From Adenophora triphylla var. japonica (taxonomy: Eukaryota > Streptophyta > Magnoliopsida > Asterales > Campanulaceae): a DNA stretch of 64,000 bases. The notes below the pieces were generated by a model that was not told the DNA's origin, did not search any database, and saw only the letters and a list, made by a program, of their open reading frames with translations. Shown here one piece after another: positions 1 through 64,000 of this stretch. The stretch spans positions 218,501-282,500 of the forward strand of contig JAFEMH010002497.1 of NCBI GenBank assembly GCA_022495995.1. Direction: 5' to 3'. Each line of letters opens with the position of its first letter. The first letter of the stretch is position 1. Position numbers and translations under genes: made by a program.

Positions 1-258
1 TCATTTTTCCCAATAAGCAAGATTTGCATATCTCGTATGATTCATAATCATGTGAGTCTAAAAGTACATCTTTATGGAGTTTAGAAATACGTTTCTCATT
101 TATATGACCAAGCCGGCAATGCCACATGAACGTGTTGTTCACATCATTCGGTTTAGATTTCTTATTCACATGATAGATATCTTCAACATCATTTTGTTTC
201 TCAACATCAAGGATATAAAGGCCATTAAATGAATTTGCAATACAATAAAGCATATCAT
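1..258 (-). pseudogene. copia pol: GAG-pre-integrase region, continues left of window
   Basis: Minus-strand translation gives a stretch with FNGLYILD, then MWHCRLGHINEKR and CKSCLLGKM. This is the characteristic segment between protease and integrase of plant copia polyproteins, where the H..C and CxxC residues form the integrase zinc-binding region. It is out of frame with the upstream protease ORF, which stops at 259-261, so an indel lies near 255-262. The rest of the polyprotein is outside the window. Confidence 0.85.
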
Positions 259-606
259 TTAACTAAATAGAAAATTCTTATTATCAATAAGAAAACTATA
301 TCCTTCATTATCCAAACAAGAAACAAAAATAATATTCCTACTCATATTCGGAACATAATAACAATTGTTCAAAACAAGAACTAGTACACTAGGTAAAGTG
401 ACTTCATAAGTCCCTATGGCTAATGCAACAACTCTTGCTCCATTCCCCACACGTAGGTCTACTTCACCTTGTTTGAGTAGCTTTCTATTCTTTAGTCCCT
501 GCACATTTAAACAAATGTGAGATCCACATCCGGTATCCAATACCCATGAACTAGAAATAGAAAGGAAAATATCTATCATATAGATACCTGAATCAGTAGC
601 AATCAT
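259..606 (-). pseudogene. copia aspartic protease region
   Basis: The 115-codon frame contains WVLDTGCGSHIC, the retropepsin active-site signature (Asp-Thr-Gly) in its usual plant copia form, followed by VGNGARVVALAIGTYEV and LNNCYYVPNMSRNIIFVS, which also match the family. It overlaps the end of the gag frame by four bases (ATGA at 603-606) in another frame. Copia gag and protease are normally one frame, so I read this as an indel rather than a separate gene. The frame ends just before the GAG-pre-integrase region. Confidence 0.85.
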
Positions 607-1078
607 ATTGCCTTCTTCACTTTTAGGCCTTCCTTATAAGCCTTACAGTTTCGCTTCCAATGACCAACCTCTTGGAAATGGTAGCAAATTGCATCCTTTT
701 GAGACACTTTGGGTTTTGCCTCTTCGACATTGGCAACTTTTGCCTTAGGTTTAGCAACTTTTGCTTTACCTACTTTGCCTTCCTTTTTGAACCCTTTTCC
801 TTTGTTAACCATTAACACATTTGTGGTACTAGGCTTCTTGATATTTTTCTCCGCAGTTTTAAGCATCGCATGCAATTCTGACAGATTTTTCTCCACTCCA
901 CTCATGTTATAGTTCATAATGAAATGACCATAACGTTCAGGCAATGAATTTAATATCGTATCCGTTGTGAGTTCCAAACTCATAGGATACCCAAACCTAT
1001 CAAGTTGCTCAATATATCCTTTCATCTTAAGTACATGAGGACCTATCGACTGCCCCTCTTGCATCTTGCATGCATTAC
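603..1078 (-). pseudogene. copia gag, C-terminal part (split by Tat-A)
   Basis: This is the UBN2-type gag of plant copia elements, which forms the capsid of the virus-like particle. Typical segments are MQEGQSIGPHVLKMKGYIEQL, LNSLPERYGHFIMNYNMS and LHAMLKTAE, followed by a Lys/Ala-rich linker. The zinc knuckle reads CYHFQEVGHWKRNC, in which the second Cys of the CCHC motif is Phe, so zinc binding is probably lost. The N-terminal part lies at 18251-18617 beyond the inserted Tat-A. The frame joins across the 5-bp duplication. Confidence 0.9.
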
Positions 1079-1083
1079 GAGCC
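1079..1083. repeat. target-site duplication of Tat-A (left)
   Basis: gagcc directly precedes the TG of the left LTR. The identical gagcc follows the CA of the right LTR at 18246-18250. Five bases is the normal size for gypsy integrases. Confidence 0.95.
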
Positions 1084-2094
1084 TGAAATTACCCAGGGTT
1101 CGTGCTCGCGCGCGGATTTTTGCCCCCGGCACAATCTCGCATTTTTCGTGCGTTCGTGTTCGGGAAGTCGCCCGGATTCGATAGGCAGCTCGATCGCGCC
1201 CCAGCATCTGGCTTGTTCCATTTTGCGTGTTGGAGGTGTCTCGCTGTGTTTTGCTTGTAGAGTCGCCACGCCGTTTTTATTAAGCCCAAAACATTGAAAA
1301 AGCGCATCCGTTTAAAAATAAACTGTTTTTGTGTGATGAGATTTTTGAGTTCGGAGGTTAGATGACTCCTCAGGAAGAGAATATTAGAATATTAGAGCTT
1401 ACCCTAGTCGCCTCGTAAAAATGAGTCTTTCGGTACCCCTAATATTCTTTAACTATTGTGTGTGTGTATGTGCTTTTAAAAATGCATGCTGTGTCGGATG
1501 TCTACATTGTACACTGCTTTATTGAAATTTATTGAAATAGTAATGGAAGGAAGCCTTACCAATGTTGGTTCATGTCTGTCTTCCGCTGGGGAATAGTATT
1601 TGAGGATGGAATAGTGTTCCGGTACGGACCGGGATTGCTTCGGGATGAGCCGGTTGTCTGCAGACAGAGTTTTGGCCTGCGTTGGATTGTCAGGTGTGCA
1701 CTCGGGCAGAGGTTCGGCGTGCGTTGGGATCGCAGGGATCACTCGGGCAGAGGTTCGGCGTGCGTTGGGATGGCAAGAGTCACTCAGACAGAGTTTTGGC
1801 GTGCGTTCGAGTTGCCGGTTTGACTCGGAAAGAGCCGGGACGCCTCGGGAAAGACCAGGCAAGGCCTTGGAGTACAACGAGGGGCCTCAGAGTACCTCGA
1901 GAGTGCCTCGGGGCTGCGCGGGAGCGTCGTGGAAGCGCTCAGAGAGGCTTCGGAGCACCGCGAGGGGGCTCGGAAGGCCTCGGAATGATCCGAAAGGGGC
2001 CGAGAGTGCCTCGAGAGGTCTTAGAGAGGGAGCCTGAAGGCTTAGGGAGAGAAAAGAATAGGGTGGTGTGTGAAATGAGGGAGGGGGAGCACTC

Positions 2095-2102
2095 TATTTA
2101 TA
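2095..2102 (-). promoter_or_regulatory. TATA box of Tat-A 3' LTR
   Basis: The minus strand reads CACTATAAATAGAG, a clean plant TATA box. It lies 19 bp downstream of the nearest palindrome in element sense. The same box is at 17772-17779 in the 5' LTR. Confidence 0.75.
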
Positions 2103-2120
2103 GTGCAAGATTTTGTGCAA

Positions 2121-2374
2121 GAAGGTCCGTACAGACCTTCTAGGTAATCCAGAATTTTGGTTTTCCTCGATTTGAGGGAATATGTGGACTTTAAGAAGAT
2201 TCAGCAATGATGGTGTCTGGTTGCAATATGGTCCGTACGGACCAACCTTGCATGCAATAAGGTCCGTACGGACCAACCATGTAGCTGGGTAATTATTACC
2301 TCCGGGATTTGAGGGAATAACTTGGAGTTTAAGGGGATTCAGTAATCATTGTGACAAAGAGGTCCGTACGGACC
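2121..2374. repeat. Four GGTCCGTACGGACC palindromes in Tat-A 3' LTR U3
   Basis: Copies lie at 2124-2137 (one mismatch), 2230-2243, 2261-2274 and 2361-2374. All are upstream of the TATA box in element sense. The 5' LTR holds the same set (17798-17817, 17907-17920, 17938-17951, 18038-18051). The first of these extends to the perfect 20-bp palindrome GAAGGTCCGTACGGACCTTC. Confidence 0.95.
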
Positions 2375-2568
2375 ATATTTGCTTTTCCAATTTCTGAAAA
2401 ATCCCAGAAAATTCCTTTTGTGCTTCTTTGTCCCAGAAAGGTCCCTCCCTTGGTTTGGTTGGGGGTTTTTAAGGGTTTTGAGTGTCACGGGTCTTCGAGA
2501 CTGCGTTTGTGAGTCTGCGGTGTTTCCTGTGTGCTCAGAAGAGGGTGATCTAGATTGGAGTACTTACA

Positions 2569-2589
2569 GAAGCCCCTCAGCGACGTCAC
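2569..2589 (-). other. Tat-A polypurine tract region
   Basis: The minus strand reads GTCGCTGAGGGGCTTC directly before the 3' LTR. The GAGGGGCT core is shared by Tat-B (35608-35623), Tat-C (60308-60323) and Gyp-0 (31017-31030). This is the plus-strand DNA primer position. Confidence 0.8.
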
Positions 2590-2740
2590 TTACGGAGGAA
2601 GTGGGGTCATCGATAAGATAAGGGTCCTAATCTGGATCGCGTGCTGGGAGAGAAAGTGACCGTGTAGGTCGGTGTGTGAGGACATGGCGGTGTCCTGTTG
2701 TGTGACCGTTTAGGTCAGTTGGCTGGACCCTGTGATAGAA

Positions 2741-2783
2741 TTCCTACGTATCCCTAGCGGGAATCAAGCCTGATCGTAGTTCG
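2741..2783 (-). other. Conserved 3' module, LTR-proximal copy 1 (Tat-A)
   Basis: In sense orientation this starts GAACTACGATCAGGCTTGAT and ends with GGATACGTAGGAA, around a short CCC/GGG dyad. Equivalents occur at 3218-3276 here, at 35728-35790 in Tat-B and at 60159-60202 in Tat-C. A related version follows pol or gag in each element. Confidence 0.8.
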
Positions 2784-3217
2784 TGTGGGGGGAGGTGGAC
2801 ATGTCAGTGTCCTGTGGGTGACCGTATAGGTCGGCTGTGAGGACGTGGAGGCGTCCTGAGTGACCGTATAGGTCGATGGTAAGGACGTAGAGGCGTCCTG
2901 GGTGATCGTATAGGTCAATGGTAAGGATGTGGAGGCATCCTGGGTAACCATATAAGTCGATGGTAAGGATGTGGAGGCGTCCTGGGTGACCGTATAGGTC
3001 GATGGTAAGGACGTGGAGGCATCCTGGGTGACCGTATAGGTCGATGGTAAGGACGTGGAGGCGTCCTGGGTGACCGTATAGGTCGATGGTAAGGACGTGG
3101 AGGCATCATGGGTGACCATATAGGTCGATGGTAAGGACGTGGAGGCATCCTGGGTGACCGTATAGGTCGATGGTAAGGACTTGGTGGCATCCTGGGTGAC
3201 CATATAGGTCGATGGCT

Positions 3218-3276
3218 GGACCCTGTGATAGGATTCCTACGTATCCCTAGCGGGAATCAAGCCTGGTCGTAGTTCA
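3218..3276 (-). other. Conserved 3' module, LTR-proximal copy 2 (Tat-A)
   Basis: A near-identical second copy of the module at 2741-2783, placed on the other side of the 42-bp array. The array may have expanded inside a duplication of the module. Confidence 0.8.
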
Positions 3277-4413
3277 GAGGTCGTGAAATTGTGAGTGTAT
3301 GCGGGCGTGATGGTGCCCTGAAGTGTCGTGGGACCGCCGAGGTCGACTGTGAGGACGTGGTGGCGTCCTGGGGTGACCGCATAGGTCGGTGGTAAGGACG
3401 TGGTGGCGTCCTGGGTGTGCAATCTTACTAGAAGATGGGTAATCTTACAAGAAGATGGGTAATCTTACGAGAAGATGGGTAATCTTACGAGAAGATGGGT
3501 AATCTTACGAGAAGATGGTTTGTGGTGTGACCGCCGAGGTCGATTGTGAGGACGTGGTGGCGCCCTGAGATGGAAATTTTACGATTTTCCGAATCGGGTG
3601 GTTTAAAGCCTTTCGGGCTAGAGATAGTGATTTGGGAGGTTTATACGGTATTCCGCACCGAGTGGTTTAAAGCCTTCCGGGCTGGAGATAGTAATGTGGG
3701 AGGTTTATACGGTCTTTCGGACCGAGTGGTTTAAAGCCTTCCGGGCTGGAGATAGTAATGTGGGAGGTTTATACGGTCTTCCGGACTGAGTGGTTTAAAG
3801 CCTTCCGGGCTGGAGATATGTCATGTATGAGGACTTGATTCGTCTTCTGACTGCAGTTGTGTCATGTACGAGGACTTGATTCGTCTTCTGACTGCAGTTG
3901 TGTCATGTATGAGGACTTGATTCGTCTTCTGACTGCGGTTTGCGGAGGCGTGGCTGCCTTGTGCTTTGATTGTGAGAGGTGTGGATGCCTCATGTTTTGT
4001 CCGCTGGGGAAAAGGTTGGACTTACGCTGATTGCCGATGTTCATCTGCTGGGGATATGTGGCCTCGTAGGGGCTTTGTCCGCTGAGAAGGAGACTTCGGG
4101 CTTGCTTTGATGGCCAGTGGTTGATTCATCGTCTGGCGTTTTGGAGGCATTTTGTGCCTTGGGATTTGTGCTTGGAGGTGCTGGCTCCTTTTCGCGATTG
4201 TTTCACCGTTTAGTGGGCGAGGTCCGGGCTTACGATGACGGCCGGTGGTTGTGTTGCCGTTTAGTGGGCGAAATCCGGGCTTATGTTGATGGCCGGTGTT
4301 GGTTTTGTTGGGTTAAGGACCAAACTGCATTGAATTTGCTGAGATAGGCCTTTGGACAGCCAGGGGCAAAGATTATAAGGGCAAAGAAGTAATTTGGCCT
4401 TATGTTGCAAAGA

Positions 4414-4458
4414 GGTCCGTACGGATTTTCTCTCTCTGCAAAGAGGTCCGTACGGACC
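4414..4458. promoter_or_regulatory. Two LTR-type palindromes upstream of antisense PMD gene
   Basis: GGTCCGTACGGATT at 4414-4427 (imperfect) and the perfect GGTCCGTACGGACC at 4445-4458 lie 167-211 bp before the PMD start codon. Both sit in the context TGCAAAGAGGTCCG, as do the copies at 7859-7872. The motif is the one repeated in the LTR. A regulatory role is inferred. Confidence 0.7.
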
Positions 4459-4624
4459 AATGTTGAATTTTACAGTTCCCAGATTTTGACCAGCTGAAGA
4501 ACCGAGGCAACCCTTCATTCTTCTTCTTCCAGTTCGTGAACCAGCGAGAGAGAGGGAGAGAAAACTCCATTTTTGTACCAAAATCCTTAGAAAATCCTCC
4601 AATATTTAGCTTGAGTTGCTTGTA

Positions 4625-7500
4625 ATGGCGGAAGGATCAAGGAGAGGTCGTCGTCAACGGAGCCAAGAGATGATCGAGCAAAGGGCGGAGCTTCAAAGGA
4701 ATTGCATCTCCTTCATGCCTTCGTCAAAGAACCCGGATGTGTTGTACCCGAATCTGGAGGTGCATACTAGGCGAGCTAGGAACGTCGGGGAGGTAAGAAA
4801 TCAACTTCGTCTTGATTCCTTGCTTGAATTGTTGAATGCTAGAACTAGGTTTTAGTTTTTCGCATATTTGGGGCTTTCGTTGTTTGCCATGCTTTTTGTG
4901 AAATTCGTGATGAATTGTTGAAATTGAGCATGTAAAAATTGTGGGTATGTGATTTTTGTGCAAAAATGTGTAGATTAGCTCTTATTTGTAAAAATAAAGT
5001 GCCTCTCTTTGAAATGCATGCTTTGGTGTTTTGTACCTTATGCTATTTTTGTGTGTCATTGTGAGAAAAATTGCCATGTAGGGACAAGTTTTGTGAAAAA
5101 TGTGACATGTGCCGTGTTGTCTGAAAGTATGTGCCGTGTAGGGATGGACTTTTCTGAAAATGTGTAATGTAGTGTGTGCCGTGTTTTTGGTGACGGACTA
5201 TGTGGGGAAAATTATGTGCAATATGTGGCGTGTTTTGTGACGGGTCTTTTGAAAATGTGTCGTGGAGGGCTTAATCCCTCTGTTGAGAAAATTTGAACAG
5301 TGTGTGCCGTGTTTTGTGACGGACTGCATGGGGAAAATCATGTGTAATGCATGCCGTGTTTTGTGACGGGTTGCATGTGAAAATTATGTGCAATGTGTGC
5401 CGTGTTTTGTGACGGACTTTTTTTTTTTTTTGTGTTTTGCATTGAGTACTGTGACTGACGTACCTTTGCTATGTTTACCTGCAGGATGAGGGGCTTTTAT
5501 CTGGGAAAGCCAAAAAGATGAAGTCTCGGGGGTCGCTCGAGGCAGTAGTGGAGTTGTGGCAGCAGCTGCCGGACATCTCTATGGGGGGCAGGCCGAGCCC
5601 TAAGAGGCTGGTGTATGCTTCCGGCTTGGGCGTGTTCGTGGAGAACTTGGCCGGGATTTCTGATACGAGGAAGAACAAGAGTATCTTCCTAGGCTTGTCT
5701 GAGTATTGGTGGGATACCACTCACACCTTCCATTTGAGCTGGGGCGAGGTGACGGTGACTCCCACCGATTTTGCTGCTATCACCGAGCTTTCCTTCAAAG
5801 GAGGGCCAGTGCGGTAGAGGGACAGGATATCCGAGGAGGTGCTGGCTGAGCTGCTGGGCTTCGCGCCTCTTCCTCGCAGGGGCCTGGGCATGCTGTACAG
5901 CGATGTGGAGATGCGGATTACGGCCAGTATTGGGGCCTATTGCCGTGGTACCGGCCTGGTGACGGCGGATCAGCTGGCACGCTCCTTCCTGTGGTTTGCC
6001 CTTTCCGAGACTCTGTTCTCGAATCACGCGACTACGGCTCCCTTTGCTCTGCTGGAGAGTTTGATTGATTTGGAGAGGGTTTGCAAGATAGCTTGGGGTG
6101 AGCCGGGCCTGGCCGAGCTTTACTTCTCTTTGGACCGGTTTAGTCGAGGCATGGCCAGTTCTTTGGGCTGCTTTGATTTTGCTTTGGAGGTATGAGTTTA
6201 TTGCTGTTTTTGATTTAGCAATTTGTCATTTCTCCGCTTTCTTTTGCACTGAGCCTTTTCTGCTTTTGTCACAGGTGTGGTTTTATGAGATCTTCCGGTG
6301 CTTCCCATGGGATCGAGAGGCTGAGGCCATAGCGGCCTATCCTTCTATGTTGGGCTGGGCCCGCCCGGCGAGGAGGAGGAGGACCAGTAGGGGGAAGCTC
6401 ACCATTGCCTACGGGGATATGCAGGAGCATCTGGGGAGAGACAGCCCAGCGAAATTTGATCTGTACCCCTGGGCTCGGTATGGGGCTGACGAGTTTGAGG
6501 GTGCTCCCGTGGTGACGGCACAGAGGAAGATGCTGCGGGGCCTGACCTGCGATGTTATGTACTTGGGAGAGAGGGTCTTCTGGCAGCATGGCCCGGGTAT
6601 GCTCCCCCTGGCTCCGAGGGACCCGCCTTTTGGGATGATGGATTCCCGTGATATGGACGTGCTGGAGTTTGAGAGATATCTTGGCGGCGTGAGTGCCGAT
6701 GAGTTTGTTTTGTTTGGAGAGGAGTATGGGACCTTCGTTAGGAGGAAGTTGAGGACGCCACAGGTGTTGGCGAGGGAGAGGGAGGCTGGCCCTCCAGGTC
6801 CCCCAGAGGTTCCGGTGCCTGGGCCGGATTTTACATATGTTTGCGGGGATTCATCGAGGTGGAGGGTGTCGGTACCCGTCCCTGAGCAGGCTCCAGCTGC
6901 CTACCGGGTTGACCCTGATATGCCGGTGAGTGTGCTTACTCTTTTCTGTCTTGGCATCTTTTCTGTATTTTTCTCTTTTTGTATGCCTGTATCTCTTTAG
7001 CTGAGCGTTTCTTTGGCTGTTTGCTTGTGCAGGTCCCGGGGAGAGCCTTCGACACGCTGACCCGCCGTTATGTGGCGATGCGGTCCTTCGCGAAGAAGTT
7101 GGCGGGGAAGCTGTCTTGCCGGTCTTCGCGGCGTGTGCCGGCGTACGAGCCGATGCCTTCGAGGCATTCTGTGGATGTTCCTCCATCGAGGGTTGAGCCA
7201 GAGCCGCAGCAGGAGGGACCCTCTCGGGGGCGGCATAGCATGGATGCCGGGACGTCTTCGGGAGTCCAGAGGCAGCCGGTCTTTCACCAGTTCTGGCCTT
7301 TGCAGGAGGCACCGGGAGAGAGTTCGTCAGAGCCTTCCTTCTTTGACCCTTTTGCCGGGTTTGACCCTTCCGAGTATCTTGAGTACCTACCCCAGGAGGG
7401 GGTTCAGTATTCTGATGACGAGGGTGTGGCTGGCGAGTTTGCCGGGGTGCCCGACTTCTCGCTTGAGGATGTTGGTGATGATGATGAAGAGTCAGATTAG
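4625..7500 (+). CDS. Plant mobile domain (PMD) protein gene, antisense in Tat-A, four exons, one premature stop
   Basis: Four exons, 4625-4792, 5485-6189, 6275-6925 and 7033-7500, join in phase 0 at GT-AG introns and give about 663 codons. The N-terminus is short and basic (MAEGSRRGRRQRSQE). The PMD region follows, with LSEYWWDTTHTFHLSWGEVT, TPTDFAAITELSFKGGPV, a helical middle, and VWFYEIFRCFPWDR in exon 3. The C-terminus is Pro- and Glu-rich and acidic. PMD proteins (Arabidopsis MAIN/MAIL family) are plant nuclear proteins whose domain also occurs in transposons. An in-frame TAG at 5815-5817 follows GGPVR, so this copy is probably inactive. AATAAA lies at 7569-7574. The gene has its own strand and 3' end but lies wholly within the element. 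Confidence 0.85.
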
Positions 7501-7989
7501 GGCTCATTTGCTTTCCCTCTTTCCATATCTTTTTTTTTTGTTTAGCAACAGACATTATGTGTACCTGTAATAAAACATTCGAATTTGCACCACAAAGTAT
7601 TTTATTTTAAGATATAATGCCATATTTTGTGATTCCCGGGAATTGTCCTAGGAATTGTTGCTATTTTATTTATTTTTGCATGCCACGTGAGCTGGGGGTG
7701 CATTTGTGGGTAGTGTATGCTTGCCGAAAATGGCTTTGGCCAGAATTTGGGCAGTTTGGAGCAAGGTCCTGCTGGGAACAGTGGTTGTTGTACTGTTTGC
7801 TGGGAAAGTGGGGCCATGATGCAACAAGGTCCGTACGGACCAACCTGGGATGCAAAGAGGTCCGTACGGATCACCTTTGCTTTTGGGAAGGGATAAATGC
7901 TTTCCGGATGTCTGGACTTTCCCTACTCCCCATTTGCAGCCATTTTCGAGCTTTCTTCCCCATTTTCTCTAGGAACCTCCATTTTTGCC
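7501..7989 (+). promoter_or_regulatory. Intergenic region with palindromes upstream of antisense DUF7745-like gene
   Basis: After the PMD stop come an AATAAA (7569-7574) and about 400 bp without a gene. GGTCCGTACGGACC at 7828-7841 and GGTCCGTACGGATC at 7859-7872 lie 118-162 bp before the ATG at 7990. A weak TATA-like GGGATAAATG follows at about 7888. The arrangement repeats that in front of the PMD gene. Confidence 0.65.
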
Positions 7990-9511
7990 ATGGATTCTTC
8001 GTACGTTCCACGAATTTTGCCAAGGCTTTCGCAAGAGCGGCAAGCATACTTCCTTGCGGCTGAAAATGTGGATGCGACACCGCATGAGGCATCAGAGGCG
8101 GGCTTTCGAGGTAAGGTTTCGACTTTGCTCGGTTTGGTCCCTTAAGGAGTTGGTTCCTGATTGGGAATTATTACGGGCTGCCGCGAAGTTCTGGGATGTT
8201 AGGAGGCATGTGTATTGCTTCTCCTACAATGAGATGGTGCCCACCTTTGAGGATTTTCAGGCTTTAATTGGAGGACCGGAGGTGGAGGCCATCTCACTTC
8301 CTTTGATTGGCGGTACCGCCGTGAGCGTGAAGCTTGCGTGCTTTCTTCGGACTTCGTTGGGAGAAGTGCAGGGCATGATCCTTGATTCGGGCCATATTGA
8401 CATTTCTGCGCTGCCGGAGCGGTTTATGATTGATGATGAGAGTGATGTCTCATGGGATGCATTTGCCTTGTGCGTGATAGCGACACTTTTTATGGTCAGC
8501 TCCCTTGGGGTTTGCGATGGCGCTTTGCTAGATGTGGTTGGACACTGTAGAGCTGGAGAGGATATTGTCCCGTTGGTGCTGGGGGAGACTCTTCATGGTA
8601 TTGATCGTCTGGCGGCTGGGGATCGGTTCATGAGAGGGGGAAGCCCCGCTTTACTCACCTTGTGGCTGCGGGAGAGGCTTCAGGCTATGCGTGAGGCTCC
8701 GGCGTTGTTCAGCCCGTGGACATTTGCTCAGCGTCCCCTTGTGTTGGATATGGATCAATCCGCCTGGGAGAGATGGATGGCACAGCTTGGTACGCATCAG
8801 ATCCGTTGGTGGGTTCCGCACTGGGGGATTGAGACTAGGAGAGCCTTGCAGGAAGGGTCCTATGTCGTTAGAGTTCCAGGTTTGTCTTGGTCCTCTTTCT
8901 ATATTCTGTCGCTTATTTCCCGGCAGTTCGGGATGAAGCAGGAGCCTTTGTTGGGCTGGGATGACCTTGCTACTGCGGAGGTAACTCTTCTTTGTATGGC
9001 AGCTCCAGGTGCTCTTTTGTATTTTCTGAGGGTATGGAAGTATTCCGCTTTCCCTCCTGTGGTGCTCCTTAGACGTCGGGAGAGTGTCGTATTGACTACC
9101 CAGTACCTGGCCTGGTATGAGCAGCGTGTTGGGCAGTCCTAAGTGGCTTTGGGGAGCAGGCGTGGAGCGATTCCGGGGCCTGATTGTCGTAGTAGCTATT
9201 GCCTTAGTAGTGCCGAAGCCTGGTCTGACCCTCAGGATGTTACGGGAGACACTTTGTTTGACTACGAGACTAGAGTTGACCGACTGACGGGGAGAGGTCC
9301 CCTTTTGCAGACTCGCAGGGAGGAGATCCGAGCCGAAGCACGGGCGACTGAAGCCCTGAGAGCTGCTGGATTGTTTGACTCTACGGGGAGGACCCCTAAT
9401 CTCGGACTGAGAGAAGTAGAGATGGCTCACGTGGAGCGAAAGAAGACTCGCCGGGGACGAGGGAAGAAAGGGAAGAATGGCGAGGGGACAAGCGCAGATG
9501 GTGCGGAATGA
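7990..9511 (+). pseudogene. DUF7745-like protein gene, antisense in Tat-A
   Basis: The conserved frame runs through WSLKELVPDWELLRAAAKFW, RHVYCFSYNEMVPTFEDFQ, DIVPLVLGETLHGIDRL, GGSPALLTLWLRERL and VVLTTQYLAWYEQ. It matches the homologous gene in Tat-B (37109-38678) all along. I assign it to the plant DUF7745 group, related to PMD, from its W...F/Y..EM.PT.EDF pattern. The best start context is ATG 7990, but that frame (MDSSYVPRILPRL) shifts into the conserved frame near 8110. Otherwise the first ATG in frame is 8066. A TAA at 9140-9142 interrupts the C-terminus, after which the same frame continues to a basic tail (RKKTRRGRGKKGK). The molecular role is unknown. Confidence 0.75.
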
Positions 9512-9934
9512 CCTCCTAGGTATCCATTCATTGCGTTGCAAACACATTATTTGTTAAATGTATTAAGCTGTCTTTTAGCATGTTGTGAACTTGAGAGTAG
9601 ACCGTGCTTGAACTCATCAAGAAATGTTGTAATCGTTAGTGATTTGTGATTTACTTTTAAAGCTTTGTCGAGATGCAAGATCTCTTGTTCGCTTTTGTTT
9701 CTTTTGTGCACCTTGGCGACGTCCATCATTGGACTTTTTTGTTGCTTTCGCGGACTGAAGTAACCTGGGCCTTGACGGCAATCCCTTTTGCTTGGGCTTT
9801 GTGTTTGGCTGAGAGGTTGGATGATCCCTTGACAAGTCGTTTTGACGGTCTTTTCTGTAGCTTCCTTGCCTCTTGTTTGTTGGCGTCGGGCTCTGGACCT
9901 CATTTTTGCAGCTTCTGCTTGAGCTTATTATATA
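9512..9934. other. Non-coding Tat-A 3' region
   Basis: I see no gene. The segment CCGTGCTTGAACTCATCAA near 9601-9619 recurs downstream of the Tat-B DUF7745-like gene at about 38847. This shows that the two elements share this 3' region by descent. Confidence 0.7.
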
Positions 9935-10179
9935 CTCCCTCCGTCCCAGCCCACTGTAAACCAAAAAAAATGGCACACCAATTAAGGAATATTATTAAGA
10001 TAATGAAAATGTGTGATAGAAAATGAAGAGAGAGAATGAGTGGAGTAATTAGTAGGTTTGTTGAATAAATTGTGTGGTGGAGAATGAGTGGAGTTAATGA
10101 GTGGATGGGGTAGGGAGAATATAAAATATTAAAGGACATTCCATTTATGGCAGTTTACACTGGGCTGGGACGGAGGGAG
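9935..10179. mobile_element. Stowaway-like MITE (245 bp)
   Basis: Terminal inverted repeats begin CTCCCTCCGTCCCAGCCCA at both ends, with about 26 bp matching. They are flanked by TA duplications at 9933-9934 and 10180-10181. The start CTCCCTCCGT and the TA target are hallmarks of Stowaway elements mobilised by Tc1/mariner transposases. It carries no coding sequence. Confidence 0.93.
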
Positions 10180-10450
10180 TATATTTTTTTTTGAGAGACT
10201 TTGCTCGAGCTCTTTTTTTTTTTTTTTGAAGCGCGTGAGGGCGAAGGCAAGCCCCTGGCTTGGAAGTTGACATGGGTCGGTCGTTTGATGCTGAGTGACC
10301 TTTTGATGTCCTTTGATGTTGCCGCCGTTGTTTTGACTTGGTCAAGGTGATGGCGGGGGCATGCTCTTGGAAAGTGTGTAGTTTGATGGAGGTCTTGATT
10401 GACATTCAAACTTTTGACTTTTTTGTGTGTTTTTAGACCGGACCAATTAA
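10180..10450. other. Tat-A post-integrase non-coding segment with A/T tract
   Basis: It contains a T14 tract. A sense-strand segment (10260-10410, with CCATCACCTTGACCAAGTCAA-like sequence) is homologous to Tat-C 52430-52570, where it is also followed by A-rich sequence. Frames here are not supported as genes. Confidence 0.7.
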
Positions 10451-10500
10451 GGTTGCCTATGTTCCCCCGGACTAGAGGGCTCAGGTCTGCGTAGTTCGAC
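10451..10500 (-). other. Conserved 3' module, pol-proximal copy (Tat-A)
   Basis: The sense strand reads GAACTACGCAGACCTGAGCC, then a CTC/GAG-type dyad, then AACATAGGCAACC. It lies about 40 bp after the integrase stop. Equivalents are at 38971-39030 (Tat-B) and 53137-53187 (Tat-C). Confidence 0.8.
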
Positions 10501-10538
10501 ACTACATGGAGTGCCAAGAGATGCACTGTTGTTCTTCT

Positions 10539-11966
10539 TTAGGCGAAGTATCTGCGAAGTTTGCTTCCGTTGACTGGATTCATGAAGGGATTGCCGTCTA
10601 GGTCTGTCAGCTTCATAGCACCTCCGGAGAAGATCTTTTGAACCACGAAAGGGCCGATCCATGTTGGTTCCCATCATGTTGGTTCCCATTTTCCCAGTGG
10701 GTTGGTTCGAGTGGGAGGCTTTTCTTTGAGTACCAGATCGCCTTTCCTGATGTCTCGGGACTTAACCTTCTTGTCAAAAGCTCTAGCCATTCTGCTTTGG
10801 TAGGCTCGGACGTGTTCCATGGCCTTTAGTCGTTGCTCGTCTAGCAGAGCCAATTCGTCGTGTCGGCTTCGAAGCCATTCGACTTCGTTTACATCATTTT
10901 CCAGCAGCACTCGGAGTGAGGGAATTTCCAATTCAAAGGGGAGGACTGCTTCCATCCCGTATGTCAGGGCGAATGGGGTTTCTCCCGTGGCTGTTCTGAC
11001 TGATGTTCGGTAGCCCCAAAGTGCAAGGTGCAGCTTTTCGGGCCAATCGCGTCCTCGGGTGGTCATTTTTCGGATGATCCGTTCGAGGGTTTTGTTTGCT
11101 GCTTCTACGGCGCCATTCGTTTGTGGCCGGTAGGGAGAAGACTTGTGGCATGTGATTTTAAATTCGGCCAGCAGTCTGTCGCATTCACCTTCGAAGTGGG
11201 AGCCGTTGTCTGATATGACCTCGTTAGGGATGCCATATCGACAGATGATGTTTTCCTTGAGGAAATGTGCCACTTTCTTGGAGGTGAGTACCTTGTAAGA
11301 CTTGGCTTCGACCCATTTGGTGAAGTAGTCGATGGCTACCAAGATGAACTCGTGGCCGTTGCTGCCTGGCGAAGCGATTTTCCCGATGACGTCAATTCCC
11401 CAAGTGGCAAAGGGCCAGGGCGTAGTCATGCAGTAGAGATCGTGAGGAGGTAGATGATTGAGGTTGGAGAACCGTTGGCACTTGTCGCAGCTTCGGACAA
11501 AGTGGATGCAGTCTGCCTCCATGGAGATCCAGTAGTAGCCCATCCGGAGAATGATTTGCATTAGGACTCGGGCGTTCATGTGGGGACCGCAAGCCCCATT
11601 ATGGACTTCGTTCATGAGCTGGTTTGCTTCTCCCTGGCTGATGCAGCCTAGGAGTGGTCCTTGGTAGCGTTTCTTGTATAGCATGTCCCCAAGGATGACA
11701 AAGTGAGAGGCGAGGCATTTTAGGGCCGTAATGCTCTTGGCTTTGACTCCTTCCCTGCGTTGACCTTCTTCGTTCATGAAGGCAGTTTCCCCGTTTTTTG
11801 AGGTATTGGAAGATCTGGTTGTGCTGGAAATGGCTTCGGACTTGCGTCTCTTTGGCTCTTCAGCAATCTTGCAAATCGCTGTGATTAAAACCTCCTCGGC
11901 AGCTTGGGCCCGATTTTTCTCTCGTTTGACAACATGCTTAAATGTTTGCTTGATGCATTTATTCAA
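10539..11966 (-). pseudogene. Tat-A integrase with residual RNase H-integrase linker
   Basis: The start (QAAEEVLITAICKIAEEPK) matches the segment that precedes RT in Tat-B. It then jumps straight to the segment after the second RNase H (NQIFQYLK, in a shifted frame; then VKAKSITALKCLASHFVILG). The integrase follows, with an H..H...CDKC zinc finger (EVHNGACGPHMN to CDKCQRF), the catalytic core with D in WGIDVIG, D in ISDNGSHFEG and E in NGAVEAANK, and a C-terminal domain. A 15-bp tandem duplication near 10668-10697 creates a TGA after GKWEPT. Beyond it the frame runs to KLRRYFA and a stop at 10539-10541. RT and RNase H are therefore deleted, not merely mutated. Confidence 0.9.
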
Positions 11967-12186
11967 TTAATGTGTTTGCTTCTTTGTGTAGATGAGTTGT
12001 TATTAACTGTTTTGATTAGTTAGCTCATCATTTGTTAAAGATGCAATGAAAGGATATTCTAGAAAGGTCGAACCTTTTATTGAAAGCGCAAAGACTGTAC
12101 ATTGTTGATTATGGACTCACGATCTTCCGGCGTAGAGCCATCAGATGACTCGAAAGACATGAATTCACAGACAACACGACTCGAAG

Positions 12187-13497
12187 CTAGACTATAGGCG
12201 ACGAGGGATTGGACCAGGCTTCATTACTCTTGGCAGGCTGTAGCTCTAGAGGGAGTGGCGATGGCTTTGGTGGCCAATCTTCAGTTGGCACGGATCCCGG
12301 AGGATAGCTTGCATGTGGTTCGACTTCAAACCAGATCGCGGAGGTTTTTGGTTGCTCCTCTGATGATGTCCCTCCATTAGTGTTGTAACCAGTCCTTGGG
12401 GGTCCTTGATGATAGAAGTTGTTGAGGGCTACTTCCAGGAGGGCGAAGCATTCGCTGATTCGGAGTTGATTCTTGCTGATGTTGATCATTTTCATAGAAT
12501 CCGCCTCTTTATCTGGGATCTTTGCTTGGACGACATTTACAATGTCTGACTCGAGGGGGCATGCTATCTCTCCTTCCCTGATTAGGCTTTGGAGGAGGTT
12601 GCGCCACTGTTCATCTAGGTCCGACACCGGGATGTTGAATTGGACTATGCTGTGATGGCTGTCCCCGTGAGATCCGAGAGTGTCGGCCAGAGGGTTGTCC
12701 TGTACCAGTGGGTCGGTGATGAGCCAGTTTGCAAGAGGGTTTTCGGCGAAGTAGGGGTCTACTCCTCGGTCAATCTCCATCTGGGCGTCCATCTCTTGAT
12801 CCTCTCTTAGGCATTCTTCACAGTCGCATATGTCAGAGTTGTCGTCTTGACCCATGAGCTCTTCGATCTCTAGCTCGTCGCGGCTTAGAGCGTGGATGTA
12901 GGGATCCACTTCGTAGCGGGACAGGACTGGAGACTCATCTGGAGAAGAGTATTCGGTCATGTCGGGACCTTCTTCTGGGTCGTAGCTTTCAGGCCAAGCG
13001 CTTGCCATTGTGCTGCTTCCGCGGATTACCTCGAGCATTCCATTGGCATTGATGAATTTCACGCATTGGTGAAGAGTAGATGATACCGCTTTCATCTGAT
13101 GTATCCAAGGTCGTCCCAGCAAGGCAGAGAAGGTTGGTTTGATTTCCACGACTTGGAACTCTACCGACTCCAGTTGTGCATCAAATTGGATCCTCAGATT
13201 GATGACTCCTACGATTGGTCGTGGAGTGGCGTCATAGGCTCGGATTATCCGGGGCGAAGGTCTTATCAGGGAGCGGTTATCAATCAAGATGTTCGGAAGG
13301 AAGAACATTTCTATCTTTATGAGGATGAGGAGGGCCTCATTGTGTCTTTTCTCACATATCGGCAAATCATCGTCTGTGAAGACTAGACCGCTTCCCGTGC
13401 TGCCATTTGACTCAGTCTCCTCTGGGGAGCGTTCAATCCATCCATTGGTGTGCCTTGGTCGGGGCAAAGATCGTAGGGAGACAGGTTCCCTTGGGCA
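12187..13497 (-). pseudogene. Tat-A aspartic protease region
   Basis: It follows gag in the same frame after a TAA (13498-13500). LPNILIDNRSLIRPSPRIIR is the active-site region, but the family motif D-N-G-S reads D-N-R-S and several following residues are missing compared with Tat-B. Downstream are VEFQVVEIKPTFSALLGRPW and MKAVSSTLHQCVKFI, the usual C-terminal protease half, and an acidic linker. After the stop, the rest of the linker to the integrase frame (to about 11967) is shifted. The catalytic Gly is lost, so the enzyme is predicted inactive. Confidence 0.85.
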
Positions 13498-15459
13498 TTA
13501 TTGTCTGGATTCCCGGTCACGAGACCGTTTGACTCTGGTTTCACGTTCCCAGTCATAGCGGGATAGCATGCTGACGGTTTCAGAAATCGCAGGGGGTCTG
13601 CTCTCGCTTGGAGTTTCGTCGAAAGCTATCGTGTTCACCCTGTCATTCCGGGGGAATGTATTTCCGATGGTATTGGGGCCACGAGGGCGTTCCAACTTTC
13701 CCTCTTCGATTAGCCCCTGGACCACCTGCTTTAGCACAAAGCAATTATCGGTGGTGTGGCCGGGATAGTTGTGGAAGGCACAGTGCTTGATCATATCCAT
13801 GTTAGGCTTGGGAGTCTTTGGTTGGAAATTCTCGAGAGGCTTGAGAAGATTTCGGTTTACCAATGCTTCAAATACTTGACCCAGAGGCATTTCGAGGTTG
13901 TCAAAATGCTGGAACTGTGGGAAGCGAGGGGGATTGTTGTTCCTTGGGGATGCTTGATCACGGTTTACTTGAGCTCCTTTCTGGTTGTAGTGTACCGTTC
14001 CGGCTGCTTCTTTTCCTTTGTTTGGGACAGGTGTTGAAGTTGACAGGTTTGTCCGATAGCGATAAGATGAAACAGGGGCTGCTGTTGTCTTCTGAAGGCT
14101 CAGAGTCTTCTCAAACTTAGTTCCGGCGTTGACCATGGCACGGAGATCCGGATAGAAGTGATGGCTAATTAAGGTCCTCAGAGATGGCTTGAGGCAAGAA
14201 TGGAAGATGTCCATCTGCTCTTCTTTGGAAAGTGGATCCATTATCTCACTAAGCTTCCAGTTCCATCTTTTGTAGAACTCGCCCACTGGTTCGTCATCCT
14301 TTTGCTCGGTGGCTTGCAGATCGTGGCAGTTTGTCTCCCACTCAAGGTTGGCGCGGTACTTCTCCAGGAAGATCTCGCTGATTTGGTCCCATGTGGAGCG
14401 GTTTTCTGCCTTTACATTGAGGAACCACCTTAGCGCTGTGGATTTGAGAGAATGCTGAAAGTGATCCGCCATCTTTTGAGGGGTTGCCCCCTTGGCTCTC
14501 ATTCCCAAGACATAGGTGTCGATGTGGGTTTTTGGGCATTCTGTCCCATCAAACTTTTCCATTTCCGGCATCCTGAATTTCGGAGGGAGTGGAACCACCT
14601 TGTTTGGATCAGTGGGCAGGAGGGAGTCCTTCCGAGAACTGGCTAACTTGCCTTGCATGTCCTTCATTTGCTCGATCAGCCAAGCCATGTGGGGATCGGC
14701 AGGTTGAGGCGGGTTGCCATTTTCAGGGATGGAAATTGAAGATGGAGGTGGATTGGCTGATGGGATTGCCATTCGAGAGTCTTGGGGAGGTAGTTGAGTG
14801 TATACCAACCTATACCGTGGAGTGTTGAAGTTAAGGGCGTGATTGCCGGGTCCGTTAAGGGTTGTGTTTGGGAATTGGGGAAATGTTTCATTAGCCCCAA
14901 GTGGCAGACTAGCGGGTGGTAGGTTTGAGATGTCGGGATATCCGCTTGGGATGCCTGCCCCAGGTAAGCATGTGGATTTTTGGTTATGGCTGTGAGGCTC
15001 GTATAGAGGCAGAGGATTGAATCCTGGGGGATACCGAGATGCATTGGAATCAGCGGGCAGGCACGTATGTGTCGTTGATACCGAGCTTTGTGTGCGTGAG
15101 CCGGAACCTGGCTGTGCCGAGGCGGGCATGTCTGGGCTGCTTGGCCCGATACCCGAGGAGCTTTGAGCGAGAGCCGCTTTGCGTTGCTGGATCTCGTAGC
15201 TTGGCGGAGGCGGGACTCCGCCGATAGCTTTGGAAACCTGGGAGCCGGTATTTCTTCATCTTCAATGAGAACGAAGGTTCCGTCAGTTTGGGGAACTGCA
15301 CCGGTTCCTCAAAGACGCCGTGTGTCTACGATCCGGGCTTCTTTGCTCTTCTTGGCGCTTCTTGATAGTTTCTAAGGCTCGCAGCACCTCCTCCATTGTC
15401 TGAAGGTTCCTTAGTGGCGGGGTTCCGTTTCCCTCACTGTTATCTGTTGATCCCGTCAT
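13498..15459 (-). pseudogene. Tat-A gag
   Basis: The capsid domain (Retrotrans_gag) contains KFRMPEMEKFDGTECPKTHI, MADHFQHSLKSTALRWFLNV, STWDQISEIFLEKYRANLEW and GEFYKRWNWKLSEI. A C-terminal zinc-knuckle-like motif reads CAFHNYPGHTTDNC, a C-x2-H-x4-H-x4-C variant found in all three Tat gags here. The uninterrupted frame is 13498-15129. The N-terminal part upstream (ATG at 15457-15459, MTGSTDNSEG) is in other frames, so one or two frame breaks lie between 15130 and 15300. Gag forms the particle that packages element RNA. Confidence 0.9.
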
Positions 15460-16736
15460 GGGGGAGTAGCGGATGGTGCGGACCGTTGAACTGGAAGGGC
15501 TGTCGGACCTTGTGACCTTGATACTGAAAAGGTGGCTCCCGGGTATTCTCAACCACTCTCGGTTCGCTGGAGGGGGTGACGGGCAAGGTTTAGACACGGG
15601 AAGGCGTTTCGGGATAAGGGGGAAAGCTCACGTGACATGCAGTTTCCGCTTTTTTTTTATTATTGTTGTTTTAATTTACTTAAAACATGTTTTCTCAGAA
15701 TCCTAGGTAGGTTGGAAAAGATTGCTCTTCTTTTTCGCAACTATGCTAGATCCTGGGTCAGTGGAGACCGTCTGTACGGCTATAAGCCCCTCGTTTTGCA
15801 CCTGTATTTCGACATCCCAGGGTGGACAGCCCCGGGCGAGGGTCCTATAGGGCAAGCGGTTTCCACCGGCCTAAAAGAAAAGTCGAACCTAAGGACCGAG
15901 CCTGTCATGTTCGTTTTAATGCGTTAACCATGTGAATAGTGAACCGAGCCGGCCATTGAGTCAAGATCGGGTCAAGAGTTCGGTATGGCCTCTCTTTACA
16001 TTGCTTGCGCAAGGGATCTGTGACGTTAGGCGTTGGCTGGGTCATATCGTCATAGCTGACGTATTAAAGGCTTGATGAAATGGTGTCATGCGAGCATGGA
16101 TGTATATCCGGGACGGAACATCGTCTGGGTGTAGCTTCGGAAAATCAAGATCGGGTCAAGATTTTAGCATGACCTTTCATCGCTTTGCTTGCGCAAGGGA
16201 TCTTGAGTTCCGAGCTTCGACTCAGAAAATGGCCGGCATGGGATATGTATCCAGGCTTGTATGACACGGACTGGGTAAAAACCAACCGAGTCTGGACAAA
16301 GTGTGACTCAAGACTCAAACGTGGAGGGTTGACGCTTGGCTAGGATGGGATGTTTGGAATGATCCCGTGCGCATCCAAGAGGCCTTGGAAGACCAAACGG
16401 ACTGCAACTGAGACCACTCCGGGTAAGGGTTGTAGTGTCCAGTGTATCCGAGGCAGCAATGCGCGTAGCGTGCGGTGTAACCGAGGCAGCAGTGCGAGTA
16501 GTGTGTGGTCTCTAAAATTCTTTTTCTGAGTAAAACATAAGTTTTTTGAAGAATTTTAAATATATGTACACAGATGTATATTGATGCATTTTTGTTACTT
16601 TTTTTTTTTGTAAAATAAAAAGTAAAGCACATGCACACACACACAACAGTTAAAGAAAGGGGTAAAATGAAAGTTTGACCCTCATCATCGTTTTAAAAAT
16701 CTTTTGTTTTTGTTTAAAAGTTTTTAAAACAAAATT
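15460..16736 (-). other. Tat-A 5' leader
   Basis: No supported gene. In sense orientation several segments match the Tat-C leader (47690-48300), including CAAACATCCCATCCTAGCC and CACACTTTGTCC near the middle, in the same order. CTTGCGCAAG palindromes occur near 16007 and 16189. A packaging or dimerisation role would fit the position but is inferred. Confidence 0.7.
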
Positions 16737-16754
16737 TCCCCAGCGGAGTCGCCA
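16737..16754 (-). other. Tat-A primer binding site (tRNA-Arg type)
   Basis: The minus strand reads TGGCGACTCCGCTGGGGA, two bases after the 5' LTR. The same 18 bases are at 47398-47415 in Tat-C. This sequence is typical of Tat/Ogre elements that use an arginine tRNA primer. Confidence 0.9.
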
Positions 16755-16756
16755 AT

Positions 16757-18245
16757 TGAAATTACCCGGGGTCCGTGCTCCGCGCGAATTTTTGCCCCCC
16801 AGCACAATCTCGCATTTTTCGTGCGTTCGCGTTTGGGAAGTTGCCCGAATCCGATAGGCAGCTCAATCGCGCCCCGGCATCTGGCTCGTTCCGTTTTGCG
16901 TGTTGGAGGTGTCTCGCTGTGTTTTGCTTGTAGAGTCGCCACGCCGTTTTTATTAAGCCCAAAACATTGAAAAAGAACATCAGTTTAAAAATAAACTGTT
17001 TTTGTGTGATGAGATTTTTGAGTTCGGAGGTCAGATGACTCCTCGGGAAGATAATATTAGAATATTAGAGCTCACCCGAGTCGCCTCATAAAAACGAGTC
17101 TTTCGGTACCCCTAATATTCTTTAACTATTGTGTGTGTGTGTGCACATGCTTTTAAAAATGCATGCTATGTCGTATGTCTACATTGTACACTGCTTTATT
17201 GAAATGTATTGAAATAGTAATGGAAGGAAGCCTTACCAATGTTGGTTCATGTTTCTCTTCCGCTGGGGAATAGTATTTTAGGATGGAATAGTGTTCCGGT
17301 ACGGACCGGGATTGCTTCGGGATGAGCCGGTTGTCTGCGGACAGAGTTTCGGCGTGCGTTGGATTGTCAGGTGTGCACTCGGGCAGAGGTTCGGCGTGCG
17401 TTGGGATCGCAGGGATCACTCGGGCAGAGGTTCGGCATGCGTTGGGATGGCAAGAGTCACTCGGGCAGAGTTTCGGCGTGCGTTCGAGTTGCCGGTTTGA
17501 CTCGGAAAGAGCCGGGACGCCTCGGGAAAGACCAGGCAAGGCCTCGGAGTACCACGAGGGGCCTCAGAGTACCTCGAGAGTTCCTCGGGGCAGCGTGGGA
17601 GCATCGCGGGAGCGTTCGGAGAGGCTTCGGAGCACCGCAAGGGGGCTCGGAAGGCCTCAGAATGATCCGAAAGGGGCCAGGAGTGCCTTGAGAGGTCTTA
17701 GAGAGGGATCCTGAAGGCTTAGGGAGAGAAGAGAAGAGGGAGGTATGTGAAATGAGGGAGGGGGAGCCCTCTATTTATAGTGCCAAATTTTGTGCAAGAA
17801 GGTCCGTACGGACCTTCTAGGTAATCCAGAATTTTGGTTTTCCTCGATTTGAGGGAATATGTGGACTTTAAGAAGATTCAGCAATGATCGTGTCTGGTTG
17901 CAATAAGGTCCGTACGGACCAACCTTGTATGCAATAAGGTCCGTACGGACCAACCATGTAGCTGGGTAATTATTACCTCTGAGATTTGAGGGAATAACTT
18001 GTACTTTAAGGGGATTCAGTAATCATTGTGACAAAGAGTTCCGTACGGACCATATTTGCTTTTCCAATTTCTGAAAAATCCCTAAAAAGTCCTTTTGTGC
18101 TTCTTTGTCCTAGAAAGGTCCCTCCCTTGGTTTGGTTGGGGGTTTTTGAGGGTTTTGAGTGTCACGGGTCTTCGAGACTGCGTTTGTGAGTCTACGGTGT
18201 TTCTCGTGTGCTCGAAAGAGGGTGATCCAGATTGGGGTACTTACA
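16757..18245 (-). repeat. Tat-A 5' LTR (promoter LTR)
   Basis: 1489 bp against 1485 bp for the 3' LTR, with the same ends. TATA box TATTTATA (minus strand) at 17772-17779. The palindromes at 17798-17817, 17907-17920, 17938-17951 and 18038-18051 lie 19-280 bp upstream of it. This copy would drive the sense RNA. Confidence 0.95.
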
Positions 18246-18250
18246 GAGCC
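18246..18250. repeat. target-site duplication of Tat-A (right)
   Basis: gagcc, identical to 1079-1083. It restores the copia gag reading when the element is removed. Confidence 0.95.
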
Positions 18251-18617
18251 TTCACCATGTCATACCTCTCTTGCCTAGCTTGCACTTGGAACATTTCCTT
18301 TAAGTGCTGTGCTAGGTCAAAAGCAGCTTCCATGTGTTCAAGGTCCTTTTGAAGATCCATACACACGGTGGCAAGCATAAGGCAAGCAACATCATTAGAA
18401 TCATCAACATGTTTCTTATGTTGCTCCTTATCTGCCCTTGAAGCATTGGCAGCGGGTTTTGCAGGAATAAGTTCGTCAAGAACGTACAATTTCTTCTCTT
18501 GCCTAAGAACAATTCTTAAGCTTTTGATCCAATCAGAATAGTTTGTACCATTCTCTTCGAGCTTGTCCTTCTCAAGGACGGATCGCAGCTACAAGGGTTG
18601 TTATTGTGAGATGCCAT
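18251..18617 (-). pseudogene. copia gag, N-terminal part
   Basis: ATG at 18615-18617 starts MASHNNNP. After a frame break near 18590 the frame reads EENGTNYSDWIKSLRIVLRQ, then KKLYVLDELIPAKPAANA and LEHMEAAFDLAQHLKEMFQ. This is the N-terminal UBN2/DUF4219-like region of copia gag. It continues at 1078 with MQEGQSIGPHV after the 17-kb Tat-A insertion. Confidence 0.88.
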
Positions 18618-19372
18618 TCTACAATAAGATATACAAACAATATGAGCACATATAAGTATCAAAACATTTACCATCTAAGAGACAAATAATGTATTTCACA
18701 AATACTCCCACTAAATTATACACCTTCAAATACAAGCATGTATCATATAATTATTATGGGCTAAGATCCATATTTCACTTGATTTTGGTTTAACTGAGTC
18801 AATGCCCGAAATCGAGCTATTTAGGTAGATAACACTTATCAATCATATCATATATGACTCTTAGAACTTTTATGAGATTCTAGACATCTTATATCAACAC
18901 ATGTTTTAATCTCATCTATGCCTTGGATCAAAACTCTTTTGAAAGCACCAATTAAGTTTAACCTTTTTCAAACATATGAGACACATAAAACGATGCACCC
19001 AACTGAGTCGAAGCTACATCAACCGTTATCTCACCTTGATCCATATCACGATATAATGATGCATCCAACTGAGTTGAAACTATATCAAAATACCCGAATA
19101 TTTCACAAGTGTTCTAATCAAGGGGTGGCATAAAACTTAAACATTTTAAGATGGGTTTTCCATATAGCAACAAACATCGCATGGCTGTATATGAAACTTA
19201 TGTGTACATAATCATGAACATGGGATTTCACATAATATCCTACTTTAGGATTATACAAATAATCATGTAACAAATAAAAATTATTAATTATATAATTATT
19301 GAACTCTCAAAATTTAAGGATTCAAATAATCATGTAAATTGAATTAAATATGAACATCAAATCCTAAACAAA
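18618..19372 (-). other. copia leader, gag-proximal part
   Basis: AT-rich, no gene. It is separated from its primer binding site (29316-29327) by the CACTA element. The other part of the leader is 29078-29315. Confidence 0.75.
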
Positions 19373-19650
19373 CACTACAAGAAAACCCATTTATTGCAAC
19401 AAAAATTTGCATCGACAATATTTTGTCGTTGCAAAAAATATCTTCAGCAGAACCTTAAAGAGTCGTTGCTAATGTTTGTTGCAATAAATGGAAATTTCAC
19501 TTCCCTCCATTTCTTATTTGCGCGCACCTCCCACGAATACTTGGGATAATTTTAAGTAACAAAACTACTCGTTGCGAAATATAGATAATACATATTGCAA
19601 CGGGTGTCGTCATTGCGAAAACTATTCTAAAATTATGACAACAACATAAT
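19373..19650 (+). repeat. CACTA 5' terminal and subterminal repeats
   Basis: Terminal inverted repeat at 19373-19400, then copies of TTGCAACRA / CGTTGC in both orientations to about 19640. Such subterminal motifs are the binding sites of TNPA-type proteins in En/Spm. Confidence 0.85.
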
Positions 19651-20581
19651 TGTTGCAAAAGAAAAAGAAAAAAATAAAAGAAAAGAAAATAAAAAACAAC
19701 TTTCAATTATATACGCCAGAAACCCTTCTCTGTCAATTCATTTCACCATAACTCTACTCCCCGGCCCCCACAGTCGAATCTCTCCACCTCGGCCACCGTC
19801 GGCTTCCATTCTCGGGCGTTCTCGGGATTTGGCAATAACAGGTTCGTCTACCCCCTCCATTCTCAGGCGCTTGGCCATGTTGATTCAATTATAATACTCT
19901 CTTTAAAAAAATTTAAAAGAATAAGTATCAGAGCAAGCTTATTAATTTGCAGGAACACGCTTAGATCCTTCTTCTCCGTCCAGATTCCAATGTCCTACAC
20001 TGTTGTTCAAGTACTATATCTCTCCCTCCATCATCTCTCCCTCTTATTCTAATCTCAAATCCCCAAATTTCTAAAACTCTAGAAATCCCCAAATTTTTAA
20101 AACCCTAAAAATTTAGGACTTTGTATTTGAAAACTGTTTTTGAAATTCTTCTTAATCTCTTAGTCATTAGATTCGATTTTCTGATTAATTTGTCTCAATA
20201 GCATAGCTAATCTGGGCTCTTTAAATCAAACAAGTCCGCCCATCCCAGAAGTTAGAAATTCGAAACTATAATATTGTGTGTTGACTTTAATCATTCCTTG
20301 TTGTTGGTGGCCTTGTTGTTGTTGTTATCACAATTCATGAAAATGCATAGTTAACCCTATTTTTACTGAAAATGCATGAAAGTAAAAGAGGGACCTAATC
20401 TTAGGAATTTTCTAATACTTAGGATTGAATGTTTCAAAGTACATATGCTACTATGTTAAATACTATCTATGCAACTATAAGATTTAGCATACTTTTCTCA
20501 CTCTAACTATTGATACTTTCTCACTCTAACTATTGATACCAGATTTATTGTGTGATTGAAGGTAGAGTATTATATATAGCT
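19651..20581 (+). other. CACTA 5' non-coding region
   Basis: No supported gene. AT-rich leader and probably promoter of the transposase gene. CT-rich stretches and possible 5' UTR introns are present, but I cannot define them. Confidence 0.5.
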
Positions 20582-23500
20582 ATGAATAAGGCATGGATTA
20601 AAGTGAGAAATCGTTCCTCCTCTGATTATATAAATGGCGTTGATGGTTTCCTAAATTTTGCCCTCTCAAATGTTAAAGAAGAAGAAAGAGAGAATTTCAC
20701 CATCAGGTGTCCTTGTGATAAGTGTCGCAACATTTTTTTTAAAACAAAAAAGTGATGTGAGATTAGATTTATTCAAGTGGGGAATGTATGAGAACTACAC
20801 TTTGTGGGAGTTCCATGGGGAAGCATTAGACAGACTTCAGGAAAGTGACAATGGGTTTGAAGAAGAAGATGATGATGATGGTGGACTGAATATGTTACAA
20901 GATGCGTGTGGCATAGCTGGTATGCATTTAGGATCAGACGAGCAAATATTTAATGATCATGAGCATATGCCTGAAGAACCGAATGGAGATGCACAAAAGT
21001 TTTATCGCCTTTTGCAAGAGTATCAATAGCCACTGATAACAGCAGAAGGCACAATAATATCTAAGTTGTCTTACATTGTGAAATTAATACATTTGAAAGT
21101 TCTCAATAATTGGAGTGATAGCTCTTTTGGCAATTTACTCAAACTACAACTTCAAGCTTGGGGTGCTGCACTTCCAAATTCTTACTATGAGGCGAAAAAG
21201 CTCATTAAGGATTTAGGTCTTCATTATTTGAAGATTGATGCTTGCCAAAATGATTGTATTCTTTACTGGAAAGAATATGAAAATTTAAATGATTGTCCCA
21301 CTTGTGGTTTGTCCAAATGGAAAACACTTGACAAAGGCTCCTTTAAGGGAGTAAAAGTGCCTCAAAAGGTTTTATGATATTTTCCTGTGAAGCCTAGGTT
21401 ACATATGTTGTTTATGTCAAGAAATACGGCAAAAGATATGCAATGGCACAAGGAGTAAAAAGATAAGGTGGATGATGACATTATGAGGCATCCGACTGAC
21501 TCAATTGCTTGGAAGTCATTTGACATGGAGTATAAGGAATTTGCTGTAGATGCACGTAATGTCAGACTTAGACTAGCTTGTGATGGTTTTCAACATTTTA
21601 ATAATTCACAACATAGTACATGGCCCGTTATTCTTATTCCATATAATTTGCCTCCTTGGGTATGCATGAAAGCTCATTCTTTCATGTTAACTTTGCTTAT
21701 ACCTGGCCCTATAAGTCCTGGAAGGAACATTGATGTTTACCTCCAACCATTGATTGCTGAATTGAAAGACCTTTGGGAGGATGGGATTGGAACATATGAT
21801 GCTTATTGTAAGGAAAATTTCAGAATGCATGTAGCAGTTTTGTGGATAATAAATGACTTCCCTGCATATGGAGATTTTTCTGGATGGTGCACTAAAGGCC
21901 ATTATGCCTGCCCATGTTGCCACAAGGAAACAAAATGTACGTCATTGATGCATAAGGGTTGTTATATACATCATCGTCGTTGGGTGCCAACTAACCTTAA
22001 ATGGAGAAAAGATGCTGTTGCTTTTGATAACACGATTGAAAGAGGTCGTGCACCAGTGCCTTTGAGTGGGGATGATATTTTAGAACATTATAGTCAATTT
22101 AGTACGGAGCCGTTTGGAAAACTCGTTGGTAAGAAAAGAAAACATGATGGCTCAAACAGATTATATGGGTGGCACAAAAAAAGCATTTTCTTTGACTTAC
22201 CATATTGGAGAAAATTAAAGATTCTCCATAACTTAGATGTTATGCACATTGAAAAGAATGTTTCTGATAATATTTTGGGTACCTTGATGGGCATAAAAGG
22301 AAAGAACAAAGATACCATAAAAGCTCGAATAGATCTGATGAAGATGAACATAAGAGGAGAGTTGCACCCTATAGTGGATGGAGATAAAGTACGTGTGCCT
22401 GTTGCCTGCTACTCTCTGAGTTTAGAAGCCAAGTCTGCCATATGTGATATGTTTGCTAAAATAAAATCACCAGATGGATATTTGTCGAACATTTCCCGTT
22501 GCATCAAAGACAATGGGAAAAAGATTCATGTTTGAAGAGCCATGACCATGCATCATGTATTTATTGAGCAGTTGCTTCCTATTGCAATTCATGGTATCTT
22601 GCCAAAGCAAGTGTATGAGCCTCTAGTTGAATTAAGTTCTTATTTTAGGAACTTGTGCTCCAAAAGCATAACTATTAAGGAGTTGGAGACCCTTGAAAGG
22701 AAAATTCCCTATAGTTTATGAAAGTTAGAGATGATTTTTCCGCCGGCTTTTTTTGATGTAATGGTGTATCTAGTTATACATTTGGCTGCTGAGGTTAAAA
22801 TTGCTGGGCCGGTTCGATATCGATGGATGTATCCAGTTGAGAGGTATTTCCCTTTTTTCATACGACATTTCGATTTGCCATTTACATATTCTTAACATAA
22901 AAATACATTATTTATAGGTATCTTCAAACCTTAAAAACATATGTTCATAACAGAGCACATCCTGAAGGTTCCATTGCTGAGGGTTACCTTGCAGATGAGT
23001 GCTTAACATTTTGCTCTAGATACATGAGTGACATTGACATTAAGTTCAATCGTAAAGTGAGAAACAATGATGAAGACGATGATGATGAGGGTTCTTCGGA
23101 TTCACATCTTGAGGTATTTAGACCACTTAGTCGTACAATTGGACAAGGGGTGCCTATACATCTTGATTTCAAGGAGCGTGAGCAAATCCACCTGTATATA
23201 CTAAACAATTGCGATGAGCTTGTCGAGTTTGTCAAGTAAGTACTGGCTTAAATTTTTTCCCAATTTTTTTATGGAATAGACTATTGATTAATATGGCTTG
23301 ATCTTAATATCAAACCCATGTTCACAGGGAGCACAAGCTAGAGTTAGAGAGAGAAAATGCAAGGAACATAGAGAAAAGACATAAAGCAGAATTTTCCAAA
23401 TGGATGCATAATCGTGTATGTTACCTTGATGTCATGATATAAATTATAAAATTTTGTGATTTAAAATTTTTGATAATTAACCTAATGACTAACTCTTAAG

Positions 23501-24262
23501 AATTTGTTTCATTAGGTTCGAAAAATGCATGAAGAGGGGTGTGTTGATGATGATTTGTATGACTTGATATGTGGTCCTTCTAGAGTTGCAAGGCAGTATA
23601 ATGGATACATTATAAATGGTTTTCAGTTTCACACCAAAGATCTTTCTAAAAATAGAAAAACTCAAAACTATGGAGTTCTGGTACGAGGTGATGAATCTGA
23701 TGCTAACAAATACTATGGTGTTTTAGGAGACACACTTGAGATGCAATACCCCGGAGGAAGACATGTATTTGTCTTCAAATGCAGTTGGTTTGATGTAGCA
23801 CACCATGGTAGAGGGTATATGGTTGATGAATATGGCTTGATCAGGGTTAATAAGATGAGATCTTTGAAAACAGATGAGGTGTTTGTTTTAGAGTCACAAG
23901 TAGAACAAGTATTTTACATAGAAGATCCACGAGATAAAGATTGGGATTTTGTTATAAAGGCACCTCCAAGGGATCTGTATGATATGACAAGTGATGTTAC
24001 TGACGGGGAAGTTTTGGATGTGGATGCATATCAACAAGTAGAGGTTGATGTTGAGGAACAGAACATTGATCCCGTGCAAGATAGTTTTTCAGTTGATGTG
24101 TTAGCTACAGACTCATTTGTGGTTGAACGAGAAGCTAGAGTTGTTGACATGGTCAAACAGTTGATTGAAGAAAGGGCAATCGACAATGACTTTATTAATG
24201 ATGGTGAAATTGAAGTAGATGAGGACTCAACCGAAGATGAGGAATTTGATTTCGACACATAG
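20582..24262 (+). pseudogene. TNP2-like CACTA transposase gene
   Basis: Order of domains: a transposase-associated domain (MNKAWIKVRNRSS; TIRCPCDKCRN), the Transposase_21 core (VRLRLACDGFQHF, WPVILIPYNLPPWVCMK, LLIPGPISPGRNIDVYLQPL, HYACPCCHKETKC, LHNLDVMHIEKNV), a DUF4218 part (ERKIPYSL, FPPAFFDVMVYLV, PVERYLQTLKTYV) and a DUF4216 part (YYGVLGDTLEMQYPG, VFVFKCSWFDV). Clear GT-AG introns are 22844-22917, 23236-23327 and 23416-23515. A frameshift lies in the A/T run near 20740-20752. In-frame stops are at 21027, 21375, about 21456, 22533 and about 22719; the last replaces a Cys expected in the family. The C-terminus is very acidic. Confidence 0.9.
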
Positions 24263-24470
24263 GATTGTCTAGATAATGTATTTTAGATAACTTTCATTTA
24301 TTTTTTTGGTTGGGTTTTTTTCAAGAACATTTTCTTCAATTGTTATGAGTTTTAAGTGTTATATGATATCTATGTTGATTGTTCCATTTTATTTTGATGA
24401 TTTTATATATGTACATGAAATATATTTTCAAGTGTTTTTTTGTCTAATAAGTGGTTTAGTGCAGATTAAA

Positions 24471-27055
24471 GATGTCCGGAAGAGGATAAAATAATGTAGG
24501 GGTTCATATGATTGCTCCGGGAAGACTTAAAAAGGTCATGAAATCAAGGAATTGCATTCGACAGTTGCTGCCAGATGGTAATCTGATGGTCAAAAAAGGT
24601 AAAAAAAACATATTCTTATAATCACTAAATACAAAATTTATTTCTATTCAATATACTAGGAAAACGTATCATAAGACCATCCGAAAGGATACATGATTTA
24701 CAAAACAAAAAGAAAAGACAAGAAAGAAAGAGAAGCACTTATAGCTTCTAGAGTCGAAATAGTTCCAGAAACTATTGTGATTGATGCTGTTAAAAATAGA
24801 GGTGAGTTAAAATTATACATTTATAAATTTAGTAACTAATTACCTATTGAATCTAAGTACAATTGATTGAAAATACACTTGGATCAGGTCATTCATCTAC
24901 TTATGTTGGGATGGAGAGCGATGTTGCTGCAATTGTTGCAAGAAGTAAGAAATATTATTTCTCATGTTTTTTTATTTTCTAAATGTATAAATGTGAAGTT
25001 TTCTTTGCTTTTATTTCTCAGAAGATCAAATGTACATACCAGACAATGACTTAGAGTCGTCCTGAACATTGAATGACATTAATGTCGAATATAGTGAAAA
25101 TGGTGCACCAGTTGCTCAACAAGATGATGCCCAAAATCATTGTGAATCTGAAGGTTGTATTCCTACCAAGGGTGAATGTATATATGATATAAGAAATTCA
25201 TGTTATAACTCTTTAATTAGTTATTGTCCTTTATCTTTGTCTTATAAATGATATGTGTATATGGTTGTAGGTCAATCACCTAAGAGAAAGAAGCTTAGTC
25301 AAATTGTTGACAGAATTCCCATGGTCTTACAAGTGAGTGAAGTATCAAATCCACCCTACAGGGAGCCAGCCCAAAATCATAATACAGAGGTGCATCAAGT
25401 AGAAACAAATGCAGAAGATAAAACAAATTTAAGCTCATATGAAACTAACATTGAAGGTAAATTTTACATAATACTTTTTGTATTACGCATTGGATTGATG
25501 AATAAAGGATAAATTTATTTTATTTTTCATGTGTCAAGTAGCATCAGCTAAGAAGAAGGAAAAGGGAAGAGGTGAGAGAGGAAAATATAAGAGTCATGCT
25601 GTTGATATGAAAATTAAAGGCAAAGGATCAAAGTTGGCTATTGAGATTCTTGATGAAATTGATCGAGCAATTGGAGATAATGCTCGACATTTGGTGAATG
25701 AGTGTGGTCGAGTAGTGAGAACAAAAGCTACATTGAATGTTAAAAATTGGAAGGATGCATTATCTATTGTAGGTGATAGTATGTGGAAGGAGATTCAGGT
25801 AATGTCATATTTTATCTAAATAAAATTGTAAAACTTGTTCTTTACTAAAGGTAAGAACTAATGATGAATTCAAATAAATTGTAGGGAAAGTTTGAAATTG
25901 TTGAATCTGATCAACAATTGAAGATGTATACTTTCGTTGTAGATACTATGCAACCTCTATATAGCTTGTGGAAATGTAGGTTGCACTACTACTACAAGAG
26001 TTCAAAATGTGGAAAAACTGATGAAGAGCGAATGAAAAATCCTCCTCCCGACATATCCAAAGATCAATGGGAATATTGTGTGCAGCGTTTTGGATCATCA
26101 GAATTTAAGGTTATAGTTACTTAACAAGAATTCCCTTTTTTAATAATTTCTAACATTTGGATTAATCATTATGGAAAAGATAAATTTCTGGTTGTAATTT
26201 AACTTGGACAATGAGTTTTCTTTATTCTATTATGTAGGCCATGAGTGAAAGAAACTCCAAAAATCATTTATCCAGCAAGAGAAGTAAGCATACAACTGGA
26301 AATTTATCTTTTGCTGAAGTGGAAGATGTCTTGGTAAGAGTTCATTATGTTTTATTAGCTTAAATGGAAGTTTTCTCATTATGGTTTGTTTGGATGGCTT
26401 GAATGCATATTTTCTTCCATTGATTTGTTTTATCAATCAGTTATGGTAAATTAATGAAATATGACTTGTTGATCTATGGTTAATCACCGAAATTATTCAC
26501 ATTATGTGATAGATAAAAGAGAAAAACATTGTGAAGCCTACAGCTGATGTGATATGGCTTGCTGAGCACACACACAAGAATGATAAGGGCGTACTTGAAT
26601 GGGCTAATGAGGGATGTTCCAAAGAGATCTATGTATGTATTAAAGTTTTCAATCAACCAATCTTCATTTTAATATGTTAAGCAGTTACTATTACATTTTT
26701 AAAGGTGTTGTGATTTTTTTTTTTGTTACAGGACAAGCTAAAAAATGTGGTTGCAACTGTTGGTGATACAATCACACAAGAAGAGATATTGATTGAAGTT
26801 TTAAAACCAACATCATGATATATTCGTGGCAAAGGAACTGCTCTGAGATCTTATACCAAAGGCAAACACCAAATGGAATAAAAGAAGATTATTGAAAAAC
26901 AACAAGAGAAAATGCAAGAACAAGAAGAAAGAATTAAAGAGTTGGAAGAAAGCCAACAAAGACAACAAAGAGAATTAGAAGAATATAAAGCCCAACAACA
27001 AGATTCAATGGAGGCGTTTAAAAAGAAATTATTACAACAATTGGCAACAAATTGA
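24471..27055 (+). pseudogene. TNPA-like gene (plant Ptta/En/Spm transposase family)
   Basis: Exons with good splice sites are about 25540-25798, 25885-26109, 26238-26333, 26513-26632 and 26732-27055. Earlier exons between 24471 and 25530 are uncertain. Family signs are AIGDNARHLVNECGRVVR, the DTMQPLYSLWKCRLHYYY segment, KNPPPDISKDQWEYCV, and a YIRGKG motif. The end is a Gln/Glu-rich coiled coil (MQEQEERIKELEESQQ). TNPA binds subterminal repeats and assists TNP2 in excision. TGA precedes YIRGKG and TAA follows KGKHQME, so the copy is broken. Confidence 0.8.
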
Positions 27056-28690
27056 GGTGTCTAACATCCAGGTAATATATAAATAGTTGAGTGTCAATTG
27101 TATTGATGTTTTGTTTGATGTATTGTTTGGTGAGATGCTATGTTTTAGTTTCTCTTTTGAATGATATGTAGTTAATTTTGGCATATTTCCCTTGCTTGTT
27201 GTTCTACCTTGCATGGATTCTCTTTGTCATAATTTTAGAGTCCTTAATTTGAGTCTGCTTAATGCAGTTACCAGTTCTTGTGCTTGCAGCTCAATTAGTA
27301 ATTTGCAGTTGTCTTTCAGGTGGATGCTATGTTTTAGTTTCTATTTTGAATGATATGCATAACTTTTGTCAAGTACCTTTGGGGTTCTCGAGGAGTTTAG
27401 ACTATACTGAGTCACACAATTCCTTCTATTGGACTCTTTGGTTTTGAATTGGGGGATCTTTCTGTCTTGATCTCTTTAGCTAAATAATTGTGGTAAAAAC
27501 TATTTAGCTAATTTCTTTTGAATTGGGGACGTTGGTTGGGATGGTACCCAAAATTTTTGTTGCTATTTACACGTAAGAGATCTCTGTTCATCTGCTCTTT
27601 TGTGTTTTGTATATGTGTACACATTCATACACACACATTGATGTATTACTTGATTGTATGTATATATGTGCATGCCTCATTGGCCATTTTAAAATCGATA
27701 CACCCCTCTTATTATTATGATTTTCAACTAGGGTCCACTTGCTCAAAATATTCTACTGGTGTATGATTCTCTAACAATGTTGTTTAGTTTTTATAACATC
27801 GATGAGGACTTGCATGTGCAGATGCTGCACCAGCAGCCATTTATGAGAGATCAACCACTAGCAATATTGCCTTCTCCCGTTGTCTGTCCTAACTGTTGGA
27901 TATTTACACTAGTCTTGTGATATTGAGCTTATTTCATCATGCTGAAAAGAGGGTGAGGGGGGGGGGTATAGCAGCTATTGCTTAATGTCATTTTTAGTTC
28001 CACAAAAAATGACAGAAGACATTTTTTTTATTCTTTAAGATTCATTATGACCAACTTTGCTCAACCACCTGTTATTGACAACTTTGCTCAACCACCTGTT
28101 ATTTTTGGTCTCTGCTAAGTGCCATCCATAATTCGTCGCGGTTCTCTGATTTTATTGAGACTTTTAAGTAAAGGTGTGTGCTATTAGTGTAGGAGGTTTC
28201 TTCATAGCAGTATGTAAGGCATTTTCTTGGTATTGAGATTAATTGATGTGGTGTTTTCTTGTTAGTAGACCATTGTAGCTATATTTCAACTGAGATCCTT
28301 GCATATATTATTTGCTTATTGTCATAATTATCATGCCTTCAACAGGATATAATTTTTTTTGGTTGAACTTCAACTATTATTATTTGCCTTAACTAAGATC
28401 CTAATTCTATATATTTGAATTTTTTTACAGGAAGGTAGATATGGAAGCATGAAGTTTATGGAGGTGATAGTTTTTGTATGTTGAAGATAGCTAGGAAGAT
28501 TGCGTATGCTTTTGTTTGCTTTTGTTAGAATGTTAAAGCTACAATTTGTACCGAATACTATAATACGGTGATGGATTCGGTATGCAATTTTTTGGATATA
28601 AAATATTTGAAATTACAAATCTTTTGTTGAAACAATTGTTTTTGTTAAATTGAAATCTAATACCAGGTTATGATAAAAAACAAACAAAAT
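27056..28690 (+). other. CACTA 3' non-coding region
   Basis: AT-rich with no supported gene. It includes a short direct repeat (ACAACTTTGCTCAACCACCT-like) near 28050-28095. Probably 3' UTR and spacer. Confidence 0.55.
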
Positions 28691-29077
28691 CCATTTCTGT
28701 TGCTTTATATCAATATCTTTTGCAACGAATTATTCTGTTGCTGTAAATACTATCTTTTGCAACGACTTCTGTTGTTGCTATAAATACTATCTTTTGCAAT
28801 GACTTATGTTGTTGCTGTAAATACTATCTTTTTCAACGACTTATGTTGTTGTTATACACACAATATTTTGCAACGACAGAAATTTCGCAACAACATATGT
28901 CGTTCCGAAAATACATATTTTTTGCAACAACAAAAGTCGTTGCAAAATACTTTCGCTATGCCCATTCCCGCAACAACCCTGCAACGATAAATGTCATTGC
29001 AAAAAATAATTTTTGCAACAACATGGTATTTTTTGCAATGATATTTGTTGTTGCAATAAATGGGTTTTCTTGTAGTG
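28690..29077 (+). repeat. CACTA 3' subterminal repeats and terminal inverted repeat
   Basis: About ten copies of TTTTGCAACGACTT/GTTGTTGCTGTAAATACTATC-like units in tandem and inverted order, ending in the terminal repeat at about 29050-29077. Confidence 0.88.
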
Positions 29078-29315
29078 AAACAATTTGTTTCAATTTGAGA
29101 ATTTACTAATTTAATTAATCAAATTAAAGAGATCAATAACCCATGTAGAAGGTAAATTACATCAATCATCTATTAATCATAATCATGTTATATCACATAT
29201 AATTGTTTCATAAAGCAACACACATAAAATCATCAATCTATATCATATAGCATGTTAAAGCATATAATCCAATTATATCTAGCATGCCAATTTAACCTAA
29301 TCATGATTAAACGCG
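29078..29315 (-). other. copia leader, LTR-proximal part
   Basis: AT-rich leader continuing from 19372 across the CACTA insertion. No gene. Confidence 0.75.
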
Positions 29316-29327
29316 GCTCTGATACCA
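29316..29327 (-). other. copia primer binding site (initiator tRNA-Met)
   Basis: The minus strand reads TGGTATCAGAGC one base after the LTR. This is the standard copia primer site complementary to initiator methionine tRNA. Confidence 0.93.
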
Positions 29328-29787
29328 CTGTTGGGTTTTGAGGTTACATGCGCGGCGGAAGATTTATATAATTCACAAAACCCTAGCCATGAATCCGTCT
29401 AACATGAAGAGATTAAAACTATGAATATAAATTTACTAACCTTGGTTGTTAATTTGCCTTTCGTATACGAATCGTAATTCACCTTGAGTCGTAGACGAAA
29501 CTTTTGATCTTCTTCCTTGTTCTACTTGTGATGAATCGACAATGCTAGGCCTTCAAGCTTTAGGTGATAAACCAATCACCCTCTATCGGTAATCCACACG
29601 CGAACGAACCAAGATCAAATCTTGTTGGATTGCTAGATGATCCTCGATTGTTAAAACACTTTTCAACAATCTATGGCTAATATGGAATTGAATATAGGGT
29701 GTTTTGATCTTTGATTCGTTATCGAAATCAAGAGATTTGTATTTCTCAAGCCCTAAAATTTGTGTGTTCTTGGCTGAGGCAAAAGGG

Positions 29788-29797
29788 TATATTTATA
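29788..29797 (-). promoter_or_regulatory. copia LTR TATA box
   Basis: The minus strand reads AGTATAAATATACCC. A second TATTTATAAAG lies just upstream. Confidence 0.65.
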
Positions 29798-29869
29798 CTT
29801 TATAAATATTCCTAACAATTAGGAAGAAACCCTAATCCAAGTCAAAAACTGATGTGCTGAAACGGGGGC

Positions 29870-30055
29870 TGGGCGGTCGCCCACAAAGGTTCCCGGCGGT
29901 CGCCCAGTTGTACATCCTTTTATGATCTTTCGAAAAAAACTTTGTGGGCGGTCGCCCACAACTTCCAGGTGGTCGCCCATTTGTAAAGCGGATTATTACC
30001 TTTTGGAACATCTTTGTGGGCGGTCGCCCACTATTCCCATCAGCGGTCGCCCAGC
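29870..30055. repeat. Six GGGCGGTCGCCC hairpins upstream of the copia TATA
   Basis: Cores at 29870-29883, 29895-29904, 29943-29960, 29968-29979, 30016-30031 and 30042-30055. The best, TGTGGGCGGTCGCCCACA (29943-29960), has 8-bp arms around GT. They are GC-rich in an AT-rich LTR and lie 75-265 bp upstream of the TATA box. Confidence 0.9.
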
Positions 30056-30923
30056 TGTACAGTTCCATATTTGAGCCATTTTCAATCCGTTCTTTGTGTG
30101 TGACCCTTTAGGAATTATATTTTATGTTGGTAGTGAGTTAAAACATCAACCTCACAAGACATAAGTGGTCTCTAGAAAGCCATTATATTTACCCAATTAA
30201 ATATAACATCAAAACTTGATTCCTTGATAGATAAATGTCACAATCCCTTTGTCACACGATCTCATATTGAACATAAGTCATGATCCAGCTCAACTTATAT
30301 TGTTCAATGCTTTCTCGACTCCGAACATGTTGATAATCCAAGTACATTTGATCTCTATCAAATCTCTTGAGTGTGGCCACACATTTCATCAACACAATTC
30401 ATCGAGGGGCCAAAGCAGACATCTCTCTTTACGAGGGACAAATCCCATCTTGACTTATCATTCTTCCCTACAAGAATTCAATCGTACCAACATAACCCTT
30501 ATTGCTATCCTATTAAAGATAGTGTTAGACTACATCAAACACAACGTTCATCATGTGAAAGACGATGATAATCTCAGGTACTAAGGATTCCAATGACACG
30601 ACTATCATGAGATTTAATCATGACATATATGACTATAGACCTTGTCATAAATCTCATAGATGGGTCAGTCCAGTACCTTATTCTCTAACAAGTACCCATA
30701 AGTGTAATGTGCATCCCCATGCATATAATCATCTCTATAAAGATTATCCAATACCAACTTATACTAGTTATTCACAATAACTAGGGACACAAAATATTAT
30801 AATAAACATGTAAAGCATATAATACTCAAGATAAAAATTCTCTATTATAAATGGTAAAGACGATTACATAATGGTATTAGTTATGAGTCAAAATAATTAT
30901 ACGCCTAGGGCATAACACCAACA

Positions 30924-31016
30924 AAATTTTCCACGTATTTCATTACTTTATTGCTGAGTCATTCATGGTCTTCATATTTTATTTTTACAACTGGATTACA
31001 TTTTATTTGTGCACAT
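30924..31016 (-). repeat. Fragment of a Gyp-0 3' LTR
   Basis: The sequence between the copia LTR and a polypurine-tract complement ends ...GTGCACATCA, a CA terminus. It is directly followed by GTAGCCCCTC, the complement of the GAGGGGCT tract that borders the 3' LTRs of Tat-A, Tat-B and Tat-C. I read it as the inner end of a 3' LTR of an older minus-strand gypsy element, cut by the copia insertion. Confidence 0.6.
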
Positions 31017-31728
31017 CAGTAGCCCCTCAGTTAATAACTGGGACTATTTATGGTCTTGTTGTGAACATTATTTCGCTAATAAATGAAATCGCCTGTCTTG
31101 CAAATGGAATTCAATTCGCCAAATAAGTGAAATGGGCGAGATGAACTCGCGTCTTCATCTGGAGATGTCGCTTATTTTTTGATTAAAATGATGATCTGTC
31201 ATGACATTTAATGTGCCGCCATTTCCGTGATAAATGCCCACGTTCTTGATAACCGCCATGACCACTTTAATTTGAATTTAACGACAGTTTTGGCTCCCAA
31301 AACTGTAATGATGGTACAATAGTAAGGCATATTTTCACCTTGTGCCCTTTCATCTCCACGGTATAAAAAAGGAGAGAGCCCCACCACTTTACCCTTTTAC
31401 CTTTTCAAATTCAACTTTTCTCTCTGCCTACTCTTTCTATTCCTTCGACGAACCGCTTTCCTTCTCCAGGAATGCTTTAAACCTTCAATCTAACATCCTT
31501 TTTCCCATTAATCTCCGATTAAACCCATCTTTAGTGAGATCTGAGCTTCAAGAGAGAATTTTTAGGTTGTTTTGATTACTGGTTTGTGGTTTTAAAGAAG
31601 AAACTTCACTTCTTCCTCTTTCCTTCCATCTTTTTCGGTGAGACATTGCCGAAATCATCTTGGGACCTTTCCTTCTTGATTTTCAGGTAATCTTTTTCCT
31701 TTCCTGATTCTTGTAGTTGTAGATTTAT
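31017..31728 (+). promoter_or_regulatory. Gyp-0 polypurine tract and promoter region of its antisense gene
   Basis: GTAGCCCCTCAGTT (31017-31030) is the presumed polypurine-tract complement. GCGAG-ATGAA-CTCGC (31136-31150) is a hairpin. TATAAAAAA at 31362-31370, followed by a CT-rich leader, looks like a plus-strand promoter for the gene at 31729. A 5' UTR intron (CAG|GTAATC near 31686) is possible. Confidence 0.6.
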
Positions 31729-33877
31729 ATGAAAATGGCCCGGGTAAAACAATGTACTAGGGATACAAAATTTGGGCAATGCAAAAAATCAAAAGGTTTT
31801 TATAAGCGGGAGAGGGTTAACTGGGTTAGGCTAACCATAGTTGAATTAAACACTCTATTAATTGTTGAGGGGGCTGGAACAATAGTACTGGATTCTTTAA
31901 AAATTCAAGAACCCACACACCTTCCTTCTTCCCATATCGCCATGTTAGGATTTTTATACAGGGAGTCTTTTTGTAAATACATTTGTAAAGAAGCAGGATG
32001 CCCTTTGGGATCAGAAAGCACAAGATTAAGTGTTTGTTCAGGGCGAACTGAGAGTGAGGAGAGAGGGGAGCTTGATGATTCAGATGAGGACTACTGGGTT
32101 GAGAATGATGTTAATACTGTCTTTTATAGACATATACAAGCGGGAGGTGGCGAGATGCAGGGTCAAGGATCCAGCAGGGAAAGCAGCTCGCATTCTGTGG
32201 CGCAAGATATGGAAGCGAGGAACATCTCGCAATCTTTCGATTGGACTGAATTTTATACCATGTTTACTATTGACCCCACTTTTTACCATCTCACGCATTA
32301 TCATGGCTCTTTAGATCTCAATGAGATGAGGAAATGTCGGGATGTAGTTATTGCTTATCCTTCTCAGTTTAAATTTGGATTGCGACTTCCTTTGGATCCT
32401 TTTATTAGTCTTTTCCTTAGTGAGTTGTCTGCTTCTGTCATGGACCTCCATCCCAATGCTTTTAGGATCCTTACTTGTTTCATAGCGGTTTATAGAGCAC
32501 ACCTCTATGAGCCAAGCTTGCCCCTCCTTAGGGAATATTTTGACGTGATGAAAGTTAATTCAGCTGATGAACACAGAGTTACTTTTAGCACCAACACAAG
32601 GAATAAACTTTTGACAACGGGGCCCAATAAGGTTCACCATTTATATGATAATCCCATAGCCATCACCTCAAGTCGCAGATGGCATCACCACATTGTTTTG
32701 TCTCCCCTCATTACTCAGTTAGGATCCAAGTCGCCTTTAACCCCAAATGAGTAACAAGCCAAGGTTGATTTTGCTACTAATTTGTCTAGGGCTGGCAATA
32801 AGGCTTTATTCTCTTGGAGATTCATTTTGCAAGATGATGATATATTGCGACAAGTTGGGATCTTGCCTAACTTAGTTGGTTGTGTGGTTCTTATTATTCC
32901 ATTTGTTTATCCTACTTCGTTTGATGGCTGGGTGGTCCATGACAAAGGGGTGTTTGCCTCTAACTATATACCTTTCCAGGGCGATGTGAATGTTTGTGCC
33001 TCCATACACATGCTAGCTGGTGAATACTTTATTTCATAGTCTTTTCCATTTTTCTCGTTTTAACTTGACTCATTTGAAAAAGCTTTCTATTGATATGGTT
33101 TTTATCTCAATTCTCAGATTTTGACAACATGGATCTCGCTTCTCAGAAGGCTGCTCACTTGGCTAAGTTGAGGGCTGAGCGAGATGTTGCTAAAGCTCGT
33201 CAATCTGCTTTGAGTGGTCTCCCTGAAACCACCAACATTCCCATTCCCATTTCAATAGACGGAAAGGATGCTGAAGCCATTGCCTTGGAAAAAGTTGAAT
33301 CTGCCGCTGCTGGGAAGCCGCAAAGGAAGGCCAGAGCTAAGATGAAGAACTCTATTTCAGAGTCTACTAAAGCCGATGGGGAGGAACAAGAAGGTGATAG
33401 TGGGGAGAAGGACGAAACAGTTGAAGTTGATGAAAACGTTAAAGATGAAGTTGAGGAAGATGAAACCGCGGAGAAGGAAGCAACTCAAACTGATTCAACC
33501 AATCTCTCTGAATCCACCAGGCGAGGTGTATTTGATGTCGCCATGACCGAGTCCGCGAGTAAGGAGTCCGCGTATGAGCAGTCTCACAGAAGTGGCGACT
33601 TGCTGTCTAGGGGAGGATAACGAATTCTTTGAAGCTGGTCTGAGCCCCACTCCATCTCGCTATTCGACTTAGCAAAGTCAGGGAAGAGGAAAGGGCAAAG
33701 CTGATGAAGTTGAATCTGCCATGGGCGTTACCAGCTAGTTGGAGCCTGGATTTGTATTTCCAGATGATGTGGAGGGAGTTGAGAAGATAACTGCTGAAAT
33801 AGCAGATGTGCCCAACCTAAAGGGATTTGACCTGTCAATACGTGATCCCGTTAAGAGTTTGTTTGGAGCTGGTGCTC
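31729..33877 (+). pseudogene. 'Putative gypsy type transposon' (PF04195-like) gene, antisense in Gyp-0
   Basis: Exon 31729-33019, intron 33020-33117 (GT-AG, phase 1), then exon from 33118. The family core is YPSQFKFGLRLPLDPFISLF, DLHPNAFRILTCFIAVYRAH and PSLPLLREYFDVMKV. It is followed by a globular part (FSWRFILQDDDILRQ, GWVVHDKGVF) and a Lys/Glu-rich coiled-coil-like C-terminal half. TAA at 32752-32754 interrupts the frame, and another shift or stop is at 33618-33620. Coding similarity in shifted frames continues to KSLFGAGAL near 33877, where an LTR fragment cuts it. The role of the family is unknown; it is typically found within gypsy elements. Its position beside a minus-strand 3' LTR parallels the antisense genes of Tat-A and Tat-B. 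Confidence 0.75.
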
Positions 33878-34149
33878 TTAATGTGATAAAATTACATTAG
33901 GGGGCATTTTGGTAAATTCCCGGTCCATTCTGAGACTTTCAAGAGCTTTTTATAAGTTTCTCACTAAGAAAGGACCTACAGGGAATTAATTGCTTTGGAC
34001 CTTTAAGGAATTATCTCAGAATGTTCCAGAAGCAGCAATTTGGCGCCAGAAACAGTTATGGTCACATTGTGTCACGCGATAACATATGTTGTCACGTGAC
34101 AACTTGTGTCGTCACGCGACAACTTGAACCACGGAAATTGGTTACAGGA
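33878..34149 (+). repeat. LTR fragment in plus orientation (Tat-B relative)
   Basis: This segment is a diverged reverse complement of about 35320-35564 in the Tat-B 3' LTR. For example, TTAATGTGATAAAATTACAT at 33878 matches 35543-35564 inverted. It contains the perfect palindrome GTTGTCACGTGACAAC at 34088-34103 and related dyads. It is cut on the right by the Tat-B LTR. The remainder should lie beyond Tat-B's right end. Confidence 0.7.
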
Positions 34150-34262
34150 CGTTAAATATGCGCTCGCCCACGGAATTTTGGTTTTCCAATGATGAAAAAT
34201 AAAAGGAGTCGCCACGCCATGCTTAAGAGGTGCACTTTGAAAAACCGTTGAAAGAGAACGGG

Positions 34263-34363
34263 CCCTAAACCCTAAACCCTAAACCCTAAACCCTAAACCC
34301 TAAACCCAAAACCCAAAACCCTAAACCCTAAACCCTAAACCCTAAAACCTAAACCCTAAACCC
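34263..34363. repeat. Interstitial telomere-type repeat (CCCTAAA)n in Tat-B LTR
   Basis: About 14 units of CCCTAAA, some changed to CCCAAAA or CCTAAAA, lie in U5, where the Tat-A LTR has unrelated AT-rich sequence. It sits inside the LTR between homologous flanks, so it is not a chromosome end. Confidence 0.95.
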
Positions 34364-34562
34364 GACGAGTCTTTCTAATCAAACATCCAAGTAATCCATA
34401 AGTGTGTGCAATCGTTGATAATGAACAAGTGTAGTAAACATGAATTTATTGATTTGGAAAGAGACTTACAACTTGTGAACCAATTATTCAGGGAGGCCAC
34501 ATCCCCAATACAACAAATCAGAACAGATTACAAAAGGAAAGGGTTCCTGCAAATGGACGTAG

Positions 34563-34645
34563 TGTGTCGCGTGACACAGGACGTGCCTAGTCAGATGTGT
34601 CGCATGACACATGATCTAACCAGTCACCATGTGTCGCGTGACACA
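34563..34645. repeat. Three TGTGTCGCRTGACACA dyads in Tat-B LTR (downstream of TATA)
   Basis: Copies at 34563-34578, 34596-34611 and 34630-34645, with 6-bp arms TGTGTC/GACACA. Related copies upstream of the TATA box are at 35291-35306 and 35332-35347. Confidence 0.9.
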
Positions 34646-35261
34646 CAATGCCCATCTGTAGGAACTTACAAGTTTGAACACAATAGCAACAATAACCAAC
34701 ACAGATCCAATTGATCAATTAGATTAGCTTCGAAATGTAGAATTAACAACAATTCAACCACGGGAGTGTGGATATGGAGAGATCCACACTCCCTTGGGAT
34801 CTAAACAACAATTTTAATAAATATTCAACAATAAACACCCAATTATTCAGATCAACCAAGTTAAACAGAGAGATTGAGCTTGGGATTCAATAATCTAGAC
34901 AGATAGAGTCTGATTATTGAATCCAATGGAAGTAAAACAATGGAATTATCCAATTATCAAGGTAGGAGAGAGAGAGAGGGAGAAGGGGGTTGAGAGTGTT
35001 ACCCTTGTTGATTCCACAAATTCTGTATCAAGTTAGATACAAAACCCTTCAACAACAACTTCTGGTCCTGGAAAGCTTGGGAGTATCAGTAGAAGGTGGA
35101 TCTAAGAGGTGATGGAGGAAGTGGGTTGAATTGGAGGGAATTGGAGGTAGGTTAGGGGTAGGAGAGAGAGAGGTATGTGTTTAGTGTGTGTGTTACGTTG
35201 CAATTTCTGCAGAGTAACAGTATGTGAAATTCTGGATCCATTTCTAAGAGGGAAAGGGTCT

Positions 35262-35347
35262 TATTTATAGGCTGCAGTTAGTGGTCACCTTGTGTCGCAC
35301 GACTTTCTGTAACCGTTTTCCAAGCCTCGACTTGTTGCGTGACACAA
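35262..35347 (-). promoter_or_regulatory. Tat-B LTR TATA box with two upstream dyads
   Basis: TATAAATA (minus strand) lies at 35262-35269. TGTGTCGCACGAC (35291-35303) and TTGTTGCGTGACACAA (35332-35347) lie 22 and 63 bp upstream. This is the same layout as in the Tat-A and copia LTRs. Confidence 0.65.
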
Positions 35348-35607
35348 GGTGTCACAACCGCTTTTGGCGTCAAAACCAGTTTCTGGAACATTCAGGGAAA
35401 ATACCCAAAAGGTCCAAAAAGGTTTTATTCCCTGGGGGTGCTTTAGCATGAGCAAAGTACCATAAGGTACTTCCTTCGCGGGAAACTTATGAAATGTTTC
35501 CGGAAGTCTCGGGATAGGCAGGGAATTTACCAAAATGCCCCTTAATGTAATTTTATCACATTAAAATGCACCTAAAAGGGTCTCGAATTGGATTGGCGTA
35601 CTTACAG

Positions 35608-35628
35608 AGCCCCTCGGCAACGTCACTT
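35608..35628 (-). other. Tat-B polypurine tract
   Basis: The minus strand reads GTTGCCGAGGGGCTC, abutting the 3' LTR. It matches the tracts of the other Tat elements. Confidence 0.8.
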
Positions 35629-35727
35629 TTGGAAAAAGTGAGGTTGTCGATAAAATAAGACCCAATCCCAATGAGCGGCAAGGGATAAGGCGGAGAACTG
35701 GACGGTGATCTGGGGAGATCGGATGGC

Positions 35728-35790
35728 TGGACCTTTTGAGAAAGGATTCCTACGTATCCCTAAAAGGGAATCAAGCCAAATCGTAGTTCG
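35728..35790 (-). other. Conserved 3' module, LTR-proximal (Tat-B)
   Basis: The sense strand contains GAACTACGATTTGGCTTGAT and GGATACGTAGGAATCC, as in Tat-A (2741, 3218) and Tat-C (60159). Confidence 0.8.
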
Positions 35791-35859
35791 AAAACGAGAC
35801 TGAAAAGAAGCAAGAAAGGGGTAGAGATGTGCCTTCATACCTTTGCTGTGCTTACCTGT

Positions 35860-36350
35860 AGCTGCCTGAGGGGCTGGTGCTTCTGCGGGTGGCGAGTAGC
35901 TGCCGGAGGGTCTCATGCTACTGCCATTGGTGTAAGGTTGTAGCTGCCGGAGGGACTCATGTTGCAACTGGTTGTGGTCTTCGTGGATGCCGGAGGGACT
36001 CATACCACTGGGTGTAGGGTTGTAGCTATCGGAGGGACTCATTCTACTGTTGATAGTCTTCGTGGATGCCGGAGGGACTCATACCACTGGGTGTTGATGC
36101 AGGGTAGCTGTCGGAGGGACTCATGCTACTGCTGCTGGTCTTCGTGGATGCCGGAGGGACTCATACTACTGGGTGTTGGGTTGTAGCTGCCGGAGGGACT
36201 CATGCTACTGTTGATAGTCTCTGTGGATGCCAGAGGGACTCATACCACTGGGTGTTGATGCAGGGTAGCTGCCAGGTGACTCACGCTACTGCTGCTATTG
36301 GGGATAAGTGTAGCTGTCGGGGGACTCACGCTATTGTCGTTGGTGGCTTG
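35860..36350. repeat. Tat-B 3' tandem repeats
   Basis: Irregular repeats of GCCGGAGGGACTCAT followed by ACCACTGGGTGTTG or GCTACTGTTGATAG, with an alternating order of about 70-120 bp. These are the counterpart of the Tat-A and Tat-C 3' arrays, with unrelated unit sequence. Confidence 0.85.
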
Positions 36351-37108
36351 CTGGTGCTTTGCCGAGTGTAGGACGGTCTTTGCTGACGGTTGGCTTTTGG
36401 GGTCTTGAGCTTTGCTTGGTAGGACAGGGTTTTTGCTTGCTAGGGAGCGGGCTCTTGCTGGTGCTTTGGCGGTGAGGCCACTGATCTTGGTGCGCATTGC
36501 TGGGGAGACTAAAATAGATATAGATTTTTTTGTCTCGGTTTTGGCTGAGGGCTAGTCTTCGAGGGTTGATGAGGCTCAGTTGATCATTGTACCTATGGGG
36601 GAAACAACACTCCAAGCACTACATCTAATTATGCTACTCTGTTAGCAAGGATTAAACTATGTTAGCTTGTTTGCACGAGTCTGTCTGTTCTGGGAAAGAG
36701 ATTCAATCGTTGTATTAAAAGGTTGATTTTTTCGGGTTTGTACATGAGATGGTGGAGTTGTGTCGGGTGAGTGTGTATAGTGGTACTTATGGTGGGGGAC
36801 CCTCTCCCGTGCATTTACATGTGAATGTATGGATGGGAGGTGTATTGCAGCGATGATGTGTCGGAGAGTGCTCTTGGGGTGGACTTGCAGGAACTCCGGG
36901 ATGTCTGATGCTAACCGGGTGTGTCGCCCGACATGCTGTGTCTGCTAGACAGGTTGTGTCGCACGACGGGACGAAGCTCGTAATAGGTCCCTTTTAAAAT
37001 CAGCTCAGGCTTCATTTGTAGACACTGCCCTTTCAGTAGGAGGAACTCAGCAGCCCCAGCTTGACAGACAAGCAATTTTTATGGCCAAAGTTGGAACTTT
37101 CAACAGCA
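36351..37108 (+). promoter_or_regulatory. Region upstream of Tat-B antisense DUF7745-like gene, with LTR-type dyads
   Basis: No gene is seen from 36351 to 36900. Three dyads of the LTR type follow: TGTGTCGCCCGACATG (36920-36935), TGTGTCTGCTAGACAG (36937-36952) and TGTGTCGCACGACGGG (36955-36970). They lie 139-189 bp before the ATG at 37109. The third shares TGTGTCGCACGAC with the LTR copy at 35291. Confidence 0.65.
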
Positions 37109-38678
37109 ATGGAGCATTACAACAAAGAAGTGGCTTCTCGGGAGTATCAATTTCGTCAAGATTTCCTCAAAATTTCACATTATCACCGGAGACATCATAG
37201 GGGGCTCATTGATGGGAGGTACAGTATGCCGTGTCTTTGGTCGTTGAAAGATTGGAGGATCGACTGGGAGTTGATCCGGGCTGCATCCTGCTTTTGGGAT
37301 TCGGAGCGACATGTTTTCACTTTGTCATATAATGATCTGACGTCGACCATGGAGGATTTCAGAGCATTGACTGGCCTGAGTGGGTCGATTATTGTAGCAT
37401 TCCCATGGGACAGACGGTCGATTGTGGAGCAGTTATCAGACTTCCTGCGCTTGCCAGCGGATCAGGTGCCATCTATGATTCTGGGTAGTGGGTTCATAGA
37501 CTTGACTCGGATGGCTAGATTGCGCTTATCCAGTCCTGAGCTGTTCGATCTTTCCACGTCTCTGGACATGTTTATACTGTTTAGCTTGTCGACTCATTAT
37601 TTCTGTGGGTACATCGGAGTCTGTCCGGGCACATTGCTGGAGGTTGTCAAGCAACTCAGGGGCGACCGAGGTGTTGACCTTCGTCAAATCTGTTCTGGGC
37701 TGGGGGAGATGGACATTGTACCCTTGCTACTGGCTGAGACTTATCACGGCCTTGATAGGCTAGCCGGGGGATCAGGCTTTATGGGTGCGGGCAGCCCCAG
37801 TTTACTGTCTTTGTGGCTTTCTGAGAGGCTACGCTTGATCATGCCACTTCCAGCGGGTCAAACTGCTATGCCTTGGGTGACGGGGCAATGCAGAGTGCTG
37901 AGGAATGTGGCCGCTGACAGCTGGCAGAGGAGATTGACGCGGTAGAGGACAGCTAATCTGAACTTTTGGATTCCCAAGTGGAGATTACACACCATGAGGG
38001 ACATTCAGGATGGGTCAGTGGTGGTCCGGCTGCCAGGCTTGCACGTATCTTCCTTCTGTATCCCATCACTGCTGAGTAGGCAGTATAGGTATCCTCAGTA
38101 GATTTTCCGGGCTTTGAGGGAGAGGCTGACGACTGATGCTGTCCCGATGGCTATGACCGAGCCCGAGACTATGCAGTTTTTCAGCAGCCTTTCTGGACGG
38201 TTTCTTTCCCACTCGTACACTTCTTCGGCAGTCTAGAGGGATTACATTCTTGACCACGGAGTACTTGATCTGGTATGAGGAGCAGCAGGGTCCTGTGCAG
38301 TTGGCAATAGAGGCTCGCCGTCGGGATTACTTGGGAGCAGACTACCCGACCAGCCGGTCTTTTAGAGATACAGAGGCCCAGGGGAACCCAGATAATGTTA
38401 CCGGCGATGTTGCTGAGGACTATCGGAGGCAAGAGATCCGGAGAGCTGCTCTGAGGGATGATCCAGAAGTGGTAGCTCGCAGAGAGGCCTCGAGGCAAGA
38501 GAGGAATGCTAGGGCTGCTTTGAGGGAGACTGGTCTGATCGAGCCACCGACACGCATTATAACTGAGTTGGGACGGGCTCAAACCAACTTATTTGACATT
38601 CCTAGGCCAAGGACCTCTCGGGGACCGAGAAAAAGGAAGAACAGAGATGCGAGTTTGGGAGCGGGAATGAGCTTCTAG
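37109..38678 (+). pseudogene. DUF7745-like protein gene, antisense in Tat-B
   Basis: ATG 37109 opens MEHYNKEVASREYQF. Conserved blocks are WSLKDWRIDWELIRAASCFW, RHVFTLSYNDLTSTMEDFRA, MDIVPLLLAETYHGLDRL and GSPSLLSLWLSERLRL, then VRLPGLHVSSF, and in a shifted frame LTTEYLIWYEEQ and a basic C-terminal tail (RTSRGPRKRKNRD). It is colinear with the Tat-A gene at 7990-9511. TAG at 37943-37945, TAG near 38099 and a frameshift before 38250 break it. The shared position shows the gene was in the common ancestor of Tat-A and Tat-B. Function unknown. Confidence 0.75.
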
Positions 38679-38970
38679 ACACTTTTCTGAGAGATAGGAG
38701 ACTCTTCTTTTTTTTTTTGTACTTTGAGGGAGAGATTTATTTGTATGTAACTTGAGTATCCCTTGATTACTTTAATGCAGACGAAATAGATGTTGAAAAT
38801 TTATTGCCTTTTTGTTCGCAGCAAGTCATTTGAGTCAAAAGCAGGCCGTGCTTGAACTCATCAACAAGAATATTAACTTAAAACGAACCTTTGAAAAGCC
38901 TTGGAACTGTAATCAAAACACATTTTGGCAAGAGATGAGATTTTGCAGCATTTTAGACCGAACCACAAGT
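38679..38970. other. Non-coding spacer between DUF7745-like gene and pol end (Tat-B)
   Basis: No gene. CCGTGCTTGAACTCATCAA near 38847 matches Tat-A 9601-9619. Confidence 0.65.
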
Positions 38971-39030
38971 GGTTGCCTACGTTCCCCTTTTGTAAAGAGA
39001 ACTAAGGGGCTCAGGTCTCCGTAGTTTGAC
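38971..39030 (-). other. Conserved 3' module, pol-proximal (Tat-B)
   Basis: The sense strand contains CTACGGAGACCTGAGCCCC, then an AGTTCTC/GGGGAAC part and CGTAGGCAACC. It is equivalent to Tat-A 10451-10500. Confidence 0.8.
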
Positions 39031-39259
39031 TCAATCAACTTTTGTGTTTAAGAAAGGGGAGACAGAAGGGGGACATGGTGCAACCCTGTTTTTTACCTAG
39101 GCCGCCCATTTTTAGGGTTTTCGACCTAGCTGGGTATATTCTTTTAGCACCGGGCGCGTCCCTTATTTTTGCATGGACTGCCTTTTGGGAGGTTTTCAGT
39201 CTCATCTGGGACAATTTTATCGCTCCTTTATTTTCATCTCTTTTTTTTTATACAGAGAG

Positions 39260-40103
39260 GGGGAAAAGACTCGATCAGACATAATACCGCCGCAACTTGT
39301 CTCCGTTGATGGGGACAATTCAATCTCATTTACTTCATTCTCGAGCAATACCCTGAGGGATGGAAGTTCTATCTCGATGGGCATGACGGCCTCCATTCCA
39401 TAGGTCAAGGCGTATGGGGTTGCACCGATAGCAGTCCAAATTGAAGTGCGGTAGCCCCACAATGCTAAATGCAGTTTCTCCGGCCAGTCCCTTCCTCGTT
39501 CGGCCATCTTCTTTATGATTCTCTCGAGGTTCTTATTGGCAGCCTCAACAACACCATTCGTCTGGGGTCTATATGGTGAAGACTTGTGGCATTTGACCCT
39601 GTATTCAGTAAGCAGACGTCAGTTTCTCCCTCAATGTGGGTTCCATTGTCAGAAATGATCTCATTCGGGATTCCGTAGCGGCAAAAGATTTGCTCCTTTA
39701 TGAAGCGAGCTACCTTCTTGGCTGTGAGCACTTTGTAGGACGCGGCTTCCACCCACTTTGTGAAGTAATCTACCGCGACCAAAACAAATGAGTGTCCATT
39801 GCTCCCAAGTGGAGTTATCTTCCCAATGACATCGATTCCCCATGTTGCAAAGGGCCAAGGAGTTGTCATACAGTAAAAATCATGAGGAGGGATGTGCTTT
39901 AGGTTGGAGAACCGCTGGCACTTATCACAGGTCCGTACAAACTGAATACAATCAATCTCCATAGTAATCCAAAAGTAGCCCAGCCTGATAATGCTATGCA
40001 TAAGGGATCGATCGTTCATATGAGGTCCGCAGGTGCCGTTGTGAACATCTTCCATTACACTCTGAGCTTTTTCTTTGCTGATACAGAGCAGGAGAGGGCA
40101 ACC
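39260..40103 (-). pseudogene. Tat-B integrase
   Basis: Zinc finger from EDVHNGTCGPHMN to CDKCQRF. Catalytic D in WGIDVIGKI and D in IISDNGTHIEG; the E in NGVVEAANK is in a different frame because of a deletion near 39615-39620. The frame then reads ERGRDWPEKLHLALWGYRT and PSLRVLLENEVNEIE. From there it jumps to PINGDKLRRYYV, the very C-terminus of the family, so about 90 residues are deleted. A TAA replaces the Tyr codon after WKKR at about 40104. Normally this enzyme joins element DNA to the genome. Confidence 0.88.
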
Positions 40104-40739
40104 TTACCTTTTCTTCCATAACTCATTACCAAGTATGACGTACTGTGCTGAGAGCCTTTTTAGAGCTTCCAAACTCTTGGCCCGAACACCTTTTAAGTCT
40201 TCTTCTTCATCTATGAGGAAGGATGCTTCACCATGCTTAAGATACTGGAAGATCTGGTTGTACCATGGCTCATCGACGGTTTCGATCTCTATTTCACAAC
40301 AATACGCAAGATTTTCTCGCCTCCCGACCATGAATGGTTTGATTGATTTTCCTTCTGGGATTTCCACCAAGGAGGCCAGAGTAGCTAGTGCGTCAGTGAA
40401 TCTGTTCTTTTCTCGTGGCAGGAACTGGAATGACACTTCCTGAAACTGGCCGACGAGTTCTGCAATGTAAGCATGATACCTCTGGAGATGCGAATCTGTA
40501 GTTTTCCATCTGTTGGCGGCTTGGTTGATTATCAATTGGGAATCACCGAACACTTCCAACTCATCCACATGTCGCTCAAGGCCAGCTTCAAGATCGGCTA
40601 TGCAAGCTTCGTATTCGGCTGCATTATTAGTAACCGAGAAGTTTAGCTTGATAGCTATGGGGGTATGAATGTCATTCGGGTCTACTAGTACCATCCCGAT
40701 GCCGTTACCTCTTTTGTTCGCTGCACCGTCAAAGAATAG
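40104..40739 (-). pseudogene. Tat-B second (archaeal-type) RNase H
   Basis: After a TAG at 40740-40742 the frame reads LFFDGAANKRGNGIGMVLVD, NNAAEYEACIADLEAGLE, VFGDSQLIINQ and PREKNRFTDALATLAS. The D...E...D...D pattern is that of an RNase HI fold. Tat-lineage elements are known to carry this extra RNase H after the usual one. The C-terminal stretch FQYLKHGEASF leads into the integrase. Confidence 0.85.
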
Positions 40740-42236
40740 CTACCATCGGTTGCCATTTTCTACAACAAAAATCCCTTCATCTGGAAATTGGAGATCTGGT
40801 CCTCGGACTTCTGTGCTGGGGGAGTCAGCCAACTGATTTGCCAGAGCCTGTCCCTTGATTGATTTTCGGATCACATATTTAATATCAAATTCAGCTAGGA
40901 AGAAGGTCCATTTTGCCAATTTGGTGGAAATGTTGCCTCTGTCACCCTGAAACAAGTACTTAATCGGGTCCATTTTGGAGACCAGATGTACTGTGTGGGA
41001 CAGCATGTAGTGCTTTAACTTTCCGACCACCCAAACCAGAGCTGCGCATGTCTTCTCTAGGGAAGAGTAATTCAACTCGCTACCTTGGAACTTTCGACTA
41101 ACAAAGTATATGGCATTCTCGACCTTGGAATCCTTCTTTAGTATGGCCTCGATAGTTGTATCTGTGACCGTCAGGTATAGAAGTAAAGGCTTGCTTCCAT
41201 GAGGTGGGCAAAGAATGGGAGGATTAATGAGATAAGCTTTGATTCTCTCGAAAGCTAGCTGGCATTCCTCGTTCCAAATCACTTCCTGATTCTTCTTCAA
41301 TAGCTTAAAGATTGGCTCACACATGGAGGTCAGCTGGTTGACAAATCGGCTGATGTACTGTAGGCGGCCCATGAAACCCTTTACCTCGGAGACAGTTATG
41401 GGTGGCTTCATCTCAATAATTGCCTTGACTTTTCTGGGATCTACTTCGATGCCGCGTTCTGTAACCATGTACCCCAAGACATTACCACGAATAACTCCTA
41501 AGGTGCACTTGGATGGATTTAGTCTCATGGAGTGCTCCCGAAGTCTGTTGAAGAACTTCCTTAAATCAGTGAAATGCTGTCCATCTGACCCTTTCGAGTG
41601 AATAATCATATCATCAACGTACACTTCAATCTACTTGTGGATCATGTCGTGGAACAGGGTAGTGACGGCCCTCTGGTAGGTAGCCCCAGCATTCTTTAGC
41701 CCAAATGGCATCACAGTGTAACAATAAGTGCCCCAAGGAGTGGTAAATGCTGTCTTGTCCTGATCTTCCTCGGCCATTTTAATCTGGTTATAACCCGCAA
41801 AGCCATCAACGAAGGACTTGACTTCATAGTTTGCAGTCGCATCCACCAGCATGCCAATGTTCGGCAAGGGGAAGTCATCTTTAGGACTAGCCTTGTTGAT
41901 ATCCCGGAAGTCTACACAAACCCGAACCTTTCCATTTGATTTTGTGACCGTTATGATGTTTGCCAGCCAAGTCAGGTATTTGATCACTTTGATAAAGCCC
42001 ACCCGTAGGAGTTTCTCAATCTCTTCTTTGACTTGTAAGGACCACTCGGGCTTGATCCGCCTCAGTTTCTGCTTGATCGGCTTGATCTTTGGATCCAGGG
42101 GTATCCGGTGCTCCACGATAGATGCATCCAATCCGGGCATGTCTTTGTAGGACCAGGCAAAGACGTCTACAAATTCTTTAAGCAACTCGATCAGGGCAAC
42201 CCATTCATCTCCAGAGAAGAAGCTACCAATTTGCAT
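40740..42236 (-). pseudogene. Tat-B reverse transcriptase and first RNase H
   Basis: RT motifs: VRVCVDFRDINKASPKDDFP, DGFAGYNQIKMAEED, MPFGLKNAGATYQ, and YVDDMIIHSKG with the catalytic YVDD. The connection and gypsy RNase H follow: YISRFVNQLTSMCEPIFKLL, FVSRKFQGSELNYSSLEKTC, LKHYMLSHTVHLVSKMDPI. A TAG at 41631-41633 falls just before IEVYVDD, and a TAG at 40740-40742 falls between the two RNase H domains. Both are in frame with no shift. The enzyme would copy element RNA into DNA. This is the module missing from Tat-A. Confidence 0.92.
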
Positions 42237-43097
42237 TTATTTGGGTTCCTCAGATGTTCCCAGATTCACCGTTGTCAATACCTCATCGGCAGCTTGGGCC
42301 CAACTTTCATTTTGCTCGCCAACCTGCTTTGAATTATTTTCTAAAATTTGCTCATCTATTAAGTCTGCATTATCTTCAATTGAATCTGGCTTAATTATTT
42401 TTAAATCTTGATGATTATTTTTCGTTAAGCGTTCAATTATTAGATTTGAAATCACGGGATACTAATAAAGATCGACCATTTTATTCAAAGCGAAGGGAAA
42501 AACAATGTCTACAACACGACGACGGTCTTCCATCGTGAGGACGTCAGACCGATCGGGGGACTCGAATTCAATCACAAGGGATTTAGGGGAACGACTCAAG
42601 ACAAGAGGAATAAAAATAGACGCAGAGGGACAAGGATGAGGTTTGAGCCCTAGCTTTTTGATCATAGTCTCCCTGTCAGCGACCGGTCCTTGGAATGAAG
42701 TCCAGTTTTGCAATGGCCTCTCTGCAACGGTCCTCAAACTATTCAGATCCGCAACTGGCCCCTTTTCAAATTCCAACACAACCACTACCTCGCTATCAGA
42801 GGAAAAGCCAATCAAATATCTGGGATCTTCAGTAACAACAAACCCTTCTGCAGGTATCTCCTCTGTAAACATACCGCTTTCGGGCTCTGACAGCCCCTGA
42901 TCCTTGAACAAATCTGCCAAATCACCATCAATGTCTACAGGGTCTGCACCACGGATCTTGTGTATGACGGGTTCATCCAGAGCAAGCTTCTCAAACTGGT
43001 TGACATAATCAGGCCCCCAGAAATGGTAGCTGTTCTCAAATGTGGCGGTGACACCTAGCCTTCTGGGCATACTAACAAGCATTTCCTTTACCGGGTT
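42237..43097 (-). pseudogene. Tat-B protease-RT linker
   Basis: In frame with the neighbours but separated by stops at 43098, 42462 and 42237. It starts NPVKEMLVSMPRRLGVTATF and is acidic. It includes IEFESPDRSDVLTMEDRRR, which matches Tat-A around 12120-12186, and ends AQAADEVL...SEEPK, the same segment at which Tat-A lost its polymerase. No known catalytic domain. Confidence 0.75.
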
Positions 43098-44426
43098 TTA
43101 ACTGTTGGCAAACCTCCGAATTGTTCTCATCCTCTCTTCTGCTTGACTCAGCTTCGGTTCCGGGCAGATAAACATTTCCCCATCCTCTTTGACGAAGTGC
43201 CTGCTTAGAGACCAGCTATAAGGACGCATGTCGGGCCTTTTGTATCTCTTGCTGGCAGCTAAGGTCATCCTTTCTTTAAGCACTTCGGCTTTATCGTACG
43301 CTTTGTCTTCTCCAGTCACGACATACCCCAGGCCTCGCCTGTTTCTCTTGGGTTCTGGCATCACAAGCTTACATGGTCCCTGTTGACGCTTCCCTAGCCC
43401 CAGGCCCGGGATGTAGCTCATGCCTCTCATCATTTTCAACACGGGGGGAGTCTTGTCGGAGGAAGTTGTCAAATCTATAGTGCAAACCTGCCCTTTAGGC
43501 TTTTCTATCGTGAAGCCACTGAGCATCAGATTCTCTTGGTCAAGTTTGATTTCCATCACTGGCATGGTATTGGTGCTGGTCTCCCGAATAGTGACGCTAT
43601 CACCGTAAATGGTTGTCAGAACCCCATCTTGCACAAACTTCAAGCATTGGTGGAGGGTGGAGGCTACAGCTCCAATTTCATGTATCCATGGCCTACCTAG
43701 TAACGCAGAGAACGTGACAGGAATGTCGATAACTTGGAACTCTACCATCATCTCCTTACTCCCAAATAACAGATTCAAAGAGATAATCCCCAACACTGCT
43801 CTGGATGTCGAATCGTAGGCTTTTATGGTCTGGCTAGATGGTTTAAGCCTCTGTGCGTCAATGTCTAGCATACTCATCATTTTGGCGAGAAGTACGTTCA
43901 TGGCCGACCCATTGTCTACCAACACATGGGGAATTCTATGCCCCTCCAGTGGCACAGTGATGTGTAGAGACTCATTATGCTTTGAACCGTAAACAGGCAG
44001 ATCAAGGTCTGTAAAAGTAATGATGTTCTCATATTGTGCAGTTCCAATCAGCTGACAGGCCTCATCTGGAGTGGCGTTGATAGACACCTTGGTTTTGGAC
44101 AGAGCCTCTTCCAATTTTAGCTTGTGGGGGTATGAGGATGTAAGCAGAGACCATAAATAAATATCAGCTTGGGTTCTCTTCAACTGTGTCAAAATCAGGT
44201 CCTCGCGGGTTTCCTCACTTCTTGCTGATCTGTAGGGGTCTTGAGAGGTCTGGGGATTCGAGACCGCAACTCCTTTGCCTTTCCCAGATGGATCAGAACT
44301 ATCCATTCTCAACATTCTTCCCGACTGAGTCAACAAATTAACCTCTGGATGATCTTCAACCACAAAGTTCTTGCTAGCCTCCTTGAGTTCTGCCAGTGTG
44401 AGCGGAACAGGGCGAGTGTTGTATGG
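43098..44426 (-). pseudogene. Tat-B aspartic protease
   Basis: Segments are LTQLKRTQADIYLWSLLTSS, then HVLVDNGSAMNVLLAK with the active-site D-N-G-S (Asn in place of the usual Thr/Ser), VEFQVIDIPVTFSALLGRPW, and VASTLHQCLKFV. A G-patch-like tail follows (YIPGLGLGKRQQGP, RGLGYVV). TAG at 44427-44429 separates it from gag and TAA at 43098-43100 from the linker. The DNG variant is common in this group of plant gypsy elements. Confidence 0.9.
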
Positions 44427-45077
44427 CTAAGCTGCCTGTCTTATCTCATTCACGGACAATGGCGCATCCAGGTTAGCTGCTATCCTAAGCTCCTCCAAAG
44501 AGATTGGGGATTCTCTAGGAGCCATAGAGGATATAGCGTTAATGACCAAACGCTCTTTGTACTCATCGTAATCAGCAGCATTATTCAAATCATACAAATC
44601 ATCAAGATACAAGACATAGCAGAAGTTATCTTTCATTTCATTGGAACAAGGAATTACATCAGTCACAACCTTATTACAATCATCACTAACATTTCCATTT
44701 ACAGACTCCCCAAACTCTATTACATTGACAAAATAATCTTGATCAAAGTCGATGAGATTCACGTTGTTACTAGGCAGAAGGTTGTTGACGACGTTGGGGC
44801 GAGGAGATTTTTTGATCTTCTTGTCATCCACAAGGCCTTGGATGATCTTCTTGAGGGTTACGCAGGTGTTTGTGGTGTGCCCTGGGAACTGATGGAATCG
44901 ACAATACTTACTAGCATCAAGATTGGGATTAGGATGGACAGGGCTATAATTTTCCAGCAGCTTAATCCATCCGGTCCGAAGCAGGCCGTTGAAAACTTCT
45001 TCTGTAGACATGCACAAGTCATCAAACCTCGGTTGCGGCCTGGGTTGAAATCTTACTGCATTCTGTACATTACCACC
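44427..45077 (-). pseudogene. Tat-B gag, C-terminal part
   Basis: Continues the capsid region after the Tat-C insertion: FDDLCMSTEEVFNGLLR, then the knuckle-like CRFHQFPGHTTNTC and KKIIQGLVDDKKIKK. An acidic Asn/Asp-rich tail precedes LSVNEIRQAA and TAG. The N-terminal part is 62642-64000. The last 5 bases, 45073-45077, are the ccacc duplication. Confidence 0.9.
45073..45077. repeat. target-site duplication of Tat-C (left)
   Basis: ccacc, repeated at 62637-62641. Confidence 0.95.
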
Positions 45078-47395
45078 TGTAAGTACCCAAATCCGGATCG
45101 TCAAAATCAGTTAAAAGTTAACCGGAACCCGTTAAGTTCCCCGTTCTCGAGTCAACGAGACATCCCGGGACTGCCCCGTGCATCCCGACATCAAAGCGTA
45201 CTCAACACACGTTATCACACGTAAAAGTATGGCTTTCCCCGAAAAACGTACTTTTCGGGGTCTTCCGGGATTAGATTTCCCGTTTTCGAGCGTCTCGACC
45301 TTCCGGAGGTCATAACTTCCTCATACGAACTCCGTTTTGGGCCCACCACATATCAAATCGAACGCGAGAACAAGATCTACGCATATGGCTAGTTCAATCA
45401 GGAAATATAGCCAATTTCAGGAATAGTCCGGCCGGACTCTTTCTGCAGCTTATTTAATACGTGTCCAAAACGTGTCAAATTCAAGGCCAAATGACCAAAA
45501 TATCCCCAAATGCAAGAGAGGTCCGGCCGGACTCTTTCTGCAGGGCAGAAACCCATCAGGTTAAGCAAAGTAACCCACCATGCTAAGTAAAGAAAACTTA
45601 CCCACCAAGTTTCTCCTCCCTCCTCCTTCATTTCCACCCTGTAAATACTCCCTCCTACTCTCATTTTTAACACACCAAATTTTCACTCCCTCTTCACCCC
45701 AAGCAAACAAGGCTTGTCTTTCTTCCGCTCTTCGGGGGCCCTCGTGCTACTCGTTGGCGGAATTCTCTACTCTTCGGGGGCCCTCGTGCTACTCGTCGGT
45801 AGATTCTGACCGTAGGCTAAACCGACACAAGTCGAAACGCTGCCCAAATCCCTAGGTTTCTAAACACCAAATAAAAGGGGAAACTCTGCCCAAACACTTC
45901 CGAAACACCTTTCAAACACCTTTCCGTATCCCGTATACGCCCACCGAGCCAAAGGAGCCGACCCTAGCCATAGGTAGCTCCCTCTCTCACTCTCAAAATG
46001 TAGACGCCTCTGTCTAACGGGGTCCGATACGTTTTAGCCCCTCGATCCTCTTCTCTTCCCATAAGAGAAGTAATCTCGGGTTAAAACGGCGTTCCGACCC
46101 CGTTCCGTTTACTTTTATGTCATTTACCAATTCTGGATCGTTTGATCCGTCGATCGTCGTTTACTTTCCTGTCATTTACAATTCCGGACCGTTTGATCCG
46201 TTGATCGTCATTTACTTTCTGTCATTTACAATTCCGAGCCGATTGGCCTCGTCGATCGTCATTTACAATTCCGAGTCGTTTGGCTCATCGATCGTCATTT
46301 ACAATTCCGAGTTGTTTGGCTCGTCGATCGTCATTTACGATTCCGGATCGTTTGATTCCGTTGATACCGCACTTTAAATACTGTCATTTACAAGTCCGAC
46401 CCGTTTGGATCGTGATAGTATTTACTTTTCAAAGTCCGAGTCGCAACCCGATTCGTTGATCGCATATCATTTAATACGCATTTTTCCCGTAAAAATCGTT
46501 AACAATGTAATGCCCGGTTCAAAATCGGAGTTCGTCCGTCGAACTCTCTTTCAAAATGCGCGAAATGACGTTTGGCCTCCAAACGCTCATCTTCAAACTA
46601 AAAGCCGCCATTTGACACTTAAAATCATTTAATACGCATTTTTCCCGTAAAAATCGTTAACAATGACATTCCCGGTTCAAAAAACCGGAGTTCGACCTTC
46701 GAACTCCTTTTCAAACTCAAAATCGACGTTTGCCACGCAAACGCTCATTTCAAACTCAAAGTCGACGTTTGCCACGCAAATGCTCTTTTCAAACTCAAAG
46801 TCGACGTTTGCCACGCAAACGCTCATTTCAAACTCAAAATCGACGTTTGCCACGCAAACGCTCTTTTCAAACTCAAAATCGACGTTTGCCACGCAAACGC
46901 TCATTTCTGTCTCAAACCGACGTTTGTCATTCAAACGCTCGTCTTTTCAAAAGTAACCTAATCAACGTTTGACATTCAAACCAAGATTAAGCTTGTCATT
47001 CAAGCCCCCATTTCAAAACACACACACACACACACACACGTTTTCGAGAAAGGTAGAAAGACTCGTCATGCGAGGCGTTTCGGGCGATCTCGTAATACTC
47101 TACCCGAAACGTAACGTGACCTCCGAACCTAACAATCTCTGGTACTAAAAAGTTTTTTACTCGTTTTTGCTACCAATAAAAATGATCCCCTGTTTTCAAA
47201 GCCTTTTCCTAAGTTTTTGCTACCAATAAAAACGACACCTTTTCACAATAGCCGTTTCTCAACGTTTGGGCTCAAAATACAAAACCGCGTGGCGACTCCT
47301 CATCATTTTCCTTCCCATGAAGCGAGGTCTCAGACACCAACCCTCCGCGAAAGACAACCGCGTTTCGCGTCCGCGCGAAATCCCGGGTAATTTCA
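45078..47395 (+). repeat. Tat-C 5' LTR
   Basis: TGTAAGTACCC...GGGTAATTTCA. Promoter palindromes at 45425-45438 and 45521-45532. The TATA position at 45640-45647 reads TGTAAATA. A 36-bp repeat (TTTACAATTCCGAGTCGTTT-type) runs about six times from 46112 to 46372. GTTTGCCACGCAAAC hairpin repeats run from 46717 to 46955. A (CA)11 tract is at about 47017-47039. Confidence 0.96.
45425..45532. promoter_or_regulatory. Two GTCCGGCCGGAC palindromes in Tat-C U3
   Basis: AGTCCGGCCGGACT at 45425-45438 and GTCCGGCCGGAC at 45521-45532 are each followed by TCTTTCTGCAG. They lie 108-215 bp upstream of the TATA position. The second has TGCAAGAGAGGTCCG in front, like the Tat-A palindromes. Copies in the 3' LTR are at 60671-60684 and 60767-60778. 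Confidence 0.85.
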
Positions 47396-47397
47396 GT

Positions 47398-47415
47398 TGG
47401 CGACTCCGCTGGGGA
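47398..47415 (+). other. Tat-C primer binding site (tRNA-Arg type)
   Basis: TGGCGACTCCGCTGGGGA, two bases after the LTR, identical to the Tat-A site. Confidence 0.93.
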
Positions 47416-48554
47416 CTGAGATACTTTTTTCAAAACTACTGTTGTTTTCTAAAAATCCTTCCGTGGGTCAAACTTTCGTTTACCCTTCCTCATTTTCGTG
47501 TGCGTGTGTTACTTTAAACCTCGAACGGTTTGTTTTTTCAAAGGCATTACATTGTCAACTTTTCAAAATCTTACCATGTTTGTGCATCCCCATTCATGTT
47601 TGATTTTCATGCTGTCTTTTGAACTGTGCATCATAAATTCTTTAAGACACATTCTGAAAAAAAATCTCTGTTTTACTTAGAAAAAGAATTTTAGTGACCG
47701 CACACTACGCGCACTTGCAGCCTCGGAACACCGCACTTCACGTGCACTTGCTGCCTCGGTACACTGCACACTACAACCCCTAACCCGAGATGGCCTTATC
47801 AGTTGCACTTCGATTGGTCTGCCAGACACCTTTCGGGGGCGCACGGGGTCGTCCCAAACATCCCATCCTAGCCCGTGTAAGCCATGCACTCTTTGTGTCA
47901 CACTTTGTCCAAGACCCCGGTTGGTTTTTGGCTTAGCTCGTGTCATAAAGCCTAAGTGTATGTTTTTCACGCCGGGCCCCGCTCCGAGTCAAGCTCGAGA
48001 GTTTGAGACCAAAGGTCGTTCCCGACCCGAAGTCTTGAGCTTTTCAGCCTTGACTTTGACGCGGAGCTCTGCCGAAAAATATACCCGAAGGTTCAATGTG
48101 ACGCCGTGTCACCAAACCTCGCCGTATGCACCGTGACAGCCACAACTTGGCCAACGCCAAAAGCTAAGGTCCCTCGCGCAAGCGAGTCAGGGGAGATCAT
48201 GCCGAAATTTTGGCACGATCCCCGCCTTAACTTAAGGACGTTGACTTCGACCGTGGCCCGTGCGTCACATACGTTGGAAGTTTGCGTGATCAGCTAGCCT
48301 TAAGTTCACTTTTTCATTTGTCGATGGAACTCGCTTGCCTTATAGGACCTCGCTCGGGATTGTCCGTCCCGAGAAGATGATCTACAAATGGAAACGAGGG
48401 GCTTATAAGAGTAGTGACGAGATCCACTGATTAGAGCTCTAGGGTTAGTTGCGAAAAAGAAGACATGCTCTTTTCCAACCATTTAGGACTCTGAGAAAAA
48501 TGTGTTTTCAAGTAAACTTAAACAACAATTGCATGGTCCCATCTCAGGAATCTT
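47416..48554 (+). other. Tat-C 5' leader, conserved part
   Basis: No gene. Segments such as CCAAACATCCCATCCTAGCC (about 47855) and CACACTTTGTCC (about 47901) match the Tat-A leader in the same order. A repeated CCGCAC...TGCAGCCTCGG segment lies at 47697-47765. Conservation between two elements whose coding parts have decayed suggests a function in RNA use, which is inference. Confidence 0.7.
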
Positions 48555-50300
48555 TAAAATAGTGACCCTCGTGGTCCAACTTTCAATCGCGACCTTCCGT
48601 GGTCCGATATCTCATACCTCGACCCCTCGCGGTCCAACTTTCAATCGCGACCTTCCGTGGTCCGATATCTCAAGTCTCGACCCCTCGTGGTCCAATCCTT
48701 AATCGCGACCTTTCACGGTCCGATTCCAATCCTTAATTGCGACCTTTCACGGTCCAATTTCAATCCTCAATCGCGACCTTTCGTGGTCCGATATCTCGTA
48801 TCTCGACCCCTCGTGGTCCAATTCTCAATCGCGACCTTCCGTGGTCCGATATCTCATATCTTGACCCCTCGCGGTCCTACTCTCAATCGCGACCTTCCGT
48901 GGTCCGAAATCTCAAATCTCGACCCCTCGCGGTCCAACTCTCAATCGCGACCTTCCGTGGTCCGATGTCTCATATCTCGACCCCTCGCGGTCCAACTCTC
49001 AATCGCGACCTTCCGTGGTCCGATGTCTCACATCTCGACCCCTCGTGGTCCAATCCTTAATCGCGACCCTCTCGGTCCGATTTCAAATCTCAAATCTCGT
49101 CCTTCGCGGTCCAATCCTTATTCGCGACCTTTCTCGGTCCAATTCTCAAATCGCGACCTTTCACGGTCCGATCTCAATCCTCAATCGCGACCCTCACGGT
49201 CCGATTTCAAATCTCAAATCTCGTCCTTCGCGGTCCAATCCTCAAATCGCGACCTTTCACGGTCCGATCTCATTCCTCAATCGAGACCTTCGTGGTCCGA
49301 TCTCAAATAGCCAATCCCGACCTTCGCGGTCCGATCTCTGATCTCCAATCGAGACCTTCGCGGTCCGATCTCAGAAGTTAATCCAGACCTTCGCGGTCTG
49401 ATCTCCGATCTCCAATCGAGACCTTCGCGGTCCGATCTCAAATAGCCAATCCCGACCTTCGCGGTCCGATCTCTGATCTCCAATCGAGACCTTCGGGGTC
49501 CGATCTCCAATCTCCTATCGAGACCTTCGCGGTCCGATCTCAGAAGTTAATCCAGACCTTCGCGGTCCGATCTCAAAAGTTGATCCCGACCTTCGCGGTC
49601 CGATCTTCGATCTCCAATCCCGACCTTTGCGGTCCGATCTCAAAAAGTCGATCCCGACCTTCGCGGTCCGATCTCCGATCTCCAATCGAGACCTTCGCGG
49701 TCCGATCTCAAATAGCCAATCCCGACCTTCGCGGTCCGATCTCTGATCTCCAATCGAGACCTTCGCGGTCCGATCTCCAATCTCCTATCGAGACCTTCGC
49801 GGTCCGATCTCAATCGTGAATCCCGACCTTCGCGGTCCGATCTCTGATCTCCAATCGAGACCTTTGCGGTCCGATCTCAATAGTGAATCCCGACCTTCGC
49901 GGTCCGATCTCCACTCTCCTATCGAGACCTTCACGGTCCGATCTCAAAAGTCGATCCCGACCTTCGCGGTCCGATCTTCGATCTCCAATCCCGACCTTTG
50001 CGGTCCGATCTCAAAAAGTCGATCCCGACCTTCGCGGTCCGATCTTCGATCTCCAATCCCGACCTTCGTGGTCCGTTCTCAAATAGTCGATCCCGACCTT
50101 CGCGGTCCGATCTCTGATCTCCAATCGAGACCTTCGCGGTCCGATCTCAAATAGTCGATCCCGACCTTCGCGGTCCGATCTCCGATCTCCAATCGAGACC
50201 TTCGCGGTCCGATCTCAAATAGTCGATCCCGACCTTCGCGGTCCGATCTCCGATCTCCCATCGAGACCTTCGCGGTCCGATCTCATATATTCAATCCCGG
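48555..50300. repeat. Tat-C leader tandem array
   Basis: About 1.75 kb of repeats of a 30-60 bp unit built around CGACCTTCGCGGTCCGATCTC (earlier units CGACCTTCCGTGGTCCGAT). Each unit holds the dyad GACC-TTCGC-GGTC. Frames of 60-217 codons on both strands run through it only because many units are multiples of three. I do not accept any as genes. Confidence 0.93.
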
Positions 50301-50753
50301 CCTCTCACGGTCAAAACTTTAAATCTCGACCTTTCACGGTCCAATTTTCGAGCCTTAAAGCCTTGAGCCAAATACCCCTTCCGAAAACTAAGCCATACCT
50401 TTCGTTCCTGCGGTGAACTAGAGTGGTTCGAGAATTCCGGGTCGGCGCCTCACCAAACTTACGGCTACGGCGGCATCGAGTGTTCCTCGGTTTCCTCGGT
50501 TCCCTCGGCCGGACTTTCCGACATGTCGGACTCAGAAATCGTGACGGGGACGGACCCCGCCACCGTAACGGTTATGACCTTTGGAAGAAGCCATCCAGGG
50601 CCTTTGAGGTTCACAAAGGCGAGAAAGAAGATCGGTGAATTTCGTGGTACAACTTACGAATGGGCAAGGTATAGCGGCTATCCCGACCGGACGGTACTTT
50701 TGTTCTGATCGAGGACGACGAGCCCTCCCGATCAACTCCTCAAACCTTCCACC

Positions 50754-52117
50754 ATGTTCCTCCCCCCGCCAACTTATGGGATGCCTTTGAACCTAGGAAA
50801 GGCCGACCGGCTTCATGTTGCCACCTCTCAAGGCAACCCTGTCACATATGGCCAAGCCAGTGCTACTCCCATCACTCAGTACCACCAGCGCACCACTGGA
50901 CCATCTCAAACAGATGCCAATATCCTTCAATACCATCCTGGGTTCATCCCATTGCCTATACACGAATCCCAAAACACCGGGGACAAACCCCGATACAGTC
51001 CAGAAAAGGCCCCCATATATCCACATATATCAAGCCTTCCACCGCCAATCACTACCGCTCACATGGTAGCACCCGGCGCCGAGCCTCAAAGTCCACCATT
51101 GGACCCAACCCTGGCCTGGATGGTCGAGCAATTGAAGGATCTGAAAGCCAGCATGGGCAATTTGAAGAAGGAAACACTCAGATCTACAGATCCGGGAATG
51201 GTCACACCTCTCCCAGCTAAGTTCAGAATGCCAGAAATGGACAGATTCGACGGGACTGAATGCCCTCAGACACATGTTGACACTTATGTTCTCGGCATGA
51301 GAGCAAAAGGAGCAACCCTCCAGCAAATGGCCGACCATTTCCAGCACACTCTCAAGAGTTCAGCGTTACGGTGGTTCCTAAGGGTCAAGCCCGAAGATCG
51401 TCATACTTGGGATCAGATCAGCAACATCTTCCTTGAACGGTACCGGTCCAACCTGGAATGGGAAACAAGTCGTGAAGACTTAATCACCACCGAACAGAAG
51501 GCAGACGAAAGTGTTGGGGAGTTCTACAAAAGATGGAGTTGGAAAGTTTCCGAAATCATGGAGCCTATTTCCAAAGACGAACGGATGCGAATCTTCAAGT
51601 CTGCTTGAGGCCATCCATCGAATGCTAATCGGCCACCACTTCTTCCCGGATCTCCAGAGCCATGGTCAATTCAGGTTCCCAGTTCGAGAAAGACTTGAAA
51701 GAAAATCCGGCTCCGAGTCCAGCCTCTTCTCATCACTACGAGGCAGCCCCGCCCAATCTAATATCTTCCCCAGACAAAAGGAGGGAGGTTGCCGGAACAG
51801 TCCATTACATTCAGAATGAAGTACTACAAAGAAGCGGTGGTCCCCCGAGACAACGACGACACTATGATAATTTTGGAATGCCTTTGAGCGAGGTATTTGA
51901 TAGTGTAAAGAAGCAAGGTCTCCTCGAACCCATGGAAAATTACCAGCCCAAATCCTCCGATGCTAACTGGGATGTAACCAAGCATTGTGCTTTCCACCAG
52001 TATCACGGTCATATAACCGACAACTGCACAGTCTTGAGGAGAGCAATTCAAGATCTAATAGAAGATGGAAAGCTTGAGCGTCCTGGCAATTCAGCAACAA
52101 AAAAGCAGCTAGAGTAG
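50754..52117 (+). pseudogene. Tat-C gag
   Basis: Segments: LAWMVEQLKDLKASMGNLKK, PAKFRMPEMDRFDGTECPQT, MADHFQHTLKSSALRWFLRV, TWDQISNIFLERYRSNLEWE, GEFYKRWSWKVSEIMEPISK. The capsid domain is intact to 51600. Loss of a C shifts the frame to a TGA at 51606-51608, and the rest (HHFFPDLQS, EVFDSVKKQGLLEPMENYQP, knuckle CAFHQYHGHITDNC, AIQDLIEDGKLE) continues in other frames to 52117. A possible N-terminal extension starts at ATG 50523 inside the palindrome TCCGACATGTCGGA but is out of frame. The frameshift may be recent, given the near-identical LTRs. Confidence 0.88.
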
Positions 52118-53136
52118 GGGCTACCTATCCTCGAGATCTGTCAATTGTCTTTTGGTCAACCTTCGTAGGTTCTAGTACTTTCCTCGTTCAATCAAGTCCG
52201 CCTCGGACATTGTAGATAATCTTAAATTTTCTATAAATAAGTGTCTTTTTCTCTTCTTGCTAGACTTGAGACATTATTTGCACACCTACATTACAACTAA
52301 TGAAATGGTTATATCCTAAATGATCACTTGCATTGCTCAACACATAATCTCTGGAAATAACTAATGTTCTGATTAATCGGTATGAGAAAGTCAATTGGTG
52401 CCCTCCCCATACACTTTCCTTACCCCACAAAGGCCTCCATCAAGCCACACACTTCCCAAAACACATCCCCACCATCACCTTGACCAAGTCAACGACGGCG
52501 GCAATATCAAGGAACAACAAAAGGTCACTCAACATCGGAAGATTGACCCCATGTCGACAACAACCTCGGAGCTCGCCTTCGCCCTCGTGCACATCGAGAA
52601 AGTTCAAGCAGGAGCATGCCTTCGTCCTCAAGAACTTCAAAAAGAAAAAAAAAAAAAAAAAAGAAAAAAAAAGAGAGAGAAAAGTTCAAACAAGAACTTC
52701 AAAAAAAAAAAAAAGAGAGAAAAGTTCAAACAAGAACTTCAAACAAAAAAAAAAAAGAGGAGAGGAGAGAAAAGTTCAAAGCAAGAACTTCAAAAAAAAT
52801 GTGAGGCGAAGGACCCAGCACCGCCAATCACAAGCTTGACAGATGGGCAAACAAAATTAAAGCTCGAAGAATGGAGGTTGTCGATAACAATGGAGCGGTC
52901 AAAGCAAAGGCAAAAACACATCATAAGCCCTTACGCTACATTCGAATTCTTTCTCCCCCGGTGAAAGACGCTGATCAAGAAGCAATGGAATCAACGAAGA
53001 AGCCGTCAACAACGACTTGTCAAGGAATCACCTCGAGGCCCGTACCTCATCATCCAAACTTCCCATCCGAGCCTTTTCACCAAAAGGACCACAAATGTTC
53101 ATACCCTTTTTCCCAGAGCCAAGCACCGTTCCGCCA
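52118..53136 (+). other. Tat-C segment homologous to the Tat-A post-integrase region
   Basis: 52430-52570 (CCTCCATCAAGCCACACAC to GGTCACTCAACATC) matches sense-strand Tat-A 10260-10410. Next come a purine-rich stretch of A runs broken by AAGTTCAAACAAGAACTTC repeats (52630-52800) and sequence without recognisable genes. Frames through the A-rich stretch are Lys-rich and spurious. Confidence 0.7.
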
Positions 53137-53187
53137 GAACTACGGCGACCTGAGCTCCTTACACTGAGGAGAACCTAGGCAAACAGG
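53137..53187 (+). other. Conserved 3' module, internal copy (Tat-C)
   Basis: GAACTACGGCGACCTGAGCT, then CTCCT..AGGAG, then CCTAGGCAAACAGG. In Tat-A and Tat-B the equivalent lies just after integrase. Here it lies between gag and the protease remnant. Confidence 0.8.
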
Positions 53188-54259
53188 AACGGTCCATAGC
53201 TAAACACATATAAATCCCATGAACCCGGTCTCATCAATGACCTTTCCTATACACGAGACCTTTCTTTCACACACAGCCAACTTTGATCCGCGACATCAGT
53301 TGACTTTCTTCTCACGGTTAATCAAGACATTTGTTCATATCAGGATTAATGATTGAACAACCTGAACATTAACAAAGGGTTTAAAGCAATCTTGTGATCA
53401 TTATGGATAAAACATGTTTTCAGATGTCTCGACAAGTCTTCTTTTTCTACGATAATAGGAAAATTAGAGCTAAACACTGTCTTTACGTCGGCAAGAGCTT
53501 CCATACACGCTCCAAACCTCTCTACGCTCATACTCTCCCAAAGAGTCAAACCCAAAGCGAGTTTTGGTGCCTCGCATTAAACTAGGCATCCACATAAAAT
53601 CGGGATTCGTTCCCACTTCTCTAAAATACGTCCTTGCGCGTATACATTACAAGCCATTCCTCTTATACACTTTGGTTGACCAATCGAAAAAAAATCAAGG
53701 ACGGTTGCCTCGTCAGGCCACATGGAGTTCAACTCAGATTGGGGCTGCATCAGATTCACTCTAGAATCCCCACGAGATGACCGGCGATTCCTTCAAACGG
53801 GGCTTCACCAAGTCATTTCTTCGAGGCGGGGCTTTGCCATGCAAAGAGAGTTTTTTTTTCATCCCAAGGGTCTACCTTGAGTTTCGATTCTTGGGGCTTG
53901 TCGAAGCATCTTTCGCCATTATGGTCTTAATCGAATTGGGGCTTCTCGGATACGGCTTCGACGGTTCGAATCTGAATCCTCATGACACCTCTGGGCAACA
54001 ATAGCATTGAAGGGCGGTTTTCTCCGGAAGTCTTCCCTTCCTTCAAACAGCACAGCTTCAGAACCTACAGGGGTGGGAAAGCGAAAATATCCTGCTGACA
54101 CCACAGTTCAGGCATCAGGACACAAGAAAGTCTCCAATCTTGGCAACCTTACTACCAACAAGAAGTATAACCCCCAGAAGGATAAACCAAAGTTCAACTC
54201 ATCAAACCTCAAAGCAATCTGGAGGCACCACCAAAACCTCTACCTCTCAAATGTTGGAG
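53188..54259 (+). other. Tat-C internal region without recognisable gene
   Basis: Mostly unassigned. From about 54010 the sequence may be the Ser/Lys-rich gag-protease junction in shifted frames. I see no domain or repeat from 53190 to 54000. Confidence 0.5.
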
Positions 54260-55185
54260 GACCCGATCCTCACTCAGCTCAAGCAGACTCAGGCGAACAT
54301 TTCCCTTTAGTCTCTGCTCACCTCTTCATACCCTCACAAGCTCAAACTAAAGGAAAGTTTGGCCCGCACCATGGTCCCCATGGACGCAACTCCAGAAGAA
54401 GTAATCCAGATGATCGACAACATCATCGTCACCCTCACAGATTTGAAGCCTTCAGTCCACACTGTCAAGGCCTACGATTCTACTTCCCGCACAGTTCTCG
54501 GGATCGCTACTCTAAACATCTGGTTCGGCAAGCGGATGATCCCCACCGAATTCCGAGTGTTGGACATTCCAATCACTTTCACAGCCATCTTGGGGCGACC
54601 CTGGCTGCATCAAATGAATGGTGTGGCATCCACCCTTCACCAATGTATCAAGTTCATGCAAGGCAACGAGCTAACCACAGTCTACGGCGACAGCGTCACC
54701 ACCGAAGCGACCAGCACCAACGGCATTCCAATCAAGCACGATGACGACATGGCATTAACTGGATTCACACTGGAGACCTCCAAGATCCAAATATGCAATG
54801 TGGACCTTCCACTATTTCGGGACAAAATCCCTCCCGCCATGAAGATGATGAAACTCATGAACTTCATCCCGGGGTGGGGCTCGGCAAAAGGTTACAAGGC
54901 CAACACCAAGTCATTGAAGTCAAGGACCACACCACGATCCAGGGGCTCGGTTATGTGCCAACAACAGCTGACATCAGGAAAAACAACAGGCTCGCCCGCA
55001 CCAAGGCAGCAGCCCGCAAAAGGGGAACCTACAAAGGCATACCCAACCTCCGACCTTACAGTTTCGACCTCACCCACTACTTCGTCAAAGGAACTGACAA
55101 CAGAATTGAGGGAACTGACAGAGGAGCTGATGAAGACGAGAAAGCGATTACCCATCTGCTAGAAAGATTACCCATCTTTTCGTGA
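54260..55185 (+). pseudogene. Tat-C protease remnant lacking catalytic core
   Basis: DPILTQLKQTQANISL, a TAG (54308-54310) where Tat-B has Trp, then SLLTSSYPHKLKLK and NIIVTLTDL. At about 54443 this jumps directly to KPSVHTVKAYDSTSRTVLGI. Compared with Tat-B, 53 residues including D-N-G-S are missing. The later half is well kept (ILGRPWLHQMNGVASTLHQC), and the G-patch-like tail (GLGKRLQG, IQGLGYVPT) continues after a one-base shift near 54875. With no active site it cannot be a protease. Confidence 0.9.
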
Positions 55186-55585
55186 GATTACCCATCTTTT
55201 CGTGAGATTACCCATCTCTTAGAGAGATTACCCATCTTTTCGTGAGATTACCCATCTCTTAGAGAGATTACCCATCTTTTCGTGAGATTACCCATCTTTT
55301 CGTGAGATTACCCATCTTTTCGTGAGATTACCCATCTTTTCGTGAGATTACCCATCTCTTAGAGAGATTACCCATCTTTTCGTGAGATTACCCATCTTTT
55401 CGTGAGATTACCCATCTGCTAGAAAGATTACCCATCTTTTCGTGAGATTACCCATCTTTTCGTGAGATTACCCATCTTTTCGTGAGATTACCCATCTGCT
55501 AGAAAGATTACCCATCTTTTCGTGAGATTACCCATCTTTTCGTGAGATTACCCATCTCTTAGAGAGATTACCCATCTTTTCATAA
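55150..55585. repeat. Tat-C array 1: 20-bp unit
   Basis: About 21 copies of GAGATTACCCATCTTTTCGT and variants (CTCTTAGA, CTGCTAGA). AGAGAT-TACCC-ATCTCT dyads. In sense it corresponds to the Tat-A 20-bp array at 3423-3517. Confidence 0.95.
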
Positions 55586-56960
55586 GATCCTCTCCCGTTA
55601 TCTCCTCGTGAGATCCTTTCTCGTTATTCTCCCTCGTGAGATCTTTCCGTCATCTCCCTGCGAGATCCTTCCCCGAGATCTTGCATCTCGTTATCTCCTC
55701 GTGAGATCCTTTCTCATTATTCTCCCTCGTGAGATCTTTTCGCCATCTCCCCGTGAGATTTCTTTCCGAGATTCTGCATCTCGCCATCTCCCCGTGAGAT
55801 CCCTTTCCGAGATTCCGCATCTCTCCATCTCCTCATGAGATTCCTTTCCTGAGATTCCGCATCTCGCCATCTCCCCATGAGATTCCTTCCCGAGATTCCG
55901 CATCTCACCATCTCCCTGTGAGATTCCGCATCTCGCCATCTCCCCGTGAGATTCCTTTTCGAGATTCCGCATCTCGCCATCTCCCCGTGAGATTTCTTTC
56001 TGAGATTCCGCATCTCGCCATCTCCCCGTGAGATTCCTTTCCGAGATTCCGCATCTCGCCATCTCCCCGTGAGATTCCTTTCCGAGATTCCGCATCTCGC
56101 TATCTCCCCGTGAGATTCCTTCTCGAGATTCCGCATCTCGCCATCTCCTCGTGAGATTCCCTCTCGAGATTCCGCATCTCGCCATCTCCTCGTGAGATTC
56201 CTTTTCGAGATTCTACATCTCGCTATCTCCTCGTGAGATTCCTTTCCGAGATTCTGCATCTCGCTATCTCCCCGTGAGATTCCTTCTCGAGATTCCGCAT
56301 CTCGCCATCTCCTCGTGAGATTCCCTCTCGAGATTCCGCATCTCGCCATCTCCTCGTGAGATTCCTTTTCGAGATTCTACATCTCGCTATCTCCTCGTGA
56401 GATTCCTTTCCGAGATTCTACATCTCGCTATCTCCCCGTGAGATTCCTTCCCGAGATTCCGCATCTCGCCATCTCCCCGTGAGATTCCTTTCCGAGATTC
56501 TGCATCTCGCTATCTCCCCGTGAGATTCCTTCCCGAGATTCCGCATCTCGCCATCTCCCCGTGAGATTCCTTTTCGAGATTCCGCATCTCGCCATCTCCT
56601 CGTGAGATTCCTTTCCGAGATTCTGCATCTCGCTATCTCCCCGTGAGATTCCTTTCCGAGATTCCGCATCTCGCCATCTCCCCGTGAGATTCCTTCCCGA
56701 GATTCCGCATCTCGCCATCTCCCCGTGAGATTTCTTTCCGAGATTCTGCATCTCGCTATCTCCCCGTGAGATTCCTTTTCGAGATCCTACATCTCGCTAT
56801 CTCCTCGTGAGATTCCTTTTCGAGATCCTACATCTCGCTATCTCCCCGTGAGATTCCTTCCCGAGATTTCGCATCTCGCCATCTCCTCGTGAGACCCTTT
56901 CCTATTATTCTCCCTCGTGAGATCCTCTCCCGAGATTTCACCTCTCGTCATCTCCCCTAC
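55586..56960. repeat. Tat-C array 2: about 41-bp unit
   Basis: About 30 copies containing CGAGATTCCGCATCTCG (arms CGAGAT/ATCTCG, 5-nt loop) and CCATCTCCCCGTGAGATTCC. Minus-strand frames of over 150 codons are products of the repeat. Confidence 0.95.
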
Positions 56961-57340
56961 TCTTGGTAGTGGACACGTCAACCGACCCCCTCTCCCGAGG
57001 TCAAGTCCCAGTTAGTTTTCACTAACGCTCGTCTCCAGACGTTAAATTCTCAGTTAGTCCTCACTAACGTTCGTCTCCAGACGTTAAATTCTCAGTTAGT
57101 CCTCACTAACGCTCGTCTCCAGACGTTAAATTCTCAATCCCCAGTCGACGTTTGTCATTCAAACGCTCACTTCCTTCTCAAGTTGACGTTTGACATTCAA
57201 ACGCTAATTTACATCCCAAGTTGACGTTTGACATTCAAACGCTCATTTCCACCCCAAACCGACGTTTGACATTCAAACGCTCACTCCTGTCTTCGGACAT
57301 CAAATCACAATTCCGTCTCCTGACGTCAAAATTCCCATGG
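56961..57340. repeat. Tat-C arrays 3: 42-bp unit and LTR-type GTTTGACATTCAAAC repeats
   Basis: Three copies of CACTAACGCTCGTCTCCAGA... (about 57020-57140), then four GACGTTTGACATTCAAACGC repeats (57145-57280), which are the same kind as those in the LTR at 46717-46955. Confidence 0.85.
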
Positions 57341-57344
57341 GTTT

Positions 57345-57720
57345 TCACCAATGTTCACTTCCTCGGCAGCCGCAATAAGCCTGAACCCCAAGGCACGAAC
57401 GCCTTGCAACATTTCTCCTTCGACAGCCGCAATAAGCCCGAGCCCCAAGGCACGAACGCCTTTCAACAATTCTCCTTCGGCAGCTGCAATAAGCCCGAAC
57501 CCCAAGGCACGAACGCCTTGCAACAATTCTCCTTCGGCGGCGCAATGGCCGAACCCCAAGGCACGAACGCCTTGCAACAATTCTCCTTCGGCAGCCGCAA
57601 TAAGCCCGAACCCCAAGGCACGAACGCCTTGCAACAATTCTCCTTCGGCAGCCGCAATAAGCCCGAACCCCAAGGCACGAACGCCTTGCAACAATTCTCC
57701 CCGGCCGCCAGTCGTAAGCC
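57345..57720. repeat. Tat-C array 4: about 60-bp unit
   Basis: Six copies around CCCCAAGGCACGAACGCCTT with the dyad CAAGGC-ACGAAC-GCCTTG. Plus- and minus-strand frames are repeat products. Confidence 0.93.
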
Positions 57721-57724
57721 CGAT

Positions 57725-58080
57725 CGTCCCACCTCAGCGGCCATCAAGGTAAGCCCGCACAACAATCCCACTTCAGCGGCCATCAAGGTAAGCCCGCACA
57801 ACAATCCCTCTTCGGCCATCATCGAAACCTTCAAGACCATTTCCGTCGAACTCGGAACCTTCAAAACCATTTCCGTCAAACTCGGAACTTTCAAAACCAT
57901 TTCCGTCGAACCCGGAACCTTCAAGACCATTTCCGTCGAACTCGGAACCTTCAAAACCATTTCCGTCAAACTCGGAACTTTCAAAACCATTTCCGTCGAA
58001 CCCGGAACCTTCAAGACCATTTCCGTCAAACTCGGAACCTTCAAAACCATTTCTGTCGAACCCGGGACTTTCAAAACCAT
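57725..58080. repeat. Tat-C array 5: 30-bp unit
   Basis: A duplicated CAGCGGCCATCAAGGTAAGC segment, then about nine copies of AACCTTCAAAACCATTTCCG + TCGAACTCGG. Confidence 0.93.
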
Positions 58081-58810
58081 CTCTCTCGTGAGATTCACCC
58101 ATCTCCCTGCGAGATCCTTCCCCGAGATTTTGCATCTCGTCATCTCCTCGTGAGATTCTTTTCTATTATTCTCCCTCGTGAGAATCAGTCATCTCCCTCG
58201 TGAGATTCACCCATCTCCCTCATGAGATTCAGCCCATCTCCCTCGTGAGATTCAGTCATCTCCCTCGTGAGATTCACCCATCTCCCTCGTGAGATTCAGT
58301 CATCTCCCTCGTGAGATTCACCCATCTCCCTCGTGAGAATCAGTCATCTCCCTCGTGAGATTCAGTCATCTCCCTCGTGAGATTCACCCATCTCCCTCGT
58401 GAGATTCACCCATCTCCCTCGTGAGATTCAGCCCATCTCCCTCGTGAGATTCAGTCATCTCCCTCGTGAGATTCACCCATCTCCTTCGTGAGAATCAGTC
58501 ATCTCCCTCGTGAGATTCACCCATCTCCCTCGTGAGATTCAGTCATCTCCCTCGTGAGATTCACCCATCTCCCTCGTGAGATTCACCCCGTCTCCCTCGT
58601 GAGATTCACCCATCTCCCTCGTGAGATTCAGTCATCTCCCTCGTAAGATTCAGTCATCTCACTCGTGAGATTCAGCCCGTCTCCCTCGTGAGATTCACCC
58701 ATCTCCCTTGTGAGATTCAGCCCATCTCCCTCGTGAGAATCAAACCATCTCCCTCGTGAGATTCACCCATCTCCCTCGTGAGATTCACTCATCTCCCTCG
58801 TGAAGTTCAA
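58081..58810. repeat. Tat-C array 6: about 22-bp unit
   Basis: About 30 copies of CATCTCCCTCGTGAGATTCA with the dyad ATCTC-CCTCGT-GAGAT. Confidence 0.95.
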
Positions 58811-58849
58811 CCACGCCCTCGTAAGTTTCAGAAATCTTAGGTTCAGACG

Positions 58850-60080
58850 CCTCACAATAGTCTCCATTCAGGTTCGGATGCCTCGCAATGGTCTCACTTA
58901 GGTTCAGACACCTCACAATAGTCTCCATTCAGGTTCGGATACCTCGCAATGGTCTCACTTAGGTTCAGACGCCTCACAATAGTCTCCATTCAGGTTCGGA
59001 TGCCTCGCAATGGTCTCACTTAGGTTCAGACGCCTCACAATAGTCTCCATTCAGGTTCGGATGCCTCGCAATGGTCTCACTTAGGTTCAGATGCCTCACA
59101 ATAGTCTCCATTCAGGTTCGGATGCCTCGCAATGGTCTCACTTAGGTTCGGACGCCTCCTGATAGTCTCCATTCGAGAGTTCGGATGCCTCGCAATGGTC
59201 TCACTTAGGTTCGGACGCCTCCTGATAGTCTCCATTCGAGGTTCGGATGCCTCGCAATGGTCTCACTTAGGTTCGAGACGCCTCACAATAGTCTCCATTC
59301 GGGTTCGGATGCCTCGCAATGGTCTCACTTAGGTTCGGACGCCTCCTGATAGTCTCCATTCGGGTTCGGATGCCTCGCAATGGTCTCGCACTTAGGTTCG
59401 GACGCCTCCTGATAGTCTCCATTCAGGTTCGGATGCCTCGCAATGGTCTCACATAGGTTCGTACGCCTCACAATAGTCTCCATTCAGGTTCGGATGCCTC
59501 GCAATGGTCTCACTTAGGTTCGTACGCCTCACAATAGTCTCCATTCGGGTTCGGATGCCTCGCAATGGTCTCACTTAGGTTCAGGCGCCTCACAATAGTC
59601 TCCATTCAGGTTCGGATGCCTCGCAATGGTCTCACTTAGGTTTAGACGCCTCACAATAGTCTCCATTCAGGTTCGGATGCCTCACAATGGTCTCACTTAG
59701 GTTCGTACGCCTCACAATAGTCTCCATTCAGGTTCGGATGCCTCGCAATGGTCTCACTTAGGTTCGAGACGCCTCACAATAGTCTCCATTCAGTTCGGAT
59801 GCCTCGCAATGGTCTCACTTAGGTTCGGACGCCTCACAATAGTCTCCATTCAAGTTCGGATGCCTCGCAATGGTCTCACTTAGGTTCGTACGCCTCACAA
59901 TAGTCTCCATTCAGGTTCGGATGCCTCGCAATGGTCTCACTTAGGTTCAGACGCCTCACAATAGTCTCCATTCAGGTTCGGATGCCTCGCAATGGTCTCA
60001 CTTAGGTTCAGATGCCTCGCAATGGTCCCATTTAGGTTCAGACGCCTTCAAATAGTCTCCCTCGGGTTTAGACGCCTCCA
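58850..60080. repeat. Tat-C array 7: about 61-bp unit
   Basis: About 20 copies of a two-part unit, GTTCGGATGCCTCGCAATGG + TCTCACTTAG and GTTCAGACGCCTCACAATAG + TCTCCATTCAG. The two halves are diverged copies of each other. Confidence 0.95.
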
Positions 60081-60158
60081 AAACAGTCTCTCTTAGGACG
60101 AACTCCTCCTAATCATTCCCCACAGGTTGAGGCCCCTACCAATTTCCCTCACACCCGT

Positions 60159-60202
60159 GAACTACGATCGGCTTGATTCCCGCTCGGGATACGTAGGAAT
60201 CC
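60159..60202 (+). other. Conserved 3' module, LTR-proximal (Tat-C)
   Basis: GAACTACGATCGGCTTGATT, then CCCGCTCGGG, then ATACGTAGGAATCC. Same position and sequence as in Tat-A and Tat-B. Confidence 0.85.
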
Positions 60203-60307
60203 TTTTGCTAAGGGTCCAGCCATTTGACCGCCCAGGTCTCTCCATAAGGCATCCCCCGATTTGGATCCTTATCTTTTTCGACGACCCCACTTCCTTCGAA
60301 AGTGCCG

Positions 60308-60323
60308 TCGCCGAGGGGCTAAC
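60308..60323 (+). other. Tat-C polypurine tract
   Basis: GTCGCCGAGGGGCTAAC borders the 3' LTR. Confidence 0.8.
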
Positions 60324-62636
60324 TGTAAGTACCCAAATCCGGATCGTCAAAATCCGTTAAAAGTTAACCGGAACCCGTTAAGTTCCCCGTTCTCGAGTCA
60401 ACGAGACATCCCGGGACTGCCCCGTGCATCCCGACATCAAAGCGTACTCAACACACGTTATCACACGTAAAAGTATGGCTTTCCCCGAAAAACGTACTTT
60501 TCGGGGTCTTCCGGGATTAGATTTCCCGTTTTCGAGCGTCTCGACCTTCCGGAGGTCATAACTTCCTCATACGAACTCCGTTTTGGGCCCACCACATATC
60601 AAATCGAACGCGAGAACAAGATCTACGCATATGGCTAGTTCAATCAGGAAATATAGCCAATTTCAGGAATAGTCCGGCCGGACTCTTTCTGCAGCTTAAT
60701 TAATACGTGTCCAAAACGTGTCAAATTCAAGGCCAAATGACCAAAATATCCCCAAATGCAAGAGAGGTCCGGCCGGACTCTTTCTGCAGGGCAGAAACCC
60801 ATCAGGTTAAGCAAAGTAACCCACCATGCTATGTAAAGAAAACTTACCCACCAAGTTTCTCCTCCCTCCTCCTTCATTTCCACCCTATAAATACTCCCTC
60901 CTACTCTCATTTTTAACACACCAAATTTTCACTCCCTCTTCACCCCAAGCAAACAAGGCTTGTCTTTCTTCCGCTCTTCGGGGGCCCTCGTGCTACTCGT
61001 CGGCGGAATTCTCTACTCTTCGGGGGCCCTCGTGCTACTCGTCGGTAGATTCTGACCGTAGGCTAAACCGACACAAGTCGAAACGCTGCCCAAATCCCTA
61101 GGTTTCTAAACACCAAATAAAAGGGGAAACTCTGCCCAAACACTTCCGAAACACCTTTCAAACACCTTTCCGTATCCCGTATACGCCCACCGAGCCAAAG
61201 GAGCCGACCCTAGCCATAGGTAGCTCCCTCTCTCACTCTCAAAATGTAGACGCCTCTGTCTAACGGGGTCCGATACGTTTTAGCCCCTCGATCCTCTTCT
61301 CTTCCCGTAAGAGAAGTAATCTCGGGTTAAAACAACGTTCCGACCCCGTTCCGTTTACTTTTATGTCATTTACCAATTCCGGATCGTTTGATCCGTCGAT
61401 CGTCGTTTACTTTCCTGTCATTTACAATTCCGGACCGTTTGATCCGTTGATCGTCATTTACTTTCTGTCATTTACAATTCCGAGCCGATTGGCCTCGTCG
61501 ATCGTCATTTACAATTCCGAGTCGTTTGGCTCGTCGATCGTCATTTACAATTCCGAGTTGTTTGGCTCGTCGATCGTCATTTACGATTCCGGATCGTTTG
61601 ATTCCGTTGATACCGCACTTTAAATACTGTCATTTACAAGTCCGACCCGTTTGGATCGTGATAGTATTTACTTTTCAAAAGTCCGAGTCGCAACCCGATT
61701 CGTTGATCGTATATCATTTAATACGCATTTTTCCCGTAAAAATCGTTAACAATGTAATGCCCGGTTCAAAATCGGAGTTCGTCCGTCGAACTCTCTTTCA
61801 AAACGCGCGAAATGACATTTGGCCTCCAAACGCTCATCTTCAAACTAAAAGCCGCCATTTGACACTTAAAATCATTTAATACGCATTTTTCCCGTAAAAA
61901 TCGTTAACAATGACATTCCCGGTTCAAAAAACCGGAGTTCGACCTTCGAACTCCTTTTCAAACTCAAAATCGACGTTTGCCACGCAAACGCTCTTTTCAA
62001 ACTCAAAGTCGACGTTTGCCACGCAAACGCTCTTTTCAAACTCAAAGTCGACGTTTGCCACGCAAACGCTCATTTCAAACTCAAAATCGACGTTTGCCAC
62101 GCAAACGCTCTTTTCAAACTCAAAATCGACGTTTGCCACGCAAACGCTCATTTCTGTCTCAAACCGACGTTTGTCATTCAAACGCTCGTCTTTTCAAAAG
62201 TCACCTAATCAACGTTTGACATTCAAACCAAGATTAAGCTTGTCATTCAAGCCCCCATTTCAAAACACACACACACACACGTTTTCGAGAAAGGTAGAAA
62301 GACTCGTCATGCGAGGCGTTTCGGGCGATCTCGTAATACTCTACCCGAAACGTAACGTGACCTCCGAACCTAACAATCTCTGGTACTAAAAAGTTTTTTA
62401 CTCGTTTTTGCTACCAATAAAAATGATCCCCTGTTTTCAAAGCCTTTTCCTAAGTTTTTGCTACCAATAAAAACGACACCTTTTCACAATAGCCGTTTCT
62501 CAATGTTTGGGCTCAAAATACAAAACCGCGTGGCGACTCCTCATCATTTTCCTTCCCATGAAGCGAGGTCTCAGACACCAACCCTCCGCGAAAGACAACC
62601 GCGTTTCGCGTCCGCGCGAAATCCCGGGTAATTTCA
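60324..62636 (+). repeat. Tat-C 3' LTR
   Basis: 2313 bp, nearly identical to the 5' LTR. Its TATA position (60886-60893) reads TATAAATA where the 5' LTR has TGTAAATA. (CA)8 instead of (CA)11. Confidence 0.96.
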
Positions 62637-62641
62637 CCACC
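62637..62641. repeat. target-site duplication of Tat-C (right)
   Basis: ccacc, identical to 45073-45077. Confidence 0.95.
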
Positions 62642-64000
62642 TCCCTTTTTGCAGGTTGTTGATGCTGTTATCTTTGACCACTTCTCTTCCCTTTGATGCC
62701 ATCGCAGAAACTGGGTTAGGTGCCCGGTATCGGAATCCTCCACATCTGCTACTACTGCTAGCATTCACACCTGGGGTTTGATTAAAGAGCCTATTCTCGC
62801 TGCGAGTGCCCATTCCGACCATTTCTCTGAGATCTGGATACCAACCCTTTCCAATGGCCTCCCTTAACACCAGCTTCACGCACGACAGAAAAATATCTTT
62901 CTGATCCTGAAGGGGGATGGGCTCTGATAGCTCATTAAGCTTGGCATTCCACCGCTTATAGAATTCTGTGATCGACTCGTCATTCTTCTGAATGGTACCC
63001 ACTAGGTCATCTCGGGTAGTGCGCCACTCTAGGTTGCCTCTATACTTTTCCAAGAAAGTCTCGGTGATCTGGCTCCAGGTGGAACGACATTCTTGCTTCA
63101 AGGCTAAGAACCAAGTAAGCGCCGGTCCTTTTAAAGTCAGATGAAAATGAGACGCCATAAATTCGGGGGTGCAGCCCATTGCCCCCATTGTCATGATGTA
63201 AGTATCCACATGGGTCTTTGGGCAGGCTGTTCCATCAAAATCCATCTTTGGCATCTTGAACTAATGGGGCAGAGGCGTTACTTGAGCCGGGTCCACCACC
63301 TTGAGACCACTAGAACCCACAGTCAATCTATCGATTTGCTGCTGCATCTGCTTCAATAAAGTTGTCACTTCCGAAGTCAAACCCGGAATCTGGGGAATAG
63401 CAGGAACCACTGTTGAAGATGGCACTGGGAACTCAGGAGTAGATATAATGGGCAAAGCAGCCGAGGGAAGGCCGAAAGTACTGGGGACACTGATATTGCT
63501 ATCCAACAAACTGACTGAGCTAGGAATCCTGTTCCCGTACATGTCATAACCATTAAACTGAACACTGGGATTTTGGGGACTGAACTGTACTGACTGACCT
63601 CCAAACTGACCAAGGGCAGGAAATTCGGTACTTATGCAAGGAGCTGAATACGGGGTGGAACCATACAGATGCTGGGTGAGAGGAGAACACACTGTGGGCT
63701 GAGAGAAATTGCTCTGGAACTGGGACTGCGGAAACTGTGGAATATTGTCTTGACAAATCTGATTTTCTGAAAGACGATATTGACCATTCTGCTGCAGGTT
63801 GGACTGACCATACTGGTAACTGTCGGGGTACATACTGAACTGTGGTTGGGAATAGCCTGCTTGGAACTGAGATCCGTGCTGAGCCTGCGATGATGGGGCA
63901 TTGGGAGCTGGAGAGGAGGTCAGATCGAAGAAATTCGATGATTGGCCACCACTTTTGCTAAGACCCTGTTGAGCAACTTGGTTTTGCACTTGGGAAGTTG
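62642..64000 (-). pseudogene. Tat-B gag, N-terminal and capsid part
   Basis: A Gln/Ser/Pro-rich N-terminal region (QFQAGYSQPQFSMYPDSYQYG) ends LKVVDPAQVTPLPH. A TAG at 63261-63263 sits where the other gags have Lys in PLPPKFRMP, and the capsid then continues in the same frame: MPKMDFDGTACPKTHVDTYI, LKGPALTWFLALKQECRSTW, ITETFLEKYRGNLEWRTTRD, EFYKRWNAKLNELSEPIPLQ. It is cut at 62637 by Tat-C and continues at 45077. The gag start is right of the window or near 63990. Confidence 0.9.

Follow-up and report, generated by a model that had tools for sequence, protein, structure and literature searches.

Antisense accessory genes are carried by Tat/Ogre/Retand elements, a group that is plentiful in some plant genomes. 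In the window analysed here (the whole 64-kb stretch of DNA), one such element, Tat-A, had been noted to carry the same 14-bp palindrome, GGTCCGTACGGACC, in its LTRs and before two antisense genes. We asked what this sharing means and whether it recurs in the neighbouring elements; such a site makes the question of antisense-gene function directly testable.

One palindrome recurs in the LTRs and before the antisense genes of Tat-A

Tat-A is a minus-strand element. Its 3' LTR (1084..2570, minus strand) and 5' LTR (16757..18247, minus strand), given as the aligned extent of the LTR pair, are identical at 1405/1486 aligned positions, and GAGCC flanks the element on both outer sides. Each LTR has a TATA-like octamer (2095-2102 and 17772-17779). 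The sense frames (10674..15255, minus strand) consist of gag (13498-15255), a protease-like frame (12187-13497) and integrase (10674-11966). A tblastn search with the reverse transcriptase (RT) of Tat-C, a second element of the window, detected no RT region in Tat-A; an RT/RH region is missing, and just a 44-aa stretch resembles the end of an aRH. By its kinship with Tat-C (integrase 75–79% identical), Tat-A is classified from sequence as a Tat-lineage Ty3/gypsy element. As in that lineage, it has extra antisense ORFs between pol and the 3' LTR, which carry PF10536 and PF24924 on the plus strand.

The antisense PMD gene (4625..7500, plus strand) has exon pieces at 4625-4792, 5485-6192, 6275-6928 and 7033-7500, predicted from GT-AG signals; the second holds an in-frame stop. 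Pfam matched PF10536 on 5485-5814 (3.8e-11, above the cut-off) and on 5818-6192 (7.5e-7, below the cut-off), and no family matched the other pieces. The three introns have canonical GT-AG ends in the antisense direction, which suggests that PMD has a transcript of its own. The accessory gene of maize Grande is said to have its own promoter. The antisense DUF7745-like gene (7990..9142, plus strand; PF24924, 2.9e-8 on 8102-9139) is split in the present copy, its frame from ATG 7990 being broken by stops.

Scanning the window for GGTCCGTACGGACC at up to 2 mismatches returned 12 sites against a shuffle expectation of 0.05, and 0/100 control shuffles got to 12. All 12/12 fell in U3 regions or directly upstream of the Tat-A antisense genes: four per LTR, two before PMD and two before the DUF7745-like gene. 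Sites in the 3' LTR are at 2124..2137 (GGTCCGTACAGACC, 21 bp from the TATA), 2230..2243, 2261..2274 (31 bp from the preceding site) and 2361..2374, the last three perfect. Those in the 5' LTR are at 17801..17814 (perfect and lying in the middle of a perfect 22-bp palindrome; 21 bp from the TATA), 17907..17920 and 17938..17951 (both perfect) and 18038..18051 (1 mismatch). PMD is preceded by 4414..4427 (2 mismatches, both C to T) and 4445..4458 (perfect, 31 bp from 4414), the DUF7745-like gene by 7828..7841 (perfect) and 7859..7872 (1 mismatch, C to T, 31 bp from 7828). Every position given in the original prediction was recovered. Its distances also agree: it had put the LTR sites 19–280 bp upstream of the TATA box (measured gaps 21, 127, 158 and 258 bp), and the pairs 167–211 bp before the PMD start (ATG 4625) and 118–162 bp before the DUF7745-like start (ATG 7990).

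An unbiased palindrome scan of the window found 13 pairs versus 1 summed over 20 shuffles, and a relaxed scan found 20 pairs versus 6 summed over 20 shuffles. Together with the GGTCCGTACGGACC count, these scans rule out chance recurrence, as had been argued for the 14-mer. Allowing 3 mismatches added three sites in the window, one in the integrase region of another element (39930) and two in the LTRs of another Tat element (45520 and 60766). A partial match, CCGGTACGGACCGG, lies downstream of the TATA in both Tat-A LTRs (1619 and 17296).

The left flank TGCAA-N3-GGTCCG is common to 10/12 sites. A 31-bp spacing recurs in the inner LTR pair and in the pairs before PMD and before the DUF7745-like gene, but as a fixed phasing rule it was rejected, being true of Tat-A only: the spacing is not kept elsewhere in the window. 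The two LTRs differ at 81/1486 aligned positions, or ~2.7% decay per copy, which predicts ~4.6 changes in the 168 site bases; 5 were seen. The site mismatches are thus about what post-insertion decay would produce, so most or all of the 12 sites were probably perfect when the element inserted.

Tat-C carries a different dyad at corresponding places

Tat-C is assigned to the Tat lineage of Ty3/gypsy by its gypsy-type domain order (gag-prot-RT-RH-IN): RT/RH (40740-42236) and RVT_3/RNase H (40104-40739) come before integrase, so that a second RNase H (aRH) stands between RH and integrase. Its 3' LTR (34134..35608, minus strand) has approximate limits, the lower one set by eye, and a TATA-like octamer at 35262-35269. 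Its dyad, TGTCRCNNGAC, is unlike the Tat-A palindrome. This pattern, picked after the sites had been seen, occurs at 8 places in the window against a whole-window shuffle mean of 0.56: 2 in an adjoining related U3 fragment and 6 in Tat-C itself, of which 1 is near the LTR TATA, 2 are before the DUF7745-like start and 3 are downstream of the TATA.

The U3 dyad near the TATA, GTGTCGCACGACTT (35292..35305), stands 22 bp from it, versus 21 bp for the proximal site of Tat-A, and a second, weaker U3 dyad, TTGTTGCGTGACAC, is at 35332..35345. The dyads before the DUF7745-like ATG (37109) occupy 36921..36967; TGTCGCCCGAC (36922) and TGTCGCACGAC (36957) sit in an 18-bp tandem repeat, 141–188 bp before that ATG. 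The 14-mer TTGTGTCGCACGAC is identical in the U3 dyad and this upstream region, which 0/300 shuffles matched. Between Tat-A and Tat-C, the longest common word was at chance level both in U3 (218/300 shuffles get there) and in the DUF upstream region (182/300 shuffles). The three LTR dyads downstream of the TATA (GTGTCGCRTGACAC, 34564..34644) are spaced 33–34 bp apart, and three dyads in the adjoining U3 fragment (34069..34122) have 20-bp spacing. Tat-C dyads lie in short tandem repeats, and the repeat number differs between the two related U3s.

The Tat-C antisense frame (37040..37945, plus strand) is called DUF7745/PMD-like because it is 39% identical to its Tat-A counterpart; its Pfam scores for PMD (7.9e-6) and DUF7745 (0.0013) are both below the cut-off. 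When candidate protein homologues were scored for this frame, 0/1982 scored.

Dyads in other elements of the window

Tat-B, which its 56% gag similarity to Tat-A places in gypsy/Tat, carries GTCCGGCCGGAC upstream of its TATA, with the arms of the Tat-A palindrome and another centre. In the 5' LTR, AGTCCGGCCGGACT (45425..45438) and GGTCCGGCCGGACT (45520..45533) are 201 and 106 bp upstream of the TATA-like TGTAAATA (45640). A scan of the 3' LTR gave 60671..60684 and 60766..60779, the latter 106 bp upstream of TATAAATA (60886). The best Tat-A/Tat-B U3 alignment spans just the first 22 LTR bases. Aligned with their flanks, the dyads of the two elements scored 26 against a shuffle maximum of 27; because this is within the shuffle range, their kinship rests on the arms. 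A tblastn search detected no PMD or DUF7745 relative in Tat-B, though the dyads are present, and its two long minus-strand frames matched no Pfam family. The relaxed scan also lists Tat-B palindromes off recognised promoters (45733, 46758, 57030-57114 and the LTR copies 60979 and 62005), inside tandem arrays or downstream parts of the element.

Dyads also cluster upstream of the TATA in an LTR of the window that is probably of copia type. A Transposase_28-like frame at 31723, probably another antisense gene, had no dyad cluster upstream in the unbiased or relaxed scan.

A proposed shared operator and its alternatives

The original prediction explained the sites by a common operator, with PMD or DUF7745-like proteins as candidates to bind it. 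From their positions and counts, their recurrence and the different dyad of Tat-C, we infer binding, co-regulation and a reader, and consider it somewhat probable that the palindrome is a family-specific operator giving the LTR and antisense-gene promoters a common regulatory input. The dyad would be a cis-regulatory site recognised by one dimeric sequence-specific factor, so that the promoters of the sense LTR and of the antisense accessory genes would receive the same input. Its action would resemble that of the repeated-motif boxes, also palindromic, of copia Sireviruses, but in Tat/gypsy elements and in the service of antisense genes, PMD and DUF7745-like. A two-site module of ~53 bp seems to have been copied from promoter to promoter within Tat-A; between families, positions would have been largely kept and the sequence replaced. 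That placement is largely kept while the dyad sequence switches favours the shared operator, and the prediction gained support from the recurrence of the placement in Tat-C with a different palindrome and from the Tat-A arms upstream of the TATA in Tat-B. The better keeping of the Tat-A site core than of the spacer also speaks for an operator. As a whole the prediction is partly supported. The three Tat-C dyads downstream of the TATA (34564-34644) are not at a recognised promoter and are unexplained by a simple operator model. Also counting against an operator are the dyads of Tat-B, an element without a PMD or DUF7745 relative, the confinement of the 31-bp spacing to Tat-A and the missing upstream cluster at the 31723 frame.

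The likeness of the sites might instead reflect functionless copying: template switching would have carried the two-site module to new places in the element, and the copies would still be alike only because the move was recent. The 53-bp modules of the LTR and DUF pairs are indeed alike in the core (27/28) and in part of the spacer (13/17; Fisher p for core against spacer 0.06, above 0.05), and lie in the same strand orientation. However, the PMD spacer has drifted from that of the 5' LTR (9/17 identical) while the core was kept (26/28, both changes C to T; Fisher p 0.003, both tests presuming homology of the two-site modules), and Tat-C repeats the arrangement with a different sequence. We regard such copying as improbable. 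It is very unlikely, too, that the palindromes work through RNA or single-strand structure, with hairpins between paired copies leading to small-RNA silencing or another RNA-level step. Paired sites folded better than shuffles in 6/8 segments (z −2.9 to −7.6), and a small-RNA excess at palindrome clusters of maize Sireviruses is described in PMC10760457, reporting Bousios 2016. Yet the fold test is weak, since like palindromes always pair up. Two segments were not clearly beyond chance, the one upstream of the Tat-C DUF7745-like gene (z 0.02) and the copia-type one (z −1.43), and sites upstream of the TATA fall outside the 5' part of the transcript. Host transcription-factor sites of SBP/SPL type, whose cis-element is CCGTAC(A/G) (PMC6508781), would fit Tat-A: its core CCGTACGG reads CCGTAC(A/G) on both strands, and CCGTAC and GTACGG are both kept in 11/12 sites. 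The conserved arms GGT...ACC reach past this core, however, and GTAC is absent from the dyads of Tat-B (GTCCGGCCGGAC) and Tat-C (TGTCGCNCGAC), neither of which contains the SBP/SPL core. An SBP/SPL site alone was therefore rejected as a general answer, and the whole reading has little probability.

Antisense regulators are known, HBZ of HTLV-1 being one. The DUF7745-like or PMD antisense protein may itself bind the dyad in both promoters and activate or unsilence its own family, by analogy with VANC; on the present evidence this is possible but doubtful. We are just as tentative about the wider claim that Tat elements run a self-recognising, VANC-like circuit in LTR retrotransposons, in which the protein shifts its specificity from one sister family to the next in step with the dyad. 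Such co-evolution of site and protein would explain the switch from the Tat-A to the Tat-C dyad, which differs at the LTR and at the DUF7745-like promoter alike. The DUF7745-like proteins are 39–45% identical versus 75–79% for integrase, but gag (51% identical) diverges about as much. The Tat-C dyads lie in tandem repeats whose copy number varies between related U3s, as do VANC motifs (PMC5735166). On the other side, clustered dyads are also found in the probable copia LTR of the window and in Sireviruses, for which the passages of PMC2829016 concerned mention no PMD or DUF7745 gene. Tat-B likewise has dyads without a relative of either gene, though service in trans is possible. Pfam found no DNA-binding domain in the Tat-A antisense gene pieces searched, and the best hit of a PDB sequence search had E 0.47, with nothing credible. 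An AlphaFold model of the DUF7745-like frame was unusable (mean pLDDT 36.5). Whether MAIN/MAIL1/PP7L, a PMD complex, interacts with chromatin is not known, according to PMC9899485. As candidate reader of the shared operator, a host factor is no less likely than a PMD or DUF7745 protein, and we consider it somewhat more likely than one encoded by the element.

Relation to known systems

In transposable elements, cis-regulatory regions often consist of arrayed repeats, some of them palindromic (PMC10760457). The original prediction drew its analogy from VANC and missed a precedent closer in arrangement. Copia Sireviruses have palindromic boxes (RMs) both in the LTR and ahead of an internal gene; these cluster upstream of the TATA, vary in sequence by family and supply 77/79 linker copies upstream of ENV (PMC2829016). 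Here too, family-specific palindromes cluster upstream of the LTR TATA (in Tat-C as two sites, one weak), with more copies upstream of internal accessory genes, PMD and DUF7745-like in Tat-A and DUF7745-like in Tat-C. Counted over the 3' LTR and internal region, Tat-A has 8 copies, the minimum in PMC2829016, whereas Tat-B has just 2 per LTR and Tat-C ~7 in all, some weak. HOPIE CGGACCGTCCG and Usier GTCGGACGTCCGAC have the CGGAC/GTCCG arms of Tat-A in reversed order (PMC2829016). RMs were called Sirevirus-specific there, missing from the classic copia elements compared. In contrast, domain content and order place Tat-A and Tat-C in gypsy/Tat, not copia, and their internal genes are not env but antisense genes of PMD and DUF7745-like type.

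As with VANC, a short motif lies in the non-coding regions of one family, in tandem repeats, and related families differ (PMC5735166, PMC10398659). However, VANDALs belong to the Mutator-like elements and their VANC protein is of proven binding, whereas these are LTR retrotransposons with antisense frames matching PMD/DUF7745; the Tat motif is palindromic, its sites are few, and its recognition by a protein is predicted. Retand/Ogre elements share the Tat lineage and antisense frames between pol and the 3' LTR; PMD occurs in 57% of Ogre elements, and a regulatory role was already proposed (PMC11963269, PMC6317226). The portions of these two papers considered contain no motif common to LTR and antisense promoters. 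In Arabidopsis, the PMD proteins MAIN/MAIL1 are tied to a promoter motif, DOWN, which acts at host genes; direct binding by PMD proteins is not demonstrated in the relevant parts of these reports (PMC7156037, PMC9899485). The MORC1 DOWN example, CATGCAGTTT, has TGCA in common with the TGCAA flank of Tat-A, four letters that may be chance.

The literature surveyed, mainly as titles and the starts of abstracts, showed no motif common to the LTR and antisense promoters of Tat elements. Since the Sirevirus boxes are published, the LTR half of the arrangement was already known; what Tat/gypsy elements add, as a new variant, is that antisense genes share the site. This suggests that plant LTR promoters may use boxes of the kind described for Sireviruses more widely. 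With a short site common to antisense genes and LTR and replaced in a sister family, each family serves as the other's control.

Scans of viral contigs with the Tat-A integrase and the DUF7745-like alignment yielded no relatives. An exact palindrome scan of viral contigs returned 27 stretches.

Palindrome placement in Tat-A

The original prediction held that a single 14-bp palindrome, GGTCCGTACGGACC, recurs before the LTR promoters and both antisense genes of Tat-A, a minus-strand Tat/gypsy retrotransposon. The claim stood: allowing ≤2 mismatches, we found 12 places in the 64,000-base window, at exactly the positions claimed, versus 0.05 in shuffles, and Tat-A holds 12/12. Its LTRs (1084-2570 and 16757-18247; 1405/1486 positions identical in the pair alignment) each contain one TATA-like octamer (2095-2102 and 17772-17779), and the distances from it to the four sites of that LTR are 21, 127, 158, and 258 bp. 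On the plus strand, one site pair lies upstream of the PMD ATG (4625) and a second upstream of the DUF7745-like ATG (7990). A partial palindrome, CCGGTACGGACCGG, was also seen downstream of the TATA in both LTRs (1619-1632 and 17296-17309), a region comparable by eye to downstream dyads of the related element Tat-C.

The inner LTR pair, the PMD pair, and the DUF pair all have a 31-bp spacing, and TGCAA-N3 precedes GGTCCG at 10 of the 12 sites. The 168 site bases contain five mismatches, four of them C-to-T or G-to-A. The difference between the LTRs implies 2.7% decay per copy, and the mismatch count agrees with that rate, so the element probably inserted with perfect sites. We compared palindrome bases (core) with the bases between paired sites (spacer) by Fisher tests, which presuppose homologous two-site modules. 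Core and spacer identities were 26/28 and 9/17 for LTR5-PMD (p 0.003), 27/28 and 13/17 for LTR5-DUF (p 0.06), 25/28 and 9/17 for PMD-DUF (p 0.009), 26/28 and 8/17 for 3' LTR-PMD (p 0.001), and 27/28 and 13/17 for 3' LTR-DUF (p 0.06). The DUF pair has the appearance of an LTR module that was copied; in the PMD pair the core has been retained and the spacer has drifted.

Dyads in other LTR families

Tat-C (minus strand; 3' LTR ~34134-35608; RT/RH, aRH, and IN domains present) carries, in antisense, a DUF7745-like frame that shares 39% identity with its Tat-A counterpart; the Pfam matches of the Tat-C frame itself are below cut-off. Its dyad is different. TGTCRCNNGAC, a pattern picked by inspection before testing so that its count is descriptive, occurs eight times across the window (34090, 34111, 34565, 34598, 34632, 35293, 36922, and 36957; mean 0.56, maximum 3 in 100 whole-window block shuffles). 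All 8 are in Tat-C or an adjoining related U3 fragment, which holds two of them and aligns well to the Tat-C U3 except in the dyad zone. Two places lie 141-188 bp before the DUF7745-like ATG (37109). The LTR TATA is separated by 22 bp from the proximal dyad (21 bp in Tat-A) and by 62 bp from a weaker one. An exact 14-mer is common to the Tat-C U3 and the DUF7745-like upstream region (reached by 0/300 shuffles); Tat-A and Tat-C share no word longer than chance in either region. Placement and recurrence were directly observed, as was a different dyad at the corresponding Tat-C places. Three places downstream of the Tat-C TATA are left unexplained by the simple model. Clusters of the Tat-C type are built as short tandem repeats (18, 20, and 33 bp).

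The telomere-like unit CCCTAAA occurs ~14 times within the Tat-C LTR (34263-34363). Another Tat remnant carries a Transposase_28-like frame (31723-32754; PF04195, E 0.0011, below cut-off), and 14-bp and 12-bp palindrome scans found no dyad cluster upstream of it.

Tat-B is on the plus strand (LTRs 45077-47395 and 60323-62636, 2296/2313 identical). In each LTR a TATA-like box (45640 and 60886) is preceded by two dyads, AGTCCGGCCGGACT and GGTCCGGCCGGACT, at distances of 201 and 106 bp; both have the Tat-A arms, with centre GC replacing TA. The best Tat-A/Tat-B U3 alignment is limited to the first 22 LTR bases, and the dyads with flanks score 26, where shuffles reach a maximum of 27. No PMD or DUF7745 relative was detected in Tat-B by tblastn. 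The U3 regions hardly align despite a common 20-bp tandem repeat array (Tat-A 3421-3518, Tat-B 55146-55588; 82-88% identical, same sense orientation). Tat-B apparently inserted within the Tat-C gag (44427-45110 and 62634-64000), and CCACC at both its ends is a likely target-site duplication.

An unbiased scan of the window for clustered, recurrent, near-perfect 14-bp palindromes gave 13 pairs, versus one in 20 shuffles combined. The Tat pairs were in the Tat-A U3s and DUF upstream region, the Tat-B U3s, and the Tat-C LTR downstream cluster; the others were in a copia-type LTR and at one non-LTR place (19390/19475). A 12-bp definition added the PMD pair, and also Tat-B palindromes away from promoters. 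The copia-type LTR, on the minus strand at ~29330-30930 and with a TGGTATCAGAGC-type primer site after it, has perfect TGGGCGGTCGCCCA palindromes at 29870, 29945, and 30017, upstream of a TATA-like box (29790), each followed by a weaker copy (~29893, 29966, and 30040; array 29870-30053). Copia-type gag and Pol_BBD at 259-1085, on the same strand, may be parts of the element to which this LTR belongs, separated from it by later insertions. Since the copia-type LTR has them too, TATA-upstream dyad clusters are not peculiar to PMD- or DUF7745-bearing elements. Judged by eye, the best copies from each of the four LTR families have a CG-NN-CG centre with differing arms; several Tat-C copies lack this centre.

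A candidate shared operator

From one window and a small sample, three Tat families plus a single copia-type LTR, we consider it most likely, though by a modest margin, that the dyad is a shared operator coupling LTR and antisense-gene transcription. A dimer would bind the dyad, and the LTR and antisense genes would be co-regulated through it. The palindromes might instead act through RNA folding of paired sites, which exceeded shuffles in 6 of 8 segments tested; however, paired palindromes must fold anyway, and folding of the Tat-C DUF7745-like upstream segment was not beyond shuffles.

For a shared operator, the closest precedent in arrangement is the Sirevirus boxes, which lie upstream of the LTR TATA and of an internal gene. 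PMC2829016 reports, for 13 copia Sireviruses, boxes of palindromic repeated motifs that cluster on the upstream side of the LTR TATA; the Tat-A copy number reaches the minimum of 8 given there. Env-bearing elements have linker copies too, 77/79 upstream of env, and the four without env also lack linker copies. The authors saw support for an internal env promoter, considered the boxes Sirevirus-specific, and identified no shared binding factor. The analogous boxes of copia elements lead us to favour, slightly, a host factor as the putative reader of the dyad. An element-encoded reader seems unlikely to us, though it has parallels: each VANC protein works on its own family, via short motifs that differ from family to family (PMC5735166, PMC10398659), and HBZ, the HTLV-1 antisense protein, interacts with CREB factors (PMC3736048). 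Also reported are Arabidopsis PMD proteins affecting genes with the DOWN motif, their binding putative (PMC7156037, PMC9899485), PMD in 57% of Ogre elements (PMC6317226), and, in all surveyed Retand clusters, antisense frames proposed to be regulatory (PMC11963269).

State of the Tat-A copy

In Pfam, PF10536 matches two PMD pieces (3.8e-11, above cut-off; 7.5e-7, below), the remaining pieces have no match, and PF24924 matches the DUF7745-like gene (2.9e-8). PMD shows three canonical GT-AG intron boundaries in the antisense direction, which suggest a spliced antisense transcript. The copy carries damage, with an in-frame stop in PMD and a split DUF7745-like frame. A tblastn search with the Tat-C reverse transcriptase found none in Tat-A, and since a reverse transcriptase/RNase H region did not turn up (10674-13497), the copy looks non-autonomous. 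It retains gag, a protease-like region, integrase, and the two antisense genes.
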